Part shown: positions 1 to 64,000 of the stretch, one piece after another
How the letters are laid out: each line of letters begins with the position of its first letter
Numbering within the stretch: the first letter of the stretch is position 1
Origin: Streptomyces sp. MMG1121
Lineage (GTDB): Bacteria > Actinomycetota > Actinomycetes > Streptomycetales > Streptomycetaceae
Length of the DNA stretch: 64,000 nucleotides
Direction: 5' to 3'
Assembly (NCBI RefSeq): GCF_001280015.1
Contig: NZ_LGDV01000201.1
Coordinates: 310,001 to 374,000, forward strand
Position numbers and translations under genes: made by a program
The notes under the pieces: model-generated
What the model saw: only the letters and a program-made list of their open reading frames with translations
Told to the model about the DNA's origin: nothing
Databases searched by the model: none

Positions 1-1177
1 CGTCGGGCGCGGCGACGGCGTCGAGCGGGGCGTCCTCGGGGGCGCGGCGGCGGGGCAGTACGGGGGCGTGGAGGGCCTCCGCTCGGCGGGCGGCCCCGGC
101 GGGGTCCGGGCACGCGAGCCCGATCGCGGCGAGCCGGGTGCCGTCGCGGCGGGCGGTGGCGGCGGTGTTGACCAGGATCCGGGCCTCGCCGCGCTGCCAC
201 AGGTCGACGGGTTTGCCGCGGTGCCGGGCGGTACGGGTGAAGCCCAGGGCGGTCAGCAGCGCACCGACGGGTTCGGCGTCCGGGGTGAGGAGTTCGGCGA
301 AGGCGACCCCGGCGGGGACGACCGGCGGCGGCAACTCGGCTGCGCCGACCGCCTCTTGGAGCAGCAGCAGGGAACGGTGGGCGTCCACGGCGGTCGAGCC
401 GGCGTCGGCCTGCCGGAAGACGTCGTTGAACACCTCCAGAGACAGCGGCCCCCGGTAGCCGGCCTTGAGCACATGCCGCAGCAGCCCCGCGACGTCGAAG
501 CCGCCCTGGCCCGGGAAGCAGCGGTGATGGCGGCTCCACTGCAGGACGTCCATCGCGGGCAGCGGGGCGTCGGCGAGCTGGAGGAAGAAGATCTTCTCGC
601 CGGGGATGGCCTCGATGCCCTTCGGGTCGGAGCCCCGGGAGAGGATGTGGAAGCTGTCCAGGCAGGTGCCGAGCGCCGGGTGCCCGGCGGCGTCGACGAT
701 GCGCCAGGCATGGTCGTACGTGTGCACATGCCGACCCCAGGCCAGCGCCTCGTACGCCACCCGGATGCCGAACTCCGCGGCGAGTCGCGCCAGTCGGGCC
801 AGCTGCCCGGCGGCGAGGGCGTCGTCGTCCAGGGCGAGCGGGGAGACGCTGGAGCACACGAGAACGGTGTCGGCCCCGAGCCGCCGCATCAGCTCGAACT
901 TGTGCCGGGCGCGCCGAAGGTTTCGGGCGAAGACCTCCTCGGGTACGGCCTCGATGTCCCGCATCGGCTGGTACAGATCGATCCGCAGCCCGAGATCGGC
1001 ACACCGGGCGCGTATCTCCTCGGGGGCGAGGGGGCTGGCGAGAAGGTCGTTCTCGAAGATCTCCACCCCGCCGAACCCGGCCCGGGACGCGGCGGCGAGC
1101 TTCTCGGTGAGGGAGCCGCTGAGGGAGACGGTGGCTATGGAAGTGCGCAGGGGAAACCCCTCGAAGGTGCCGGTCAT
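1..1177 (-). CDS. 3-dehydroshikimate dehydratase, HPPD-fused (partial, 3' end outside window)
   Basis: The gene runs off the left edge, with about 392 codons visible. It starts at ATG 1177-1175, overlapping the shikimate dehydrogenase stop by one base (TGATG), so the two are translationally coupled. Residues 1 to about 280 read as a sugar-phosphate isomerase/epimerase TIM barrel (begins MTGTFEGFPLRTSIATVSLS). The rest is the start of a vicinal-oxygen-chelate domain like 4-hydroxyphenylpyruvate dioxygenase. This two-domain layout is that of QsuB-type enzymes, which dehydrate 3-dehydroshikimate to protocatechuate. Neighbouring shikimate dehydrogenase and an MHS transporter support a role in quinate/shikimate catabolism. 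Substrate is inferred from family and context. Confidence 0.85.
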   Translation of the reverse strand, partial: MTGTFEGFPLRTSIATVSLSGSLTEKLAAASRAGFGGVEIFENDLLASPLAPEEIRARCADLGLRIDLYQPMRDIEAVPEEVFARNLRRARHKFELMRRLGADTVLVCSSVSPLALDDDALAAGQLARLARLAAEFGIRVAYEALAWGRHVHTYDHAWRIVDAAGHPALGTCLDSFHILSRGSDPKGIEAIPGEKIFFLQLADAPLPAMDVLQWSRHHRCFPGQGGFDVAGLLRHVLKAGYRGPLSLEVFNDVFRQADAGSTAVDAHRSLLLLQEAVGAAELPPPVVPAGVAFAELLTPDAEPVGALLTALGFTRTARHRGKPVDLWQRGEARILVNTAATARRDGTRLAAIGLACPDPAGAARRAEALHAPVLPRRRAPEDAPLDAVAAPD

Positions 1178-2067
1178 CAGGCAGGGCTCCCCGACCGCTC
1201 CGCCCCGGCCAGCTCCTCGAAGTCGGCCAGCATCCGGCCGCTGTCCGGCTCCACCCCCGTGAACAGCCGAAACGCGTCTGCGGCCTGGAACACAGCCATC
1301 CCACCCCCGGCCAGGACGGCGCACCCACGGTCCCGCGCGACCCGCACCAGCTCCGTCTCCAGCGGCCGGTACACCACCTCCGCGACCCACACCCCGGGCC
1401 GCAACGACTCGGCGGGCAGGGGAAGCCCCGGATGCGCGGCCATGCCCGTGGGGGTGGCGTGCACAAGCCCTCCGGCCCCTTCGGTCCCGGCGAGCAGCGC
1501 GGGCACCTGGTCGGGGGACGCGGCTGCCGCCCGGCCAGGGCCGAAGTGCCGTACGAGGGAGTCCGCGAGGCCGGCGGCCCGGTCGGGCAGGGCGTCCACG
1601 ACGGTGACCCGCCCGGCTCCCAGGGTGAGCACGGCGTGTGCGACGGCCGCGCCCGCGCCGCCCGCGCCGAGCTGGACGACCCGTTCCAGCGGGGCGTCCG
1701 GCAGACCGCGGGCGAAGGACGCGGCGAAGCCGGTGACGTCCGTGTTGTGGCCGACGGCCCGGCCGCCGTCGAAGACGACGGTGTTGACCGCGCCGAGCGC
1801 CTCGGCCCGGGGATCGAGCGCGTCCAGGTGGTCGATGACGAGCTGCTTGCAGGGGTGGGTGATGTTCAGCCCGTCGAAGCCGAGGTCGCGGGCGGCGCGG
1901 ACCAGCCGGCCGGCCGATTCCGGGGCCACGCCGAGGACGTCGGTGTCGAGGAGCCGGTACACGTAGCGCAGGCCCTGCCGGTCCGCCTCCCGCTGGTGCA
2001 GGGCCGGGCTGAGCGAGGGGCCTATGCCCGCGCCGATCAGCCCGACGAGATACGAGTCCTTGGCCAC
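1177..2067 (-). CDS. aroE: Shikimate/quinate dehydrogenase
   Basis: A 296-residue NADP-dependent shikimate dehydrogenase family protein. The N-terminal substrate domain has the GPSLSPALHQ and NITHPCKQ signatures, and the Rossmann domain has the LGAGGAGAAVAHA loop near residue 130. The GTG start at 2067 is chosen because GGGAGG lies six bases upstream; longer readings cross the operator and promoter. It is the first gene of the minus-strand operon with the dehydroshikimate dehydratase. Because of that neighbour it is more likely a catabolic QsuD-type paralogue than the biosynthetic AroE. The divergent TetR gene and the operator in between suggest substrate-induced expression. Confidence 0.9.
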   Translation of the reverse strand: MAKDSYLVGLIGAGIGPSLSPALHQREADRQGLRYVYRLLDTDVLGVAPESAGRLVRAARDLGFDGLNITHPCKQLVIDHLDALDPRAEALGAVNTVVFDGGRAVGHNTDVTGFAASFARGLPDAPLERVVQLGAGGAGAAVAHAVLTLGAGRVTVVDALPDRAAGLADSLVRHFGPGRAAAASPDQVPALLAGTEGAGGLVHATPTGMAAHPGLPLPAESLRPGVWVAEVVYRPLETELVRVARDRGCAVLAGGGMAVFQAADAFRLFTGVEPDSGRMLADFEELAGAERSGSPA

Positions 2068-2085
2068 GCGGACCTCCCGAGACAG

Positions 2086-2113
2086 AGCTAATGTACGAAC
2101 CAGTACGTTAGCT
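2086..2113. promoter_or_regulatory. Inverted-repeat operator between aroE-like and tetR genes
   Basis: AGCTAATGTAC, six bases, then GTACGTTAGCT: 11-base arms with one mismatch, lying 19 bp upstream of the shikimate dehydrogenase start. It probably binds the TetR regulator encoded just to the right. A related copy containing CCAGT-N2-GTTA precedes the transporter gene at 2969-2990. Confidence 0.75.
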
Positions 2114-2230
2114 ATATCAGCAGCGGAGGTTCCCGAGGAAGCCCCCGGCGGCGCACCGGGCCCTGCTTCTACAATCACCGGCACCACCGACGGGCGCTCC
2201 GCCCAGGTGCCCCCGGCCCGAAGGAAACCG

Positions 2231-2896
2231 ATGACCAGCGTCGAAGAATCCCTGCAACCCGGCGGGCGGGTGCGCGACGCCGCCCGCACCAAGGCCGAGA
2301 TCCTCGACGTGGCCACGCAGGAGTTCGCGCGGGCCGGCTACGACGGCGCCCGGGTCGACGAGATCGCGGCCCGCACCCGCACCACCAAGCGGATGATCTA
2401 CTACTACTTCGGCGGCAAGGAGCAGCTGTTCACGTCCGTGCTGGAGCGGGCGTACGGCGTGATCCGCGAGGCCGAGCAGGGGCTGGACGTCGAGCACCTG
2501 GACCCGGTGGCGGCGATCCGGCGGCTGGCCGAGCTGACCCTCGACCACCACGAGCAGCACCCGGACTTCATCCGCCTGGTCAGCATCGAGAACATCCACG
2601 GCGCCGAGCACATCGCGGCCTCCGAGAAGCTCGGCAGGATGGGCTCCCCGGCCCTGGACGTGATCCGCCGCATCCTCGCCGCCGGACAGGAGTCCGGGCT
2701 GTTCACGGCCGGCGTGGACGCGGTCGACCTGCACGCGATGATCAGCTCGTTCTGCTTCTTCCGGGTGGCCAACCGGCACACCTTCGGCGCCCTGTTCGGC
2801 CGCGACCTGGTGGACCCCGGGCGGCGGGAGCACTACCGCGCCATGCTCGGTGACATGGTCATCGCCTACCTGACGGCGGAGCGGGCCGACGGCTGA
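2231..2896 (+). CDS. TetR/AcrR family regulator of the quinate/shikimate locus
   Basis: A 221-residue TetR regulator. The helix-turn-helix spans about residues 30-65 (EIAARTRTTKRMIYYYFGGKEQLF) and the rest is the all-helical ligand domain. ATG 2231 follows AAGGAAA; upstream in-frame codons lie in the operator region and lack a ribosome site. It sits between the dehydratase/dehydrogenase operon and the MHS transporter, and both promoters carry related operators. I infer that it represses both and responds to quinate, shikimate or a breakdown product. The ligand cannot be read from sequence. Confidence 0.88.
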   Translation: MTSVEESLQPGGRVRDAARTKAEILDVATQEFARAGYDGARVDEIAARTRTTKRMIYYYFGGKEQLFTSVLERAYGVIREAEQGLDVEHLDPVAAIRRLAELTLDHHEQHPDFIRLVSIENIHGAEHIAASEKLGRMGSPALDVIRRILAAGQESGLFTAGVDAVDLHAMISSFCFFRVANRHTFGALFGRDLVDPGRREHYRAMLGDMVIAYLTAERADG

Positions 2897-2968
2897 CGGG
2901 GCACACACGAACCGACGCACGGACTCTTGACACCGGGGAAACGCGGGCGCAACATCCCACCCACTGCA

Positions 2969-2990
2969 ACTAACTATCCAGTGAGTTAAT
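2969..2990. promoter_or_regulatory. Second operator copy upstream of the MHS transporter
   Basis: The AT-rich stretch AACTAACTATCCAGTGAGTT(AA) lies 40-60 bp before the transporter start. It contains TAACT and AGTTA as an inverted repeat and shares CCAGT-N2-GTTA, plus several left-arm bases at the same spacing, with the operator at 2086-2113. It is likely bound by the same TetR protein. Confidence 0.6.
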
Positions 2991-3029
2991 ACTCCCCTCG
3001 TGGGTGAAGTTCCCCGAAGGAGCACCGCC

Positions 3030-4388
3030 GTGTCCGTGCCCGTCCCCGCGCCCTCCTGCGACTCCCCGCCCGGCCAGCCCTGGAAGGCGGCGACGGCCGC
3101 CTGGATCGGCAGCGCCCTGGAGTACTACGACTTCTTCGCCTACGGCAGCGCCGCCGCGCTGATCTTCCCGAAGGTGTTCTTCGACACCTCCGACCCGGCG
3201 ACGGCCACCCTGCTCTCCCTGGCCACCTTCGGCGTCGCCTACGCGGCCCGGCCGCTCGGCGCCCTGGTTCTCGGGCACGTCGGCGACCGGCTCGGCCGCA
3301 AGAAGATCATGGTGTTCACGCTGATCCTCATGGGTCTGTCGACGTTCCTGATCGGCTGCCTGCCCACCCGCGCCCAGGCCGGCTCGCTCGCGCCCGCGCT
3401 GCTCGTGTTCTGCCGGGTCCTGCAAGGCATATCGGCGGCCGGCGAACAGGCCTGCGCCAGTTCGATGAGCCTGGAGCACGCGCCACCGGGCCGGCGCGGG
3501 TTCTTCACCAGCTTCACGCTCAGCGGCACCCAGGGCGGCCAGCTCATCGCGACCCTCGTCTTCATCCCCGTCGCCCGGCTGCCCGAGGACCAACTGCTCG
3601 CGTGGGGATGGCGGTTGCCGTTCTGGCTGAGCGTGGCGGTCGCCGTCGCCGGTTACGTCATCCGGCGCCGGCTGCGCGAGACCCCGGCCTTCGCGCGACA
3701 GGCGGCCGGCGAGGGTGTGGTCCGGCTGCCGATCGCGGTACTGCTGCGCGAGCACTGGGCGGACGTGCTGCGGGTGATCGCGGGCGCGCTCATCGCCTCG
3801 GTCAGCACGATCTTCACGGTGTGGGCGCTGGCGTACGCCACCAGCGACACGGTCGGCATGTCCCGTACCTCGATGCTGTGGGCCGGGGCCCTGGCCAACC
3901 TGGTCGCGCTGGGCGCGATCCCGTTGTGGGCGACGCTGTCGGACCGGATCGGACGCCGGCCGGTGTTCCTGATCGGCGCCGTCGGCAGCCCGGTGGCGAT
4001 GGCCGGTTATCTGTGGGCGATCTCCACCGGCTCCTACCCGCTGACCCTGGCCCTGGGCATCGTCGCCTTCGGCCTGTTCTACAGCGCGGCGAACGGGGTG
4101 TGGCCCGCCTTCTACGGCGAGATGTTCGCGACCCGGGTCCGGCTGTCCGGCATGGCGATCGGCACGCAGATCGGCTTCGCGGCGGCCGGGTTCGCGGTCA
4201 CCTTCGCCGCCGAGATCGCCGGCCCGGACGGCGCCGACTGGGCGGCGGTGGCCCTGTTCACGGCCGCGCTGTGCGTGCCGCCGGTCGTCGCCGCGCTCTC
4301 GGCCCGTGAGACGTACACCGTCCCGACGGAACTGCTCGGGGAGCGGACGGGACAGCCGGCCGGGCGGGCGGAGCGGGTCACGGCCTGA
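3030..4388 (+). CDS. MHS-family MFS transporter, likely shikimate/quinate uptake
   Basis: A 452-residue 12-helix permease of the metabolite:H+ symporter family (ShiA/KgtP/ProP group). Visible family marks are ALEYYDFFAYGSAAAL in helix 1, GDRLGRKK between helices 2 and 3, and LSDRIGRRPVF in the matching loop of the second half. The GTG start at 3030 has GAAGGAG seven bases upstream. Position beside quinate/shikimate genes and the shared operator motif make an aromatic hydroxy acid the likely substrate, but related MHS proteins also carry dicarboxylates and betaines. Confidence 0.88.
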   Translation: MSVPVPAPSCDSPPGQPWKAATAAWIGSALEYYDFFAYGSAAALIFPKVFFDTSDPATATLLSLATFGVAYAARPLGALVLGHVGDRLGRKKIMVFTLILMGLSTFLIGCLPTRAQAGSLAPALLVFCRVLQGISAAGEQACASSMSLEHAPPGRRGFFTSFTLSGTQGGQLIATLVFIPVARLPEDQLLAWGWRLPFWLSVAVAVAGYVIRRRLRETPAFARQAAGEGVVRLPIAVLLREHWADVLRVIAGALIASVSTIFTVWALAYATSDTVGMSRTSMLWAGALANLVALGAIPLWATLSDRIGRRPVFLIGAVGSPVAMAGYLWAISTGSYPLTLALGIVAFGLFYSAANGVWPAFYGEMFATRVRLSGMAIGTQIGFAAAGFAVTFAAEIAGPDGADWAAVALFTAALCVPPVVAALSARETYTVPTELLGERTGQPAGRAERVTA

Positions 4389-4413
4389 GGCGGGGCGAGC
4401 CGGGCCCGGGGGG

Positions 4414-4755
4414 CTACGGGGTCGGGTGGCGCGGCTCGTACAGGGCGACCTCGCCGCCGCCCGGCAGTCGGAGGGCGGTCACCCGGCCCCAGCGGGCCTC
4501 CTCCACCGGCCGGCTGAACTCCACTCCCCGATCGGCGAGTTGACTCCGGGTCGCGTCGAGGTCGTCGCACATCAGCATCAGCTCGTGCGAGGGCGCGCCG
4601 TCGGTGGGGTGGCAGGCCACCTCGGTGGGCGGCATCCGGAAGACGAGCCAGCCGTGGCCGGCGTCGACGTGCGCCCAGCCGAGGGTGTCGCGCAGAAAGG
4701 CCCGGTCGGCCTCCGCGTCCTGGCTGTAGAGCACCACATGTGCACCGTTGATCAC
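4414..4755 (-). CDS. VOC/glyoxalase-fold protein
   Basis: A compact 113-residue single VOC module: one beta-alpha-beta-beta-beta pair starting MINGAHVVLYSQDAEADRAFL, and a second ending in ALRLPGGGEVALYEPRHP. The closing E-x-ALYEP pattern is typical of the glyoxalase/bleomycin-resistance superfamily. Proteins of this size are often resistance or isomerase enzymes of unknown substrate. It ends just after the transporter and is convergent with it. No partner gene suggests a substrate. Confidence 0.8.
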   Translation of the reverse strand: MINGAHVVLYSQDAEADRAFLRDTLGWAHVDAGHGWLVFRMPPTEVACHPTDGAPSHELMLMCDDLDATRSQLADRGVEFSRPVEEARWGRVTALRLPGGGEVALYEPRHPTP

Positions 4756-4826
4756 GCGCGGAGGCTAGTGGGCCCGGGCGGGGCCGGACAAGTACCGGCG
4801 GCCCGCGACCCGCCGAACGGCCGCAC

Positions 4827-5423
4827 TCACGACACCGGGGGCACCGCCGCGTCGAGCAGGGGGCCGAGTTCCGCCAGGACCGTCCGCAGCGGACGTACGT
4901 CCTTCTCGGCGCGGGCCAGGAGGAGCGCGCCCTCCAGGGTGCTGATCATCAGTGTGGCCAGGGCCTCGGCGCGGGGCGCGGGGACCCCCATGCCGGTGAG
5001 GGCCTCGGCGAGCGGGCTGCGCCAGGTGGTGAACGCGGCGGCCACGGCCTCGTGGGTCGAGCCGCCGGCGGACGCGCACTCGACCGTGGCGGCGGCGACC
5101 GGGCAGCCCCCCGCGAAGCCGTCCGCCTCGTACTCGTCGGTCCACTGCGCGACCATCGCCGCGAACAGACCGCTCGGACGCGGCTCGTCCAGACTCGCGA
5201 CGAAGTGGGCGATCCGGTTGCCCGCGTACCGTCCGGCCCAGCCGACCGCCTCGTTGACCAGCTGTTCCTTGCCGCCCGGGAAGTAGTGCTGGAGGGAGCC
5301 GCGCGGTGCGCCCGCGTGGGTGGCGACCGCGCGCATACCGGTCGCGGCGACTCCGTCGCGCCGGATGAGCTGGGCCGCGCTGAAGACCATCCGCTCCCTC
5401 GGCCCTCGCCGCGCCTCACTCAT
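4827..5423 (-). CDS. TetR family regulator (LmrA/YxaF-like)
   Basis: A 198-residue TetR protein. The DNA-binding domain is residues 10-55 (GMRAVATHAGAPRGSLQHYFPGGKEQLVNEAV). The GSLQHYFPGGKEQL string and the short C-terminal domain fit the LmrA/YxaF branch. It is divergent from the NAD-binding dehydrogenase at 5538, and two near-identical operator palindromes lie between them. It probably represses that gene and itself. ATG 5423 is the only reasonable start close to the operators. Confidence 0.88.
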   Translation of the reverse strand: MSEARRGPRERMVFSAAQLIRRDGVAATGMRAVATHAGAPRGSLQHYFPGGKEQLVNEAVGWAGRYAGNRIAHFVASLDEPRPSGLFAAMVAQWTDEYEADGFAGGCPVAAATVECASAGGSTHEAVAAAFTTWRSPLAEALTGMGVPAPRAEALATLMISTLEGALLLARAEKDVRPLRTVLAELGPLLDAAVPPVS

Positions 5424-5454
5424 CGCCGACCTCCGTTCGTCACGGACCTCACCC

Positions 5455-5496
5455 TATGACCAGCGTCATAACGACGGCTACTATGACAGCGGTCAT
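5455..5496. promoter_or_regulatory. Twin TetR operators
   Basis: Two inverted repeats with 27 bp between centres: TATGAC-CAGC-GTCATA at 5455-5470 and ATGAC-AGCG-GTCAT at 5483-5496. Both lie between the divergent TetR gene and the dehydrogenase gene, so both promoters can be covered. A four-base spacer and paired sites fit cooperative binding of TetR dimers. Confidence 0.8.
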
Positions 5497-5537
5497 GGTC
5501 GATGTCGGGTCGGCAACCGGAGGGAAGGGCGGCTCCC

Positions 5538-6416
5538 GTGAACCTCGGTTTCATCGGACTCGGAGTGATGGGCCGGCCCATGGCGCTGCGCCTGGCGTCC
5601 GCCGGCACCGCGCTGGTGGTCTGGAACCGGACCCCGGAACGCGCCGCACCCCTGCGCGCCGCCGGGGCCGAGGTCGCGGCGGAGGCCGACGAGGTGTTCG
5701 CGCGAGCGGAGGTGGTGGTGCTGATGCTCGCCGACGAAGCCGCCGTCGACACCGTCCTCGGCCGTGGCACACCCGCCCTCGCCGCCCGCGTCGCCGGACA
5801 CACCGTCGTCCACATGGGCACGACCTCCCCCGAGTACTCCCGCGCCCTGGAGACCGACGTCCGCGCCGCCGGCGGTCGCTACGTCGAGGCACCCGTCTCC
5901 GGCTCCCGGGTCCCGGCCGAGCAGGGCCGGCTGGTGGGCATGCTCGCCGGGGACCAGGACGCCGTGGACGCCGTACGGCCGCTGCTCGCTCCCCTGTGCC
6001 GGGAGACCTTCGCGTGCGGCCCGGTACCCGGTGCGCTGCTGATGAAGCTCTCGGTCAACCTGTTTCTGATCACCCTGGTCACCGGGCTGACCGAGGCCTT
6101 CCACTTCGCCGAACGGCAGGGCCTGGACCGGCGGCTGTTCCTGGACGTCCTCGACGCCGGCCCCATGGCCAGCGGGGTCTCCCGGATGAAGGCGCCCAAG
6201 CTGCGCGAGCGGGACTTCGCGGTCCAGGCGGCCGCGCTGGACGTCCTGAAGAACAACCGCCTGATCGCCGAGTCCGCCCGCGAGGCCCACCTGGCCTCTC
6301 CGCTCCTCGACGTGTGCCACACGCTGTTCGAGGAGGCCGTGGCGCAGGGACACGGCGGCGAGGACATGGTCGCCGTCCTGCACGCGATCGAGACGCGGAC
6401 CGACCAGGGGGCGTAG
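5538..6416 (+). CDS. NAD(P)-binding beta-hydroxyacid dehydrogenase family protein
   Basis: A 292-residue member of the 6-phosphogluconate / 3-hydroxyisobutyrate dehydrogenase superfamily. It has the Rossmann start [18 protein letters not shown], the substrate motif near residue 120 ([16 protein letters not shown]) and the catalytic-Lys helix [12 protein letters not shown] near residue 170. The GTG start at 5538 is preceded by GGAGGGAAGGG; an upstream ATG at 5502 lacks a ribosome site and adjoins the operators. Many of these enzymes are imine reductases or act on short hydroxyacids. The substrate is unknown, and control by the divergent TetR is likely. Confidence 0.87.
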
Positions 6417-6417
6417 G

Positions 6418-6855
6418 TCACCCCTTGGGGATGCCGTACGCCCTCTCGACGCGCAGCCGTACCACCAGGCGGCGGTCGCGGACCATCGCCGCCCGGTAGT
6501 CGTCCCAGTCCGGGTGCTCGCCGAGGACGTCACGGTAGAGGCGGATCAGCTCCTCGACCGTGTCGTCGTGCGGGTCCTTCGCGACCGGGGTCAGCTCGGC
6601 CGTGCCCTCGGCGACGGTGTACGCCCAGCGGTCGGCGCTGGTGACGTGGTACGAGGCGCGGGGGTCGCGGCGCAGGTTGCGGGTCTTGGCGCGGTCGTCG
6701 GTGACGGAGATCCGGATGATCCGCTCGTCGGGGTGGTAGGCGTGGCTGACGTTGGACAGCTGGGGGCGGCCGTCCTGCCTGAGGGTGACCAGGATGCCGC
6801 CGTGGCCCGCGGAGAGCAGTTCGAGGAGCGCGTCCTGCTGGGTGTCGTGAGTCAT
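6418..6855 (-). CDS. PPOX-class F420-dependent oxidoreductase/flavin protein
   Basis: A 145-residue split-barrel protein of the pyridoxamine-5'-phosphate oxidase-like class (GILVTLRQDGRPQLSNVSHAY, then KTRNLRRDPRASYHV). It resembles the actinobacterial F420-binding deazaflavin reductase group (DUF1697/Rv1155-like). The start at 6855 (MTHDTQQDALLELLSAGHGG) is preferred over an upstream ATG because alignable sequence begins there. It ends two bases from the preceding dehydrogenase gene and is convergent with it. Cofactor choice between FMN and F420 is inferred. Confidence 0.85.
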   Translation of the reverse strand: MTHDTQQDALLELLSAGHGGILVTLRQDGRPQLSNVSHAYHPDERIIRISVTDDRAKTRNLRRDPRASYHVTSADRWAYTVAEGTAELTPVAKDPHDDTVEELIRLYRDVLGEHPDWDDYRAAMVRDRRLVVRLRVERAYGIPKG

Positions 6856-6908
6856 AGCAGCGTCAACTCGCCGGAGCGGGCCGTACATTCCCGCACGCCA
6901 GACGGGTG

Positions 6909-6946
6909 GTAGACAGTGTCTACTCAGACTGGTAGACAGTGTCTGT
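6909..6946. promoter_or_regulatory. Paired palindromic operators overlapping the tetR start
   Basis: GTAGACAGTGTCTAC at 6909-6923 is a perfect palindrome around a central G. A second copy, GTAGACAGTGTCTGT at 6932-6946, is 23 bp downstream and covers the GTG start codon. The layout suggests strong autorepression of the TetR/MFS operon. Confidence 0.82.
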
Positions 6947-7523
6947 GACTGAATCCGACACCGGGTTGCGGGAGCGTCTGGTCGACGTGGGCGTGGAACT
7001 GCTGGCCTCCGAGGGGCTCCCGGCCCTCACCCTGCGGGAGATCGCCCGGCGCGCCGGCGTCTCGCACGGGGCGCCGCGCCGCTACTTCCCCACTCATCTG
7101 GAGCTGCTGTCGGCCATCGCGCGCCGGGGCTTCGCCGATCTGGCCGACCGCGTGGGCAGGACGCCCGACGAGGACGCCGGACCGCGGGCGCGGGTGGCCG
7201 CACTGGCGCGGACGTATCTGGAGTTCGCGCTGGACGACCCCGGCATGTACGAGCTGATGTTCCGTCATGATCTGCTGGAGAGCGGACATCTGGGGCTGCG
7301 GGAGACGAGCCTGCCGCTTTTCGCCCTGTTCGCCGGACTGGTCGGCGAGGTGCGGCCGGAGGCCGATGCCCGGCGGACGGCGGGGGCGTTGTGGGCGAAC
7401 CTGCACGGGATCGCCCAGTTGTGGCGCTGGCGCAGTCTCCAACTGGCCGTCGGGGACGAGGACTTCGCGCCGCTGCTCGATGCGGCACTGACGGCGCACC
7501 TGGGCGCGGAGAACGGCCGGTGA
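6939..7523 (+). CDS. TetR family regulator of the adjacent MFS pump
   Basis: A 194-residue TetR protein with HTH ALTLREIARRAGVSHGAPRRYFPTHLELL (about residues 28-58) and a TetR_C_33-like ligand domain (YELMFRHDLLESGH, then GALWANLHGIAQLWRW). The start is GTG 6939 (GTG 6945 is also possible). No ribosome site precedes it, and the start lies inside the second operator, so the transcript may be leaderless. Its stop overlaps the MFS start (GTGA), so both are cotranscribed. Confidence 0.88.
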   Translation: MSVTESDTGLRERLVDVGVELLASEGLPALTLREIARRAGVSHGAPRRYFPTHLELLSAIARRGFADLADRVGRTPDEDAGPRARVAALARTYLEFALDDPGMYELMFRHDLLESGHLGLRETSLPLFALFAGLVGEVRPEADARRTAGALWANLHGIAQLWRWRSLQLAVGDEDFAPLLDAALTAHLGAENGR

Positions 7524-8869
7524 ACCGGCGGTGGACAATGGTGAGCAGCGTGGCGGGCGCGGTGGTCGTCGCACTGGACGGTACGGTCCTCACGGTCGCG
7601 CAGCCCCGTCTGCAAAGGGAGTTGGGCGCGACCTTCGCCGAGGTGCAGTGGACCAGTACGGCGTATCTGATCGCGGTGGCGAGCCTGCTGGTGTTCGCGG
7701 GACGGCTCGGTGACCGGTACGGGCACCGGCGGGTGTTCGCGCTCGGCATGCTGGGGTTCGGGGCGGCGTCGGCGGGCATCGGTCTCGCGCCCGGGGTCGG
7801 GTGGGTGATCGGACTGCGCGTGGCGCAGGGGGTGTTCGGGGCGCTGTTGCAGCCGGCCACGCTGGGCATGCTGCGGGCCGCGTTCCCGCCGGACCGGCTG
7901 GCGGCGCCGCTCGCCGCGCGTACGGCGGCGATCGGGCTGGCGGCGGCAGCGGGGCCGCTGGCGGGCGGGGCGCTGGTGACCTCGCTGGGCTGGCGGGCGG
8001 TGTTCTTCGTGAACGTGCTGCCCGCGTTCGCCTTCGGCCTGCCGGCCCTGCTGCGCCCGGAGCGGCCTCCGGCGGGCGCCCGGACCGCGCTGGACGTGCC
8101 GGGCGCGGTGCTGCTCGCCGTCGCCCTGGCCGGCCTGGTGCACTCGCTCACCGCCCGGCCCGTCTCCTGGGCGGGGCTCGCCCTCGCCGGGGTCGCCGCC
8201 GTCCTCCTCGTCCGGCACGAGCGGCGTACGGCGTGTCCGCTGCTGCCGCCGGGCGTGCTCGGCCCGCGGGCGGTCGGGGCGGCGCTCGGCATCCTGGTCG
8301 CCGCGTCGGCGTCCCTGTTCGGGACGCTCTTCGTGGCTACCTACGTGCTTCAACGCGGTCTCGGTCTGGACCCGTTCAGCAGTGCGGTGCGCAGCCTGCC
8401 GCTGGCGGTGCTGATGGTGGCGTCGGCCGCGCTGTGCCCGGTGCTGCTGCGCCGGTTCGGGGCGCGCGGTACGACGGCGGTGGCGACGGCGCTGCTCGCG
8501 CTCGGTGTGCTCGTGCTGTCCCGGGCCGCGTCCGCGCCGGTGTTCGGCTGCGGGTTCGGGCTGCTGGGGGCCGGGTTCGGGACGGTGATGGTGGCGGCCA
8601 CCCATGTCGTCGTACGCGAGGCCGACGTCGCGGTGGCCGGGGTGGCCGGAGGGTTGCAGCAGACCGCGCTGAACGTGGGCCCCGCCCTGGGCGTGGCGGC
8701 GGCGAGCACGCTGCTGGGCGCCGGTACCGGGCCCGCGCTGCTCGTCCTGGCGGCCGTGGCCGGGCTCGGGGTGCCGCTCGCCCGTGCGCTGTCCGGGGCG
8801 CACGGCGTCGCATCGGTCACACGCACCGGCGAAGACCGGGTACGGGACGGTGTTCCTGCGGGACGATGA
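7520..8869 (+). CDS. DHA2-type MFS efflux transporter
   Basis: A 449-residue EmrB/QacA-like permease starting at GTG 7520, which overlaps the TetR stop. Motif A appears as LVFAGRLGDRYGHRR and the helix-1 motif D1 as VVVALDGTVLTVAQPRLQ; a later helix contains the antiporter-like GLLGAGFGTVMVAA. At this length it has about 13-14 membrane segments. Coupling to a local repressor makes drug or metabolite export the likely role. No substrate can be assigned. Confidence 0.88.
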   Translation: MNRRWTMVSSVAGAVVVALDGTVLTVAQPRLQRELGATFAEVQWTSTAYLIAVASLLVFAGRLGDRYGHRRVFALGMLGFGAASAGIGLAPGVGWVIGLRVAQGVFGALLQPATLGMLRAAFPPDRLAAPLAARTAAIGLAAAAGPLAGGALVTSLGWRAVFFVNVLPAFAFGLPALLRPERPPAGARTALDVPGAVLLAVALAGLVHSLTARPVSWAGLALAGVAAVLLVRHERRTACPLLPPGVLGPRAVGAALGILVAASASLFGTLFVATYVLQRGLGLDPFSSAVRSLPLAVLMVASAALCPVLLRRFGARGTTAVATALLALGVLVLSRAASAPVFGCGFGLLGAGFGTVMVAATHVVVREADVAVAGVAGGLQQTALNVGPALGVAAASTLLGAGTGPALLVLAAVAGLGVPLARALSGAHGVASVTRTGEDRVRDGVPAGR

Positions 8870-8936
8870 ACACGGGATGCCGGACCGGCCGGACGGCCGG
8901 ACGGGCGTCGCGTGCGAAGGCGACCGAAGGAGAGCG

Positions 8937-10160
8937 ATGGCTCGGCTGCGACAGGAAGTCGACCCGGACGAGGCGGGGTTGGACGGCAAGGCGCTGGACC
9001 GCCTGGACCGGCACTTCGCCCGCCTCGTCGACGAGGGGCGGCTGCCCGGCTGTCTGCTGTCCGTGGCCCGCGGCGGCCGCGTCGCGCACCTGACCACGTA
9101 CGGACGACGGGATGTCGCGGCCGGGCTGCCGGTCGAACCGGACACGCTGTGGCGGATCTACTCGATGACCAAGCCGGTCACCGCCGTGGCCGTGCTCCTG
9201 CTCGTGGAGGAGGGCAGGATGGGCCTGGACGACCCGCTCCACCGCCATCTGCCGGAATTCGCCGACCCCCTGGTGTACGAAGGTGGTTCGGATGCCGGGG
9301 TGCGCACCCGTCCGGCCGCCGGGCCGATCCTGCTTCGGCATCTGCTCACCCACACCGCGGGGTTCACGTTCGGCTTCTACCACCGCCATCCGGTCGACGC
9401 CCTGTACCGCGCGGCGGGTCTGGAGTACTCGGTGCCGCCGGGTGCCGATCTGGCCGAGACGGTCGAGGTGTACGCGCAGATGCCGCTGCAGTTCGAGCCG
9501 GGCACGCAGTGGAACTACTCGGTCGCCTCGAACGTACTGGGCCGGGTCGTCGAGGTGGTGTCCGGGCGGCCGCTGGACGTGTTCTTCGCCGAGCGGATCC
9601 TCGACCCGCTCGGCATGACCGACACCGGCTTCCACATCTCCCCCGAACAGGCGCCCCGGCTGGCGGAGTTGTACCGGGAGACGGACGGGGGCGGGATCCA
9701 ACCGGTGCCGGGGCTGCCGGTGCACGGCCGGCCGCGGTTCCTGTCCGGCAGCGGCGGCCTGGTCTCCAGCGCGTACGACTTCCACCGGTTCATGGAGATG
9801 CTGCGCCGGGGCGGCGAACTGGACGGCGTACGGCTGCTGTCGGCGGCCGGCGTCGCGCTGATGACCCGCAACCAGCTGCCCGGCGACGCCGTGCTGCGCG
9901 CCTTCGGTGCCCCCGTCCACCGGGAGCCCGGCAACGACGGCCTCGGCTTCGGCTTCAACGTCTCCGTGGTGGTCGACCCGTCCCGCACCCTGGCCCCGTC
10001 CAGCCTCGGTACGTACGGCTGGACGGGCGCCGCCACGACCGCGTTCTGGTCGGACCCGGCCCACGACCTGACGGTGCAGTTCATGACCCAGGTGCGCCCG
10101 AGGACGCTGAAGGTGTTCCCGCAGCTGCGGCGGCTGGTGCACGAGACGCTCGTGGACTGA
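8937..10160 (+). CDS. Serine hydrolase of the beta-lactamase/class VIII esterase family
   Basis: A 407-residue beta-lactamase-fold hydrolase without a signal peptide, so likely cytoplasmic. The SxxK nucleophile is SMTK (near residue 79). The general-base tyrosine is in WNYSVASNVLGRVVEVVSG, as in EstB-like esterases. The third motif is probably the WTGAATTAFWSDP region. ATG 8937 is chosen because GAAGGAGA precedes it; a longer frame runs back into the MFS gene. Class VIII esterases of this kind act on short acyl esters. A true beta-lactamase role is less likely given its location in the cell. Confidence 0.87.
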   Translation: MARLRQEVDPDEAGLDGKALDRLDRHFARLVDEGRLPGCLLSVARGGRVAHLTTYGRRDVAAGLPVEPDTLWRIYSMTKPVTAVAVLLLVEEGRMGLDDPLHRHLPEFADPLVYEGGSDAGVRTRPAAGPILLRHLLTHTAGFTFGFYHRHPVDALYRAAGLEYSVPPGADLAETVEVYAQMPLQFEPGTQWNYSVASNVLGRVVEVVSGRPLDVFFAERILDPLGMTDTGFHISPEQAPRLAELYRETDGGGIQPVPGLPVHGRPRFLSGSGGLVSSAYDFHRFMEMLRRGGELDGVRLLSAAGVALMTRNQLPGDAVLRAFGAPVHREPGNDGLGFGFNVSVVVDPSRTLAPSSLGTYGWTGAATTAFWSDPAHDLTVQFMTQVRPRTLKVFPQLRRLVHETLVD

Positions 10161-10186
10161 CCGCAGGATCGCCAGGACGCCGGCCG

Positions 10187-10858
10187 TCAGGAGCCGTGGG
10201 CGACGGCGTCCAGGTGGGGCAGGATGTGGTCCAGCCGCTCCCGCTTGGTGCGCAGATAGGTGATGTTGCTCTCGCACGGCTCGATGAGCAGCGGCACCCG
10301 CTCGGCGACCTGGACGCCGTGCCGGACGAGGGCTTCCCGCTTGCGCGGGTTGTTGGACATCAGCCGTACCGAGCGCACGCCGAGGTCGCGCAGGATCTCG
10401 GCGGCGACGCGGTAGTCGCGGGCGTCGACGGGCAGGCCGAGCGCGAGGTTGGCCTCCACGGTGTCCAGGCCCTCGGCCTGCAGGGCCATCGCGCGCAGCT
10501 TGGCGAGCAGTCCGATGCCGCGGCCCTCGTGGCCCCTCAAGTAGACGACGATGCCACTGCCCTCGGCGACGACGGCGCGCAGGGCGGACGCCAGCTGGTC
10601 GCCGCATTCGCAGTGCCGGGAGCCGAAGGCGTCCCCGGTCAGGCATTCGGAGTGCAGCCGGGTCAGCACGTTCTCGGTGCCGATCTCGCCGTACACGAGA
10701 GCCACTTGCTCGTCACCGCGGTCGTGGTCCAGGTAGCCGATCGCCTGGAATTTCCCGTACACGGTGGGCAGCGGCGCATTCACGACGCGTTCCGCGCCCG
10801 AACGCCGCGGGGACTTCGTGCCGAGCACGCCGATGGTGTCGTCGGTGTTTTCTGTCAT
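10187..10858 (-). CDS. ribA: GTP cyclohydrolase II variant (predicted FAPy-forming, SCO6655-like)
   Basis: A 223-residue GTP cyclohydrolase II. Zinc ligands are Cys72, Cys83 and Cys85 (ECLTGDAFGSRHCECG), and the GTP-binding arginine region is GHEGRGIGLL. The residue that is Tyr in canonical enzymes (E. coli RibA RAYALQ, Tyr105) is Met124 here (RAMALQ). Published work on S. coelicolor SCO6655 showed that Met at this place makes the enzyme stop at the formylated product 2-amino-5-formylamino-6-ribosylamino-4(3H)-pyrimidinone 5'-phosphate. I infer the same here. It is divergent, over only 38 bp, from a creatininase-family gene, the family that includes archaeal FAPy deformylase ArfB. It is therefore probably not the riboflavin housekeeping enzyme. 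Confidence 0.9.
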   Translation of the reverse strand: MTENTDDTIGVLGTKSPRRSGAERVVNAPLPTVYGKFQAIGYLDHDRGDEQVALVYGEIGTENVLTRLHSECLTGDAFGSRHCECGDQLASALRAVVAEGSGIVVYLRGHEGRGIGLLAKLRAMALQAEGLDTVEANLALGLPVDARDYRVAAEILRDLGVRSVRLMSNNPRKREALVRHGVQVAERVPLLIEPCESNITYLRTKRERLDHILPHLDAVAHGS

Positions 10859-10896
10859 GATCTGATTCCTAAGCAGAGACGAAAGGCCGTGAAAAG

Positions 10897-11673
10897 ATGA
10901 GTGGTTCGGGCGTGCGTGCGGCAGCACACGGGGTGGTTCCGACGGACACCACGGAGGACGTACGGGCGCGGGGGGCGGGCGTGTCAGCACAGGTCGCCGT
11001 CCTTCCCGTCGGCAGCTTCGAACAGCACGGGCCCTTCCTTCCGCTGGCGACCGACACGCTGATCGCCTGTGCCGTGGCGGGGGAGATCGCCGCCGCCTAC
11101 CCGGTGCATCTCCTTCCTCCGGTGACGGTCGCCTGCTCGCACGAGCACGCCGGCTGGCCGGGGACCGTCAGCATCTCCTCGGTGACCCTCCACGCGGTGG
11201 TCCGGGACATCGCGGCGTCGCTGCGCCGCGGCGGGGTCGACGCGCTCGTCGTGGTCAACGGGCACGGCGGCAACTACGTCCTCGGCAACGTCGTCCAGGA
11301 GGCGTCGGCGCGCGGTGAGCGGATGGCGCTGTTCCCGGCCGTCGAGGACTGGGAGGGGGCGCGGGAACGGGCGGGTGTGCGCACCTCGTTGCTCACCGAC
11401 ATGCACGCCGGGGAAATCGAGACCTCGATTCTTCTGCACGCTCACCCCGAATTCGTCCGCCCTGGTTACGAGTCCGCCGATTTCGTCGCCGACGACCGTC
11501 GTCATCTGCTCAGCCTGGGAATGTCCGCCTATACCGAATCGGGCGTCATCGGCCGTCCTTCCCTGGGATCGGCGGAAAAGGGCAAGGAGCTGCTGGCCGG
11601 CCTGGTGGAATCCTTCTCGGCGGTGTTCGCGTTGCTGACCGCGTCCGACGACGCCGGGGACGTACGGGGGTAG
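10897..11673 (+). CDS. Creatininase-family amidohydrolase (possible FAPy deformylase)
   Basis: A 258-residue creatinine amidohydrolase family protein with all metal-site signatures: SFEQHGP (Glu, His), LATDT (Asp), NGHGGN (His) and MHAGEIET (Glu). The family covers creatininase, mycofactocin MftE and archaeal ArfB, which deformylates FAPy. Because the neighbouring cyclohydrolase is predicted to release FAPy, an ArfB-like role is the simplest proposal, but it is inference. The 3' end overlaps the convergent membrane-protein gene by 145 bases. Confidence 0.88.
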   Translation: MSGSGVRAAAHGVVPTDTTEDVRARGAGVSAQVAVLPVGSFEQHGPFLPLATDTLIACAVAGEIAAAYPVHLLPPVTVACSHEHAGWPGTVSISSVTLHAVVRDIAASLRRGGVDALVVVNGHGGNYVLGNVVQEASARGERMALFPAVEDWEGARERAGVRTSLLTDMHAGEIETSILLHAHPEFVRPGYESADFVADDRRHLLSLGMSAYTESGVIGRPSLGSAEKGKELLAGLVESFSAVFALLTASDDAGDVRG

Positions 11674-13163
11674 CCGCGCAGCCCGGTGTACCAGCGGGCG
11701 ACGAGGACGACGGCCCCGGGCAGGCTCGCCACGAAGCTGAGCACGCCGTACACCACGGCGACGGCGACCCCGCTGCTCGCGCCGAGTCCCGCGGCGGCGA
11801 ACGCCCAGGCGGTGACGCCCTCGCGGGGGCCGAAACCGCCGACGTTCAGCGGCAGGCCCATGGCGACCAGGGCGAGCACCGCGAGCGGGACCAGCACCGC
11901 CACGGAGGCGGCGGAGCCGGTGACCCTGGCCGCGACGACGAACATCGCCAGGTGTCCGGCCAGGACGACGGCCGAGGCCAGTGCGACACCGGGCCCGGCC
12001 TGCCGGGACAGCAGCCCCTGCCGCGCCTCGCCGAGAGTGGTGCGCAGCGCGCCCCGGCGCCGGGCGGAGGCCCGGTTCATACGGACGGCGAGGGCGACGG
12101 CGAGCGCTCCCACGACAGCCAGGGCGGCCAGCGGGGCGAAGTCGCGTGCCTCGTCCCGGACGGGCGACGGCAGGACCAGCAGCGCCACCGCACCGAACAC
12201 GGCCAGCGCGATCTGCCCCGCGACCCGCTCCAGCACCACCGCCTTCACCCCGCGCCGCAGGTCACCGGCGCCCTGCCCGTGCCGGACCGCCCGGTGCACA
12301 TCGCCCAGGACGCCGCCGGGCAGCGCCGCGTTCAGGAACAGCGCGCGGTAGTAGTCGGCGACGGCGGACCCGAACGGCAGCCGGATCCGCAGCGCCCGGG
12401 CCACCAACTGCCAGCGCCAGGCGCTGACCACCGTGGTCACCGCGCCGATGCCCAGCGCGCCCAGAACGGTCACGGTGTCGATCCGACGCAGCCCGTCGAG
12501 CAGCACACCGGTACCCAGCCGCCACAGCAGGACGGCGAGGATGACGACACCGACGACGGTTCCGACATGGGTACGCAGGGCACGGGAGTCGGGACGGCGG
12601 CGGGTGGGGGGCGCCGGGGATTCCGGCGGGGGCGGGGGCGGGGGCGGAGCAGCCGAGGTGACAGTGGGGGTGAGAGCGGGTTCTGGTGCCGGCGTGGACA
12701 CGGGCGCGAGCGTGGACACGAGCGCTGGTGTGGGCGCAGACGTAGGCGCGGGCGGGGCCGCGGGCGCAGACGTAGGCGCTGGCGTAGACGCAGGCACTGG
12801 AGCTGACGCAGGCACTGAAGCTGACGCGGCCGCCGACGCCGACACTGAAGCTGGCGCGGACGCCGACGTCGGCGCGGACGCAGGCTCCGGCCCTGGTTCG
12901 GACGACGGCGCCTGCGCGGGCGCCGGCGCTGCCTCGGTCGCGGTCGGTTCGGGCGGCACGGGGCCGGGCCCGGGCCCGTCGGCCGGCTTCGCCGCGGCCG
13001 CGCCGTGCACGCGTGCGTGCACGGCTTCGGCCTCGCCGCTCTTCCGCCCTCCACCCCCGCTGCGCACGCGCGCGTGCGCCGGGCCGGTCGGTGTGGTGCG
13101 TGTGCGTCCGTCCGCCGCCTTGGTCCGGGAGTTCGGCTCCGTCGCCGACGCGCGCGCCGTCAT
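11529..13163 (-). CDS. LPG-synthase-like (UPF0104) membrane protein with long Ala/Pro N-terminus
   Basis: A 544-residue protein. Residues 1 to about 190 are low complexity, rich in Ala, Pro, Ser and Thr with short PASAP-type repeats and an eight-Pro run. Residues 195-500 form 7-8 membrane helices typical of the lysylphosphatidylglycerol-synthase flippase domain (VSAWRWQLVARAL, FLNAALPGGVLGDVHRAV, GLPLNVGGFGPREGV). The start at 13163 is supported by the ATGA overlap with the methyltransferase stop, so the odd N-terminus is probably real. It has no aminoacyl-transferase domain, so it may move a lipid or polyprenyl-linked product made by its operon. The 3' end overlaps the convergent creatininase gene by 145 bases. 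Confidence 0.83.
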   Translation of the reverse strand: MTARASATEPNSRTKAADGRTRTTPTGPAHARVRSGGGGRKSGEAEAVHARVHGAAAAKPADGPGPGPVPPEPTATEAAPAPAQAPSSEPGPEPASAPTSASAPASVSASAAASASVPASAPVPASTPAPTSAPAAPPAPTSAPTPALVSTLAPVSTPAPEPALTPTVTSAAPPPPPPPPESPAPPTRRRPDSRALRTHVGTVVGVVILAVLLWRLGTGVLLDGLRRIDTVTVLGALGIGAVTTVVSAWRWQLVARALRIRLPFGSAVADYYRALFLNAALPGGVLGDVHRAVRHGQGAGDLRRGVKAVVLERVAGQIALAVFGAVALLVLPSPVRDEARDFAPLAALAVVGALAVALAVRMNRASARRRGALRTTLGEARQGLLSRQAGPGVALASAVVLAGHLAMFVVAARVTGSAASVAVLVPLAVLALVAMGLPLNVGGFGPREGVTAWAFAAAGLGASSGVAVAVVYGVLSFVASLPGAVVLVARWYTGLRGYPRTSPASSDAVSNANTAEKDSTRPASSSLPFSADPREGRPMTPDSV

Positions 13164-14181
13164 GAGGCTCCGCCCGTCGGCCGGGGCAGGGCCAGCAGGT
13201 CGCTGTGGTGGACCACCGCCCGCAGCTCACCGGCCGCGCAGGCCGCGAGCCGGTCGCGCAGATAGCGTGCGGCGCGTGCGCGCAGTTCCGGCCGCTGCTC
13301 CACGGCCGCGCCCACCCAGCCGCGCAGCCACTGTTCGGTCAGCGCGGCCTCCTCGGGGCCGAGCCGCCACGGGCTCGCGTGCACGCGCACCGTCGCCCCG
13401 CGCGCCGCGAACGCCTCGCAGGTCACGGTGACCGCGTCCGGGCCGAGCAGGCCGTCGCGCCGCTGGTGGGCGTTAAACGCCTCGGTGATCTCGGCGTCCA
13501 GCGGGTCGGCCGGGGTGAGTTCGACGCGTCCGGCGACGGACAGCGTGAGCAGCGCGGGACAGCCGGCCCCGGTGCATGCGTCCACGAGGGTGCCGGCCTC
13601 CTCACGGGTCAGTACGTCGAGCAGCGCGGAGGCGGTCACCAGCGAGGCGCCGCTCAGCGCGTCCGGGGTCAGCCGGGCCACGTCGCCGCGCCGGGTCTCG
13701 ACGCTGACGCGGCTGCCGTCGGCGGCGGAGCGCGGCGAGGCCACGGCGGCGAAGTGCAGCAGATAGGGGTCGTGGTCGTGCAGGACCCAGTGCTGGGCGC
13801 CGTCGAGGCGGGGCGCGAGCCAGCGGCCCATGGAGCCGGTGCCGCAGCCCAGGTCGTGCACGACCAGTCCGCCCGTGCGGCCGGGCCGGTTCGCCAGCCG
13901 GATCCGCAGGGGGTCCAGCAGGTCCTGCGCGCGGGCGGCGGCGTCGGCCCTCTCCCGCAACTGGAGCCACTCGGGCGCGTACCGGGGCGCTTCGTCGGGC
14001 CCGCCCTCCCGCAGCCGTACGGTGGCCCGCTCCCCCGAACGGCCCACGGGCCCGGCACCGGGCACGGCCGAGAGCGCCGTGTCGTCACTGTCGGCGGCCT
14101 CCACCACGACCCCCTCCTTCTCCCCCGGCCCCGGTTGGGCCGGAATCGTGGCGGCCGCGTCGGTCACGGTGTCGCGCGTGG

Positions 14182-14185
<4 letters not shown>
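13160..14185 (-). CDS. Class I SAM-dependent methyltransferase
   Basis: A 341-residue protein. Residues 1-110 are a variable, probably flexible leader. The Rossmann methyltransferase fold follows, with motif I VVHDLGCGTGSMGRWL near residue 112 and an acidic motif II WVLHDHDPYLL. The start ATG 14185 overlaps the glycosyltransferase stop (ATGA), and its own stop overlaps the membrane-protein start, so three genes are translated as a coupled run. The substrate is unknown; the C-terminal helix-rich part resembles small-molecule O/C-methyltransferases. Confidence 0.85.
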
Positions 14186-15860
<1,675 letters not shown>

Positions 15861-15871
15861 TCACTCTTTTC

Positions 15872-16861
15872 TCAGGTCAGACCCGCCTCCGGGTACCGGA
15901 TGCGGTGGCACAGCGCCGGGATCGCGCCCGCGGCGAGCTGCGGCATGACGTCCGGGAGTTGCTCGAAAGCGCTCTCCCCGGTGATGAGCGCGTCCAGAGC
16001 CGGGTCGGCGAGCAGGTCGAGTGCGAGCGCCATCCGCTCGGCGTAACCGCGGCCGGCGCGCGCGGCCGGGGAGACGGTGCCGACCTGGCTGCCGCGCACG
16101 GTGAGCCGACGGGAGTGGAAGGCCTCGCCGAGCGGCAGGGCCACGCGCCGGTCGCCGTACCAGCTCAGTTCGACGACCGTGCCCTCGGGGGCGAGGAGTT
16201 GCAGGGCGTGGGTCAGGCCCGCTTCGGTGGCGCTGGCGTGGACGACGAGGTCGCAGTCGCCGAGGGCGTCGGCGGGCGCGGCGAAGCCGACGCCGAGGGC
16301 GCGGGCGGTGGCGGCGCGGGCCGGGTCGGCGTCGACGAGCTGGAGCCGGACGCCGGGGAAGCGGGCGAGCAGGGCGGCCACCGAGCAGCCGACCATGCCG
16401 CCGCCGACGACCGCGATCCGGTCGCCGATCAGCGGCGCCGCGTCCCACAGGGCGTTCACAGCGGTCTCCACGGTGCCGGCGAGCACGGCCCGCCCGGCGG
16501 GCACCGAGTCGGGCACGACGGTCACGGCGCTCACCGGAACGACGTAACGGCTCTGGTGCGGATACAGGCAGAAGACCGTACGGCCGGTCAGCGCGGCCGG
16601 GCCCTGCTCCACGACGCCGACGCTGAGGTAGCCGTACTTCACCGGGCCCGGGAAGTCTCCCTCCTGGAACGGCGCCCGCATCACGGCGTGTTGGCTCTCG
16701 GGGACCCGGCCGCGGAAGACGAGGGTCTCCGTGCCCCGGCTCACTCCGGAGTACAGCGCGCGCACCAGGACCTCGCCCTCGGCCGGCTCCGCGAGGGTGA
16801 CGTCGCGCAGCTCTCCGTGGCCGGGTGAGCCCAGCCAGAACGCGCGGGCCGAGCGGTTCAT
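15872..16861 (-). CDS. MDR-superfamily NAD(P)-dependent dehydrogenase
   Basis: A 329-residue medium-chain dehydrogenase/reductase. The GroES-like half has YSGVSRGTETLVFRGRVP and VKYGYLSVGVVE; the Rossmann half has IAVVGGGMVGCSVAALLAR. The usual zinc cysteines are not apparent, and the layout resembles BchC-like and sugar-dehydrogenase-like members. ATG 16861 is chosen over ATG 16867 because AGGAGG sits six bases before it but directly abuts the other. It lies 113 bp upstream of the PTPS homologue on the same strand and likely belongs to that operon. Confidence 0.87.
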   Translation of the reverse strand: MNRSARAFWLGSPGHGELRDVTLAEPAEGEVLVRALYSGVSRGTETLVFRGRVPESQHAVMRAPFQEGDFPGPVKYGYLSVGVVEQGPAALTGRTVFCLYPHQSRYVVPVSAVTVVPDSVPAGRAVLAGTVETAVNALWDAAPLIGDRIAVVGGGMVGCSVAALLARFPGVRLQLVDADPARAATARALGVGFAAPADALGDCDLVVHASATEAGLTHALQLLAPEGTVVELSWYGDRRVALPLGEAFHSRRLTVRGSQVGTVSPAARAGRGYAERMALALDLLADPALDALITGESAFEQLPDVMPQLAAGAIPALCHRIRYPEAGLT

Positions 16862-16968
16862 CGGCATCCTCCTGAACAGTAGGCAAGTTGCTCACGTACC
16901 GAGAAGTGCACAGGCCGCGCACAGTACGCGGCGTTGATCGACTCTGTCACTCGGCCGGAGGGTGTGCG

Positions 16969-17736
16969 GTGGCCCTGAACAACACATATGACGCGAGGCC
17001 CCAGCAGGAGACCGCTGTGGGAGCGGGCATACAGCTCCTGCTGCTTGCCCTGCTCGGGACGGCGATAGGCATGGGGCCGGCCGGCTGGCTGACGGGGCTG
17101 GCCTTCGCGTTCGCCACCTGGGCGGTGCTCGCCCGTGCCCTGCATCGCTCCTGCCTGCGTTCCCTCGGGCCCGCGAACCGGGTCACGCTCGGCCGGGCGG
17201 CCCTGGTGGGCGGGGTGACCGCGCTGGTCGCGGACTCCTTCGAGAGCGCCCCGCCGGTCACCCTGCTGGTCGCCCTGACCGCCGTCGCCCTGCTCCTGGA
17301 CGGCGTCGACGGCAAGGTGGCCCGCCGCACCGGCACCTCGACGGCGCTCGGCGCGCGTTTCGACATGGAGGTCGACGCGTTCCTGATCCTGGTGCTGAGT
17401 GTCTATGTGGCGACACAGCTGGGTCCGTGGGTGCTGCTGATCGGCGGGATGCGGTACGCGTTCGTCGCGGCCGCCCGCCTCGCCCCCTGGCTGAACGCCC
17501 CGCTGCCGCCGTCGTTCGCCCGCAAGACCGTCGCCGCGGTGCAGGGCGTCGCCCTGCTCCTGGCGGGCGCCGAGCTGCTGCCCGGCCCGGTCAACCTCGC
17601 GATCGTCCTGCTGGCGCTGGGCTCCCTGGTGTGGTCCTTCGGCCGGGACGTGCTGTGGCTGTGGCACACCTCGCGCAGGGAGGTGCGGGTGCCGGCCGAG
17701 CCGCAGGTGCTGGAGCTGGAGCTGGCGACGCGCTGA
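16969..17736 (+). CDS. CDP-alcohol phosphatidyltransferase family membrane enzyme
   Basis: A 255-residue membrane protein with the full signature D-x2-DG-x2-AR-x8-G-x3-D-x3-D, seen as DGVDGKVARR then GARFDMEVD, in a six-helix setting. The start is GTG 16969 with GGAGGG upstream. Family members join a CDP-activated lipid or alcohol to an alcohol head group. It diverges from the MDR gene across about 107 bp and forms the other arm of the same cluster. Together with the flippase-like protein and glycosyltransferase it points to a membrane-linked end product, which is inference. Confidence 0.87.
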   Translation: MALNNTYDARPQQETAVGAGIQLLLLALLGTAIGMGPAGWLTGLAFAFATWAVLARALHRSCLRSLGPANRVTLGRAALVGGVTALVADSFESAPPVTLLVALTAVALLLDGVDGKVARRTGTSTALGARFDMEVDAFLILVLSVYVATQLGPWVLLIGGMRYAFVAAARLAPWLNAPLPPSFARKTVAAVQGVALLLAGAELLPGPVNLAIVLLALGSLVWSFGRDVLWLWHTSRREVRVPAEPQVLELELATR

Positions 17737-17750
17737 GCGGCGAGAACGGG

Positions 17751-17783
17751 AAGGGCCCGGACCGGGTGCCGGTCCGGGCCCTT
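17751..17783. terminator. Strong bidirectional hairpin terminator
   Basis: AAGGGCCCGGACCGG, loop GTG, then its exact 15-base complement ending in CTT. It lies between the convergent phosphatidyltransferase and YcnI genes and can serve both. Confidence 0.88.
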
Positions 17784-17805
17784 CGCCGTGGGTACGGCGG
17801 TGTCG

Positions 17806-18516
17806 TTACGACCGCGAGGCCCGGCTCCGTACGATCGCGAAGCCGGCGGCCGCGAGGCCGAGGACGCCCGCGACGAGACCGGCGATGCCGAGCCCGCGGG
17901 CGGTGGAGTCGCTGGAGTCGGCCGCCTGGGCGGTGCCGGCGGCGCTCTTGGCGGGCGCCGGGGCGGCAGTGGCGTCACCGGCCGTCAGCTTCAGCACCGG
18001 GGCGGGGTTGTCCGGTTCGTCGCCGCCGGTGGGCTCCTCGATCCAGCGGACGACCTTGCCGTCGGAGTAGGTCTGCAGCGCCTTGAAGACCAACTGTCCG
18101 GTGTCCTCGGGCAGTTGACCGAAGGCGACGTTGAAGTCCTCGTACTGCCCGGCGCCGATCTTCCCTCCGCTGAAGGTGATCTCGGAGGCCGCGTCGGTGA
18201 TGGTGCCGTCGTCGGTCTTGACCGGCGTCTTGAGCTTGCTCGTGGTCACCTTGGCGGTCCAGCCGTCCTGCGGGTGGACCAGGACGCCGAGGACGGGGTG
18301 GTCGGTGGGCAGGAAGACCTGGACCTTGGTGGTGGAGGCGTTGTCCTCCTCGTTGGGGACGCGGAAGGTCAGGACGCCGTCGGTGGCGCCCTTGGCGTAG
18401 CTGTCGGGGTGGACGGTGACGTGCGCGGAGGCGGCACCGGCGGCGAGCAGGACGAGGGCGGCGGCGCCGGCGGTGACGGTCGCGGTGCGGCGCAGGGCCG
18501 GACGTGTTGCGGACAT
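17806..18516 (-). CDS. ycnI: YcnI/DUF1775 exported protein
   Basis: A 236-residue protein with a signal peptide (residues 1-31, ending AAGAASAHVTVHP). The mature N-terminal His, in the AHVTVHPDSY motif, is the copper ligand known from YcnI proteins. The DUF1775 domain spans about residues 32-180, then an Ala/Pro linker and a C-terminal membrane anchor (GLGIAGLVAGVLGLAAAGFAIVR with basic tail). It is likely a cell-surface copper-binding protein; copper was shown for B. subtilis YcnI. The next gene upstream on the strand encodes a His/Met-rich membrane protein, consistent with metal handling. Confidence 0.9.
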   Translation of the reverse strand: MSATRPALRRTATVTAGAAALVLLAAGAASAHVTVHPDSYAKGATDGVLTFRVPNEEDNASTTKVQVFLPTDHPVLGVLVHPQDGWTAKVTTSKLKTPVKTDDGTITDAASEITFSGGKIGAGQYEDFNVAFGQLPEDTGQLVFKALQTYSDGKVVRWIEEPTGGDEPDNPAPVLKLTAGDATAAPAPAKSAAGTAQAADSSDSTARGLGIAGLVAGVLGLAAAGFAIVRSRASRS

Positions 18517-18556
18517 GGGTGAGTCGGTCTCCGTACGGGTGACGTGTGAACTGGGG

Positions 18557-19168
18557 TCAGGGTGAGTACGGGACCGGTACGGGGGGTCCGCGCCGGCTGA
18601 CCGCGTGCCGCAGCGGGGTCCGGCGGGGCGGCTCGGGGTCGGCCGGGACACGCGGGAGGTGCGGGGCGGCGGCGGGCAGCGGGGCGGCGCGCCACCAGGC
18701 GACGAGGCCGGGTACGAGGGTGACGGTACGGCGCAGCAGCGTCCACAGGGCGGCCTCGCCCCGCCGCAGCCACCAGGAGGCGGCCAGGGCGGCGAGGAAG
18801 TGGGCGGCGGTGGCGTGGACGGTGGCGTGCGGGTGAGCCGTCGCGTGGGCGTGCATGGCGGCCATGCCGTGGCCCGGCATGGGGGCCATGTGTGGGAGGG
18901 CCGTGCGCTCGGTGACACGGTGGGCGGCGTCGAAGCCGACGTGCAGTGCGGCCTGGGTCAGCAGCGTGGCCGCGCCGATGCCGGCCAGCGAGCGCTCCTT
19001 CCTGCCGAGTGCCCAGCCGAGCGCGAACACGCCCAGGAAGCCGCCCGCGTCCGCCCACAGGGGTGGCATGGCGCCCATGGCGAGACCGTGTCCGGCGGCA
19101 GCGAGCAGTACGCACACCGCGGCGAACACCGCGGCGCGCAGACCTCTCACCGCCGGGGACGCGCTCAT
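18557..19168 (-). CDS. His/Met-rich integral membrane protein of unknown function
   Basis: About 203 residues with four to five membrane helices. A central loop is rich in His and Met (HMAPMPGHGMAAMHAHATAHPHATVHATAAHF). ATG 19168 has GGGAG about ten bases upstream; ATG 19186 is an alternative. It is encoded 40 bp upstream of ycnI on the same strand, a common actinobacterial pairing. The His/Met content suggests binding of a soft metal such as copper, but no named domain is recognised. Confidence 0.75.
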   Translation of the reverse strand: MSASPAVRGLRAAVFAAVCVLLAAAGHGLAMGAMPPLWADAGGFLGVFALGWALGRKERSLAGIGAATLLTQAALHVGFDAAHRVTERTALPHMAPMPGHGMAAMHAHATAHPHATVHATAAHFLAALAASWWLRRGEAALWTLLRRTVTLVPGLVAWWRAAPLPAAAPHLPRVPADPEPPRRTPLRHAVSRRGPPVPVPYSP

Positions 19169-19329
19169 GATGAGGGAGTCTCCCATGGTGGGGGGATACG
19201 CGGGGCGGGGATGTCCCGTTCAGGTGACGGAGTCCGGGGTGAGGGGCGAGTCGCCGTTGCCGGACCGCGCGCCCCTCCGGGGCCCCACGGGCAGTACCGG
19301 CACCGCCCTCACCGGTCCGGCCGCCAGTA

Positions 19330-20180
19330 CCGGCCACGGTCACGGCCCCGCCGACGGCGGGTCCGCCGTCGGCGGGGCGCCCGTCGTACTGCCCACGAGG
19401 ACGAGAGGGCCGGACGCGGAGGACGGCGCACCGGGCTCCGCGTCGCGCCCGCCGTCGTCACCGCCGGCGCACCCAGCACGGCGAGAACGGCGGCCGGGGC
19501 GAGGACCGTCCGGGGGGCGCGCTCGGCGTAGGGGCTGGTTCTCGGCGAGGAGGTGGCCCCGTTCGGGGGACGGCGGCTGGGCGCCGAGGTCGAGGAATCC
19601 GGGCGAGGCGAGGGCGAGCGCGGTGCCGGGGAGCCGGAGCAGGGCGTGCCGGGCGACGGTCGGCACGACGGCGGGCGGCAGTTCGTGGCGCAGCAGGTAC
19701 CAGCGGCCGGCGCCGAGGGCTCGGGTGGCGGTGAGGTGCTGGGCGGCACGTTCCTGCCGTAGGAAGGCGGAGGTGTGGGCGGCCAGCGGGGCCCAGCCAC
19801 CGCGGCGACGGCGAGCGCGGGGGTGGCCGGACCGCCGCCCGCGATGGCGGCGAGGAGCGCGGCGAGTACGGGCGGTACGGCGCTGACGGTGTCGACGAGC
19901 TGACCGGACAGCCGGGGCAGCAGCCCGGCCGGCAGGGTGCCCGCGCTGAGGGCGAGGGCGGGCAGCAGGGTGTCGGGGGCGCCCTGGGCGGTGCGGGCGA
20001 GCAGGTCACGGCCGAGCGCGTCGGTGCCGAACGGGTGGGCGGCGGACGGGGGCCGCACGCGGCGTCCGGTGTCGAGGGCGAGCGGGTCGCGGGGCAGGCC
20101 CGCGGCGAGGACGGCCACGAGTACGCCGGCGAGGACGAGGGGCGTGGTGCGCCGGGCGGCTGTCTGCCGCCCGGCCCTCG
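19330..20180 (-). pseudogene. Decayed DppC-like peptide ABC transporter permease
   Basis: Reading leftwards from about 20160, one frame gives a good DppC start: PLVLAGVLVAVLAAGLP, then HPFGTDALGRDLLARTAQGAPDTLLPALALSAG. The homology then jumps to a second frame near 19770 (PLAAHTSAFLRQERAAQHLTATRALG, then LLRHELPPAVVPTVARHALLRLPGTALALA), and back again near 19530 (YAERAPRTVLAPAAVLAVLG). At least two frameshifts and a missing start mean no intact product. The dpp partner genes are absent. About 140 bp to the left, up to 19187, shows nothing. Confidence 0.75.
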
Positions 20181-20243
20181 CTGTCCGTCCGTGTCCTCAG
20201 CTGGGTGCCTCCGCCCCCTTCCGTGCGTAGAACCACCACGTGA

Positions 20244-20431
20244 TCACCACGCAGGAGCGCCGGGACGGCGATCCACAGGTTGCGCCGCGCCACCTTCCTG
20301 CCGACGGACTTCCAGAAGAGCTCGTTCTCGGGCTCCCAGTCGGTGAGGTCCCGGCCGGGCCGGTACTGGGCGAGGTCGTAGTCGTACGACCGCCCGGCGA
20401 CCTTGGTCGTCGCTTCCTGTACGGCAGGCAT
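20244..20431 (-). pseudogene. NarK-type nitrate/nitrite transporter, N-terminal remnant
   Basis: An ATG at 20431 opens a frame with the NarK N-terminal pattern: RDLTDWEPENELFWKSVGRKVARRNLWIAVPALL. This matches the WDPE-x-FW ... ARRNLWFS stretch that precedes helix 1. After about 60 residues the homology stops in the middle of the first helix (RGDHVVVLRTEGG) and the frame enters the neighbouring decayed permease. The remaining 11 helices are missing. Confidence 0.7.
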
Positions 20432-20580
20432 GGCTGTTCCTGGTGGTGTGAGGTCTGAACCTTTCTTCTTCAGCGTCCTCGGTTGGGAAAGGGCAGGTCA
20501 GGGGCCGTTGGTCAGCTCTTCGTGCCGACCTTGTACCCGCCCGCCGGCCTGCCGTTGGTCCCCTGTCGCCCCGGACCGGC

Positions 20581-21945
<1,365 letters not shown>

Positions 21946-21983
21946 GGAAGTCCCTTCGGAATACGGGGTGTCGGTCACTCGGG

Positions 21984-22844
21984 TCACTTGACGGCACCCG
22001 CCGTCAGACCGGCGACGAGATAGCGCTGGAGCAGCAGGAACCCGGCGACCACGGGCACGCTGACGACCAGCGAGGCGGCCATGATCTGGTTCCAGTAGAT
22101 GTTGTTGAGGGTGGAGTACTGCTGGAGGCCGACCGCGAGGGTGCGGGTGGTGTCGTTGGTCATGACGGACGCGAAGAGCACCTCGCCCCACGCGGTCATG
22201 AAGGCGTAGACGGCGACGGCGACGATGCCGGGAACCGCGGCCGGTACGACGATCCTGAACAGCGCGCCGAGCGGGCCGCAGCCGTCCACCAGCGCGGCCT
22301 CGTCCAGATCGCGCGGCACCGAGTCGAAGTAGCCGGTCAGCATCCAGATCGAGAACGGGAGGGAGAAGGTGAGGTAGGTGAGGATCAGGCCGCCGCGGGA
22401 GCCGAACAGGGCGATGCCGGTGGCGTTGCCGATGTTGACGTAGAGCAGGAACAGCGGGAGCAGGAAGAGGATGCCCGGAAGCATCTGCGTCGACAGCACG
22501 GTCACCGTGAACACCCGCTTGCCGCGGAACTCGTAGCGGCTGACGGCGTAGGCGGCGAACACCGCGACGACCACCGAGCAGACGGTCGCGGCGCCCGCCA
22601 CGATCAGCGAGTTCACGAAGTAGCGGGCGAGCGGGACGGTCGACCACATGTCGATGTACGGCCGGATCGTCAGCCCGCTGGGCAGCCAGCGGAATGTGCC
22701 GGTGACGTCCGCGAGCGGCTTCAGCGAGCTGGAGACCATCACGTACACCGGGATCAGCACGAAGCCGGTCAGCAGGGTGAGGAAGATCCGCCGGGACCAC
22801 AGGAACGAACGCGGGGGTGCCATGGGTGAGTTGGCCCTAGCCAC
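21984..22844 (-). CDS. Sugar ABC transporter permease (MalG-type)
   Basis: A 286-residue permease with six membrane helices and the EAA loop [26 protein letters not shown] that docks the ATPase. Start ATG 22844 overlaps the first permease gene by 8 bases. It pairs with the permease encoded next and the lipoprotein beyond it. No ATPase gene is present, as usual for Streptomyces sugar importers that share MsiK. Confidence 0.92.
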
Positions 22845-23838
22845 GGGTGGTCCTCCGTCCGCGCGAGGTGAGCCACAGGTATCCGCCCGTGACGACGAGC
22901 AGGAAGAGCAGCAGCAGGACGGACATCGCGGAGCCGGTGCCGAAGTTCCAGGTGACGAAGGAGGCCTGGTAGATGTGGACCGAGACGATGTCCGCGGCCT
23001 CCGGGGCGGCCCTGCCGAACAGGACGTACGGCGTGTTGAAGTCGTTGAACGTCCACAGGAACAGCACCAGGACCAGCACCTGGTTCACCGGGCGCAGCGA
23101 GGGCAGGGTGATGCGGCGGATCCGCTGCCACATCCCGGCGCCGTCCAGCGCGGCGGCCTCGTACAGCTCCTTCGGGATGTTCTGCAGTCCGGCCATCACG
23201 ATGAGGAAGGCGAACGGCCAGCCCTTCCACACCGACACGGTCAGCAGGGCGTAGAAGCTGTTGTCGCCGAGGAGCCAGAAGGAGGGCTTGTCGCTGAGGT
23301 GCAGTTGGTCGTGCAGGACGTGGTTCACCAGGCCGTTGTCGTGCTGGAACATGAACACCCAGGTGATGACGGCCGCGTAGACGGGCAGCGCGTACGGCAC
23401 CAGGAACAGCGCTCTGAGCAGTCCACGGCCGCGGAAGGTGTCCTGCATGAAGACCGCGGCGGCGGTGCCGATCAGCCAGCACAGGCCGACCGACAGCAGG
23501 GTGAAGCCGACGGTGACGAGGAAGGAGTGCAACAGCGCCTGGCCGACGGGCGCGTCGAAGTCCACCGACACCTTGTAGTTGCCGAGTCCGGACCAGGGGG
23601 CGCTGCTCCAGTCGCGGATGTAGAACTGGGTGAGTTCCTTGAAGCTCATCACGACACCGATGACCATCGGCACCAGGTGGACGAGGAGTTCGAGGACGAG
23701 CGCGGGCAGGAGCAGCAGATAGGGCAGTCCGACGCGGCGGATCCGCCCGGCGCGGCGGCGGGGTTCACGCGCCGGCGCACCGGTGGACGCTTCGCGCACC
23801 GGCTCCTCGAAGGCGGTGGTCGTCATCTTCTCGCTCAC
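22837..23838 (-). CDS. Sugar ABC transporter permease (MalF-type)
   Basis: A 333-residue permease with a cytoplasmic N-terminus of about 35 residues, six helices and the EAA motif YEAAALDGAGMWQRIRRITLPSLRP. GTG 23838 overlaps the binding-protein stop (GTGA); ATG 23826 is an alternative four codons in. It forms a heterodimer with the MalG-type permease encoded downstream. Confidence 0.9.
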   Translation of the reverse strand: MSEKMTTTAFEEPVREASTGAPAREPRRRAGRIRRVGLPYLLLLPALVLELLVHLVPMVIGVVMSFKELTQFYIRDWSSAPWSGLGNYKVSVDFDAPVGQALLHSFLVTVGFTLLSVGLCWLIGTAAAVFMQDTFRGRGLLRALFLVPYALPVYAAVITWVFMFQHDNGLVNHVLHDQLHLSDKPSFWLLGDNSFYALLTVSVWKGWPFAFLIVMAGLQNIPKELYEAAALDGAGMWQRIRRITLPSLRPVNQVLVLVLFLWTFNDFNTPYVLFGRAAPEAADIVSVHIYQASFVTWNFGTGSAMSVLLLLFLLVVTGGYLWLTSRGRRTTRG

Positions 23839-25151
23839 GCCGCCGGCATCTGCTGCTGGGCCTTCTCCAGGGCCGCCTTGACCGAATCGGTGGTCACCGC
23901 GCGCCCGGCGGCGGCGTCGGCGAACAGGTCCTTGACGGCCGTACCGACCGCCGTCTCGAACTGCGACTCGGCGGCCACCTGCGGCAGGGCGGCGGCGGAC
24001 GTGGCGAGGGTGTTCTTCAGCACGGCGTCGGCCGGGCTGCCGAACGCGGTGTCCGACTGGGCGGACTTGACCGGCGGGATGCAGCTGTAGGCCTTGTTGA
24101 GGATCTTCTGCTCGGTGTCGGAGGTCATGAACTTGACGAACCGGGTCGCGCCGTCGAGGTTGTGGGTGTTCTTGAAGACGGCGATGTTGATGCCCCCGGC
24201 CATCGAGTTGATCTGGGTGCCGGCGCCCGGGGTGCCGGAGCGCACCGGTACGGGCGCGGTGCCGTAGGCGTCCTCGCTCATGCCCTGGGACGTGAGGTTG
24301 GCGGAGGCGGACTGCCACAGCAGCATCGCCTGCTTGCCCTTGGCGAAGTCGCTGACCGACTGGTTCTGCGCGTACTCGGCGTCGCCGACCGGGATGACCT
24401 GGTCCTTGGCCATCAGGTCGACGTACGACTTGACGGCGTCGACCACACCGGGGGCGGTGAAGTCCGGTTTGCCGTCGGCGGTGAAGAAGTCCGCGCCGTG
24501 CTGCTTGGCGAAGACGAAGACGTGGTGGACGTTCTCCGACACGTTCGAGCCCTCGGCGCCGAGCACGGACGTGCCCTTCGCCTTGATCTTCTTGCCGTCG
24601 GCGACCAACTCGTCCCAGGTGGCCGGGGGCCTCGCGATGCCGGCGTCGGCGAAGATCCGCTTGTTGTAGTAGAGGGCGTAGGCCATCGAGTAGAGCGGGA
24701 CCGCGGCCGGGTCCTTGCCCTGGGCGCCGGTCGAGGCGAGCGCGGAGTCGACGAACCGGTTCTTGCCGCCGATCTTCGCGAAGTTCCGCGCGTCCCACGG
24801 CAGCAGCGCGCCGGTCGCCTGGAGCGAGGCGCTCCAGGTGTTGCCGATGTTGAGCACGTCCGGGCCCTGGCCGGAGGTGGTGGCGGTGAGGATCCGGTTG
24901 AGCAGATCGGACCAGGGCACGACCTCCAGGTTCACCTTGATGCCGGTCTGCTTCTGGAACGTGGCGAGTTCGGGCTTGAGCACCTGCTGGTCGACGGCGA
25001 CGCTGGCGCCCTGGTTGGAGGCCCAGTAGGTCAGCGTCTTCGGTGAGTCGTTCGACCCGCCCCCGTTCGCGGAACCACCGCCGCAGGCCGTGGCCGCGAG
25101 GGCGAGAGACAGGGCGACGGCGCCGGTGGCCGCGGCTCGGATTCTGCGCAT
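23835..25151 (-). CDS. Sugar-binding lipoprotein of the ABC importer
   Basis: A 438-residue extracellular solute-binding protein (family 1). A lipoprotein signal peptide ends LALAATAC-GGG, so Cys is the lipidated residue near position 24. Fold signatures include TLTYWASNQGASVAVDQQ, GQGPDVLNIGN and AVPLYSMAYALYYNKRIFADAG. ATG 25151 is chosen because AGGAGCC precedes it and the signal peptide starts there. It is the first gene of the operon, and its leader contains a 9-bp inverted repeat and an AT-rich element. Confidence 0.92.
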   Translation of the reverse strand: MRRIRAAATGAVALSLALAATACGGGSANGGGSNDSPKTLTYWASNQGASVAVDQQVLKPELATFQKQTGIKVNLEVVPWSDLLNRILTATTSGQGPDVLNIGNTWSASLQATGALLPWDARNFAKIGGKNRFVDSALASTGAQGKDPAAVPLYSMAYALYYNKRIFADAGIARPPATWDELVADGKKIKAKGTSVLGAEGSNVSENVHHVFVFAKQHGADFFTADGKPDFTAPGVVDAVKSYVDLMAKDQVIPVGDAEYAQNQSVSDFAKGKQAMLLWQSASANLTSQGMSEDAYGTAPVPVRSGTPGAGTQINSMAGGINIAVFKNTHNLDGATRFVKFMTSDTEQKILNKAYSCIPPVKSAQSDTAFGSPADAVLKNTLATSAAALPQVAAESQFETAVGTAVKDLFADAAAGRAVTTDSVKAALEKAQQQMPAA

Positions 25152-25170
25152 GGCTCCTGGTGTCCCTTTC

Positions 25171-25276
25171 CGGGAGTCGAACCCCGAGGCCGCCGACGGA
25201 AGCCGACATCGCACGACATCGCGTCCGACTCCCGAAAGCTCCTCATGGCTTAATTTAGGACGTGAGTTAAACGGCG
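25171..25276 (-). promoter_or_regulatory. Leader hairpin and AT-rich promoter/operator of the glucosidase operon
   Basis: CGGGAGTCG at 25171-25179 pairs with CGACTCCCG at 25226-25234, bringing the transcript leader into a hairpin just upstream of the ribosome site. Further upstream (25246-25276) an AT-rich island reads, on the minus strand, TTTAACTC-N6-CTAAATTAAG, unusual in this GC background. It could be the promoter and a LacI- or ROK-type sugar repressor site. No such regulator gene is in the operon. Confidence 0.5.
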
Positions 25277-25407
25277 TGAACCTCGCCCGTCAAGGGTTTT
25301 GACTCCAGGTGAGGGCAGTCGTGATGAACTCGTGCGCGGGGACGGCTCATTGAGGTCACACGGCCACTGCGCCCGCACGGCCCGGCGCGGCGGTTCGGCC
25401 ACGACGG

Positions 25408-26631
25408 CTAGGACCGCCGCCCGGTCGGGTCGGCCGGCTCGCGCGGCCGAAGCGGCTCACCGCCGCGCGCGACAGTCGTCCCCCGCCCCTCCGGCCCGCC
25501 GCCGCCGCGACGCAGGTCGGGCAGGACCGTGAGGAGGCCGAGGGCGGCCAGGCCGGCGCCGAGCCAGAGGGGGCCGCGCAGACTCCAGGCGTCGATGGCG
25601 AGCGCGCCGAGGCAGGAGCCGATGATGACTCCGAGGGTGATGAAGGACGTGTGCACGGTGTTCACGAGGGGCCCCGCGTTGCCGGCGCGCTGGACCCGGG
25701 TGGCCATCGCCGGGTTCATGGTGACGCCGACCAGGCCGATGCCGAGCATGCACACCACGGCGGGCACGGGAGCGTCCGCGAAGAGGGCGAAGCCCACGAG
25801 GAAGAGCAGGTTGAGCAGCAGCCCCACGGCAAGCACGGGCACGGTGTGCCGGTCGGCGAGGCGTCCGACGACCGTGTTGCCGACGACGGTGGCGGCGCCG
25901 TACGCGATGAGCAGCACCGGCACGGTGCCGGCGGCGAAGCCGGTGAGCCCGGTGAGGATGGGATTGAGGTAGCTGAAGGCCGAGAAGGTGGCCCCGATGA
26001 TCAGCGTGCTGGTGCCCAGCGCCGGCCACAGCCGGGGGCGGGCGAACACCGCGGCCTCTTCGCGCAGTCCGGCCGCGGGTACGGCCGGCAGGCCCGGCAC
26101 CCCGGCCCGGGTGGCCGCGGCGGCGGCCAGGGCGAGCGCCGAGGCGGCCCAGAACGCCGCCCGCCAGCCGAACCGTTCACCGACCAGCGTGCACAGCGGG
26201 AGACCGAGCAGGGTACCGAGCATCAGGCCGTTCATGGCCACGGCGACGGCCCGGCCGCGGATCTCGGGGCGGGTGAGCCGCGCGCACAGCGACAGGGCGA
26301 CACCGAAGAAGGCCTGGGAGGCGGCGCCGGTGACGATCCGGGCGGCGAGCATGGTGCCGTAGCCGGTCGCGGTGGCGGCCAGGACGTTGCCGGCGAGGAA
26401 CAGACCCAGGAGTGCCAACAGGGCGGTGCGGGGCGGGAGTCGGCGCAGCAGGACGGTCAGCACGGGGCCGCCGGCGGCCATCGCGGCGGCGAAGGCGGTG
26501 ATGAGGTAGCCGATCCGGGGGACGGTGGTGTGCAGGCCGTCGGCCATCTGCGGCATCAGTCCGGCGACCGCGAACTCGCTGGTCACCATGGCGAAGATGC
26601 CGAGAGCCAGGACGTGGACGGCACGGGGCAC
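25408..26631 (-). CDS. DHA1-type MFS efflux transporter
   Basis: A 407-residue 12-helix permease of the AraJ/sugar-efflux DHA1 group. It has TSEFAVAGLMPQMADGL in helix 1, LAARIVTGAASQAFFGVALSL in helix 4, and RLADRHTVPVLAV as motif A of the second half. It is preceded by a TetR operator and by the TetR gene on the same strand. The last 35 residues are a charged, Pro/Arg-rich tail. Likely an exporter; substrate unknown. Confidence 0.88.
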   Translation of the reverse strand: MPRAVHVLALGIFAMVTSEFAVAGLMPQMADGLHTTVPRIGYLITAFAAAMAAGGPVLTVLLRRLPPRTALLALLGLFLAGNVLAATATGYGTMLAARIVTGAASQAFFGVALSLCARLTRPEIRGRAVAVAMNGLMLGTLLGLPLCTLVGERFGWRAAFWAASALALAAAAATRAGVPGLPAVPAAGLREEAAVFARPRLWPALGTSTLIIGATFSAFSYLNPILTGLTGFAAGTVPVLLIAYGAATVVGNTVVGRLADRHTVPVLAVGLLLNLLFLVGFALFADAPVPAVVCMLGIGLVGVTMNPAMATRVQRAGNAGPLVNTVHTSFITLGVIIGSCLGALAIDAWSLRGPLWLGAGLAALGLLTVLPDLRRGGGGPEGRGTTVARGGEPLRPREPADPTGRRS

Positions 26632-26667
26632 GAGGGACTCCTTTCAAGGGGGCGTATGCGGGGTACT

Positions 26668-26691
26668 GTTTTGAATCAATCAGTTCAAAAC
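26668..26691. promoter_or_regulatory. TetR operator in front of the MFS gene
   Basis: GTTTTGAA, eight bases, TTCAAAAC: a perfect inverted repeat 37 bp upstream of the MFS start, in an AT-rich patch that also serves as promoter. The TetR protein encoded immediately upstream is the obvious ligand-responsive repressor. Confidence 0.8.
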
Positions 26692-26713
26692 TTGGGCGCA
26701 AAGGACCGGCTCA

Positions 26714-26758
26714 CAGACGGGCACGGGTCAGACGGGTACGCGCCAGACGGGCACGGGT
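26714..26758. repeat. Three 15-bp tandem repeats at the tetR 3' end
   Basis: CAGACGGGCACGGGT, CAGACGGGTACGCGC and CAGACGGGCACGGGT follow head to tail. They reach the TetR stop codon and are continued by CACACGG. The repeats lie between the TetR gene and the MFS operator. No function is evident. Confidence 0.8.
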
Positions 26759-27354
26759 CACACGGTCAGCGCGTCCAGGGCGATCGCCGCGATGGCATCG
26801 AGCGACGTGCGGTCGGCGCCGCCCTGGGCGCAGACGCGCAGGCCCGCCACGGTGGCGTTGAGGAACCGGGCCAGGTCGCCGGCGTCCCGCGTGGAGGTGA
26901 TGGATCCGTCGCGCCGGCCCGCCTCCACGGCGGTCCGCAGACCGTCCAGCCGACGGGCCGTGTCGCGCTCGAGCATGCCGGCCGCGGTGGCGTCGTGGGC
27001 GGCCAGTTCCACCGTGCTGTTGACCGAGAGGCAGCCCAGGCTGCGGCCGTGTGGCCGGTTGCGCGCGTCGCCGTCGAGCACGAGGGCGAACAGGTCGCGG
27101 ATCCGGTCGGCGCCGCTGCGCCCGGGATCCTCCAGGACGGCGAGCTGGACGGCGTTCATGGTGGTCATGTAGCGGTGCAGCGCCCGCTGGAAGAGGTCGT
27201 GCTTGCTCTTGAAGGTGTTGTAGATGCTGCTGCGGCCCAGTCCGGTGGCGGCACACAGATCCTGGGTGGAGGTGGCCTCGTAGCCCCTCTCCCAGAAGGT
27301 GCGCATCGCCGCGTCCAGGGCCCGGTCCTCGTCGAACATCCTCGGTCGGGCCAT
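26758..27354 (-). CDS. TetR/AcrR family regulator
   Basis: A 198-residue TetR protein starting MARPRMFDEDRALDAAMRTFWERGYEATSTQDLCAATGLGRSSIYNTFKSKHDLF across residues 1-55. This HTH pattern belongs to the large AcrR subgroup with a TetR_C_16-type ligand domain. It is read toward the MFS gene 126 bp downstream, with a clear operator between. A related regulator lies at 52692. Confidence 0.9.
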   Translation of the reverse strand: MARPRMFDEDRALDAAMRTFWERGYEATSTQDLCAATGLGRSSIYNTFKSKHDLFQRALHRYMTTMNAVQLAVLEDPGRSGADRIRDLFALVLDGDARNRPHGRSLGCLSVNSTVELAAHDATAAGMLERDTARRLDGLRTAVEAGRRDGSITSTRDAGDLARFLNATVAGLRVCAQGGADRTSLDAIAAIALDALTV

Positions 27355-27414
27355 GATCCGACCTTAAGCGTTTTGGACCGTACGATGCAATATCTCGTGT
27401 GGTGATGTCGGCGT

Positions 27415-27454
27415 GGGGCCGCGTCACGGGCCCGGTGGCTCGTGACGCGGCCCC
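27415..27454 (-). terminator. Terminator downstream of the EF-G paralogue
   Basis: GGGGCCGCGTCACG, a 12-base loop, then the exact 14-base complement. It lies 23 bp beyond the EF-G stop and before the TetR start on the same strand, isolating the two transcripts. Confidence 0.85.
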
Positions 27455-27477
27455 CGCCGGAGGGAGCCGGGCGGCGG

Positions 27478-29565
27478 CTACCGGGCCGGAGCGGTCACCG
27501 TGTCGGGTGCCGGTACCGATGCCGGTCGCGGTGCCGGGGCGTACCCGGCGGGCCGGGTCGTGAAGGTGCCCCGGCCCTGGGTGCGGCTGCGCAACCGCGT
27601 GGCGTAGCCGAACAGTTCGGCCAGCGGCACGGTCGCGGTCACCGCGGCCGCGCCGCCACGCGTCTCGGAGCCGCCCACCCGGCCGCGCCGGGCGGCCAGG
27701 TCCCCGAGGACCGCGCCGACCGCGTCCTCGGGCACGGTGACCGTGACCTCGGCGACCGGTTCCAGCAGGGCCGTCGCGCAGGCGCGCAGGGCCGCGCGGA
27801 GCCCGAGCCGGCCGGCGGTGCGGAACGCCATGTCGGAGGAGTCCTTCACATGGGTGGAGCCGTCGGTGAGCGTGACCCGCAGCCCGGTCACCGGGTGCCC
27901 CTCGACCGGGCCCTCGGCGAGGGCGTCCCGGCATCCGGCCTCCACCGCGCGCACGAACTCCTGCGGCACCCGACCGCCGACCACGGCGGAGCGGAACACG
28001 AAGCCGGTGCCGCCGGCTTCGGGCCCGAGCGGCTCCACGTCGAGCACGACATGCGCGAACTGCCCGGCCCCGCCGTCCTGTTTGACGTGCCGGAACACGA
28101 ACCCGCTCACTCCCCCGACGACCGTCTCGCGGTACGCGACCCGCGGCCGGCCCACGCCGACCTCCGGTCCCCCGGCACGGCGGATCTTCTCCACCGCGAC
28201 CTCCAGATGGAGTTCGCCCATCCCGGACAGCACGGTCTGCCCGGTCTCGGTGTCGGTGCGCACCACCAGCGAGGGGTCCTCCTCCGCCAGCCGGGCCAGC
28301 GCCGCCGCCAGCCGGCCGGTGTCGGTGGCCCGCCGGGCCTCGACCGCGACGGACACCACGGGCTCGGCGGCGACGGGCGGCTCCAGCAGCAGCGGCGCGC
28401 CGGGGTCGCACAGGGTGGAGCCGGCCCGCGCCGACTTCACGCCGGCGAGCGCCACGATGTCCCCGGCGACCGCCCGGTCGAGCTGGACGTGCCGGTCCGC
28501 CATGACCCGCAGGATGCGCGCCACGCGCTCGGTGCGTCCGCTGCCCTGCTCCCGCACGGTGTCTCCTTTCTCGAGGGTGCCCGAGTAGACGCGCACATGG
28601 GCGAGCCGCCCGGTGGCGCTCGCGTTCACCTTGAACACCAGCCCCGCGAACGGGGCTTGGGGGTCGGCGGCCCGGCGCTCCACGGCGCCTTCGTGCTCGC
28701 CGCGTACGGCGGGCACGTCCAGCGGTGAGGGCAGAAAGGCGACGACCGCGTCCAGCAGCGGTTCGATGCCGCGGTTGCGGTAGGCGGAGCCGGCGAGGAC
28801 GACCACGCCCTCCCCGGTGCGGGTGAGGTCGCGCAGGGCGGCGGTGAGCGTGGTGGCGGACAGCGTGTCCCGGGCGCAGAACTCCTCCAGCGCGCCCGGA
28901 TGCAGCCCGGCCACCGTCTCCTCCAGCGCCCGGCGGCGTCGTACCGCCTCCTCCCGCAGCGGCTCGGGCACGGGCGCCGACACGGCCGTACCCGCACCGT
29001 CGCTCCAGGACAGCGCCCGCATCCGTACCAGATCGACGACACCGGTGAACGCCTCCTCGGCGCCGATCGGCAACTGGACGACCAGCGGTGCGGGGTGCAG
29101 TCGCTCCCGGATCGAGGCGACGGCCCGGTCGAGGTCGGCGCCCGCACGGTCCAGCTTGTTGACGAACGCGATGCGCGGCACGCCGTGCCGGTCGGCCTGC
29201 CGCCACACCGACTCGCTCTGCGGCTCGACCCCGGCGACGGCGTCGAACACGGCGATGGCCCCGTCGAGGACGCGCAACGAGCGCTCGACCTCGTCGGCGA
29301 AGTCGACGTGGCCGGGGGTGTCGATGAGGTTGACGCGGTGACCGTCCCACGTACAACTGACCGCGGCGGCGAAGATGGTGATGCCGCGGTCGCGTTCCTG
29401 CGGGTCGAAGTCGGTGACGGTGGTGCCGTCGTGCACCTCGCCCCGCTTGTGGGTGGTGCCCGTCGCGTACAGGATCCGTTCGGTGACGGTGGTCTTGCCC
29501 GCGTCGACGTGGGCGAGGATGCCGAGGTTGCGGACGGCGGCGAGGGTGGTGGTGTGCGTGCGCAC
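27478..29565 (-). CDS. Stand-alone elongation factor G paralogue
   Basis: A 695-residue translational GTPase with all EF-G G-boxes: G1 [10 protein letters not shown]2 DRGITI, G3 DTPGH, G4 NKLD. It also has domains II-V ([17 protein letters not shown] in domain [17 protein letters not shown] in domain IV). The start is GTG 29565. It is not beside rpsL, rpsG or tuf, and its domain IV is more diverged than housekeeping EF-G. Paralogues like this act in translocation or recycling under stress, or as ribosome-protection relatives of Tet(M). The specific role here is unknown. Confidence 0.88.
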
Positions 29566-29949
29566 GGCCCTGGGCCTTTCTGCGGTTCGGGGAAAAGGGC
29601 AGCGCGATTCACCCGTGCGTCCGCGAAAGCACCGACGGCCCCGGCCGTCGGCGTGGGCCGGTACGGCAGAGCAGGGCAGGTCAGCGGGGCGTCACGGGGT
29701 CCGGTGCCGGCCGCGCAGCGGGCACCGGCCGGACGAGGACACCAGGATCACCTCGTACCGGGAACGGGGAGCGACGACAGCGGTGCGTGTGCGCACGGTC
29801 GGGCTCCCCTCGGTGTCAGGTGATGACGGGCGCCGTCGTACGGTCGCGGCGCCCTGTACGCCACGACGGTACGAGACGGAGCCGGCCGGGGCACGCCATT
29901 TTCCCGGCGCGCCCGGTCGGCCGATCCGGTCGCCGGTTCCGGCAGTTGC

Positions 29950-30150
29950 CGTCGTCAGGGGCTGTGCCACGCCGGTGAGGGCGGCGGACCAGCGGCGCGG
30001 CAGGAGGACGGCCGTCGCCGCGAGACCGGTGAACAGGCCGAGCCGGATGCCGACGGCCCGCAGGTCGAGGGCGTGGGCGAGGAGCCAGGCCGCGGGGAGT
30101 CCGACGATCCAGTGGCCGATGACGGTGACACGGAAACCGCTCCCGGTGTC
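29950..30150 (-). pseudogene. MATE efflux transporter, C-terminal remnant
   Basis: One minus-strand frame reads GFRVTVIGHWIVGLPAAW, then LLAHALDLRAVGIRLGLFTGLAATAVLLPRRW. This matches the last helices of NorM/MATE exporters. There is no start and no upstream part: the frame breaks into unrelated sequence near 30150. The stretch from 29566 to 29949 holds nothing I recognise. Confidence 0.6.
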
Positions 30151-30159
30151 GTGGGGTCC

Positions 30160-30317
30160 GCGCGGGAGCCCGGCCGCGCACGGAACCCGGCACGACCCTC
30201 GTCCTGGTCTCCCGCGAACACCGCCTGATCGCCCGCTGCACCGACACCGCGCACCTGCTGGAGTCGGGCCGGATCACCACCGGCGACCCGACGGCGGACC
30301 CCGTGCCGGCGGGGTGA
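30160..30317 (+). pseudogene. ABC-transporter ATPase, C-terminal remnant
   Basis: From about 30180 the plus strand reads GTTLVLVSREHRLIARCTDT then AHLLESGRITTGDP and a stop at 30315-30317. This is the D-loop-to-H-loop end of an ABC ATPase (compare LVLVSHE-x-LIA). Walker A, Walker B and the signature motif are gone. It directly abuts the MATE remnant on the other strand, so two rearranged fragments are joined here. Confidence 0.6.
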
Positions 30318-30337
30318 GCCGCCCGCCACAAGGCGGA

Positions 30338-31294
30338 TCAGCCCCCTCGGGTGACTCTCCGCTGTGCCTGCTCGAACGCGGTCAGAGGGTCGCCGCCGGC
30401 CTGCCAGGGCCAAGGGGTGACGATGCCGCCGAGCATCTCGAAGGCCGCCCGGGCCTCGTCGCGCCGGTCGGCGGCCATCAGCGCGTAGGCGAGGATGTTG
30501 AGGTCGGCACGTGCCCGCGCGTGACGCAGGAATCCCGGCTGCACCCAGGTGTGGGCCACACGGTCCAGGGCCTGGGCACCATTCGTCTGGGACCAGTGAT
30601 TGCGCGCCACCAGCGCTTCGAAACCGCCCCGGTCGAGGACGGCGTGGTACTGGAAGACCTGGGCGGTGAGTTCCGTCGCCGCGCAGGGCGCGTTCGCGGG
30701 CATACGAGCGCGCAGGGCGTCCACGAACTCCAGAACCTGCATCCGCGACCCCGCCTCCTCCGGGGTGAGATAGCTCAGCATGGTGAGGTAGGCCTCACGG
30801 TTCCAGCGGTCGCGCGCGAGCACCTCGTTCCAGACACCGAACACCTGCGGCTGCTCCCGGCGCTCCAGGCGCGCCGCCCTCAGGACGACCACCCAGGGGG
30901 TGGGGTCCTCGGGGGTGAGTTCGGCGGCCCGGAAACAGTTGTCGATCACACCGGCCGCGTCTTCCAGACTCCCCCGGGAGCCCGCGCGTACCACCTCGCT
31001 CCACGCGTACAGCACGAGTGCGTTCGCGTTGCGCGGCTCGCGCGTGGCCCAGGAGCGGGGCAGCCTCGATCCGGCCAGGAACTCCGCCAGGACGCCCATG
31101 CGGTGCGCTCGACGGTCCCAGTCGTCCGCGTCCTGCTCCAGGAGACGGGACATCTGTGCCACGCACATGTCCGTCATAGCGATCGCGCTCGTCCTCGTGG
31201 TCGCCAGCAGGTTCTTCATCAGCTTGCCCAGATCCTCGTCGTCGAGTTCCGGGGCAAGGCGGGGTCTTCTGCGGCGATTCGAAAGAAATGCCAT
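30338..31294 (-). CDS. Hypothetical helical-repeat (TPR-like) protein
   Basis: A 318-residue soluble protein without signal peptide or membrane helices. It begins with a basic stretch (MAFLSNRRRRPRLAP) and then reads as paired helices with TPR-like spacing (ALVLYAWSEVVRAGSRGSLEDAAGVIDNCFRAAELTPEDPTPWVVVLRAARLE). No Shine-Dalgarno precedes ATG 31294. I cannot name a family more exactly. It precedes the Imm49-like gene's 3' side on the same strand with 107 bp between. Confidence 0.72.
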   Translation of the reverse strand: MAFLSNRRRRPRLAPELDDEDLGKLMKNLLATTRTSAIAMTDMCVAQMSRLLEQDADDWDRRAHRMGVLAEFLAGSRLPRSWATREPRNANALVLYAWSEVVRAGSRGSLEDAAGVIDNCFRAAELTPEDPTPWVVVLRAARLERREQPQVFGVWNEVLARDRWNREAYLTMLSYLTPEEAGSRMQVLEFVDALRARMPANAPCAATELTAQVFQYHAVLDRGGFEALVARNHWSQTNGAQALDRVAHTWVQPGFLRHARARADLNILAYALMAADRRDEARAAFEMLGGIVTPWPWQAGGDPLTAFEQAQRRVTRGG

Positions 31295-31401
31295 GCGGGG
31301 AGGCTAAGGGGGACGAGGAATCACACAAGACCTCAGCCAAGATCGTTATGGATTACTCGTTTCACCTGGGCCACTGGCGCCTGCCGCGGCGCGTTCCTGG
31401 T

Positions 31402-33087
31402 TCAGGCCGGGGGGATCACCTCGATCCGTTCGCGGTTGAGGAGGTACGCGGGCGCATACGGGAGATCCGTGGCGACGGGGAACCCGTGGTCGTAGGCGAT
31501 GCTCGCCATCGCGAGCGGTCCGAGGGCCACTCGGGCGCGCGGTGCCGTCGATGTGCCCCAGTAAGCGCCGTGGTCGGCGAGGGCTTCGGTCAGCGTCTTG
31601 GCGAAGGCGTCGTGGTCGCGTGCGATCAGGCGGTGGAACAGGGCGACCGGCTGGTAGTCGACGCGGTTCACGAAGTCCTTCGGCGCATGGGTCAGGGCCT
31701 CGGGCATGGATGTGTTCATCGTGGCGAGCAGCTTCTCCACGACGTCGTCCATGGGGCGCTCGCAGAAGTAGCTCTGCAGGGTGTCGATCCAGTGCACGAC
31801 GTACTCGTCGACGGTGTCGTCCCGGCTCAGGGTCGCCAGTGGCACCTGGCACAGCCGGCCGATCCGGTCCTTCTGGCGGCACACGATCGCGAGGTAGAGG
31901 GCGTCGAGCCAGGCGCGGGCGTCCGCGGGTGGTTCGGCGGATGTGGCGGGAAGCTGCCGCACGAGGTCCTCGCCCAGGTGGCATTCCTGCGGCTGCCCAC
32001 CGGTGAACAGCGCAGAGCCGAGTTGTACGGCGGTGGCCCACGCGTCCCATGTGTCGATGTGTGCGGCGCCGGGATCGGCGGCGCAGTGCGCGTGAGCGAG
32101 TACGACGGCGGAGGCGAACGCCTCGCCCAGTCCCGCCGGGGAACCGGCGAGGCGGGCTATCGACTCGGCCGTGGTGTGCGTGAGTTCCGTGACCTGCGAA
32201 GCCTCGGCCGTGCTGGCGGCGGCGAGACGGCCGGCGCGGTCGAGGCGGACCAGGCCCTTCATCAGACCGAGCAGATGCGGCGGCGGCTGAAGGGAGAAGG
32301 TTCGTGTGTCGGGGTCGATGACCGTGAGCGACGTCAGGCCGCCGCGGTGCCACCAGTAGACCCGCGGGGACAGCGCGCCCGGACCGTCCTCGTGGGCGCC
32401 CAACGCGTAGGAGGCGAGGCCGTTGACGGCGTCGACCACGGAGCCGTCGGTGATCGGGTGGTACGCCAGCAGGTGCCGGTTCGGTACGACGACGAGGGCA
32501 CCGGTGTCCGGGAGCGGCTCGCCGGTGATCTGCCGGGCCGCTGCGGACAGGAACAGCGCCTTGCTCGCGACGAACGGGGAGTCGCCGTACAGCGAGTGCA
32601 GCCTCGCCCGTCCCTCGATGGACACTTCCTCGTGCTCGACGGGTACGCGCATCAGGTTCGCGTACGCCGCCTGGCCCAGCTCTTCGAGCCCCGCACGCTC
32701 CACGTCGTCGTCGGTGAGGATCCGCACACTGGTGGGCCCGTCGAGGGCGTGGACGAAGACGAGTCCGTCGGCCACCACACGTGCGTACCGCATGGCTCCG
32801 GCGAGTTCGGGCGTGAGCGACTCGACGGGCAGCAGCCGGGCATGTACGTCCCGCAGCAACTCCTCGGCGCTCTCGCCTCCTGTGCTGGCCTGCCGCAAGC
32901 GGGCGAAGTGAGCGGCGACCAGCTCGGGCCAGCGGTCCTCCGGCACATCGCGGCACGCGTGGGCCAGGTTGGTGAGGGGATGGTCATGGCCGTCCCGCGC
33001 GTACGGGGCGGCGAGTGCCCGCAGTCGTGCCGCCTGAGCGGCCGTCAGCATCGGCAGAACGGGGTCAGGAGTGTTCTCTTGTTTCAC
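31402..33087 (-). CDS. Imm49-family immunity-like protein with N-terminal extension
   Basis: About 561 residues from GTG 33087; ATG 33117 is also possible and neither has a clear ribosome site. The C-terminal 250 residues match the Imm49 immunity family by pattern: DEYVVHWIDTLQSYF, FVNRVDYQPVALFHRLIARDHDAF, LALADHGAYWG-like and ALGPLAMASIAYDHGFPVATDLPYAPAYLL. Imm49 proteins neutralise polymorphic-toxin effectors. The N-terminal 300 residues (VHALDGPTSVRILTDDDVERAGL, YWWHRGGLTSLTVID) are a separate domain I do not recognise. No toxin gene lies next to it. Confidence 0.75.
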   Translation of the reverse strand: MKQENTPDPVLPMLTAAQAARLRALAAPYARDGHDHPLTNLAHACRDVPEDRWPELVAAHFARLRQASTGGESAEELLRDVHARLLPVESLTPELAGAMRYARVVADGLVFVHALDGPTSVRILTDDDVERAGLEELGQAAYANLMRVPVEHEEVSIEGRARLHSLYGDSPFVASKALFLSAAARQITGEPLPDTGALVVVPNRHLLAYHPITDGSVVDAVNGLASYALGAHEDGPGALSPRVYWWHRGGLTSLTVIDPDTRTFSLQPPPHLLGLMKGLVRLDRAGRLAAASTAEASQVTELTHTTAESIARLAGSPAGLGEAFASAVVLAHAHCAADPGAAHIDTWDAWATAVQLGSALFTGGQPQECHLGEDLVRQLPATSAEPPADARAWLDALYLAIVCRQKDRIGRLCQVPLATLSRDDTVDEYVVHWIDTLQSYFCERPMDDVVEKLLATMNTSMPEALTHAPKDFVNRVDYQPVALFHRLIARDHDAFAKTLTEALADHGAYWGTSTAPRARVALGPLAMASIAYDHGFPVATDLPYAPAYLLNRERIEVIPPA

Positions 33088-33193
33088 CCCCGCGAGTCTA
33101 TGAGGCACATATGACACTGTGAGGCCGCGGTCCGGTGCACACCACCGGGGTCGGTCCGTCGGCGAGGCCCGCTTCCACGAGGGGAATCCGGTA

Positions 33194-33450
33194 ATGCTGA
33201 CGTACCTTCACTTCCGTCTGGACTCCGGGTCGTTCGGGATCTGCGCTTTCGCGCAGATGACGGACGACCCCTTGTGGGTGGACGTCACCTCCCGTTCCTG
33301 TGGCCGCGGTGGACGAGGTTCCCGGCCTGGCGGCGCCGCTGTGTGACATCCGGGACGCGGGATGCGTGGCCCCGGACCCGGACAGCGAGGTGATGGACCC
33401 ACGCACCGGCGACGTGCTCACCGTCGCCGCCGCCTACTGGTCGCACGGCC
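33194..33450 (+). other. Possible broken coding fragment
   Basis: Between the Imm49-like gene and the hydrolase gene, ATG 33194 gives YLHFRLDSGSFGICAFAQMT, then DDPLWVDVTSRSCG, before losing plausible coding sense. A second frame from 33303 reads AVDEVPGLAAPLCDIRDAGCV, then APDPDSEVMDPRTGDVLTVAAAYWSHGPT. The two parts could be one small gene split by a frameshift. I do not recognise a family. The remaining bases to 33633 show nothing. Confidence 0.3.
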
Positions 33451-33633
33451 CGACTAGCGCGTCTTCCGCAGCGCCGGCGCCCTGCGCCGGTACGTCGCAC
33501 ACACACGCGCCGGGCACACGGCGGGATGACCACGAGACCCTGGACCGGACCATCACCCACGACGACGGGTACTCCCCTACTCCCGGCGGAGTAGTCACGG
33601 TGGCTCCCACCGCAGGATGACCGCGGGTGTGTC

Positions 33634-34749
33634 ATGGGCGATGCTGAAGCCGTGACAGCTGATCTTCGCCGAGCCGGGACCGGAGACGGGGACGGGACCG
33701 GAGACGGGGACGGGAACGCCTTTCCGGCATCCGCTCCGTCCCCGCTCCCCGTCGAGCGCACGCAGCGGCCACGCCGCTCCCGGCCGCGGCGGTGGCTGCG
33801 GCGCACCGCGCTGGTCTGTGCCGTCGTACTCGTGGCCGTCACAGCGGCCTCGTTCATCTACAACGGCGTCACGGCCGGGCGCGCCGCGCCGCCGCGGGGG
33901 CTCCGGTACGTGCAGGCGGCCGACATCCGTACGCGCTACCAGACCTGGGGTACGGCGGGCCCGCCGGTCGTCCTGGTGCACGGCGCCTTCGAGTCCGTGG
34001 ACACCTGGTCGCGCCTCGCCCCGCTGCTCGCCCGCGACCACCGGGTGTACGCGCTCGACCTGACGGGCGACGGCTACAGCGACCACCACGGCCCGTACAC
34101 CGTCGACCATTTCACCCAGCAGCTCCTGGGCTTCCTGGACGCCATGCACCTCGGCGGTCCGGGCGAGCGCCCGCTGCTGGTGGGGCACTCCAGCGGAGCC
34201 GCCGTGGTCACCGAGGCGGCCTTGCGGGCCCCCGGCCGGCTGGGGGGTGTGATGCTCCTCGACGGCGACGCCCTCGACACGGGTGCCGGGCCGCCGCCGG
34301 CCTTCAAGTACGTGCTGATCGACCCGTACCGCACCAGCCTGCTGCGGCTCGGGCTCGGCATCGACGCCGTGATCCGCAGCCTGTACGACGCACAGTGCGG
34401 ACCTGCCTGTCCGCGCCTGGACGCCGCCGGTCTGGATCAGTGGCGGCGCCCGCTCCGGGTGCCGGGCGCGGAGGGCGCACTCTGGAGCATGCTGGCCGCG
34501 GGCGTGCCGGGCCTGCCCGCGGACCAGGTGGCGCGGCTCGCCGGGGTGCGCCTGCCCAAGTCGGTGGTGTTCGGCGCCCAGGACGACGTGTTCACCCGGC
34601 AGACTCCGCGGGAGACCGCCCGGCGCATCGGCGCACCACCCGCGACGCTCGTCCCGGGTGCCCGGCATCTGACGATGATCTCCAGCCCCGAGGCGGTCGC
34701 GACGGCCGTGGACAGACTCACGGCGGCATCGATCGCGGCATCTCGGTGA
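33634..34749 (+). CDS. Membrane-anchored alpha/beta hydrolase
   Basis: A 371-residue protein. A cytoplasmic N-terminus of about 55 residues carries a duplicated GTGDGD unit encoded by an 18-bp tandem repeat at 33679-33714. One membrane helix follows (TALVCAVVLVAVTAASFIY) and then an extracellular alpha/beta hydrolase. The oxyanion motif is VLVHGAFES, the nucleophile elbow GHSSG and the late His in GARHLTM; the acid is probably in FGAQDDVF. GTG 33652 is an alternative start. The substrate is unknown; it resembles proline-iminopeptidase and epoxide-hydrolase-like members. Confidence 0.85.
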   Translation: MGDAEAVTADLRRAGTGDGDGTGDGDGNAFPASAPSPLPVERTQRPRRSRPRRWLRRTALVCAVVLVAVTAASFIYNGVTAGRAAPPRGLRYVQAADIRTRYQTWGTAGPPVVLVHGAFESVDTWSRLAPLLARDHRVYALDLTGDGYSDHHGPYTVDHFTQQLLGFLDAMHLGGPGERPLLVGHSSGAAVVTEAALRAPGRLGGVMLLDGDALDTGAGPPPAFKYVLIDPYRTSLLRLGLGIDAVIRSLYDAQCGPACPRLDAAGLDQWRRPLRVPGAEGALWSMLAAGVPGLPADQVARLAGVRLPKSVVFGAQDDVFTRQTPRETARRIGAPPATLVPGARHLTMISSPEAVATAVDRLTAASIAASR

Positions 34750-34875
34750 CCCCACCGCTGCCCCGGCCGACAAGCTGGGCACTACCGTCCCGGGCTCGTA
34801 GGCCCATCGACCGCGGCCTCAGGAGTGCCTCCCTGTCGAGCACCGTTGCGCCTCACGAGCCGGGGACTCAGCGGT

Positions 34876-36354
34876 TCAGCCGGACCGACGCGCGAGTGGA
34901 CGTCCCCGCGGCGTCGCGCCGGCGGACGGTCCCGGCAGCCCCGCCCGCCTCGCACCACCCCGGCGCCGCACAAGTACCGCGGCCTCCCAGGACATGGCGG
35001 CGAAGACCGTCAGGGACAGCAGCAGGTAGAACACGTAGAGCTTGTGCAGGTCGTCGAGGACGTACCAGACCGACGCGGTGGCACAGAACCAGAAAGCGAC
35101 CAGTGAGCCGGCGCCGCCCTCCTTGGTGCGTGCCACGCTGACGAGGCAACAGGCGGCGGTCAGACCCAGCAGTGCGGCGATCCCGATGTACGAGTGGGCC
35201 CATCCGTCATTGGCGCGCCGCAGTTCGGAGTTGACCGCCACGGCCTCGGCCACGGGCCCCCAGCCGACCGCGCACGACAGGCGTGTTGACCACGGCAGTG
35301 CCACCAGGCCCAACAGGCCGGCCCCGGTGGCGACCCAGCCGAAGTGCGCTGTGTCCACCACTTGACCGCGTGCGCACAGCAGCGACAGCAGGCATCCCAG
35401 CAGGGCCAAGGCACCGTCGGCCCCGGCGCGCGAGACGAACCTGTGGCGAAGCGCGGGTCGGCTTCCGGAGCGCGTCGTCGAGGGAAGGGGCGCGGGGGCC
35501 CGAGCCGTCTCCATGGCGGAGTGGGCCAGGGCGTCGGCGAGGGCGGCGCCCATCTGCCTCGCGTCGGCGAATCGTTCCCTCGGATCCTTGCGCAGGGCCC
35601 GCTGAATCACCGCCTCCACCGTCGGCGGCACCTGCGAGCGGAGCCGGGAGACCGGCTCGGGTTCGGCGAACAGGTGCTGATGCATGACGGCGAACGACGA
35701 CTCCCCGCGGAACGGGGGCTGCCCCGTCAGCAGTTCGTGCAGCAGACACCCCATGGCGTACAGATCGGCCCGGTGGTCGATCTCCGCCCCGCTGATCTGC
35801 TCAGGCGAAAGGTAGGCGGGGGTGCCTATGGCGGCGCCGCTGCCGGTGATGCGGGTGGCGGTCTCGGTGAAGGCTTTGGCGATGCCGAAGTCGAGGACCT
35901 TCACGGTGCCGGGGCCGGTGCGCATGATGTTCGAGGGTTTGATGTCCCTGTGCACGATTCCGTGTTCGTGGCTGTGCTGCAGCGCGTCCAGCACGGCACA
36001 TGCCATGGTGATCGCCTCGGCGACGGGCAGGGGGCCGTCGCACATGGCATCGGCGAGGGTCGTGCCCTGTACGTACTCCATCACCAGATAGGGCCGTGGG
36101 CCGTCCGGGTCGGCCTCCTCGCCCACGTCGTGGATGGTGGCCACGGCGGGATGGTTCAGTGCGGCCGCCGCGTGTGCCTCGCGTCGGAAGCGGGCCCGTG
36201 ACTGCGGATCGTGGGCCAACGCCGAGGAGAGCAGCTTGACTGCGACGGTGCGGCGCAGCTGCCGGTCCACTCCCCGATGGACCGTTCCCATGCCGCCCTG
36301 CCCAAGCCTCTCGACCAGCTCGTACCGGTCGCTGAGAACCTTCTCCCGCCCCAC
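34876..36354 (-). CDS. Membrane Ser/Thr protein kinase (PknB-type kinase domain)
   Basis: A 492-residue kinase with LGQGGMGTVHRG (P-loop), VAVKLL (Lys), HRDIKPSN (catalytic loop), DFGIAKAF and GTPAYLSPEQ across residues 10-265. A Pro/Ser linker follows, then five to six membrane helices (ALALLGCLLSLLCARG to YVFYLLLSLTVFAAMSWEAAVL). GTG 36354 is preferred because GGGGAGG lies six bases upstream; longer readings lack one. It has no PASTA or sensor domain, so the membrane part may be the sensor. It is divergent from the aerolysin-like gene. Confidence 0.9.
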   Translation of the reverse strand: MGREKVLSDRYELVERLGQGGMGTVHRGVDRQLRRTVAVKLLSSALAHDPQSRARFRREAHAAAALNHPAVATIHDVGEEADPDGPRPYLVMEYVQGTTLADAMCDGPLPVAEAITMACAVLDALQHSHEHGIVHRDIKPSNIMRTGPGTVKVLDFGIAKAFTETATRITGSGAAIGTPAYLSPEQISGAEIDHRADLYAMGCLLHELLTGQPPFRGESSFAVMHQHLFAEPEPVSRLRSQVPPTVEAVIQRALRKDPRERFADARQMGAALADALAHSAMETARAPAPLPSTTRSGSRPALRHRFVSRAGADGALALLGCLLSLLCARGQVVDTAHFGWVATGAGLLGLVALPWSTRLSCAVGWGPVAEAVAVNSELRRANDGWAHSYIGIAALLGLTAACCLVSVARTKEGGAGSLVAFWFCATASVWYVLDDLHKLYVFYLLLSLTVFAAMSWEAAVLVRRRGGARRAGLPGPSAGATPRGRPLARRSG

Positions 36355-36912
36355 TCGCGCCTCCCCGTGCATCAGCAACCCGACGAAGCTTACGACGCCC
36401 GCACACATCCGCAGACCCGCGACCAGGGTCGCGGCCCAGGCGGCCGGTCTCCCTACCAGGCCGGCGACCTGAGGACGGGCACGGCCGGACGCATCGGGTA
36501 CTCACCCTGGCTCCGGCCGGCATACGCGCACACCCCTGCGTCGCCGTACGGGCGGCCGCGCCTGCCGGAATGCCCCTGCGCGGCGGAGTCGAACATGTGG
36601 CTGAGGCCAAAACGAGGCGGAAGGGGCGGGTCCGGCACCGCCGGCAGCCACGGGACCGCGGATCCGGACACCTCGCGCGCCCGGCGGTGCCGACCGCCGC
36701 GGCACCGCACCGGCGGATCTTGGCCCCGAGGATCAAGGAGCAGCGTCCGCGGGGGCGGCGGACAGACCCGGGGCCGCGCCCACCCTCATGTGATCAAACG
36801 CCTGGTCAGCGGCTTCTGTCCGGTTCTCACCAGGTGGCGAGTTCGGCTCGGTGCTCGTCCGCCACCGGATGCGTAGCGTCACCGGCCTGCGACGCAGGGA
36901 GGTCTGAGGAGC
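36355..36912. other. Intergenic region between kinase and aerolysin-like gene, no gene seen
   Basis: This 558-bp stretch must hold the two divergent promoters. I see no convincing coding frame, repeat or terminator in it. A good ribosome site, GAGGTCTGAGGAGC, precedes ATG 36913. Confidence 0.6.
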
Positions 36913-37977
36913 ATGGGAAACAGCAGCGCACGCAACGATGTGGGAACGGCCTACATCAACGACGTATTCATGCGTCACCCGCTGACCACGCGGAATCAAG
37001 AGGAACTCGAAATCGCCGCCAGGGCCGTCGGCATCCTGCGGCGGAACCAACTGCGGAACGCATTCAAGCGGACCCCCCAGGAAGGGGGTGAGCAGATCGA
37101 CCCGATCGGGTTCTCCCTGAACAAGGTGCGCTACGGCGGCTTCCCACCGGAGGAGGAGACCGCGCACGAGCGCGGCTGGCGTGCCTACATGAATGTCGGC
37201 GTACCGGTCGTCGAGGAACGGAGCGACATCCAGCAGCCCCCTCCCGACATGATCTCCAAGCAGACGTACGTGAATGGCACGGACCCGATCAAAATCACCG
37301 TGACGGACACGGTCGAGTTCTCGATTTCGAACACGATCAGCTGGTCGCTCCAGGGCGAGGTGAAGCTCACCTTCGGGGCGAAGTCCATCGCATCGCTCCA
37401 GCAGCAGCTCCAGAAGAGCATGGAGATGAAGCAGTACCAGAAGACCACCCTGCTCAACAGCAAGGACAACCAGGGCGTCAACACGGAGTCCCAGACGGAG
37501 GCGACGAGCAACACCACGGCCACGAGCTCCGTCACCGGCACCGGGGAGTTGTGGGGAGAGCTCCTGCTCGGGATCACCGGATCCGTCAGTGGTTCGCTGA
37601 CCACCGAATGGAAGCACCAGTCGTCGGTCAGCCTGGAAATCAGCAGCCGGGCGGACGTCATGGCCACGACGCGGCGTCAGATCCGCCAGTTCGACTACGA
37701 ATTCCCCGTCACCTTCGGCGGCTGGGTCGCCTTGTACTATCCCGAGCCGGTGGCGGTCAAGGAGACTCCGCCACAGGCCGCCGAGCCGAAGTACTCCCGG
37801 GTCATCGCGTGGAAGCTCGGCGAGGCCTCCTTCGATTCCAGCCATTTCGACCTGGCCGACGAAGGGAAGCGGTTCATGCAGAAGGGGACGGCCGAAATCG
37901 TCGCTGTCCGTACCGGCGAACACCGCGTTTTCCAGCCGGAAGTACTCGACTACCAGAACCAGAAGCAGCCCCTCTAG
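36913..37977 (+). CDS. Possible aerolysin/ETX-MTX2-fold protein
   Basis: A 354-residue protein I cannot assign with certainty. Residues 126-155 (TVTDTVEFSISNTISW, then LQGEVKLTFG) and 238-277 (SVSLEISSRADVMATTRR, then FDYEFPVTFGGWVALYY) look like the long paired strands that close an aerolysin-type barrel. The region between is a Gln/Ser/Thr-rich stretch of alternating polar and small residues (190-232), like the insertion hairpin. No signal peptide is present, so release would need lysis or another route. Codon use is slightly less GC-rich than neighbours. The next gene is 21 bp downstream and likely cotranscribed. Confidence 0.72.
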   Translation: MGNSSARNDVGTAYINDVFMRHPLTTRNQEELEIAARAVGILRRNQLRNAFKRTPQEGGEQIDPIGFSLNKVRYGGFPPEEETAHERGWRAYMNVGVPVVEERSDIQQPPPDMISKQTYVNGTDPIKITVTDTVEFSISNTISWSLQGEVKLTFGAKSIASLQQQLQKSMEMKQYQKTTLLNSKDNQGVNTESQTEATSNTTATSSVTGTGELWGELLLGITGSVSGSLTTEWKHQSSVSLEISSRADVMATTRRQIRQFDYEFPVTFGGWVALYYPEPVAVKETPPQAAEPKYSRVIAWKLGEASFDSSHFDLADEGKRFMQKGTAEIVAVRTGEHRVFQPEVLDYQNQKQPL

Positions 37978-37998
37978 CAGGGGTCAGGAGGGAAGCCC

Positions 37999-39156
37999 GT
38001 GTCCTTCAAGAACATCTTCGACAACGGCGGAGACGAAGCCGGTTCCGCCGACAAGTCCGCTCAGGCGCTGGGCAAAGACACTCCGGGAGCCGGTGACGAA
38101 TCGGAGGCCGTGCGCAAGCTGGAGAGCGAGCGCGACCCGTGGCTCGTACGCCAGACAGCGCACGGGGCGTTCGACGTCATGGGTTTCCTCGGCCCGCTGT
38201 TCCAGAACACCCAGGGCGCGGCCGCCGCACAGCGCCAGGTCTCCGAAGACCCCGGTTCGGCGTCCGGCATGGCCTCGGCGACCACGAAGGCGTTCGGCCC
38301 GCCGGAGGTGAGCATCAGCGACGAGGACATGCCGAAGCTCGAAGACCTGTCGAAGCTCATCGGCAACAGGAGGAGCTACACCCTCGTCGCGACGGGACTG
38401 GGGGCCTCCGAAGGCCTGGCGGTCGACCCGTCGCTGAGCACGGCCTATGTCGCCGATCGGAGCGGGCAGCAGCTGTTCGCGGTGAAGGTCGACACCGGCG
38501 CCCAGCGCGTGGCCGCGAGCGGCCTCGGCGATATCGGCGATGTGCGGGTGGACGGCCAGGGCACGGCCTACTCCACCGACTACGGCGGCGGACGCCTGCT
38601 CGCGGTGGACCTGTCGAGCGGCTCCTCCCGCAAGATCGCCGATGTGTCGGGCGCCTACGGCGTCGCGCTCGACGCAGCGGGCAAGGCCTGTGTCGCCAGC
38701 TGGCTCGACGGTCAGCTGATCGCCGTCGACCTGCCGGGCGGACAGAAGCGCACCATCGCCACCGGCCTGGTGCAGGGCATCGCCGGAGTGGTGCTGGACG
38801 GGCGGGGCAAGGCGTACGTCGGCCGGAAGGACGGCGGCGGCAAACTCCACGAGGTCGACCTGACTGACGGCACCCACCGCGTCGTGACCACCCTGTCGGG
38901 GTCGAGCACCATCCGTGTGGCCCTCGACGGCACCGGCCGGGCGTACACCATCGACCACGTGAACGGGCGCCTGTACGAGATCACTCTCGCGGACGGCGCG
39001 CAACGCGTGGTGGCCACCGGTCTGGGGACGTGCGAGGGTCTCGCGCTGGACACCGTCAACGGCTGGATCTACGTCAGCAACCGTGAGGGCCAGCTGTGGC
39101 AGATCAACCAGCGTGCCGCCCAGGCCCTGGGTGGCGTGGGCAAGGTCGTGCCCTAG
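37999..39156 (+). CDS. Six-bladed NHL/SMP-30-like beta-propeller protein
   Basis: A 385-residue protein starting at GTG 37999 with GGAGGGA upstream. Residues 1-115 are a polar, probably flexible region of unknown type (ends SISDEDMPKLEDLSKLIGNR). Residues 125-370 hold six repeats of about 41 residues of the form GLAVDPSLSTAYVADRSGQQLFAVKVDTG, as in streptogramin lyase and SMP-30-like propellers. Lyase catalytic residues are not obvious, so a binding role is as likely. It is cotranscribed with the aerolysin-like gene. No signal peptide. Confidence 0.82.
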   Translation: MSFKNIFDNGGDEAGSADKSAQALGKDTPGAGDESEAVRKLESERDPWLVRQTAHGAFDVMGFLGPLFQNTQGAAAAQRQVSEDPGSASGMASATTKAFGPPEVSISDEDMPKLEDLSKLIGNRRSYTLVATGLGASEGLAVDPSLSTAYVADRSGQQLFAVKVDTGAQRVAASGLGDIGDVRVDGQGTAYSTDYGGGRLLAVDLSSGSSRKIADVSGAYGVALDAAGKACVASWLDGQLIAVDLPGGQKRTIATGLVQGIAGVVLDGRGKAYVGRKDGGGKLHEVDLTDGTHRVVTTLSGSSTIRVALDGTGRAYTIDHVNGRLYEITLADGAQRVVATGLGTCEGLALDTVNGWIYVSNREGQLWQINQRAAQALGGVGKVVP

Positions 39157-39260
39157 CCCCAGTAGGCGCCTTCCCTTGCGAAGCCAGCGGTGCTCGGGTG
39201 AAGTCGGCGAAGGTGAGCCCGCCGACGCCGTTGCGGTCTCCGCCCCCGCGGCATGATCGG

Positions 39261-39307
39261 CAGGGCGGTCAGGAAGAAAAATCTCTGCCCTGTTCCTGAC
39301 CGCCCTG
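39261..39307. terminator. Hairpin terminator between convergent genes
   Basis: CAGGGCGGTCAGGAA, a 17-base loop, then the exact 15-base complement. It lies between the propeller gene and the convergent small-peptide gene and can serve both. Confidence 0.82.
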
Positions 39308-39374
39308 GGGATGGTTGGACTACTTCGACGTGCAGTTGTGCGGATGGCAGGCAGGAACTGCCAGCGGCTGCACC

Positions 39375-39608
39375 TCAGTTGCAGAAGTTGAGGAGGTCGA
39401 GGATGCCGTTGCCGCACTTGTTCTCGTCCCAGCCGCCGTGGCCGTAGGCCGGGGTGGCCTTGGCGGCGACGTGCGTGGCGGGTGTCGCCGCCACGGCGGA
39501 CGTGGCAGTCGCCACCCCCGCCGCACATGCGATGCCCACGGCGACGCTCACCGCGCATGCTCGCGGAATCCGGGAAACGGTCTTCTTGGGGTGTCGTGTA
39601 GTGATCAT
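39375..39608 (-). CDS. Small secreted peptide with chaplin-like C-terminus
   Basis: A 77-residue protein. A signal peptide covers about residues 1-41 (basic KKTVSRIPR, then ACAVSVAVGIACAAGVATAT, then SAVAA). The mature part is about 36 residues ending WDENKCGNGILDLLNFCN. The end recalls a shortened chaplin core, which usually reads CGN-x5-LLNP ... C-x-N with two cysteines; here the cysteines are 11 apart. It could be a surface-active or disulfide-closed peptide. ATG 39608 has only a weak GGTGAG before it. I infer export; function is unknown. Confidence 0.68.
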   Translation of the reverse strand: MITTRHPKKTVSRIPRACAVSVAVGIACAAGVATATSAVAATPATHVAAKATPAYGHGGWDENKCGNGILDLLNFCN

Positions 39609-40023
39609 GAACTCACCATGCACACCCTCGTGGACAGTTGCTCGCCGAGCGCATCCGAGCGGGTGAGCCGCCCCACCGAGCGGGACCGGACCGTCACCGG
39701 GCACCCACCGCTGGGGAGGTCCGAGCGGGGCGGGCCTTGGCCGCCATGGAGGAGCCGGACCTCTCTGCCCGCAGCGAATCCGCGACGGCGGGGACACCGC
39801 ACCCGGGGATCTCCACAGGGCCGTCGAGCGGATCGCCGCCGAGCACACCGGGCAGGGCGACGAGACGATCGCGCGGGACGGTGCCCGGGGCCGCGTCCGG
39901 TGTCGCACCATCCGCTCCGGAGCCTCGGCCGGGGCGGAGAGGCCGCCGGTCGGAACCGGAGCCAGGATGAGCCGACGCACCCGACTCGCCTGCCCCAGCG
40001 GCAACTTGACAGCGTCGTTCGGT
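39609..40023. other. Region without recognisable gene
   Basis: About 415 bp between the small peptide start and the lanC stop. Open frames exist but none has a ribosome site or family resemblance. It probably holds the promoter of the peptide gene and the 3' end of the lanthipeptide transcript. Confidence 0.5.
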
Positions 40024-41319
40024 TCATCCGGTGAGGAAGATGCGTTCCCAGTCGGGCGAAACGTCTCGGGTGAGAGAGGCGAGTACGAGTGCGACGCCGG
40101 CTGCGCCTTCGAGCAGTCCAGGACTGTCGACGGGGCCGGTGAGTGGATGAAAGTCGCTGAAGCCGAATGGTTTCCGGGGATCGTACTGCCCCATGATCGA
40201 CCGGAGGCAGGATTCGGTGTATTCGGCCAGCACCGGGTCGTGAAAAGGCAAGTCGTCCTGAAATCTCGTCAGCAGATGGAGGACACCGGCCTCACCATGA
40301 CAGAACGTCGGGGAAGAGACGCGAGTGACGTCCAGCGGCCGACAGATCGCAGATCTCATGAGCTGGTGCGCGAGTTTCCCCCATGCGGGTTCGCCGAAGG
40401 CGAGACCGGCGAGTTGAAGAGAACGAGCGACTCCAAGATTTCCATAACACCACGCGACCCGGCTTGGCGTGCTCGTTGCGTGGTGCGAGTGAGAGTGGTG
40501 GCGCCGGTAGGCGACGTCTGGTCCCCACCGGGTCTGTGTCGAACCGTCACGTATGGCGGTGACGAGTCTGTCAGCCGCGCCGTGCATTCCCTGCACCTCG
40601 GCACCGTGGCGGGCACAGACGGCCAGCAGGGCGAGTACGCCGGCGATTCCGTGCGCGACGCCCAGATCCAGACATCTGGCCGTGCTGTCTTCCGGTGGCC
40701 GGCCGGGACCGGCCGCCGGTCCGGCTGAAGTCCAAAAACCGTCGGGGGCCGGTCGGCCGCTCCAGTCAACGAGGCGGCCCAGCAGGCGGTGCAGCAGGGA
40801 GGCTGCGGAGGGGTCGTCCGTCATGGTTGACAGAGAGGCACCGACACCCACCACACCCGAGATCAGGTCGTACTGTTCCAGCGCCGTGCAGCCCGCTTCG
40901 GGAAGGCGGTCGAGGGCGGCAGTCGATCGACCGACCAAAAGAGAACCGACACGGCCCAGCGCCCGCGCGTAACGCTGTCCGCCTAGCGAGAGATAGCGCA
41001 TGGCAAACGCAAGACCGGAAATTCCACGATATAGGCCTAACCCTACTCGGGTCTCCAGGGCAGCCGCAGACCGGGAGATATAGGAATGGGCAACCTCGTC
41101 CCAGCCGGAGTCCGGCTCGACACGGAGCATATACCCAAATGCCACAGCCAGACCGACGTCACCAAAGGCTGCGTCAAGAGCAGACCACTGCAGCGCGGGA
41201 AAACCTGCCGTCGGACGTGGTTGCTCAATATCTGCCAGCTGTTCTGGATCGCACATCCGGAGGAACACCGACCGACCGATCTGTGCGGCTGTTGTCCGAA
41301 GCTCATCAGGCAAGGTCAT
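40024..41319 (-). CDS. lanC: Lanthionine cyclase LanC
   Basis: A 431-residue LanC-type cyclase with an alpha/alpha toroid. The zinc and active-site residues are Cys291 (AWCYGNLG) and Cys340-His341 (TFCHGEAG), and the base His223 lies in LGVAHGIAG. It adds cysteines across dehydro residues made by LanB. ATG 41319 overlaps the LanB stop (ATGA), so the two are coupled. It is the last gene of the lanthipeptide operon. Confidence 0.93.
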   Translation of the reverse strand: MTLPDELRTTAAQIGRSVFLRMCDPEQLADIEQPRPTAGFPALQWSALDAAFGDVGLAVAFGYMLRVEPDSGWDEVAHSYISRSAAALETRVGLGLYRGISGLAFAMRYLSLGGQRYARALGRVGSLLVGRSTAALDRLPEAGCTALEQYDLISGVVGVGASLSTMTDDPSAASLLHRLLGRLVDWSGRPAPDGFWTSAGPAAGPGRPPEDSTARCLDLGVAHGIAGVLALLAVCARHGAEVQGMHGAADRLVTAIRDGSTQTRWGPDVAYRRHHSHSHHATSTPSRVAWCYGNLGVARSLQLAGLAFGEPAWGKLAHQLMRSAICRPLDVTRVSSPTFCHGEAGVLHLLTRFQDDLPFHDPVLAEYTESCLRSIMGQYDPRKPFGFSDFHPLTGPVDSPGLLEGAAGVALVLASLTRDVSPDWERIFLTG

Positions 41320-44300
41320 GGGGCTGTTCCCTGAATGCTGAGATCCTTGGTCACGTGATGCAGACGGTGCACTACGCCGTATTCTTCCCTGCGGTCAAGC
41401 CCCAGTCGATTCGCGTGCATATGCACGAGACTGGTGGCGATTTCCGCGACTGTGGAAGTCAGGCCGCCTGCTCGGTCAAGGGCGTTCAGCTCCTGGCCGA
41501 TAGGGTCGAGTGCGGTATACAGCCGCAGCCGCCAGGAATCGAGGAATGATCCCTGACACAGTGCGGCATGACTGTCGGACAATAGCGTTCGCAACAGTGG
41601 TCGACGAATATGAAGTTCCCGGTTGAGGGTCTTTCGCGAGACTGTCGGATCGTCCGAGAACTCGCGGGCGTAGGACAGCTGCATAGTGTTGTAGACGTCG
41701 TTGCGAGTGTCGATGTCGAGGCCCAGAGACTTCAGCAGCACGTCGGTGCTGAAGGCCGCAATGTCATACTGATCGACGTCCGGCACAGTATTCAGCAGCT
41801 CCGGGGTCACATGGAGGAGATCTACCGCCTCCGGGCTCTCCGCACAGAACACCCGCTCGCACAGCGCCAGGCCGGCGAGCCCTCCGTAGCGTTCGATTTC
41901 ACGCTCGTAGCCGGTTATCTCGAAACGGTTGATGGCATCGCTGTCCACCAGCTGGGTCAACGCATCCAGCACACCATCCGGGAGTGCGCTGTCGCCTCGG
42001 ACTCGCAGCCGAAGGTGCGGCAGTGGGTCGGCGTAACGGACGAAAAACCATTCCTGGTCGGCCAGTACGTTGCGCAGGGTAGTGAGAGTGTCCTGAGAAA
42101 AGTCGGGCGAGCCATAGAGTTTGAAGAACCACCATCCCTCCCCCGGAAGGCTCAAGCGCTCCCGGCGACCGGCATCGACACTGGTGCGCTTCCGGGGTCG
42201 AGGAACGGGCTCCGGATCGACCGCACGCAGCGATACCACCGCCTCGAGGAGGTACCCGTCACCGTGAGCATCGCGAGCTGCGGCATGCCCGAGGCCGGGC
42301 AGCGCCTCTTCCACCGCGGTCACTCCCTGACGCATCTGGTGCCGGAGCAGTTCCACGTGCAGCGGGTGATCGAGGTCGAGTAACAGCCGATTGTCGAGCT
42401 GTCCGGTATATACATGGCGGGAAACGTTCCATTCGCGGCGCCAACGTTCCAGCTCCGCCCGGGACGCAGATTCGCTGCCGACACCTTCGGGAATGCGCCA
42501 GCGCGCCGGTGCAAGCACGACGCGCCCTCTGCGGATCCGGGGCAGGAACGGAAGTCGTTCCATTCCTCCCCAGCCCCAGACAGGGCGCCAATAGCCATCC
42601 TCGGAGACCTCGAGCACAAACCGGATCGGATTGGGAGAATAAGTCGGAGTCAGCATGTGTGCCGCCCGCACCACAATGCGTCGTCCAAGCTTTTGTGAAC
42701 GCAGATACAGCCGTCCCTCTGCAACGCCGACCACCAGGTCAGCGAGTTCTACACGCCGATCACGGGGACCGCTCGCCGTTGTCGATACCGCCAGCTCGTA
42801 TTCGTGGACCCGGGGGGCCAGGGCCACATTGTTCACGTGCCCGTCGGGATGTACGTAGCTGAGGTCCGCGAAGACGACGTCAGGGTTGGCCGCCTGCTCG
42901 TGACAGGCCAGTTCCACGACATGGTCGTTGAATCGCTGGTCAAGATAGGCGAAACGCCCGAAAGCCCGGCCGCCAGGGAAGACTGCCCCGCCCCCGGGGC
43001 CGAGGACGGCCTGCCAATCTCCGTCTGGTTGTGCGGCGACCATGAGAAAAGCGTCCACTGACGGTGGCGGCTCGCCCTCCGGAAATCCAAGATCGAGGAG
43101 ATGTTCCGAGACTATTTCCACCTCGTGAACGCCATCCTTGAGAGCTGATCCGACGAGATCGTGGAGCAGGGCGTCCCGCTGCCTTGTAGCTTGCTGGGCA
43201 ACCGGCCAGTTTCGCCTCGGCGATGGGTTGCGGAAGTCGGCTGGAGGGCCGATCCCGACTTGTTCGTCGAGCACTTCAAGAAGTGGAACCTCCCGCTCAC
43301 CGTATCGGCTGACGAATTCGCCGGAATATGCCTGAAGTGCAGGGGAGCGGGCTGGCATGGGACTGAGTCGGAACAAGCAGTCCAGCGCGGATTCCGTTTC
43401 CGCTTTCAACTCTGCGGGCAGTGTCCCGGAGAGCGATATCCGCATGTCCGCCTGCAGGTGATTTTGAGACCGGCCAGGCCCCGTAACATTGAGTCGACCC
43501 AGTAGTGAGCGCAGTTCACCGATTCCGTCCCCCACCTTCTGGTTCGCATACGTGTCGATGGACTCTGCCAGGTACCGACTCTGCCGAAGTGTGGGAATTC
43601 GGGTCTTCGGTGCTTCCGCGAGCAGGTAGGACAGCGGGTCGGATCCATCCATGGGAGGTCGCAGCGTGCTCAACAGGAGATTGTTCTCGAGAAGCGTGGA
43701 GAGAAAACGCGTCAGGGCGTCCTCGGTGACCTGTGGGTAGGCCCTTTCCAATCTGTCACGAAGAGCTGAGAACTGAATGGCTTCCTGGGCCCATGCCAGA
43801 ACCTTCTTGACGGGGTCGGTGCAGCGGATCGATACTCGCTTTCCGCCGTCCTGGTCCCCGCGAGCGTCGCCGTGCATGAGATGGACACGCTCTCCCCGTA
43901 GCAGCAGGGCAGAATTCCGGTAGACCCAGAGGTACGACTGCGCGCCAGGGTCGCGCTCCAGGCCATGGACGAGTTTCAGCACTTCGCCGTAGTCCAGTCG
44001 GACCGGGCGGTGATGTTCCGTGGGGTTGCCCAGCTCGATATCGAGTTCTGGCCCCCAGCCGACGGGGGCGACTCCGCTGAACATGCCGAACGGTGTGGGA
44101 CGTGTCGTCGACCGCACCACGTAGCGAGCCAATGCCGTTACGATGCGCCGCTGCTGTTTGGTCGAAAACGCGCTGGGGCTCTGGAAGAACTTCTCCGCAT
44201 CTTGCGCGAGGGACGGACTGGCAAACCACACCGCCTCCCTGAACGCCGGATCTTCAAAGGCGGTTCGCAACCCTTTCGTCGTCTCGGTCTGCGGAGCGAA

Positions 44301-44405
44301 GGCCGCAGAGTAGGACCGGACGGACAGGAGCGGGGCGCGGACCATCGCCGTGGATGCCGCAACGTAGTTGGTTGTCGCCGGAATTGATTTTTCGGTCCGC
44401 GTCAA
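41316..44405 (-). CDS. lanB: Full-length lanthipeptide dehydratase LanB
   Basis: A 1029-residue class I dehydratase. The N-terminal part is the glutamylation domain (RAPLLSVRSYSAAF, then STRPTPFGMFSGVAPVGW, the TPFG-x-F signature). The C-terminal 300 residues form the SpaB-C elimination domain (WWFFKLYGSPDFSQDTLTTL, then FFVRYADPLPHLRLRV). It uses Glu-tRNA to dehydrate Ser/Thr in the precursor. TTG 44405 is chosen because AAAAGGG lies seven bases before it; another in-frame TTG at 44453 lies against the upstream hairpin. It follows the precursor gene across a 115-bp gap containing a hairpin. Confidence 0.92.
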   Translation of the reverse strand: MTRTEKSIPATTNYVAASTAMVRAPLLSVRSYSAAFAPQTETTKGLRTAFEDPAFREAVWFASPSLAQDAEKFFQSPSAFSTKQQRRIVTALARYVVRSTTRPTPFGMFSGVAPVGWGPELDIELGNPTEHHRPVRLDYGEVLKLVHGLERDPGAQSYLWVYRNSALLLRGERVHLMHGDARGDQDGGKRVSIRCTDPVKKVLAWAQEAIQFSALRDRLERAYPQVTEDALTRFLSTLLENNLLLSTLRPPMDGSDPLSYLLAEAPKTRIPTLRQSRYLAESIDTYANQKVGDGIGELRSLLGRLNVTGPGRSQNHLQADMRISLSGTLPAELKAETESALDCLFRLSPMPARSPALQAYSGEFVSRYGEREVPLLEVLDEQVGIGPPADFRNPSPRRNWPVAQQATRQRDALLHDLVGSALKDGVHEVEIVSEHLLDLGFPEGEPPPSVDAFLMVAAQPDGDWQAVLGPGGGAVFPGGRAFGRFAYLDQRFNDHVVELACHEQAANPDVVFADLSYVHPDGHVNNVALAPRVHEYELAVSTTASGPRDRRVELADLVVGVAEGRLYLRSQKLGRRIVVRAAHMLTPTYSPNPIRFVLEVSEDGYWRPVWGWGGMERLPFLPRIRRGRVVLAPARWRIPEGVGSESASRAELERWRREWNVSRHVYTGQLDNRLLLDLDHPLHVELLRHQMRQGVTAVEEALPGLGHAAARDAHGDGYLLEAVVSLRAVDPEPVPRPRKRTSVDAGRRERLSLPGEGWWFFKLYGSPDFSQDTLTTLRNVLADQEWFFVRYADPLPHLRLRVRGDSALPDGVLDALTQLVDSDAINRFEITGYEREIERYGGLAGLALCERVFCAESPEAVDLLHVTPELLNTVPDVDQYDIAAFSTDVLLKSLGLDIDTRNDVYNTMQLSYAREFSDDPTVSRKTLNRELHIRRPLLRTLLSDSHAALCQGSFLDSWRLRLYTALDPIGQELNALDRAGGLTSTVAEIATSLVHMHANRLGLDRREEYGVVHRLHHVTKDLSIQGTAP

Positions 44406-44454
44406 TCCAGTACCCTTTTGTGGCTCGATCGGTGATCCGCGCCGCGCCCCCAAG

Positions 44455-44484
44455 AGGGCCGGGGAACCTCTTGTCCCCGACCCT
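44455..44484 (-). terminator. Attenuator-like hairpin between lanA and lanB
   Basis: AGGGCCGGGGA and TCCCCGACCCT (one wobble) with an 8-base loop, 36 bp after the precursor stop. Such hairpins in lanthipeptide operons let the precursor be made in excess of the enzymes. Confidence 0.65.
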
Positions 44485-44520
44485 CAGGGCTCCGTGCGGA
44501 GTCAGACTGTTCCAGTGCTG

Positions 44521-44673
44521 CTAGCAGCCGAACACGGTCGGCGAGCACGGGCCGGTGATGCCCGGGGTCTTCTGGGCAGCGGCCTCCTCGGCCTTCGGGT
44601 ACGTCTCCGTGCGGATGTCCAGGTCGAACTGGTTGGTGTCCACGGTCGTCACGATGGTCTCCATCTGGTGCAT
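44521..44673 (-). CDS. lanA: Class I lanthipeptide precursor (FxLD-type leader)
   Basis: A 50-residue peptide, MHQMETIVTTVDTNQFDLDI at the N-terminus and TPGITGPCSPTVFGC at the C-terminus. GAGGAAATC precedes ATG 44673. FDLD at residues 16-19 matches the FNLD/FxLD box that LanB and LanC recognise in class I leaders. The core has only two cysteines (43, 50) and Thr40, Ser44 and Thr46 as ring partners. A small MeLan between Thr40 and Cys43 and a second ring to Cys50 are likely. The leader end is uncertain; cleavage after AAAQ would leave a 16-residue product. It lies directly upstream of lanB and lanC. Confidence 0.9.
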   Translation of the reverse strand: MHQMETIVTTVDTNQFDLDIRTETYPKAEEAAAQKTPGITGPCSPTVFGC

Positions 44674-44770
44674 GATTTCCTCTCTGGTGTTTCTGTTTTC
44701 GTGAAATGAATTCAGCGCCCCGCGACTGTCGGCAATGCCGTTCTGGGGCGCCGGGCCCCGCCGCGCGCGC

Positions 44771-45229
44771 TCACTCGTGGGCGCGGCCGCGGGCGTATGT
44801 GTACGAGGCGAGCAGGATCTGCCAGGCCACCTCGATCTCGTCCCGGTCGCGCGGGCCGAAGAGCAGCAGGGTGTTCTGTATGGGGTGCGGGATCCCCCAG
44901 CCCAGGTCGGTGACGTGCTTCTTGGCCGCCGGAGGCAGGGTGAGGTGCACGCTGCCGTCCTGCGGCGGGTGCTGGTGGGCGAACTCGCGGCTGTGCCGGA
45001 TGAAGGCGTCGTCGGGTCCGGTGCCGAACTCGGGGGCCAGGTGGATGGCGCGGGCCTCGGGGTAGGGCACATGGGTGGGGGCGAGGTAGACGCCGCTGAG
45101 CGACCGCATGCGCTGCCAGAACTCCTCCTGGAGCGGCGTAGGGGCGATCTGGTCCAGCTGGCCGTGGGGCACCGGGCCGCGGGTGCGGGGGGCCGGGCCG
45201 GGACGGTCGGGAAGGTTCAGGAGGGACAT
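44771..45229 (-). CDS. DUF5519 (luciferase-domain-like) family protein
   Basis: A 152-residue soluble protein matching the DUF5519 pattern: DGSVHLTLPPAAKKHVTDLGWGIPHPI, then TLLLFGPRDRDEIEVAWQILLASYTYARG. ATG 45229 follows AAAGGAAAGCG. It is the first gene of the minus-strand transcript leading into lanA, 97 bp away, and is divergent from a MarR gene. The family has no established reaction. A role in precursor handling or self-protection is possible but not shown by the sequence. Confidence 0.78.
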   Translation of the reverse strand: MSLLNLPDRPGPAPRTRGPVPHGQLDQIAPTPLQEEFWQRMRSLSGVYLAPTHVPYPEARAIHLAPEFGTGPDDAFIRHSREFAHQHPPQDGSVHLTLPPAAKKHVTDLGWGIPHPIQNTLLLFGPRDRDEIEVAWQILLASYTYARGRAHE

Positions 45230-45246
45230 CGCTTTCCTTTCATCAT

Positions 45247-45274
45247 TACGACATCGAACGGTTCTCGGCTAGGC
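45247..45274. promoter_or_regulatory. MarR promoter with GAAC-G-GTTC operator
   Basis: TTACGA, 18 bases, TAGGCT form a plausible promoter for the MarR gene. The spacer holds ACATCGAACGGTTC (45251-45264), whose GAAC-G-GTTC core is an inverted repeat. A nearly identical string, ACATCGAACAGTTC, occurs at 53441-53454 in the promoter of the other operon. Autorepression by MarR is likely. Confidence 0.65.
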
Positions 45275-45281
45275 TCGGAGC

Positions 45282-45764
45282 ATGGAGGAGAAGCTCTCGA
45301 ACGCTCCCGCGCTGGTGGAAGGTGCTGTCGCCCTGCCGGTCATCGACCGGCTGCTGCACGTCTCACGCCAGGCAGAGCTGCGCTTCGGCCGCACGTGCTC
45401 CCGCTTCGGGCTGCAGGCCTGGGAGTTCGACGTGCTCACCACGCTGCGCACCCAGTCGCCGCTCCACGAGATGTGCCCGGGGACCATCGCCGACCGGCTG
45501 CTCGTCTCGAACAGCACCATGACCAATCGTGTCAACCGGCTGGAGAAGGCCGGTCTGGTCGAGCGCCGGCTGAGTCCGGAGAACCGGCGCATCGTGATCG
45601 TCCGGCTCACCGACAAGGGCCGCGAGGTCGTCGACCAGGTGATCGCCGCCCGGAAGCAGACCGAGCGCGAGGTGCTCGGCCGCGGGCTCTCCGAGGAGGA
45701 GTCGAGCCAGCTGTCCGCGCTCCTCGGCAAGCTCGACACGGCGCTCGTCAGCCACGATTCGTGA
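45282..45764 (+). CDS. MarR family regulator
   Basis: A 160-residue winged-helix MarR protein with recognition region GTIADRLLVSNSTMTNRVNR LEKAGLVERRLSPENRRIVIVRLTDKG (about residues 68-115). It is divergent from the DUF5519/lanA transcript and convergent with the flavin reductase gene, whose 3' end overlaps its own by 17 bases. The operator in its own promoter recurs before the GlcG-like gene, so it may control both halves of the pathway. Confidence 0.9.
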   Translation: MEEKLSNAPALVEGAVALPVIDRLLHVSRQAELRFGRTCSRFGLQAWEFDVLTTLRTQSPLHEMCPGTIADRLLVSNSTMTNRVNRLEKAGLVERRLSPENRRIVIVRLTDKGREVVDQVIAARKQTEREVLGRGLSEEESSQLSALLGKLDTALVSHDS

Positions 45765-46263
45765 GTTCCAGGCGCTCGTAGCGCCTGCCGTGGTAGATCA
45801 GCGGCTCACCGGGCGCGGTGCGCACCGCACGGACGTCGAGCAGCAGGACGCTGTGGTCGCCCGCGTCGATCGTGCGCACGCGTCGGCACTGGACGGCGGC
45901 CAGCGCGCCCGGCAGCACCGGGGCCAGGCCGTCGGCGCACTCGAAGCCCGTGCCGGCGAACTTGTCGTCGACGGGCGCCGCGAACCGCTCGGCCACCGGC
46001 CGCTGCCGGGCCGCCAGCATGTTGACCGCTACCGGCCCGGCCCCGGCGAAGAGCTCGTACGAGCGCGAGGACTTGGCCTGGCAGACCAGCATCATCGGCG
46101 GGTCCAGCGAAACGGACGTGACGGACGTGGCGGCGAAGCCGTACGGCACTCCGTCGGGCCCCGTGGTGGTCACCACGCACACGCCGCCGGCCAGCGCGGC
46201 CATCGCGTCCTTGAAGTGCGCCTCCAGGTCGTCGGACGGCGCGAGCAGCGATCCCCGGCTCAT
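45748..46263 (-). CDS. Flavin reductase (HpaC/VlmR-type)
   Basis: A 171-residue flavin reductase-like split-barrel protein: DAMAALAGGVCVVTTTGPDG, then GFAATSVTSVSLDPPMMLVCQ and GDHSVLLLDVRAVR. It makes reduced FMN or FAD for a two-component monooxygenase. ATG 46263 overlaps the amidohydrolase stop, and it is the last gene of a coupled operon that also holds an acyl-CoA-dehydrogenase-fold flavoprotein, its probable partner. Confidence 0.9.
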   Translation of the reverse strand: MSRGSLLAPSDDLEAHFKDAMAALAGGVCVVTTTGPDGVPYGFAATSVTSVSLDPPMMLVCQAKSSRSYELFAGAGPVAVNMLAARQRPVAERFAAPVDDKFAGTGFECADGLAPVLPGALAAVQCRRVRTIDAGDHSVLLLDVRAVRTAPGEPLIYHGRRYERLELTNRG

Positions 46264-47666
46264 CGCTCGGCTCCTGCCGGGACGGGCACCTGCGCCTCGA
46301 GCCAGCGGCCGTCGGGACGGCCGAAGACGGCGGTGCCGTCCGCGCGGCGGGCGTAGACGCTGCGGCCCTGCCGCAGGGTCTGTTCCACGCGGCCGGTGAA
46401 GGTCCAGCCCTCGTAGGCGGACCAGCCGACCTTGGCGTGCGCCTCGTCGGCGCGCAGCCACCAGTTGGTGTCGGCGGAGACGAGGACGAGGTCCGCGTCG
46501 TGGCCCTCGGCCAGGGCGCCCTTGCGGCCTTCGAGGCCGAAGAGGCGGGCCGGGCCCTCCGCCATGACCCGCACGGCGATCTTCAGGGCCTCCTCGGCGT
46601 CGCCGCCGGGCAGCCGTCGGCGCAGTCCGGTGAGCAGCGCGGGGAAGAGTTCCTGCACCCCGGGCAGGCCGGGTGGGGCGTCGGGGGCGGGCAGCGCCTT
46701 GTCGGTGAGGGCGTGCGGGGCGTGGTCGCTGCCCACACTGGCGACCTCGCCACGGATGACGGCCTGCCACAGCCGGTCCTGGTCGGTCTGCTCCCGGATG
46801 GCGGGGCTGAGCCGGATGCGCGGGCCCAGCCGCAGCGTGTCGTCGGTGGTGAAGGAGAGGTGGTGCCCTGTGACCTCGAAGGTGATGGGGATCCCGGCCG
46901 CGCCCGCTGCGGCGAGCAGGTCGGCCTCCTCCTTGCTGGACACGTGCAGGACGTGCACGTCGGTGCCGTGCCTGCGGGCGAGTTCGATGAGCTTGGCGAC
47001 GGCGACGATGCCGCCGCTGCGCGGCCGGTGGGCCTCGTACGAGCGGTAGGACCGGGGTTCGCCCTGCCACTGGTCGAGGAGCGTGAAGACGTCGTCGTCC
47101 TCGGCATGGAAGAGCAGCCGCAGGTTCTTGGCGGCGGCGAGCCGGAAGAGGCCGTCGAGCCGGGCGGGGTCGCGCAGCACGTGCGGGGCGGTGTGGTGGC
47201 CGGTGAGGAAGGCCTTGGCCGAGGTCGCCTCGCGCGGGGTGAACTCGTCGAGGAGCGTGACGTCGTCCGGGTTTACTCCCGCGTGGAAGCGGTAGTCGAC
47301 CAGGCTGTTGCCCTCGATCAGCGCGTGCTTGGCGTGCGCGTCGGCGGGGGTGAAGGTGGCGGGGCGGGTGTTGGGCATGTCGATGACGGTGGTGACAGCA
47401 CCCGCGACGGCCGCCCGCGACCCGTTGGCCCACTCTTCCTTTTCGGTGAGGCCGGGGGTGCGGAAGTGCACATGGGAGTCGATGAGGCCGGGCAGGACGT
47501 ACAGGCCGGAGGCGTCGACCGTCTCGCGTGCCTCGGCGCGCGCGCCGGGCTCCAGGACGGCTGCGATGCGCCCGTCGCGCACGGCGAGGTCGGCACGGGT
47601 GACCTGATGGCCGTCGACGAGCCGGCCGCCGCGGACGAGGAGGTCGTAGGCCGGGGTGTGGTTCAC
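46260..47666 (-). CDS. Dihydroorotase/allantoinase-family cyclic amidohydrolase
   Basis: A 468-residue amidohydrolase. The metal site reads DSHVHFRTPG, the carboxylated Lys is in TSAKAFLTGH, then FHAEDD, HVLHVSSKEE and GSDHAPH. The start is GTG 47666, overlapping the flavoprotein stop (GTGA). These enzymes open or close cyclic imides and ureides such as dihydroorotate, allantoin or succinimides. Since no other pyrimidine or purine catabolic gene is here, ring closure or opening of a pathway intermediate is more likely. Confidence 0.88.
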   Translation of the reverse strand: MNHTPAYDLLVRGGRLVDGHQVTRADLAVRDGRIAAVLEPGARAEARETVDASGLYVLPGLIDSHVHFRTPGLTEKEEWANGSRAAVAGAVTTVIDMPNTRPATFTPADAHAKHALIEGNSLVDYRFHAGVNPDDVTLLDEFTPREATSAKAFLTGHHTAPHVLRDPARLDGLFRLAAAKNLRLLFHAEDDDVFTLLDQWQGEPRSYRSYEAHRPRSGGIVAVAKLIELARRHGTDVHVLHVSSKEEADLLAAAGAAGIPITFEVTGHHLSFTTDDTLRLGPRIRLSPAIREQTDQDRLWQAVIRGEVASVGSDHAPHALTDKALPAPDAPPGLPGVQELFPALLTGLRRRLPGGDAEEALKIAVRVMAEGPARLFGLEGRKGALAEGHDADLVLVSADTNWWLRADEAHAKVGWSAYEGWTFTGRVEQTLRQGRSVYARRADGTAVFGRPDGRWLEAQVPVPAGAER

Positions 47667-48787
47667 AGGGTCCACGCGGTGCTCACCAGCTCCCTTGCGA
47701 GGTCGTTCGTCGGTCCCATGAGCGCCACGGCGCGGGCGTCGCGGGCCATGCGGTTGATGGGGTTGGAGATCACATAGCCGGCGCTGCCGAGCAGCCGGGC
47801 GAGGGTCTGTACGACCTCCTCGGCGACCTCGCCGGCGAAGATCTTGCTGTGGAGCGTGACCGCGCCGGGGTCGGGGGCGTCGCACCGCCCGGCCCGCTCG
47901 ACGAGGGCGCGCGCGGCCTCGATGCGGGTGCGGACCTCGGTGAGGCGGAAGCGCAGGCCCTGGTGGTCGAGGAAGCCGCGCTTGCGGGCGGCCTCGAAGG
48001 CGTGGTCCCAGGCGGCCTCGGCGATGCCGACGGCGACCGCGCCCAGCGTCGCGCCGGACTGGCGGACGCCGGCGATGACGCGGTTGGCGCCGTCGCGCGG
48101 GCCCAGCATGGCGTCGGCGGGCACCACGCAGTTCTCCAGTTCGATGAAGCCGGTCGCCGAGGCGCGCATGCCGACCAGGTCGAGGCTGGTGTCCGGGGTG
48201 ATGCCGGGGGTGTCGGCGGGGATGAGGAAGAAGCTCTGGCCGGTGGAGCCGTAGACCTCGCCGTCGTCCTCGACCTGGGTGGTCTGGGCGAGCACGAGGT
48301 AGACGTCGGCGAGGCCCGCGCCGGTGGTGAAGGCCTTGCCGCCGCTGATCGACCAGCTGCCGTCGGGCAGTTCCTCGGCGATGGTGGCGAGGTTGCGCTT
48401 GGCGGCACCCGCGCCCGACTCGCTCCAGGCGGAGGCGGCGAGCCACTCGCCGGAGGCGAGCTTGGGCAGCAGGTCGCGCTGCTGCTCGGCGGTGCCCCAC
48501 TCGACGATGCGGCTGGAGACAGCCAGGTGCTGGAAGACGATGATGGCCGTGGACGGGTCGTGGCGGGCTATCTCGGCGATGCGCCGGTTGACCGCCAACT
48601 GCTCGGCCCCTGCCCCGCCGAGGTGGGTGGGCGCCACGAGGCCGGTGACGTCCGAGGCACGGACGGCCGCCAGCACCTCGGGGGACGGCCTGCCCTCCCG
48701 GTCGGCCGCCGCCGCGTGCTCGGCGAGGGCGGTGAGCAGGGTCTCGCGGCCGGTCGCCGGGGTGTCGCTGAGTTCAGCGGTGGGCAT
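47663..48787 (-). CDS. Acyl-CoA-dehydrogenase-fold flavoprotein lacking the catalytic Glu
   Basis: A 374-residue protein of the acyl-CoA dehydrogenase fold (WLAASAWSESGAGAAKRNLAT, ISGGKAFTTGAGLADVYLVLA, GMRASATGFIELENCVVP). The C-terminal YEGTSEI motif of dehydrogenases, which carries the catalytic Glu, reads LMGPTNDL here, so Glu is replaced by Gly. That, plus a flavin reductase in the same operon, suggests a group D flavin-dependent monooxygenase such as an N-hydroxylase of the isobutylamine hydroxylase kind. It starts at ATG 48787, overlapping the PrpF-like gene by 14 bases. Confidence 0.87.
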   Translation of the reverse strand: MPTAELSDTPATGRETLLTALAEHAAAADREGRPSPEVLAAVRASDVTGLVAPTHLGGAGAEQLAVNRRIAEIARHDPSTAIIVFQHLAVSSRIVEWGTAEQQRDLLPKLASGEWLAASAWSESGAGAAKRNLATIAEELPDGSWSISGGKAFTTGAGLADVYLVLAQTTQVEDDGEVYGSTGQSFFLIPADTPGITPDTSLDLVGMRASATGFIELENCVVPADAMLGPRDGANRVIAGVRQSGATLGAVAVGIAEAAWDHAFEAARKRGFLDHQGLRFRLTEVRTRIEAARALVERAGRCDAPDPGAVTLHSKIFAGEVAEEVVQTLARLLGSAGYVISNPINRMARDARAVALMGPTNDLARELVSTAWTL

Positions 48788-49823
48788 AGGGGAGCGCCTC
48801 CTTCTGCGCGTACGGCTGGAGCCGTTCGAGGGTGAGCGAGCCGGTGAACTCCACGGACTTCTGCGCGACGCTCACCCAGGCGAGGGTGTCCGCGGGCGTG
48901 TTCCCGGTGACCGCGGCGCGCACGGCGGTGGTGCCGCCCGCGGTGCGGATGGTGAGCGGGGCGCCGGGGACGGCGGCGCTGCCGGCCAGCGCGTACGGAA
49001 CCGTGCCGACCATCTTGCTCGCCGCGCCGACGCAGACCGCCCCGGTGAGGGCGATGGTGGGGTGCCAGGTCGGCACGGAGATGGCGCGGACGGCGATGGT
49101 GCCGTCGCCGTCGGGCAGCAGGGCCGCGATCTTCGGGAAGGCCCCGCCGCGGGGCAGCCCGTAGACGTCGGCGGCTGCGCTGCGGATCTGCTGGAGCACC
49201 TCGAAGAGCCGCGGGTCGTCGGTGAAGAGCTGGTCGGCGTCGCGCACGCCGAGGTCGGCGGCGTTGACGAAGACGTAGGGGTTGCTCACCGACACGCAGC
49301 TCGCAGTGATGCTGCCGTCCTCGTAGACGAGCGAGGTGGTGGGCCCGCCGCCGTAGGTGAGGGCGTCCAGGCACACGGCCGGGTGGTGCATGAAGTGGGC
49401 GGTGAAGGTGGCGCGGTCGCGCTCGCAGTCGTCGACCTCGCACACCACGTGGTCGCCGTTGTTGAGAACGTTGACCCGCACCCGGTGGTCGGGGGCGAGT
49501 CGGTGCACCCAGCCGAGGCGACTGGCGACCATCACCGAGGAGAGCACCGAGTGGCCGCAGCTGCCGTGGAAGTCGAAGCGCGGCTCGGTCCCCGGCATGA
49601 CCTGCACGAAGCGGTAGTCGATGTCGAACAGGGGGTGCCTGGAGGGCGCGATGAGCGCGATCTTGGTGATCTTCTCCAGGCCGCCGCCGTGCTCGGCGAG
49701 GTGGCGCACGGCCTCGCGCAGTGCGGGCTCCAGCTCCTCCTCGCGCTCGGGCAGCGCGTCGGCGGGCAGGGTCAGGGTGGGGCTGGGACTGCCCTTTGCG
49801 TAGGCGATATGGGCTTGTATCAC
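48774..49823 (-). CDS. PrpF-family (2-methylaconitate isomerase-like) protein
   Basis: A 349-residue two-domain protein of the DapF/PrpF fold. It shows FDFHGSCGHSVLSSVMVASRLGW (first-lobe Cys motif) and AISVPTWHPTIALTGAVCVGAASKMVGT (second lobe). PrpF moves a double bond or inverts geometry in unsaturated di- and tricarboxylates, using a Lys/Cys base. GTG 49823 has GGGAGG upstream and overlaps the asparagine-synthetase stop. There is no 2-methylcitrate-cycle gene nearby, so a biosynthetic role fits better. Confidence 0.87.
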   Translation of the reverse strand: MIQAHIAYAKGSPSPTLTLPADALPEREEELEPALREAVRHLAEHGGGLEKITKIALIAPSRHPLFDIDYRFVQVMPGTEPRFDFHGSCGHSVLSSVMVASRLGWVHRLAPDHRVRVNVLNNGDHVVCEVDDCERDRATFTAHFMHHPAVCLDALTYGGGPTTSLVYEDGSITASCVSVSNPYVFVNAADLGVRDADQLFTDDPRLFEVLQQIRSAAADVYGLPRGGAFPKIAALLPDGDGTIAVRAISVPTWHPTIALTGAVCVGAASKMVGTVPYALAGSAAVPGAPLTIRTAGGTTAVRAAVTGNTPADTLAWVSVAQKSVEFTGSLTLERLQPYAQKEALPYAHR

Positions 49824-51634
49824 GCCGCCTCCCTCGTCGGGAGCGCGGTGGTGCGCAGGGCGCCGAGCTGCTCCCGCCAGATCTGGTGGACCATCAGCGA
49901 CCAGATGGCCAGCGCGCTGGTGTCGCTGGGCCGCTCGATCTGGCTGCTGATGAGGTTCTGCACGGCCGCGGCATCGAGCTGTCCCCCGGCGCGCAACGCG
50001 GCGGGCGACAGGGTCTCCTGGGCGTGCTCCAGCAGCGCCTCGCCGGGCCGCAGCATCGCGGTGATGGGCAGGGTGAAGGGCTGCTTGGGCCGGTTGAGGA
50101 CGGAGTCGGGCAGCAGTCCGCGGGCCGCCTGGTACAGGGCGCGCTTGCCCTCGTGGCCGCGGACGCGGAACTCCTCGCGCAGGCCGAGGGCGAGCCGGGT
50201 CACGGCGGGCTGGCAGAACGGCAGCCGGACCTCCACGGAGCTGGCCATGCTCAGGTGGTCGACACGGCGCAGGTGGTAGGCGGGCAGCCGCTCGTCGACC
50301 TCGAAGGAGGTGATGGCCGCCAGCCGGTCGCCGGTGTCGCCGAACTTCTTGCCGAGGGTGTCGCGCAGGGTCTCGTACGCGCCGCCGTGCTGCTTGAGGT
50401 AGGCGCGGTAGTCGTCGGTGTAGAGCGACTGGCGCAGCTCGCCCGGGACCGCGGCGAGGGCTTCGAGGTAGTTGTGGGCCCAGTCGCCCTCGCCGTCGAG
50501 GAGGGCCTGCTTGATGCGCCCGTACCCGCCGAAGATCTCGTCGGCGGCGTCGCCGGTGACCGCGACCTTGAAGCCGGCGTCGCGCACGGCCTGGAAGAGC
50601 AGGTAGGTGCTGATCGAGATGGGGTCGGCGTTGGGCTGGCCGAGGTGCCAGACGACGTCGCGCAGCAGCTCGGGGAATCGGGCGGGGTCGGCCTCGACCT
50701 GGTGGTAGCGGGTGCCGTGGCGCTGGGCGACCTCGCGGGCGAAGTGCCGCTCGTCGAAGGGCCAGTCGCCCTGGTAGGCGATGTTGAAGCTGGTGAGGTC
50801 GGGCACGGTCTCCGCGAGGAGCGCGGTGACCAGGCTGGAGTCGAGGCCGCCGCTGGTGATCGCGGAGATGGGGACGTCGGCCAGGGCCAGCAGCCGGGTC
50901 TGCTCGCGCAGCACCTCCTGGAGCCGGGCTCCGGCGCTCTCCAGGTCGGTGAACTGCTCGTCGGAGGCGATGTCGTCGCGGCGGACGGTGCGCAGCCCGC
51001 CGGCGGCGGTGAACGAGGCGGTGGTGGCGCGGGGCAGGACCTGCACCGAGTCGACCATCGTCTGCTCGCCGAAGGGGGTCTTGCTGGCGAGGTAGGCGTC
51101 GAGGCCCGGCAGCCAGGGGTCCCAGCCGATGCCCGGCAGCGAGAGCAGGGCGGGCAGCTCGGAGGAGAAGTACAGCGCGCCGCGCTGCCGGTCCCAGCGG
51201 TAGTAGAGGGGCTTCATGCCGGCCTGGTCGGTGGCCAGCACGAGGGTGGGCTCGCGGCGCAGGTCGAGGACGGCGATGGCGAACATGCCGTCGAGGTGCT
51301 CGGCGAAGCCCACGCCGTAGTGGTCGTAGAGCGCCGGGAGGATGCTGCCGTCGCAGTGGTCGTCGAAGGTGTAGCCGAACGACCGCAGCCGGGTGCGGAG
51401 TTCGTCGTGGTTGTAGATCTCGCCGTTGAAGACGACCTTGACGCGCTCGCCCAGAGTGTAGGGCTGGTCGCCGTGGTCGAGGTCCATGATGGCCAGCCGG
51501 TTGTTGCCGAGCGCCCAGCCGTCGCCCGCGGCCTGGTACTGCGCGTCGGGGCCGCCGTGCCGCTGGAGCAGCGCGACCGCGCGCAGGTGGTTCGCGGAGT
51601 GCTCTCCGCCGAAGTGTCCGTAGATCCGGCACAT
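49820..51634 (-). CDS. asnB: Asparagine-synthetase-like glutamine amidotransferase
   Basis: A 604-residue AsnB-type enzyme. Cys2 (MCRIYGHFGG) is the glutaminase nucleophile, with GEIYNHDELR and GMFAIAVLDL in the Ntn domain. The ATP-pyrophosphatase loop ITSGGLDSSLVTALLAE begins near residue 257, and later KVAVTGDAADEIFGGYGR. It activates a carboxylate as acyl-AMP and transfers ammonia. In a secondary pathway such enzymes make amides or close rings. Placement between the cupin and PrpF-like genes argues against a housekeeping role. Confidence 0.9.
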   Translation of the reverse strand: MCRIYGHFGGEHSANHLRAVALLQRHGGPDAQYQAAGDGWALGNNRLAIMDLDHGDQPYTLGERVKVVFNGEIYNHDELRTRLRSFGYTFDDHCDGSILPALYDHYGVGFAEHLDGMFAIAVLDLRREPTLVLATDQAGMKPLYYRWDRQRGALYFSSELPALLSLPGIGWDPWLPGLDAYLASKTPFGEQTMVDSVQVLPRATTASFTAAGGLRTVRRDDIASDEQFTDLESAGARLQEVLREQTRLLALADVPISAITSGGLDSSLVTALLAETVPDLTSFNIAYQGDWPFDERHFAREVAQRHGTRYHQVEADPARFPELLRDVVWHLGQPNADPISISTYLLFQAVRDAGFKVAVTGDAADEIFGGYGRIKQALLDGEGDWAHNYLEALAAVPGELRQSLYTDDYRAYLKQHGGAYETLRDTLGKKFGDTGDRLAAITSFEVDERLPAYHLRRVDHLSMASSVEVRLPFCQPAVTRLALGLREEFRVRGHEGKRALYQAARGLLPDSVLNRPKQPFTLPITAMLRPGEALLEHAQETLSPAALRAGGQLDAAAVQNLISSQIERPSDTSALAIWSLMVHQIWREQLGALRTTALPTREAA

Positions 51635-51648
51635 GGCTGTGCGTTACC

Positions 51649-52440
51649 TCACTTCACGTCAGGGGAGACGCCGGCGGCCTGGTAGAGCGCCGGGTCGAAG
51701 GGGGTAGGCCCGCCGCAGGTGGTGAACGGCTCGGCCTCGGGGCCCGTGTGCGGGTTGCGGGCGCCGTGCGGAATGCCGGGGGGCGCGTACAGGACGTCGC
51801 CGGGGCGGACGTCGTTCCACTGGTCGTGCATATAGAGCTGGCCGATGCCCTCGAAGGCGATGAACGCCTCTTCGCTCTCGGGGTGGACGTGCACATTGAA
51901 GGTCTGGCCCGGCTGCTGGACGCCGCAGTGCAGACACAGTCGCGAGGAGCCGGTGCCCGGCCAGAACACGAAGTTCATGACGGCCCCCTCGCCCTCGGTG
52001 GGTGCCTCGCCGATTCCGGAGAATCCGCGCAGCTGGGTCTCGCTGTCGGTGAGGGCGCCGGTGGTCTTCGGGGACGCGCCCGCGCTCTCGCCGCCGATGA
52101 GCTGGGAGCGCCAGACGTAGGCGGTCAGCCCCTCGTCGCCCGCGGTGAGTTCGAGCGTGCGGCCGGTGGGCGAGTAGAGGGCGGAGGTGCGGCGCAGCTC
52201 GGTGCGCGCGCTGCCGATGTCACCGTGGCCGGATCCGGCGAACACGACGACGACGTTCTCCTCCTCGAAGGACCAGCCCTGCCGCCAGACGGCGTTCGGG
52301 GCGACCTCGACGACGTTGAGCTTGACCTTCTGCGCGCCGATGGCCGGCCCGACGGGCTCGGCGACCCGGCCCCAGTCGAACGTCGAGAATGCGAATTCTG
52401 CACGGCGGACTATCGCGCCCTTGACGGTGTCGGCACCCAC
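51649..52440 (-). CDS. Two-domain cupin protein
   Basis: A 263-residue bicupin. The second domain carries the full metal motif: FNVHVHPESEEAFIAFEG, then DVLYAPPGIPHGARNPH. The first domain (residues 20-120) has only WRQGWSFEEENVVVVFAGSG and seems not to bind metal. GTG 52440 has AGGGAGG upstream. It is the first gene of the minus-strand operon. It may be a metal-dependent isomerase or dioxygenase; the substrate is unknown. Confidence 0.85.
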   Translation of the reverse strand: MGADTVKGAIVRRAEFAFSTFDWGRVAEPVGPAIGAQKVKLNVVEVAPNAVWRQGWSFEEENVVVVFAGSGHGDIGSARTELRRTSALYSPTGRTLELTAGDEGLTAYVWRSQLIGGESAGASPKTTGALTDSETQLRGFSGIGEAPTEGEGAVMNFVFWPGTGSSRLCLHCGVQQPGQTFNVHVHPESEEAFIAFEGIGQLYMHDQWNDVRPGDVLYAPPGIPHGARNPHTGPEAEPFTTCGGPTPFDPALYQAAGVSPDVK

Positions 52441-52455
52441 GCCGAGCCTCCCTTG

Positions 52456-52501
52456 TACTTGACTGGTGCTTGAGCTGCCCTTGACTCGGGCTGGCCCTTG
52501 A
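52456..52501 (-). promoter_or_regulatory. TCAAG direct repeats in the cupin operon leader
   Basis: On the minus strand the heptamers TCAAGGG, TCAAGGG, TCAAGCA and TCAAGTA occur, the last three exactly 11 bp apart. This spacing and sequence are the hallmark of SARP activator sites. They lie very close to the start codon (last repeat 15 bases from GTG). A possible promoter TTGGTG-18-TAGATT sits just upstream of them, so the repeats could also act as an operator. Confidence 0.5.
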
Positions 52502-52536
52502 GAATCTAGGAGGAGAACCGGTCGAACACCAAGGGA

Positions 52537-52550
52537 AATCGCATGCGATT
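52537..52550. promoter_or_regulatory. 14-bp perfect palindrome upstream of the cupin operon
   Basis: AATCGCATGCGATT, in an AT-rich patch just upstream of the proposed -35 box of the cupin operon. It is a likely regulator site; the protein is unknown. Confidence 0.55.
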
Positions 52551-52642
52551 AAGATTTATCCGCGCATGTGAAGGGGCCATTAAATTTCGTTGGCCGGCAG
52601 TATGGCCAAGCGAACGGACAGCGAACACGCGGACATGCGAAA

Positions 52643-52673
52643 AGGGCCATCCCCGCGTTGCGCGGGTGGCCCT
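52643..52673 (-). terminator. Terminator of the tetR gene
   Basis: On the minus strand AGGGCCACCCGCG, loop CAA, CGCGGGGATGGCCCT followed by TTTT. It lies 19 bp beyond the TetR stop. Confidence 0.85.
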
Positions 52674-52691
52674 GACGGAAATTGCAAGCGA

Positions 52692-53276
52692 TTATTCGGG
52701 GATAACCGAAAGAGCGGTGTCGACGATTGATGTGAGCTGCTTCTCATCCGGCACGGAAATACTCATGACGCGCAGCGCCTGAACCATTGCCGTGAGAAAT
52801 CCGGCGAGCGAATCGACATCAGCGTCGGCGGAGATCTCGCCGGCCGCCCTGGCGGCGTGGAGCGCGGCGGCGAAGGCGCCCTTGAGCGCTTCGATCGCGT
52901 CCCGGGCTATACGGGCGGCGCCGTGGTCGTGCGGGACCCGCTCGACCACGGCGCTCACCAGCAGACAACCGGGGCGCTCGGGGGTGCTGAGCGACTGGTC
53001 GATCCGGTCGAGCAGCAGGTCCCGTACGGCCTGCCGGAGCGGGACGCTGCGCAGCAGCTGGGCCTGGAGGTCGTGCGTCGTGAGCTTCACGTAGTGCCGC
53101 AGGGCCTGCGCGTACAGCTCCTGCTTGCTGCCGAACGCGGCGTAGAGCGAGCCCTTCCCGAGACCCGTGGCGGCGCACAGGTCCTGGACGGAGGTGGCCT
53201 CGTAGCCCTGGCGCCAGAAGAGCTCCATGACGGCGCTCAGCACCTCGTCCACGTCGAAGCCTCGGGGTCGTGCCAT
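52692..53276 (-). CDS. TetR/AcrR family regulator
   Basis: A 194-residue TetR protein (MARPRGFDVDEVLSAVMELFWRQGYEATSVQDLCAATGLGKGSLYAAFGSKQELY, residues 1-55) with a TetR_C_16-like ligand domain. It is a close structural relative of the regulator at 26758. It diverges from the GlcG-MFS-tautomerase-oxidase operon, and two ACCG-CT-CGGT operators lie between them. It probably represses that operon, including the MFS exporter, until a pathway compound binds. Confidence 0.9.
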   Translation of the reverse strand: MARPRGFDVDEVLSAVMELFWRQGYEATSVQDLCAATGLGKGSLYAAFGSKQELYAQALRHYVKLTTHDLQAQLLRSVPLRQAVRDLLLDRIDQSLSTPERPGCLLVSAVVERVPHDHGAARIARDAIEALKGAFAAALHAARAAGEISADADVDSLAGFLTAMVQALRVMSISVPDEKQLTSIVDTALSVIPE

Positions 53277-53299
53277 GGCGACGACTGTAGGCAGTTGTG

Positions 53300-53385
53300 G
53301 ACCGCTCGGTCAACCAAGTCCCGCTGCATGGCGGACATTTCGGAACCAGGCGACTGGATCGCGCCAACTTTCTTTACCGCTCGGT
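53300..53385. promoter_or_regulatory. Two TetR operators
   Basis: GACCGCTCGGTC at 53300-53311, close to the TetR start, and ACCGCTCGGT at 53376-53385, just upstream of the -35 box of the divergent operon. Both are perfect palindromes with the same ACCG-CT-CGGT core, a pattern known for this TetR subgroup. Confidence 0.78.
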
Positions 53386-53401
53386 CCACTTCAGGGACGC
53401 C

Positions 53402-53430
53402 TTGACAGCGAGCGACGACACCGCGATAAC
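53402..53430 (+). promoter_or_regulatory. Sigma-70-type promoter of the GlcG-MFS-oxidase operon
   Basis: TTGACA, 17 bases, GATAAC. Transcription should begin near 53437, in front of the GAAC-A-GTTC operator and 75 bp before the GlcG-like start. Confidence 0.7.
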
Positions 53431-53440
53431 GTACATTCCC

Positions 53441-53476
53441 ACATCGAACAGTTCGTCAACGAACTCTGTCTGTTCG
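53441..53476. promoter_or_regulatory. Shared GAAC-A-GTTC operator
   Basis: ACATCGAACAGTTCG contains the perfect palindrome CGAAC-A-GTTCG (53445-53455). It differs by one base over 14 from the site in the MarR promoter at 45251-45264. A second inverted repeat, CGAAC-N7-GTTCG, follows at 53460-53476. The position at or just after the start of transcription suits a repressor. Confidence 0.65.
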
Positions 53477-53511
53477 CTGGACCACCCCCGACCCTTGCGA
53501 GGAGCGCCACC

Positions 53512-53934
53512 ATGCCCAACACCGTCCGCCGAGCCTCCATCAGCAGCGAGCTGGCCCAGAAGATCATCGAGGCTGCCGACGCCGCCGCGCTCGCCACCGA
53601 CAAGCGCTTCGGCATCTCCGTCGTGGACGAGAGCGGCCACCTGAAGGCCTTCCTGCGCCAGGACGGCGCGAAGCTCATCACCCTCCAGGTCTCGCAGGAC
53701 AAGGCCTACACCGCCGCCGCCTCCCAGCTCTCCACCGAGCAGTGGTCGGAGAACCTCAAGAAGGACGAGGTCATCGGCAACGGCGCGCCCACCGGCATCG
53801 CCCGTCTGGTCGCCCTCGGCGGCGGGCTGCCCATCGTGATCGACGGCGAGGTCGTCGGCGCGATCGGTGTCTCCGGCGGCCACTGGACCGACGACGTCAA
53901 GATCGCCGAGGCGGGCCTCACCGTGGTGAGCTGA
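53512..53934 (+). CDS. GlcG/HbpS-type heme-binding-like protein
   Basis: A 140-residue protein of the GlcG/HbpS/DUF336 family: KIIEAADAAALATDKRFGISVVDESGHLKAFLRQDGA, then GLPIVIDGEVVGAIGVSGGHWTDDVKIAEAGL. No signal peptide, unlike secreted HbpS. Family members bind heme, cobalamin or corrinoids or help oxidoreductases. ATG 53512 has GAGGAG upstream. It is the first gene of the plus-strand operon controlled by the divergent TetR. Confidence 0.88.
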   Translation: MPNTVRRASISSELAQKIIEAADAAALATDKRFGISVVDESGHLKAFLRQDGAKLITLQVSQDKAYTAAASQLSTEQWSENLKKDEVIGNGAPTGIARLVALGGGLPIVIDGEVVGAIGVSGGHWTDDVKIAEAGLTVVS

Positions 53935-53957
53935 CCCCTCGACCGACCCCCTGCGCC

Positions 53958-53989
53958 GGCCTCTCCCCGCCCCCTGTCGGGGAGAGGCC
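53958..53989 (+). terminator. Hairpin between the GlcG-like and MFS genes
   Basis: GGCCTCTCCCC, 10-base loop, GGGGAGAGGCC. A perfect 11-bp stem within the operon; it may lower expression of the exporter relative to the GlcG-like gene. Confidence 0.65.
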
Positions 53990-54052
53990 CCCGCCCCGCC
54001 TTCGGCCGGGCCCCCTTCCCGCCCTCGCGCCATTCCTTCGGGAGAAGTCGCC

Positions 54053-55261
54053 ATGCCCATCGCCCTGTTCGTCCTGGGCCTCACCATCTTCGGCCTCGGC
54101 ACCACCGAGTTCATGATCGCGGGCCTGCTCCCCGAGCTGGCCGACGCCTTCGATGTGACGGTCCCCCAGGCGGGCCATCTCATCTCGCTCTTCGCCGTCG
54201 GCGTGACCGTCGGCGCCCCGCTGATCACCGTGCTGGCCTCGCGTGTTCCCCGCAAGGCCACCCTGATCACCCTGTTGGTGATCTTCCTCGCCGGTGAGCT
54301 GGTCGCCGCGACCGCGCAGAGCTACGGCGTGCTCATGGCCGCCCGCCTCATCACCGCCGTCGCACACGGCTCGTTCTTCGGCATCGGCGCCGTGGTCGCC
54401 GCCTCGCTGGTGGAGCCGGCCAAGCGCGCCCGGGCCATCTCCATCATGTTCGGCGGCCTGACCATCGCCACCATCGCGGGCGCCCCGCTCGGCGCGTTCC
54501 TCGGCCAGCACTTCGGCTGGCGCGCCCCCTTCTGGGCCGTCTTCGCCATCGGCGCCGTCGGCCTCGTCGGCGTCATCTCCCTGATCCCGCACCAGCCCCG
54601 CGAGGAGGGCGCGAGCCTGCGCGGCGAGCTGACCGCCTTCCGTCGCGTCAACGTGTGGCTGGCGCTGGCCACCACCCTGCTCAGCCAGGCCTCGCTGTAC
54701 GCCGCGTACACCTACGTCACCCCGCTGCTCACCGACATCACCGGCTTCCGCGAGAGCGCCGTGCCGCTCCTGCTGACCCTCTTCGGCGTCGGCACGTTCT
54801 GCGGCAGCTGGCTCGGCGGCAAGTTCGCCGACCGCAACCTGATGCGCACCCTGTGGATCGGCATGATCCTGCTCGGCGGAATGCTGCTGCTCTTCCAGGT
54901 CACCGCGCACAACAAGGCGGCCATGGTCGTCACCCTCGCGGCCTTCGGCGTCGCCAGCTTCCTCATCAACCCGGGCCTGCAGACCCGGGTGATGAACGAG
55001 GCGGGCGACGCCCCCTCACTGGCCAGCGCCGGCAACATCTCGGCCTTCAACATCGGCAACGCGGTGGGCCCGTGGACCGCCGGCCTGGCCATCTCCGGCG
55101 GCCACGGCTACCTCTCCCCCGCCTGGGTCGGCACGGCCTTCGCGGCCGCCGCCCTGATCACCGCGCTGGCCTCCACCGCCCGCGACGCCTCCGCCCGCCG
55201 CACCGCCGGCGCGCCCGCCCCGGCCGAGGCCGTCACCGCCCCCGCGGCAGCCCAGCGGTGA
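54053..55261 (+). CDS. DHA1-type MFS exporter
   Basis: A 402-residue 12-helix permease of the AraJ/arabinose-efflux group (LGTTEFMIAGLLPELADAFDVTVPQAGHLISLFAVG, then LMAARLITAVAHGSFFGIGAVVAASLV). It is cotranscribed with the GlcG-like, tautomerase and oxidase genes under a divergent TetR, so it most likely exports the pathway product or a toxic intermediate. It is related to, but not a recent duplicate of, the MFS gene at 25408. Confidence 0.9.
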   Translation: MPIALFVLGLTIFGLGTTEFMIAGLLPELADAFDVTVPQAGHLISLFAVGVTVGAPLITVLASRVPRKATLITLLVIFLAGELVAATAQSYGVLMAARLITAVAHGSFFGIGAVVAASLVEPAKRARAISIMFGGLTIATIAGAPLGAFLGQHFGWRAPFWAVFAIGAVGLVGVISLIPHQPREEGASLRGELTAFRRVNVWLALATTLLSQASLYAAYTYVTPLLTDITGFRESAVPLLLTLFGVGTFCGSWLGGKFADRNLMRTLWIGMILLGGMLLLFQVTAHNKAAMVVTLAAFGVASFLINPGLQTRVMNEAGDAPSLASAGNISAFNIGNAVGPWTAGLAISGGHGYLSPAWVGTAFAAAALITALASTARDASARRTAGAPAPAEAVTAPAAAQR

Positions 55262-55307
55262 CCCCCTCACCCGCCTGACAACGCTCCAGCCACCGAAGGG
55301 AATTGCC

Positions 55308-55493
55308 GTGCCCGTCGTCAACGTCGCCCTCTGGAAGGGCAACAGCACCGACCAGCGCCGCGAGCTCGTCACCGAGCTGACCGACTCCGTCGCCCGCATC
55401 GCCGACTGCCCCAAAGAAGCCGTCACCGTCATCCTCACCGAGGTCGAGAGGGACCACTGGGGCAAGGGCGGCCGGCTCGCGAGCGAGCTGTAG
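55308..55493 (+). CDS. 4-oxalocrotonate tautomerase family protein
   Basis: A 61-residue tautomerase. The GTG start is followed by CCC, giving the catalytic Pro1 after Met removal (PVVNVALWKGNSTDQRRELV). The basic residues expected near positions 11 and 39 are partly kept (Arg in TDQRRELV; EVERDHWGKGG at the end). It would move double bonds in an enol/keto intermediate. It lies between the exporter and the BBE-like oxidase. Confidence 0.88.
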   Translation: MPVVNVALWKGNSTDQRRELVTELTDSVARIADCPKEAVTVILTEVERDHWGKGGRLASEL

Positions 55494-55530
55494 GCACACC
55501 AGCGACCGGCCGACCAAGGAGCAGACGACG

Positions 55531-57099
55531 ATGGAGCAAGGCAGACAAGCAGCGCCGACCGTACGGCCGGACGACCCCCGCTACGCGGTGCTCACCAGCG
55601 GCGTCAACCAGCGCTGGCGGGCCGCCCCCGACCGGATCCGGCTCCCCCGCACCACCGCCGAGACCGTCGCGGCGGTCCAGGACGCGGTGGACGCGGACGC
55701 CCGCCTGTCGGTGCGCAGCGGCGGACACTGCTTCGAGGACTTCGTCTTCCACCCCGGCGTCGAGGCGCTGCTCGACATGTCCGCGATGAACGCCGTCGTG
55801 TACGACGAGGAGCACCGCGCCTTCTCGGTCGGCCCCGGGGCCCGGCTGCTCGATGTCTACGAGGCCCTCTTCCTGGGCTGGGGCGTGACCGTGCCGGGCG
55901 GGGTGTGCGCCACGGTCGGCGCGGGCGGGCATGTGGCGGGCGGCGGCTACGGCCTGCTGTCCCGCTCTCTCGGCCTGGTCGTCGACCACCTCTACGGCGT
56001 CGAGGTCGTCGTCGTGGACGCGGCGGGCCGGGCCCGCGCGGTCGTGGCGACCCGCGAGGACACCGGGGCGCTCGGCGACCTGTGGTGGGCGCACACGGGC
56101 GGGGGCGGCGGCAGCCTCGGCATCGTGACACGCTATCTCTTCCGCAGCCGTACGGCCCGGGGGCCGGCACCCGCCGACGCGCTGCCCGAGCCCCCCGCCG
56201 AGGTGCTGGTGAGCGCGGTGGCACTGCCCTGGGACCAGCTGACCCCGAAGGGCTTCGCCGGACTCCTCGGCGCGTACGGGGCCTGGCACGAGGAGCACGC
56301 CGCCCCGGGCTCCCCCGAATCCGCCCTGGGCAGCCTGCTGATGCTCAACCACCGCGCAGGCGGCACGGTCGGCATGCTCACCCAGGTCGACGCCACCGTG
56401 CCCGGCGCCGAGAAGCTCCTCGACGGCTATCTCGACCGGATCGCCGACTCCGCGGGCGTGCGGCCGCAGCCTGTCCACCACCCCGTCGGAGAGTTCGGCC
56501 CGATGCCCGAACTGGTGCGCCCCAAGCGGCTGCCGTGGCTCACCGCCGCCCGCTACATCGGCACCAACACCCCGGTCCTCAACGACCCGACGCTGCGCGG
56601 CAAGCACAAGTCCGCGTACGCGCGCACCGCCCTGACCGAGGAGCAGCTGCACACGGTGCACACGCACCTCACCCGCGTCTCCCCCGGCGAGAGCCCCAAT
56701 CCGCAGCTCATGCTCGTGGCCATGTCCTACGGCGGCGAGATCGCCGCCACCGCCCCCGGCAGCACGGCGGTCGCCCAGCGCGACTCCGCGTACAAGCTGC
56801 TCTACCAGGCATTCTGGACCGATCCCGAGGACGACGCGGCCAACGTGGCCCGGGTACGGGAGCTGTACCGCGGCGTGTACGCGGACACCGGCGGGGTGCC
56901 CGTGCCGGGGCCGCGCTCGGACGGCGCGTACATCAACTACCCGGACGCCGACCTGAGCGACCCCGGGCACAACGCCTCGGGCGTCCCGTGGACCACGCTC
57001 TACTTCAAGGACAACTACCCGCGGCTCCAGGCAGCCAAAGCGCAGTGGGACCCGGGCGACCGGTTCCGGCACGCCCAGTCGATCGGACTCCCCTCATGA
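55531..57099 (+). CDS. Bicovalent FAD-linked oxidase (BBE-like)
   Basis: A 522-residue berberine-bridge-enzyme-like oxidase. Both flavin attachment motifs are present: RSGGHCFEDF (8-alpha-His) and GGVCATVGAGGHVAGGGYG (6-S-Cys). The C-terminal BBE tail reads YINYPDADLSDPGHNASGVPWTTLYFKDNYPRLQAAKAQWDPGDRFRH. Enzymes of this group oxidise alcohols, amines or C-C bonds in tailoring steps. No Tat or Sec signal is obvious. Its stop overlaps the FAD monooxygenase start. Confidence 0.9.
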   Translation: MEQGRQAAPTVRPDDPRYAVLTSGVNQRWRAAPDRIRLPRTTAETVAAVQDAVDADARLSVRSGGHCFEDFVFHPGVEALLDMSAMNAVVYDEEHRAFSVGPGARLLDVYEALFLGWGVTVPGGVCATVGAGGHVAGGGYGLLSRSLGLVVDHLYGVEVVVVDAAGRARAVVATREDTGALGDLWWAHTGGGGGSLGIVTRYLFRSRTARGPAPADALPEPPAEVLVSAVALPWDQLTPKGFAGLLGAYGAWHEEHAAPGSPESALGSLLMLNHRAGGTVGMLTQVDATVPGAEKLLDGYLDRIADSAGVRPQPVHHPVGEFGPMPELVRPKRLPWLTAARYIGTNTPVLNDPTLRGKHKSAYARTALTEEQLHTVHTHLTRVSPGESPNPQLMLVAMSYGGEIAATAPGSTAVAQRDSAYKLLYQAFWTDPEDDAANVARVRELYRGVYADTGGVPVPGPRSDGAYINYPDADLSDPGHNASGVPWTTLYFKDNYPRLQAAKAQWDPGDRFRHAQSIGLPS

Positions 57100-58628
57100 C
57101 CCAGCGAACCCCTGTGCTCATCGCGGGCGGCGGCCCTGTCGGGATGCTGCTCGCCGCCGAACTCGGCGGATGGGGCGTCGACGTCGTGGTCGTCGAGCCC
57201 CACCCGCACACCCAGGACACGCCCCGCGCGGGCACCCTGCACGCGCGCAGCGTCCAGTCGCTGCTGCGCCGCGGCTATCTGCGGCTGCGCGACCGCGGCA
57301 GCCTGGAGACGGAGCAGGAGACGTCGTTCCACTTCGGCGGCGAGCCGATCCTGCGGATCGCCGCGCCGACCGCCGAGGGTCCGCCCATTCACGGGCAGCC
57401 GCAGGCCGCCCTGGAGCAGGTCTTCGAGATGCGCGCCCGGGAGCTGGGCGCCGAGATCCGGCGCGGCCACCGTTTCACCGGCCTGCGGCAGGACCCGGAC
57501 GGGGTGACGGCGAGCATCGAGGGGCCCGAGGGCCCGTACGAGCTGACCGCCGGCCATCTGGTGGGCTGCGACGGCGCGCGCAGCGACGTGCGGCGCGCGA
57601 CCGGGTTCACGTGCACGACCCACGAGGCGACGTTCGCCGCGATCGTGGGCCTGGTGCGGCTGCGCGACCCGTACGCCGTGCCGCCCGGCTGGACGCGTAC
57701 CGCCGAGGGCTGGCTGCTCGCCAATGTGAACCCCGTGGGCCACAGCCGCATCATCACGCACGACTTCCGGCTGCCGCTGCCCGAGCGCGGCTCCCCCGCC
57801 ACGCCGGAGGAGCTCCAGAGCACCCTCTCGCACATCCTCGGTCGGCCCGCCGCCCTCGACGACCCGGCCTATCTGGACCGCTTCAGCGACTTCACGCGCG
57901 TCGCCGACCACTACCGCACGGGCCGGGTGCTGTTGGCGGGCGACGCCGCGCATGTGCACGCCCCGCTCGGCGGCCAGGGCCTCAACACCGGTCTCCAGGA
58001 CGCCTACAACCTCGGCTGGAAGCTGGCCCTGGTCGCCCGCGGGAACGCGGACGCGCGGCTGCTGGACACCTACGACGCCGAACGCAGGCCCGTCGCCGAG
58101 GCCGTCGTCGCCAACACCCGGGTCCAGGCGGCCGTGATGCGGCCGGGGCCCGAGAACGACCATCTGCGCGAGTTCACCGCCCGCATGTTCCGGCACACGG
58201 GCGTCAACCGCGAGGCCGCCGACGTCATCAGCGGCCAGGGCGTCTCGTATACGCCCGAGGGCACGACGGACCGGGTGGTGGGGCGGTTCCTGCCGAATCT
58301 GGCGCTGCGCACGCCCGAGGGCGTACGGACGGTGGCCGAACTCCTCACGCCGGGGCGGCCTCTGGTCCTGCTGCGGCCCGAGGTCGCCGACGCGCTGGAG
58401 CCGGTGACGGCCCGCTGGGGCGAGCGGGTGTCGACGCTGCGCGTCGACCCTGAGCCCGACTCGGCCGAGCTGCGTCTGGACATGGGCGCGCCGGTGCCGT
58501 GGAACGTCCTCGTGTGCCGCCCCGACGGCTATATCGCCTGGCGGGCGGCCGGGGCCGTCGACGAGAAGGGGCTCCAGGGGGCGCTGGAGGGCTGGTTCGG
58601 GCCCGTACGCGACCGCGTCGAGGTCTGA
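57096..58628 (+). CDS. Class A FAD-dependent aromatic hydroxylase
   Basis: A 510-residue PHBH-fold monooxygenase. It has LIAGGGPVGMLLAAELGGWGVDVVVVE (FAD), GCDGARSDVRR (DG motif) and GRVLLAGDAAHVHAPLGGQGLNTGLQDAYNLGWKLA (GD motif), plus a C-terminal thioredoxin-like domain common in polyketide and phenolic hydroxylases. ATG 57096 overlaps the BBE oxidase stop (ATGA). Probable substrate is an aromatic or enolised ring; the rest is unknown. Confidence 0.9.
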   Translation: MTQRTPVLIAGGGPVGMLLAAELGGWGVDVVVVEPHPHTQDTPRAGTLHARSVQSLLRRGYLRLRDRGSLETEQETSFHFGGEPILRIAAPTAEGPPIHGQPQAALEQVFEMRARELGAEIRRGHRFTGLRQDPDGVTASIEGPEGPYELTAGHLVGCDGARSDVRRATGFTCTTHEATFAAIVGLVRLRDPYAVPPGWTRTAEGWLLANVNPVGHSRIITHDFRLPLPERGSPATPEELQSTLSHILGRPAALDDPAYLDRFSDFTRVADHYRTGRVLLAGDAAHVHAPLGGQGLNTGLQDAYNLGWKLALVARGNADARLLDTYDAERRPVAEAVVANTRVQAAVMRPGPENDHLREFTARMFRHTGVNREAADVISGQGVSYTPEGTTDRVVGRFLPNLALRTPEGVRTVAELLTPGRPLVLLRPEVADALEPVTARWGERVSTLRVDPEPDSAELRLDMGAPVPWNVLVCRPDGYIAWRAAGAVDEKGLQGALEGWFGPVRDRVEV

Positions 58629-58646
58629 ACAGGCTCGCGGACAAGG

Positions 58647-58685
58647 GTTCGCCGTTGCGGCACGCGGAGTGCCGCAACGGCGAAC
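58647..58685. terminator. Bidirectional terminator hairpin
   Basis: GTTCGCCGTTGCGGCAC, loop GCGGA, then the exact 17-base complement. It separates the convergent FAD monooxygenase and MarR genes. Confidence 0.9.
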
Positions 58686-58694
58686 AGTCGTGTC

Positions 58695-59222
58695 TCAGGC
58701 CCTGCGCCCCATCTTGGCCTGGGACGCCTGGATGCCCCGCTCCAGGTCGCCGAGCAGGTCTTCCAGGACGCTCAGCCGCTGGTGCGGGACGTACTGGAGG
58801 GCGGCGCGCTGGACGCGTGCGGTCTCGGCCGCGAGGCGGTCGGCCATGGCCCGGCCCTCCTCGGTGAGCAGGACGCGCAGGGCTCGCCGGTCCCGCGGCT
58901 CCTGACAGCGCACCACGAGCCCGGCCCGCTCCAGGCGGTCGATGCGTGCGGTGATGCCGCCGGAGGTGAGGTTCACCCCGCGGGCCAGTCTGCTGGCCGA
59001 CATGCCCTCGCCCTCGGCGCAGTGGCGCAGCAGGGCGAGCACTTCCACGTCGTAGCTGCGCAGTCCGTACTGCGCGCACAGGCTGATCAGCACGTCCTGG
59101 TGGGCCTGTGTGATGGACATCAGCCGTCCGAAGATGCCGCCGGGCGCGACGGTCTGGGCGGACGGCGAGGAGGTGGTGGGGAGGGTTCGGTGCCGGCCTG
59201 AGCGGTCTACCGGTGCGTTCAT
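58695..59222 (-). CDS. MarR family regulator
   Basis: A 175-residue MarR protein with SASRLARGVNLTSGGITARIDRLERAGLVVRCQEPRDRRALRVLLTEEG as its winged helix (residues 77-124). It is convergent with the oxidase/hydroxylase operon. A repeated 12-mer lies around its start. It may sense phenolic ligands, as relatives do, and control this or the neighbouring region. Confidence 0.88.
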   Translation of the reverse strand: MNAPVDRSGRHRTLPTTSSPSAQTVAPGGIFGRLMSITQAHQDVLISLCAQYGLRSYDVEVLALLRHCAEGEGMSASRLARGVNLTSGGITARIDRLERAGLVVRCQEPRDRRALRVLLTEEGRAMADRLAAETARVQRAALQYVPHQRLSVLEDLLGDLERGIQASQAKMGRRA

Positions 59223-59261
59223 GAGTGTTCCCGTCAGTCCTCTGCTGGTGGTCTACCGGTG
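59204..59261. repeat. Direct repeats around the marR start
   Basis: GGTCTACCGGTG occurs at 59204-59215, inside the first codons of the MarR gene, and at 59250-59261, upstream of it. Both contain the palindrome ACCGGT. They may be MarR sites. Confidence 0.5.
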
Positions 59262-59516
59262 TCCAGGACGGCGGTGAGAAGCCCGGCCAGCATCGTGTGG
59301 ATGGCCGGTCATGATGCGCTCAGCGGTGGCTGAGCGATGGTTCTTGGCCGATTGCCGACGGTGCTCGATGTTCACTTGGCCGGCATGGACGAAGACGTCC
59401 CGCTCAGTGCCATCGAAGAACCGCACCTCGGTCTCTGCCTCGGCCGACGCGCGGATGTGCGCGGCATCCTCACCCTCGCCGCGCGGTGAATCGGCGGTGC
59501 TGATCGAAGCCGTCAC
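59253..59516 (-). CDS. Hypothetical small protein, uncertain
   Basis: An 87-residue frame from GTG 59516 with GGGGG six bases upstream. The first 50 residues look plausible as protein (MTASISTADSPRGEGEDAAH, then SAEAETEVRFFDGTERDVFV), but the last 35 are Arg/His-rich like non-coding sequence. I recognise no family. It could be the start of a decayed gene. From 59517 to 59765 nothing else is seen. Confidence 0.35.
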   Translation of the reverse strand: MTASISTADSPRGEGEDAAHIRASAEAETEVRFFDGTERDVFVHAGQVNIEHRRQSAKNHRSATAERIMTGHPHDAGRASHRRPGHR

Positions 59517-59765
59517 TGAAAACCCCCGTTTCGTATGTCATTCACTCATGCGAGGCGAAGTGCTGTCGTCTCTCTTCGTCCGGTCAACGCCACTGCCGTT
59601 CTCCCCTCTTGTTCAGACCGCATACACACAGATGAACCGGAGGGGCAGACCCTTCTCCTCGCGCACTCGGTGTGGTGGCGTGCGGTCGGGTGGTCGCGCC
59701 CGGCCGCGAGGTCCGAAGGCACCGAGCGCGTGCTCTGCACGTGGATGGCGGATTCCAGGACCGAG

Positions 59766-60060
59766 CCAAGCATAAATAGCGCTATTTATGTCTGATGTCG
59801 AGGGAGACGTGATGCGACTTGACCAAGTCCGGAGGTGCGAATCACCCCAAACGCCATAGGGGGCAGGTCCCGGGCGACGGACCAGCGACACCGCCCGCCC
59901 ACTCCAGCCAGGAGCCCCACCGGGGAGGCCATGGGGCGTCATGACACGGCCGCCACCTGCCACTTGCGGCCTTTGAGTCGATTCGCACCGCTGGACTTGG
60001 CCAAGTCGCCTCACGTTTCCCTCTGTGTGGACAAACATAAATAGCGCTATTTATGCTTGG
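59766..60060. repeat. 295-bp imperfect inverted repeat with two identical 20-bp palindromes
   Basis: The ends are CCAAG followed by CATAAATAGCGCTATTTATG (59771-59790), and CATAAATAGCGCTATTTATG (60036-60055) followed by CTTGG, so 25-base terminal repeats are exact. Homology continues inward for roughly 100 bases per arm: GAGGGAGACGTGATGCGACT against GAGGGAAACGTGAGGCGACT. Each arm has a second palindrome (GACTTGACCAAGTC or GACTTGGCCAAGTC) and then GGTGCGAATC. The middle 60 bases are unrelated. It could be a MITE or a compound regulator site for the gene downstream. No target duplication is visible. Confidence 0.85.
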
Positions 60061-60062
60061 GG

Positions 60063-60103
60063 GACCTCGCCACCGGAAATCCCCCGTCTCCGGTGGCGAG
60101 GTC
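60063..60103. terminator. 15-bp hairpin just inside the transposase-like gene leader
   Basis: GACCTCGCCACCGGA, 11-base loop, TCCGGTGGCGAGGTC. It begins three bases after the inverted repeat and ends 56 bp before the downstream start. It may insulate or attenuate the gene. Confidence 0.65.
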
Positions 60104-60159
60104 GTCCGCGCGCGCATCGGGGACAGCGGCCAAGAGTCATGTGGGAGGGACGGGTTCCG

Positions 60160-61284
60160 ATGACACTGCTGTACGAGTCGACGCCAAGACCGTTCGCCGA
60201 AGGCGGGGAACCCCGGCTCACCCGGCTCCCGCCCTTCGTCGAGACGGTCTTCGACTGTCTGCCACGGGCGGACCAGCGCAAGTGGGCGCAGCAGTACATC
60301 AGGGCACTGCTGCAGACACCGGGCAAGAAGTCGGTGCGGCGGCTGGCGGAATCCGTCAGCGACTCCCCCACGGCCTCGCAGGCCATGCACCAATTCGTGA
60401 ACGCCAGCCCCTGGGACTGGCTGGCGGTACGTCAGGGTCTGCTGCGCTGGGTGCAGCGGACCAGCCCGACGGTGACGGCCTGGACGCTGGTCCCCGCTTT
60501 CATCCCCAAGCGGGGCGAGCACTCCGCCGGAGTCCACCGAAGGTTCAACCCCCTGCTCCGTCGGGTGTCGAACTGCCAGCTCGGGATGGTCGTGCTGGCC
60601 ACGGGCGAACACGGCCCGCTGCCGCTCGACTGGAACCTGTACATCCCTCACGAGTGGGCGGCGGACTCCCCACTGCGGTCCAAGGTGCGGGTGCCGGAGG
60701 AGGTCTGCGGGCCCCTGTGGTCGCAGGCCACCGAACTCCTGCGACGCGTCGCCTCGTGGTCTCCTGACCGACAGGTCCCCGTCACGGCCGAACTGTCCTG
60801 GCTGCCGGACCGCGAGTCCTTCCTCGCTCACCTGGAGCGGAGCGAGCAGCCCTTCGTGGTCGAAGTCCCCGACACCGTGCACGTCCAGCGTGTGACATCC
60901 CAGCCGGCCAACTCACCGGCACTCACCGTACGGGAGCTGCTCACGGAGCACGGGACCGCGGACGAAGGAGAGCGGCAGCACGTCCTCGGCCTCCCGGTGA
61001 CCCTTCCCGGTCCCGCGACGGAACGTGTCCGGCTGCGGTTGCTGGCTCAGCGAAGGCCGAACGGTCCGGCACGGACGTGGCTGACGAACCTGGTCGACCG
61101 ACCGCTGCCCGATTTGCTGCCGCTGATGCGACAGTCGCGGCTCGCGGAGAGCGTGGTCGACACCCTGAGCGCGGACTTCGGGCTGCAGGACTTCGAGGGC
61201 CGGTCGTTCCCCGGCTGGCATCGCCACACCACCTTGGTGTCCGCCGCCTACACCTACGCCCAGGTCCGCGCCGACCACTCCTGA
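60160..61284 (+). CDS. IS701-family transposase homologue, catalytically degenerate
   Basis: A 374-residue intact protein of the IS701-type DDE superfamily. The N-terminal part fits well (RADQRKWAQQYIRALLQTPG, RRLAESVSDSPTASQAMHQFV). The first catalytic site, normally IDDTG, reads LVPAFIPKRG (residues 110-119), so the Asp is lost. The second, normally ADAGYG, reads TAELSWLPD (209-217), again without the Asp. The third, Glu346 in DFEGRSFPGWHRHTTLVSAA, is kept. An open frame with lost catalysis suggests reuse as a DNA-binding regulator. ATG 60160 has GGGAGGGA upstream. No IS ends bracket it. Confidence 0.82.
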   Translation: MTLLYESTPRPFAEGGEPRLTRLPPFVETVFDCLPRADQRKWAQQYIRALLQTPGKKSVRRLAESVSDSPTASQAMHQFVNASPWDWLAVRQGLLRWVQRTSPTVTAWTLVPAFIPKRGEHSAGVHRRFNPLLRRVSNCQLGMVVLATGEHGPLPLDWNLYIPHEWAADSPLRSKVRVPEEVCGPLWSQATELLRRVASWSPDRQVPVTAELSWLPDRESFLAHLERSEQPFVVEVPDTVHVQRVTSQPANSPALTVRELLTEHGTADEGERQHVLGLPVTLPGPATERVRLRLLAQRRPNGPARTWLTNLVDRPLPDLLPLMRQSRLAESVVDTLSADFGLQDFEGRSFPGWHRHTTLVSAAYTYAQVRADHS

Positions 61285-61361
61285 CAGCGCAGACACGAGG
61301 GCGGCGCCCGGCCGGCCCGCCAACGGCCGTATGCCCAGCGACGCCCGCCGGCCCGGCGTAC

Positions 61362-61940
61362 TCAGCGCACGTCCGCGGCCAGGCCGCGCAGTACGGCGCG
61401 CCAGACCTCGGCGAAGTCAGGAGCCACCGGGACGCCCTCGGCTGCGCTCCTGGCTTCTCTCGTGGCCCCCTCCACCGCGTGCAGGATGAGATACACGGCG
61501 GTGGTCGGCCGTACGTCGTCGGCCAGTTCACCGTTGTCGGAGGCCCGCTCCAGCAGCCGCAGGACCTCCGCGCGCCAGGTGCTGGGCCAGCCGGAGTCGA
61601 CGTGGCCCTCCTCGACCAGGCGCGTAGCGGCCCGGGTGAGCACGTTGTTCCGCAGTGCTGTCGCCACCTGGAGCACGAGGACGGAGAGGTCATGGAGGGG
61701 GTGACCGGTGTCGGAGCGTGCCGCGCGGATGCGTTGCAGTTCACCGACGCCTTCCTCCACCACGGCCGACGCCAGTTCCGCCTTGGAGTGGAAATGGAAC
61801 GTGAGGGCCCCCAGCGTGACGCCTGCTTCGGCGCAGACGGAGTTGAGCACCGTGCCGACGTAGCCGTACCGGTCGAAGTGGTGTGCAGCTGCCAGGACGA
61901 GGTTCGCGCGGGTTCTGGCGGCTTTCTCTCTGTTCTTCAT
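61362..61940 (-). CDS. Gamma-butyrolactone-receptor-like TetR regulator
   Basis: A 192-residue TetR protein with the ScbR/ArpA-like start KAARTRANLVLAAAHHFDRYGYVGTVLNSVCAEAGVTLGALTFHFHSKAELASAVVEEG (residues 5-63). The C-terminal ligand domain is of similar length to ArpA-type receptors. No butyrolactone synthase (AfsA) gene is nearby, so it may be a pseudo-receptor of the kind that controls antibiotic clusters. It is convergent with the transposase-like gene. Confidence 0.85.
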   Translation of the reverse strand: MKNREKAARTRANLVLAAAHHFDRYGYVGTVLNSVCAEAGVTLGALTFHFHSKAELASAVVEEGVGELQRIRAARSDTGHPLHDLSVLVLQVATALRNNVLTRAATRLVEEGHVDSGWPSTWRAEVLRLLERASDNGELADDVRPTTAVYLILHAVEGATREARSAAEGVPVAPDFAEVWRAVLRGLAADVR

Positions 61941-62118
61941 GGTGGGGCCTCGATGATCACGACGACCGGCCGCGGGCGGCGCGGGCCCGTGGCAGTAGCT
62001 CGACGGGCGGTATGACCCTACGGCGAACGCAGGTCAACGAGCATGAGAACAGCGGGAGTTGGCAACTTTCTGGGCAAGTCCACCGGCTGAGCGCGGGCCA
62101 CTGGCGCAGGGCGAGCCG

Positions 62119-62886
62119 CTACCGGGCGGTCCATCCTCCGTCGACCGGGATGACGGCGCCCGTGGTGAACGACGCTCGGTCGGAGCAGAGCCAGGCGGCC
62201 GTCTGAGCGATCTCGACGGGGTCCGCCAGACGCTGTTGGATGGCGCGCTCGGTGAAAGGCTTGAAGAGCGAGGGGGTGTGGGAGAGTACCTCGTCCATCA
62301 GCTCGGTCCGGGTGCTGCCGACGACCAGCGCGTTGACGCGGATGTGCTGCTTCACGTACTCGTCGGCCGCGGCCCGGCTCAGGCCGATGACGGCATGCTT
62401 GGCGGCTATGTAGGGGGCAGAGGCGCCGGTCGCGCGGACTCCGGCGACGCTCGAGGTGTTCACGATGGAGCCGCCGCCGTGTTCGAGCATCACGGCTATC
62501 TGGGCCCGCATCGCGTTCCACACGCCGCGGGCATTGACGTCCATGATGCGCTCGTACTCGTCGTCGCCCATCAGGTGCATCGGGGTTCCGGTGGAGGTCC
62601 ACCCCGCGTTGTTGAAGGCGGCGTCGAGGCTGCCGAACGTCTCCAGTGCCGTCCGCACGGCCGCACGCATGTCCTCGGCGCGGGTGACGTCGGCCACCAC
62701 GGCGGTGGCCTGACCACCTGCTGCGCCGATCTTGTCCACGATCTCGAGCAGCCGGTCCGCACGGCGGGCGGTCAGCACCACGCGGGCCTCCTCCTGGGCG
62801 AAGAGCTGTGCCGCCGCCGCACCGATGCCACTGCTCGCTCCGGTGATCAGTACCGTCTTGCCGTGCAGCAGGCCTCGTACGGACAT
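62119..62886 (-). CDS. Short-chain dehydrogenase/reductase
   Basis: A 255-residue classical SDR: TGASSGIG (cofactor), NNAG (residues 88-91), then the catalytic Ser in IVNTSSVAG and YIAAKHAVIG (Tyr, Lys). The ARRADRL after the second strand suits NADP. The C-terminal FTTGAVIPVDGGWTAR is the usual family end. Substrate is unknown. It lies upstream of the regulator on the same strand with 178 bp between. Confidence 0.9.
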   Translation of the reverse strand: MSVRGLLHGKTVLITGASSGIGAAAAQLFAQEEARVVLTARRADRLLEIVDKIGAAGGQATAVVADVTRAEDMRAAVRTALETFGSLDAAFNNAGWTSTGTPMHLMGDDEYERIMDVNARGVWNAMRAQIAVMLEHGGGSIVNTSSVAGVRATGASAPYIAAKHAVIGLSRAAADEYVKQHIRVNALVVGSTRTELMDEVLSHTPSLFKPFTERAIQQRLADPVEIAQTAAWLCSDRASFTTGAVIPVDGGWTAR

Positions 62887-63045
62887 GGGTCTCCTTCATG
62901 CAGGCACCGCTCCTCCCCTGCCCGGGGGAGAGTGCAGCGCTTCGGTGTGTCTGGCGTACCTGGAACGAAGATCGTCACGCGAAGGGCTTCGGCTGGCAAG
63001 CCGAGCCGTGGCTGGATCTCATTCCTCCTGCTCGTCTCACCGGTC

Positions 63046-63909
63046 TCATGCGAAGCGGTCCATATGGTCGGCCGCCCACGCGGCGAAGGTGGTCGTGGGC
63101 CTCCCCGTGAGTCGCTCGACCGTGTCCGTGGTCCGAGCCTTGGCACCGGCCAACTGCCGCTCGGCGCTTGCGAGCAGAGCGTCCGCCATCGTCGGCGAGT
63201 ACCGGCGCGAGTAGCGCGCGTGCGCCTCCGCACGGGACAGCGCCCGGCAGACGAGGGGCCGCTCCAGCAGTTCGGCCAGGACGGCGGACTGTTCGTGGGC
63301 CGAGAGCGGCTGAGGGCCCGTGAGCTGGTAGGACTGGAAATGGTGCTCGGCATCGCCCAGGACCCGGGCAGCCGCCTGCGCGACGTCCTCCGGTGCGATG
63401 CACGCGTTACGGCTGTGAGGGTGCAACGCGTAGGTGGCACCGCGGCTTCGGATGCTCGACGCCCAGGCCAGGGCATGTGACATGAACGAACGTGGCTGGA
63501 TCATGGTCCACGGGATGCCGCTTTTCTTGATCCGCTCCTCGTTGCTCCGCTGCCACGTGGTGACGAGGTCGTGCGCCGCGCTGTCGTGCACCGCCGCCGC
63601 GGAGAGTTTGACGATGTGCCCCACCGAGGCGTCGACGGCCGCCCGCACTATGTTCCGGTCGTGTTCGGGGCGGGTGGGTTCGTTCGTCACGACGAAGAGG
63701 GCGTCGGCGCCGCGAAATGCGGCGACGAGGCTCTCGGGAGCGTCGTAGTCACAGGCGACGTGGGTGACGCCGGGACGCTGCGTGGTGGCGCGAGGCGTGC
63801 GACTCGTAAGGGTGACGCGGTGGTGGGCCGCGAGATGCCGAACCACCAGCGGGGCGATCTGGCCGGTGGCTCCGGTGAGGACGATGTGCCGGGATGTGGT
63901 TGCGTTCAC
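63046..63909 (-). CDS. NmrA-like NAD(P)-binding protein
   Basis: A 287-residue NmrA/atypical SDR protein: IVLTGATGQIAPLVVRHLAAHHRVTLTSR (cofactor), GADALFVVTNEPTRPEHDRN, IPWTMIQPRSFMSHALAW. It lacks the Tyr-x3-Lys pair, so it may be a redox sensor or reductase of the QOR2 type. GTG 63909 overlaps the stop of the preceding gene (GTGA), marking an operon that continues beyond the right edge. Confidence 0.87.
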   Translation of the reverse strand: MNATTSRHIVLTGATGQIAPLVVRHLAAHHRVTLTSRTPRATTQRPGVTHVACDYDAPESLVAAFRGADALFVVTNEPTRPEHDRNIVRAAVDASVGHIVKLSAAAVHDSAAHDLVTTWQRSNEERIKKSGIPWTMIQPRSFMSHALAWASSIRSRGATYALHPHSRNACIAPEDVAQAAARVLGDAEHHFQSYQLTGPQPLSAHEQSAVLAELLERPLVCRALSRAEAHARYSRRYSPTMADALLASAERQLAGAKARTTDTVERLTGRPTTTFAAWAADHMDRFA

Positions 63910-64000
63910 GGTCCTGTGTCGGGGATGCGCTCGGGATCGATCTGGATGTCGTGCAGCATCGAATCGGCAGCGACACCGGGCAACAGTAGTTCCCACATGT
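63906..64000 (-). CDS. C-terminal end of an upstream operon gene (partial)
   Basis: The last 30 visible codons end DSMLHDIQIDPERIPDTGP and stop at 63906-63908, overlapping the NmrA-like start. An ATG at 63998 is in frame but is probably internal. Too little is visible to name a family. Confidence 0.6.
   Translation of the reverse strand, partial: MWELLLPGVAADSMLHDIQIDPERIPDTGP

Follow-up and report, generated by a model that had tools for sequence, protein, structure and literature searches.

Six genes on the minus strand of the window (the whole 64,000-nucleotide stretch of Streptomyces sp. MMG1121 DNA that was analyzed) represent one version of a cassette that recurs chiefly in Streptomyces and its relatives and apparently lacks an assigned pathway. 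A glutamine-dependent amidotransferase of the AsnB type is encoded beside a PrpF-family isomerase, accompanied in the window by a dihydroorotase-like amidohydrolase, a flavoprotein with an acyl-CoA dehydrogenase (ACAD) fold, a flavin reductase, and a bicupin. Our preferred reading, held tentatively and at just short of an even chance, is that these genes direct the synthesis of a small oxidized nitrogen heterocycle.

Organization of the operon

From 5' to 3', the genes run bicupin, AsnB, PrpF-like, ACAD-like, dihydroorotase-like, and flavin reductase, with a gap of 14 bp at the first junction followed by overlaps of 4, 14, 4, and 4 bp. A sequence-only reading had placed six genes on one strand here, as the open reading frame coordinates confirm, and had described five of six junctions as tight; five do overlap or lie 14 bp apart, but six genes have only five junctions, all of them tight. 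Its family names agree with the Pfam and NCBIfam matches, and its statement that PKS and NRPS genes are absent holds for the genes scanned with Pfam (32 of the 57 called in the window). The longest called gene in the window encodes LanB, with 1,009 aa as called and 1,045 aa as a full open reading frame.

Upstream, a TetR regulator gene (52692..53276, minus strand) is separated from the bicupin gene by 251 bp, which is not tight, and an MFS exporter gene (54053..55261, plus strand) is divergent; both are kept in two close relatives, L035 and L037, and their membership in the unit is uncertain. A MarR regulator gene (45282..45764, plus strand), convergent to the operon, is kept in the same two relatives, and a MarR gene also lies 3' of the reductase gene in L081. 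An Rfam scan of positions 44000 to 56000 returned no match, and a promoter and terminator scan returned one match of each kind, neither directly 5' of the bicupin gene. Two matches to a palindrome lie 5' of the operon, one perfect (AATCGCATGCGATT, at 52537) and the other imperfect (at 52680), but 20 of 100 shuffles yielded an equal number.

Recurrence of the cassette

Fifty-five loci were chosen by PrpF similarity, including 40 from the 53 non-own places listed at 2.2e-18 or better, 10 from 19 strong plasmid matches (94 records in all), 3 from another actinobacterial family, and L035; L036, with the same length and matches as L037, was counted once with it. Genes in the relatives' genomes were called by a custom script, and because flanks were mostly about 6 to 12 kb, and shorter at contig ends, absence of a gene means absence within that stretch. 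AsnB lies directly 5' of PrpF in 53 of the 55 loci, a figure that describes this PrpF subfamily only, since the loci were picked by PrpF similarity. A dihydroorotase-like gene occurs in 42 loci, among them all 37 that carry an ACAD-like gene. Pairwise identities correlate among the four core proteins (Spearman 0.66 to 0.87, 34 to 47 loci per pair) across loci that are not independent, given the near-identical pairs L079/L086, L049/L050, and L098/L099.

A check of genome neighborhoods, suggested with the sequence-only reading, found the same genes in the same order elsewhere at about 45 to 60% protein identity, also on a Priestia plasmid, which is more than chance would give. Within the window's own family the core turns up in no fewer than four different contexts; beyond it, the core was seen in a single further actinobacterial family (3 of 250 genomes) and on one plasmid from Bacillota. 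In a 396-genome phylum sample the own match stood alone at 1e-20, and a 394-genome class sample gave five matches at 1e-40, of which four, the own genome's among them, belong to the own genus, so the gene family appears to be sparse beyond the window's family. Among a capped set of 8,000 scored candidates, a protein search returned at least 449 relatives at 1e-10, and the named proteins among the 120 relatives listed are PrpF-type, isomerase, "proline racemase," or "hypothetical." Searches of an open-access paper library listed no cluster with this gene set, in keeping with the earlier remark that no known cluster was recognized.

Enzymes encoded by the operon

The AsnB-type protein (49820..51634, minus strand, 604 aa) scores 330.8 bits against the curated TIGR01536 cut-off of 267.1 and carries Cys2 and an SGGLDSS loop. 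Among 40 aligned AsnB proteins, the PP-loop SGGLDS is present in 39, with one gap, and Cys2 is present in 29 of the 33 rows listed, the remaining 4 being without the N terminus. The glutaminase cysteine and the ATP loop of an amide-forming enzyme are retained. Simple asparagine synthesis was set aside, because PrpF is a constant partner and the genome's one further AsnB match is just 32% identical.

The PrpF-family isomerase (48774..49823, minus strand, 349 aa, GTG start) scores 72.2 bits against a PF04303 cut-off of 27, and its K54 and C89 align with the corresponding residues of solved isomerases; we take them to be the catalytic pair of the PrpF superfamily. The cysteine is found in 42 of 42 sequences and the lysine in at least 90% of 27, with threonine instead in L066. 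Fold family and active-site Lys and Cys are shared with PrpF methylaconitate isomerase and 4-oxalomesaconate tautomerase, but the scores fall far below the NCBIfam equivalog cut-offs (34.6 versus 440.55 and 86 versus 440 bits, respectively), and the constant position beside AsnB is a further difference.

The ACAD-fold flavoprotein (47663..48787, minus strand, 374 aa) had been called degenerate, and rightly: LMGPT stands in place of the IYEGT of true acyl-CoA dehydrogenases, in which the Glu is catalytic, and this Glu is lost (Gly, in MGP) in 24 of 24 homologs, so that the motif defining membership in the acyl-CoA dehydrogenases is missing. A true fatty acid dehydrogenase was set aside on the loss of the catalytic Glu and a six-gene operon without an acyl-CoA ligase gene. 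The flavin reductase (45748..46263, minus strand, 171 aa, ATG start), identified by Pfam and NCBIfam, is encoded in the window and in 29 of the 37 loci with an ACAD-like gene, and in 0 of the 18 others; no recognized flavin reductase lies in the stretches covered of the other eight ACAD loci (L053, L060, L078, L082, L084, L097, L098, and L099). Such a reductase would be the partner of a two-component flavin monooxygenase with an ACAD fold.

These two proteins had been credited with N-hydroxylation, which is no more than a possibility, as the flavoprotein is nearer to acyl-CoA dehydrogenases (1.1e-44) than to the nitrososynthase 3mxl (2.1e-19) or DnmZ 4zxv (2.8e-16), and the 50 matches listed from a Foldseek search with its model are acyl-CoA dehydrogenases, with one ACAD-fold natural-product enzyme, ColB1, among them. 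Other parts of that interpretation are supported: a coherent, probably biosynthetic pathway with an amide-forming enzyme, a PrpF isomerase, a ring-closing or ring-opening enzyme, and a flavoprotein. A hydroxamate or N-hydroxyimide, possibly cyclic, could still arise if AsnB acted like the trichostatin hydroxyamidotransferase or if the flavoprotein and reductase hydroxylated an amide nitrogen. The best PDB match of AsnB and its nearest solved relative is indeed 7ylz, a "hydroxyamidotransferase" (3.1e-45); one such enzyme is documented to transfer a hydroxamate in the case of benzohydroxamic acid (PMC13418202), and 3mxl and 4zxv do appear among the flavoprotein's matches. Still, acyl-CoA dehydrogenases match that protein far better, its model agrees, and no Pfam or NCBIfam match of the six operon proteins names an amide oxygenase like TsnB6/7, the pair described together with the hydroxyamidotransferase in that report (PMC13418202). 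The trichostatin and benzohydroxamate TsnB6/7/9 cassette resembles the operon in its AsnB-like enzyme and differs in that PrpF and dihydroorotase-like genes are not mentioned in the part of the text consulted (PMC13418202). We regard hydroxamate formation as unlikely, if worth keeping in view.

The dihydroorotase-like amidohydrolase (46260..47666, minus strand, 468 aa, assumed GTG start) keeps metal ligands and an HVHFR/DMPNT/DHAPH signature that is present in 28 of 28 aligned amidohydrolases, matches the PDB dihydroorotase 2gwn, and differs from the allantoinases 3hm7 and 3e74. These residues are presumably the metal ligands and the Arg, Asn, and His carboxylate binders of dihydroorotase. The score against TIGR00857 is 279.1 bits, versus a cut-off of 279.05; for the other dihydroorotase families among the 25 listed of 65 matched, the scores fall short of the cut-offs. 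Although the best overall PDB match is an allantoinase, that identity was set aside because the signature is of the dihydroorotase type. The signature points to a ring bearing a carboxylate, as in dihydroorotate; sequence does not fix whether the enzyme closes or opens it, and we infer closure. The bicupin (51649..52440, minus strand, 263 aa) keeps H184, H186, and H225 in its second cupin domain and has no Pfam match in its first, and its model most resembles bicupins, among them ureidoglycine aminohydrolase (4e2q).

Genes joined to the cassette in relatives

A gene for a CysK-like protein that is 50% or more identical to that of L049 occurs in 29 of the 37 ACAD loci, plus one weak match, and in 0 of the 18 others. 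Genes for serine acetyltransferase, an ATP-grasp enzyme with an L-amino-acid-ligase domain, and exporters also adjoin the cassette in relatives; L097 has four consecutive ATP-grasp-like genes, two recognized by match and two (the third and fourth) by eye. A PsuG-family glycosynthase is encoded in 3 of 55 loci (L053, L077, and L081), with a HAD-family gene alongside in L053 and L081. With these neighbors, the cassette is most likely biosynthetic. The PsuG gene of L053 adjoins type II PKS-like genes, assigned by eye, which may own it, and the L085 cassette sits beside annotated NRPS genes. The CysK-like protein of L049, at 348.3 bits, exceeds an NCBI cysteine synthase subfamily cut-off (344.15), and the acetyltransferase of L042, at 165.4 bits, exceeds that of EpsC (150), so such relatives may simply supply cysteine.

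CysK and PsuG are absent from the window's clade, so any coupling in relatives may not apply to the window, where no PsuG match was found and the C-glycosynthase expected of a C-nucleoside cluster is thus missing. The PsuG gene elsewhere in the same genome adjoins a PfkB-like kinase gene (assigned by eye; PfkB in L094); it is probably catabolic and was set aside as a partner in trans.

The neighbors in relatives also weigh against a catabolic operon, in which an imported cyclic amide or ureide would be opened and oxygenated, the bicupin would free ammonia, PrpF would feed central metabolism, and MarR or TetR would be the sensor. Such a role would suit the allantoinase match of the amidohydrolase, the ureidoglycine aminohydrolase-like bicupin model, the MarR gene at the operon end, and the presence among PrpF relatives of the 4-oxalomesaconate tautomerases of aromatic catabolism. 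Yet no partner is as constant as AsnB (53 of 55 loci), an ATP-consuming, amide-forming enzyme with glutaminase and synthetase motifs, whose sole other match in the genome is distant, and relatives add serine acetyltransferase, CysK-like, ATP-grasp, and exporter genes, with NRPS (L085) and PKS-like (L053) neighbors. We consider catabolism improbable.

Eleven loci (L062, L063, L067 to L073, L075, and L076) hold AsnB-PrpF without amidohydrolase or flavoprotein and carry an MshA-like glycosyltransferase, an SDR, and a MetRS-like ligase, partners that PrpF also has in L074, where the contig begins. They would fit a linear or open-ring amide made by an AsnB-PrpF core, with the amidohydrolase and flavoprotein tailoring it and never closing a ring, but the dihydroorotase-like gene in 42 of 55 loci and its invariant signature in 28 aligned proteins leave this little chance.

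Proposed pathway

For the heterocycle that we favor, substrate, step order, and product can be proposed as follows. Starting from a di- or tricarboxylic acid that is unsaturated and perhaps branched, AsnB would use ATP and glutamine to amidate one carboxylate, and PrpF would move or flip the C=C bond through its Lys/Cys pair. The dihydroorotase-like enzyme would then close a ring between the amide and another carboxylate, and the cyclic imide so formed would retain a carboxylate, comparable to dihydroorotate. The former acyl-CoA dehydrogenase, with reduced flavin from the reductase, would oxygenate or oxidatively decarboxylate the ring or its nitrogen, and the bicupin may carry out an isomerization, hydrolysis, or oxidation. 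Relatives may go on to attach the product to an alanine unit derived from O-acetylserine, through the cysteine synthase-like enzyme, and to further residues through ATP-grasp ligases, or else to ribose through a PsuG-type enzyme. As no coupling enzyme lies beside the window operon, the pathway there may end with the ring or with a version modified by neighboring enzymes.

Aconitate as the substrate would lead to 2,6-dihydroxypyridine-4-carboxylate, which is orotate with one ring nitrogen replaced by carbon. A rather unlikely extension is a version of early pyrimidine synthesis with carbon in place of nitrogen: AsnB and PrpF would make the carba-analog of carbamoyl-aspartate from aconitate or a similar tricarboxylate, the dihydroorotase relative would close it to a deaza-orotate, and the former dehydrogenase would remove or oxidize the carboxylate. 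Capture of the electron-rich ring, by CysK-like enzymes as an amino acid or by PsuG as a C-nucleoside, would then yield a family of pyrimidine antimetabolites. Alahopcin and TAN-950A, which the papers mention only in passing, were considered as products and set aside.

De novo pyrimidine synthesis, in which carbamoyl-aspartate becomes dihydroorotate, offers an amide-bearing dicarboxylate and an enzyme of the dihydroorotase family that shares the signature, although ring closure is presumed in our case; here, in contrast, the amide would be placed by AsnB on a carbon chain rather than drawn from carbamoyl phosphate and aspartate, and PrpF and a flavoprotein are added. The D-cycloserine pathway uses serine acetyltransferase, CysK-like, and ATP-grasp enzymes, like those in relatives of the cassette, but the window operon has none of these genes beside it, and PrpF is not of the DapF family. 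Clusters for C-nucleosides of the YeiN/PsuG type (showdomycin and minimycin) share a PsuG-family enzyme with three relatives, two of which have the HAD-family gene, and differ from the window in having PsuG and in building the base with NRPS enzymes (PMC8724604).

Having no PKS or NRPS among its scanned genes, the window version of the cassette is without the usual flags by which such clusters are noticed. If a dihydroorotate-like ring is made, the cassette would represent a new route to a heterocyclic warhead, with products predicted in several architectures.

RESULTS

Organization of the operon

Six-frame translation of the window bore out a sequence-only reading that had placed six genes on one strand, here the minus strand (52440 to 45748), and Pfam and NCBIfam agreed with the families it had named: bicupin, AsnB amidotransferase, PrpF-like isomerase, acyl-CoA dehydrogenase (ACAD)-like flavoprotein, dihydroorotase-like amidohydrolase (DHO), and flavin reductase. 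The junctions consist of one 14-bp gap followed by overlaps of 4, 14, 4, and 4 bp. Upstream, a TetR gene is separated from the operon by 251 bp, and at its end the operon overlaps a convergent MarR gene by 17 bp. Between TetR and the operon, the palindrome AATCGCATGCGATT (52537 to 52550) and an imperfect copy (52680 to 52693) are possible operators, at a count not above chance. The assembly measures 9.45 Mb, and the closest named match found was Streptomyces monashensis (96% over PrpF), in a search that may omit records from the window's own genome.

Class I lanthipeptide genes adjoin the operon (40024 to 44673), encoding LanB dehydratase, LanC cyclase, and a 49-aa precursor-like peptide (44521 to 44670) ending in GPCSPTVFGC; the close relative L035 keeps LanB and LanC at 82 to 84%. 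A BBE-type FAD oxidase and an aromatic-ring FAD monooxygenase (55531 to 58628) that adjoin the MFS gene, and are also kept in L035, could tailor the operon's product. Farther away lie an elongation-factor-G-like gene (27478 to 29565), possibly a ribosome-protection or paralogous factor, and a protein with an Imm49 immunity domain (31402 to 33051).

Conservation and genomic settings

Across 394 genomes of the window's family, PrpF had a match at 1e-3 in 132, and among the matches listed 54 places, including the window's own, reached 2.2e-18. Besides the window and L035, the comparison took in 40 stretches (L037 to L076), ten annotated plasmid regions, and three loci from another actinobacterial family, 55 loci in all. 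In 53 of them AsnB immediately precedes PrpF. The other two are L066, whose PrpF also lacks the lysine discussed below, and L074, where the contig start leaves the upstream context incomplete. The sequence-only reading had proposed a genome-neighborhood search as a check, and its gene set does recur around PrpF homologs: the ACAD-like gene occurs in 37 of the 55 loci, always together with DHO, which is present in 42 (bicupin, 22). For the four core proteins, identities between pairs of loci correlate (Spearman 0.66 to 0.87), as expected for genes traveling as a unit, and strain relatedness also contributes to this correlation.

In setting A (L039, L040, L042 to L046, L048 to L050, L052, and L059; 12 loci), ATP-grasp, serine acetyltransferase, CysK-like, cupin, and EamA exporter genes precede bicupin-AsnB-PrpF-ACAD-DHO-reductase. 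Setting B, with 13 chromosomal and plasmid loci, joins a TauD-type dioxygenase, HpcH aldolase, and CysK-like gene to AsnB-PrpF-ACAD-DHO, usually with an FAD monooxygenase after DHO; 10 of the 13 loci have an FMN reductase, and one member, L078, differs in gene order. Setting W (the window, L035, and L037) comprises TetR, the genes from bicupin to reductase, MarR, and a divergent MFS gene. A tree built from the core proteins, all four of them, of 34 loci shows A and B as separate groups, with W branching apart; placement of L077 is weakly supported (0.49).

The 12 loci of setting C (L062, L063, and L067 to L076) lack the ring enzymes and combine AsnB-PrpF, or PrpF alone in the truncated L074, with an SDR, a MetRS-like protein, an MshA-like glycosyltransferase, and, in 11, a PIG-L deacetylase. 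The one glycosyltransferase tested (L073) scores above the MshA cutoff, and the setting looks like one for a mycothiol-like conjugate whose acyl group differs. The five loci of setting D (L051, L055, L061, L064, and L065) have DHO, and no ACAD-like gene of at least 40% identity was found in them (L061 has a distant 31% match).

Ten loci are mixed (L053, L056, L057, L060, L066, L077, L081, and L097 to L099), L056 being a shorter form of setting A. PsuG and HAD genes occur in L053 and L081; in L053 (12405 to 17137) the pair lies between the cassette and genes that by eye are type II PKS-like, an arrangement known from alnumycin. The Priestia plasmid locus L077 carries PsuG, FMN reductase, ATP-grasp, CysK-like, and serine acetyltransferase genes and ends in a quinone-type dihydroorotate dehydrogenase (22911 to 24002), which may act in the pathway or represent a resistant copy of a target. 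In L097 the cassette is followed by four consecutive ATP-grasp-like genes (12702 to 17300; two by match, two by eye), which suggest a peptide built without an NRPS.

Active sites and predicted structures

Alignments show Cys2 and SGGLDS kept in AsnB. In PrpF, the cysteine (42 of 42) and the lysine (at least 90% of 27 rows) align with those of solved isomerases. DHO keeps all metal-ligand motifs plus HVHFR, DMPNT, and DHAPH in 28 of 28, resembling the PDB dihydroorotase 2gwn (HFR, PNT, DHAPH) and unlike allantoinases 3hm7 and 3e74 (HFN or HIS, PLN, DHSP). In dihydroorotase these signature residues bind the carboxylate of the substrate, so the pocket looks suited to a carboxylate-bearing ring, even though an allantoinase is the top match overall. 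The ACAD-like protein has glycine for the catalytic glutamate in 24 of 24, within a predicted ordinary ACAD fold (mean pLDDT, 85). For the bicupin, the similarity of its model (mean pLDDT, 83) to ureidoglycine aminohydrolase, oxalate decarboxylase, and BacB is compatible with more than one reaction.

DISCUSSION

The enzyme families of the operon predict amide formation, allylic isomerization, ring closure yielding a carboxylated imide, and an oxidation that depends on flavin; the acid used, the order of steps, and their direction are matters of inference. Flavin reductase genes, found in 29 of 37 loci with the ACAD-like gene versus 0 of 18 others, favor a two-component oxygenase, although eight ACAD loci with no recognized reductase speak against it. 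Assembly of a small oxidized nitrogen heterocycle has, in our judgment, close to an even chance of being the cassette's role.

CysK-like genes (at least 50% identity) show the same distribution, 29 of 37 versus 0 of 18, but need not imply coupling, since the one protein tested passes the NCBI cysteine synthase cutoff, a result that slightly lowers our confidence in the heterocycle and in the pyrimidine analogy below. No coupling enzyme was seen near the operon in the window. A nucleophilic partner accepted by CysK-like and PsuG enzymes alike could be an imide or hydroxypyridine ring. According to PMC8724604, the PsuG-type C-nucleosides known so far have a base made by NRPS enzymes. That the operon is a carbon-for-nitrogen copy of early pyrimidine synthesis, its deaza-orotate captured by CysK-like enzymes or PsuG, is unlikely.

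Searches of one open-access paper library brought up no cluster with this gene set, and novelty on that coverage is provisional. The cassette is real and conserved and apparently not assigned to any described pathway; its chemistry is constrained as to type, not identity, and it is most likely biosynthetic.
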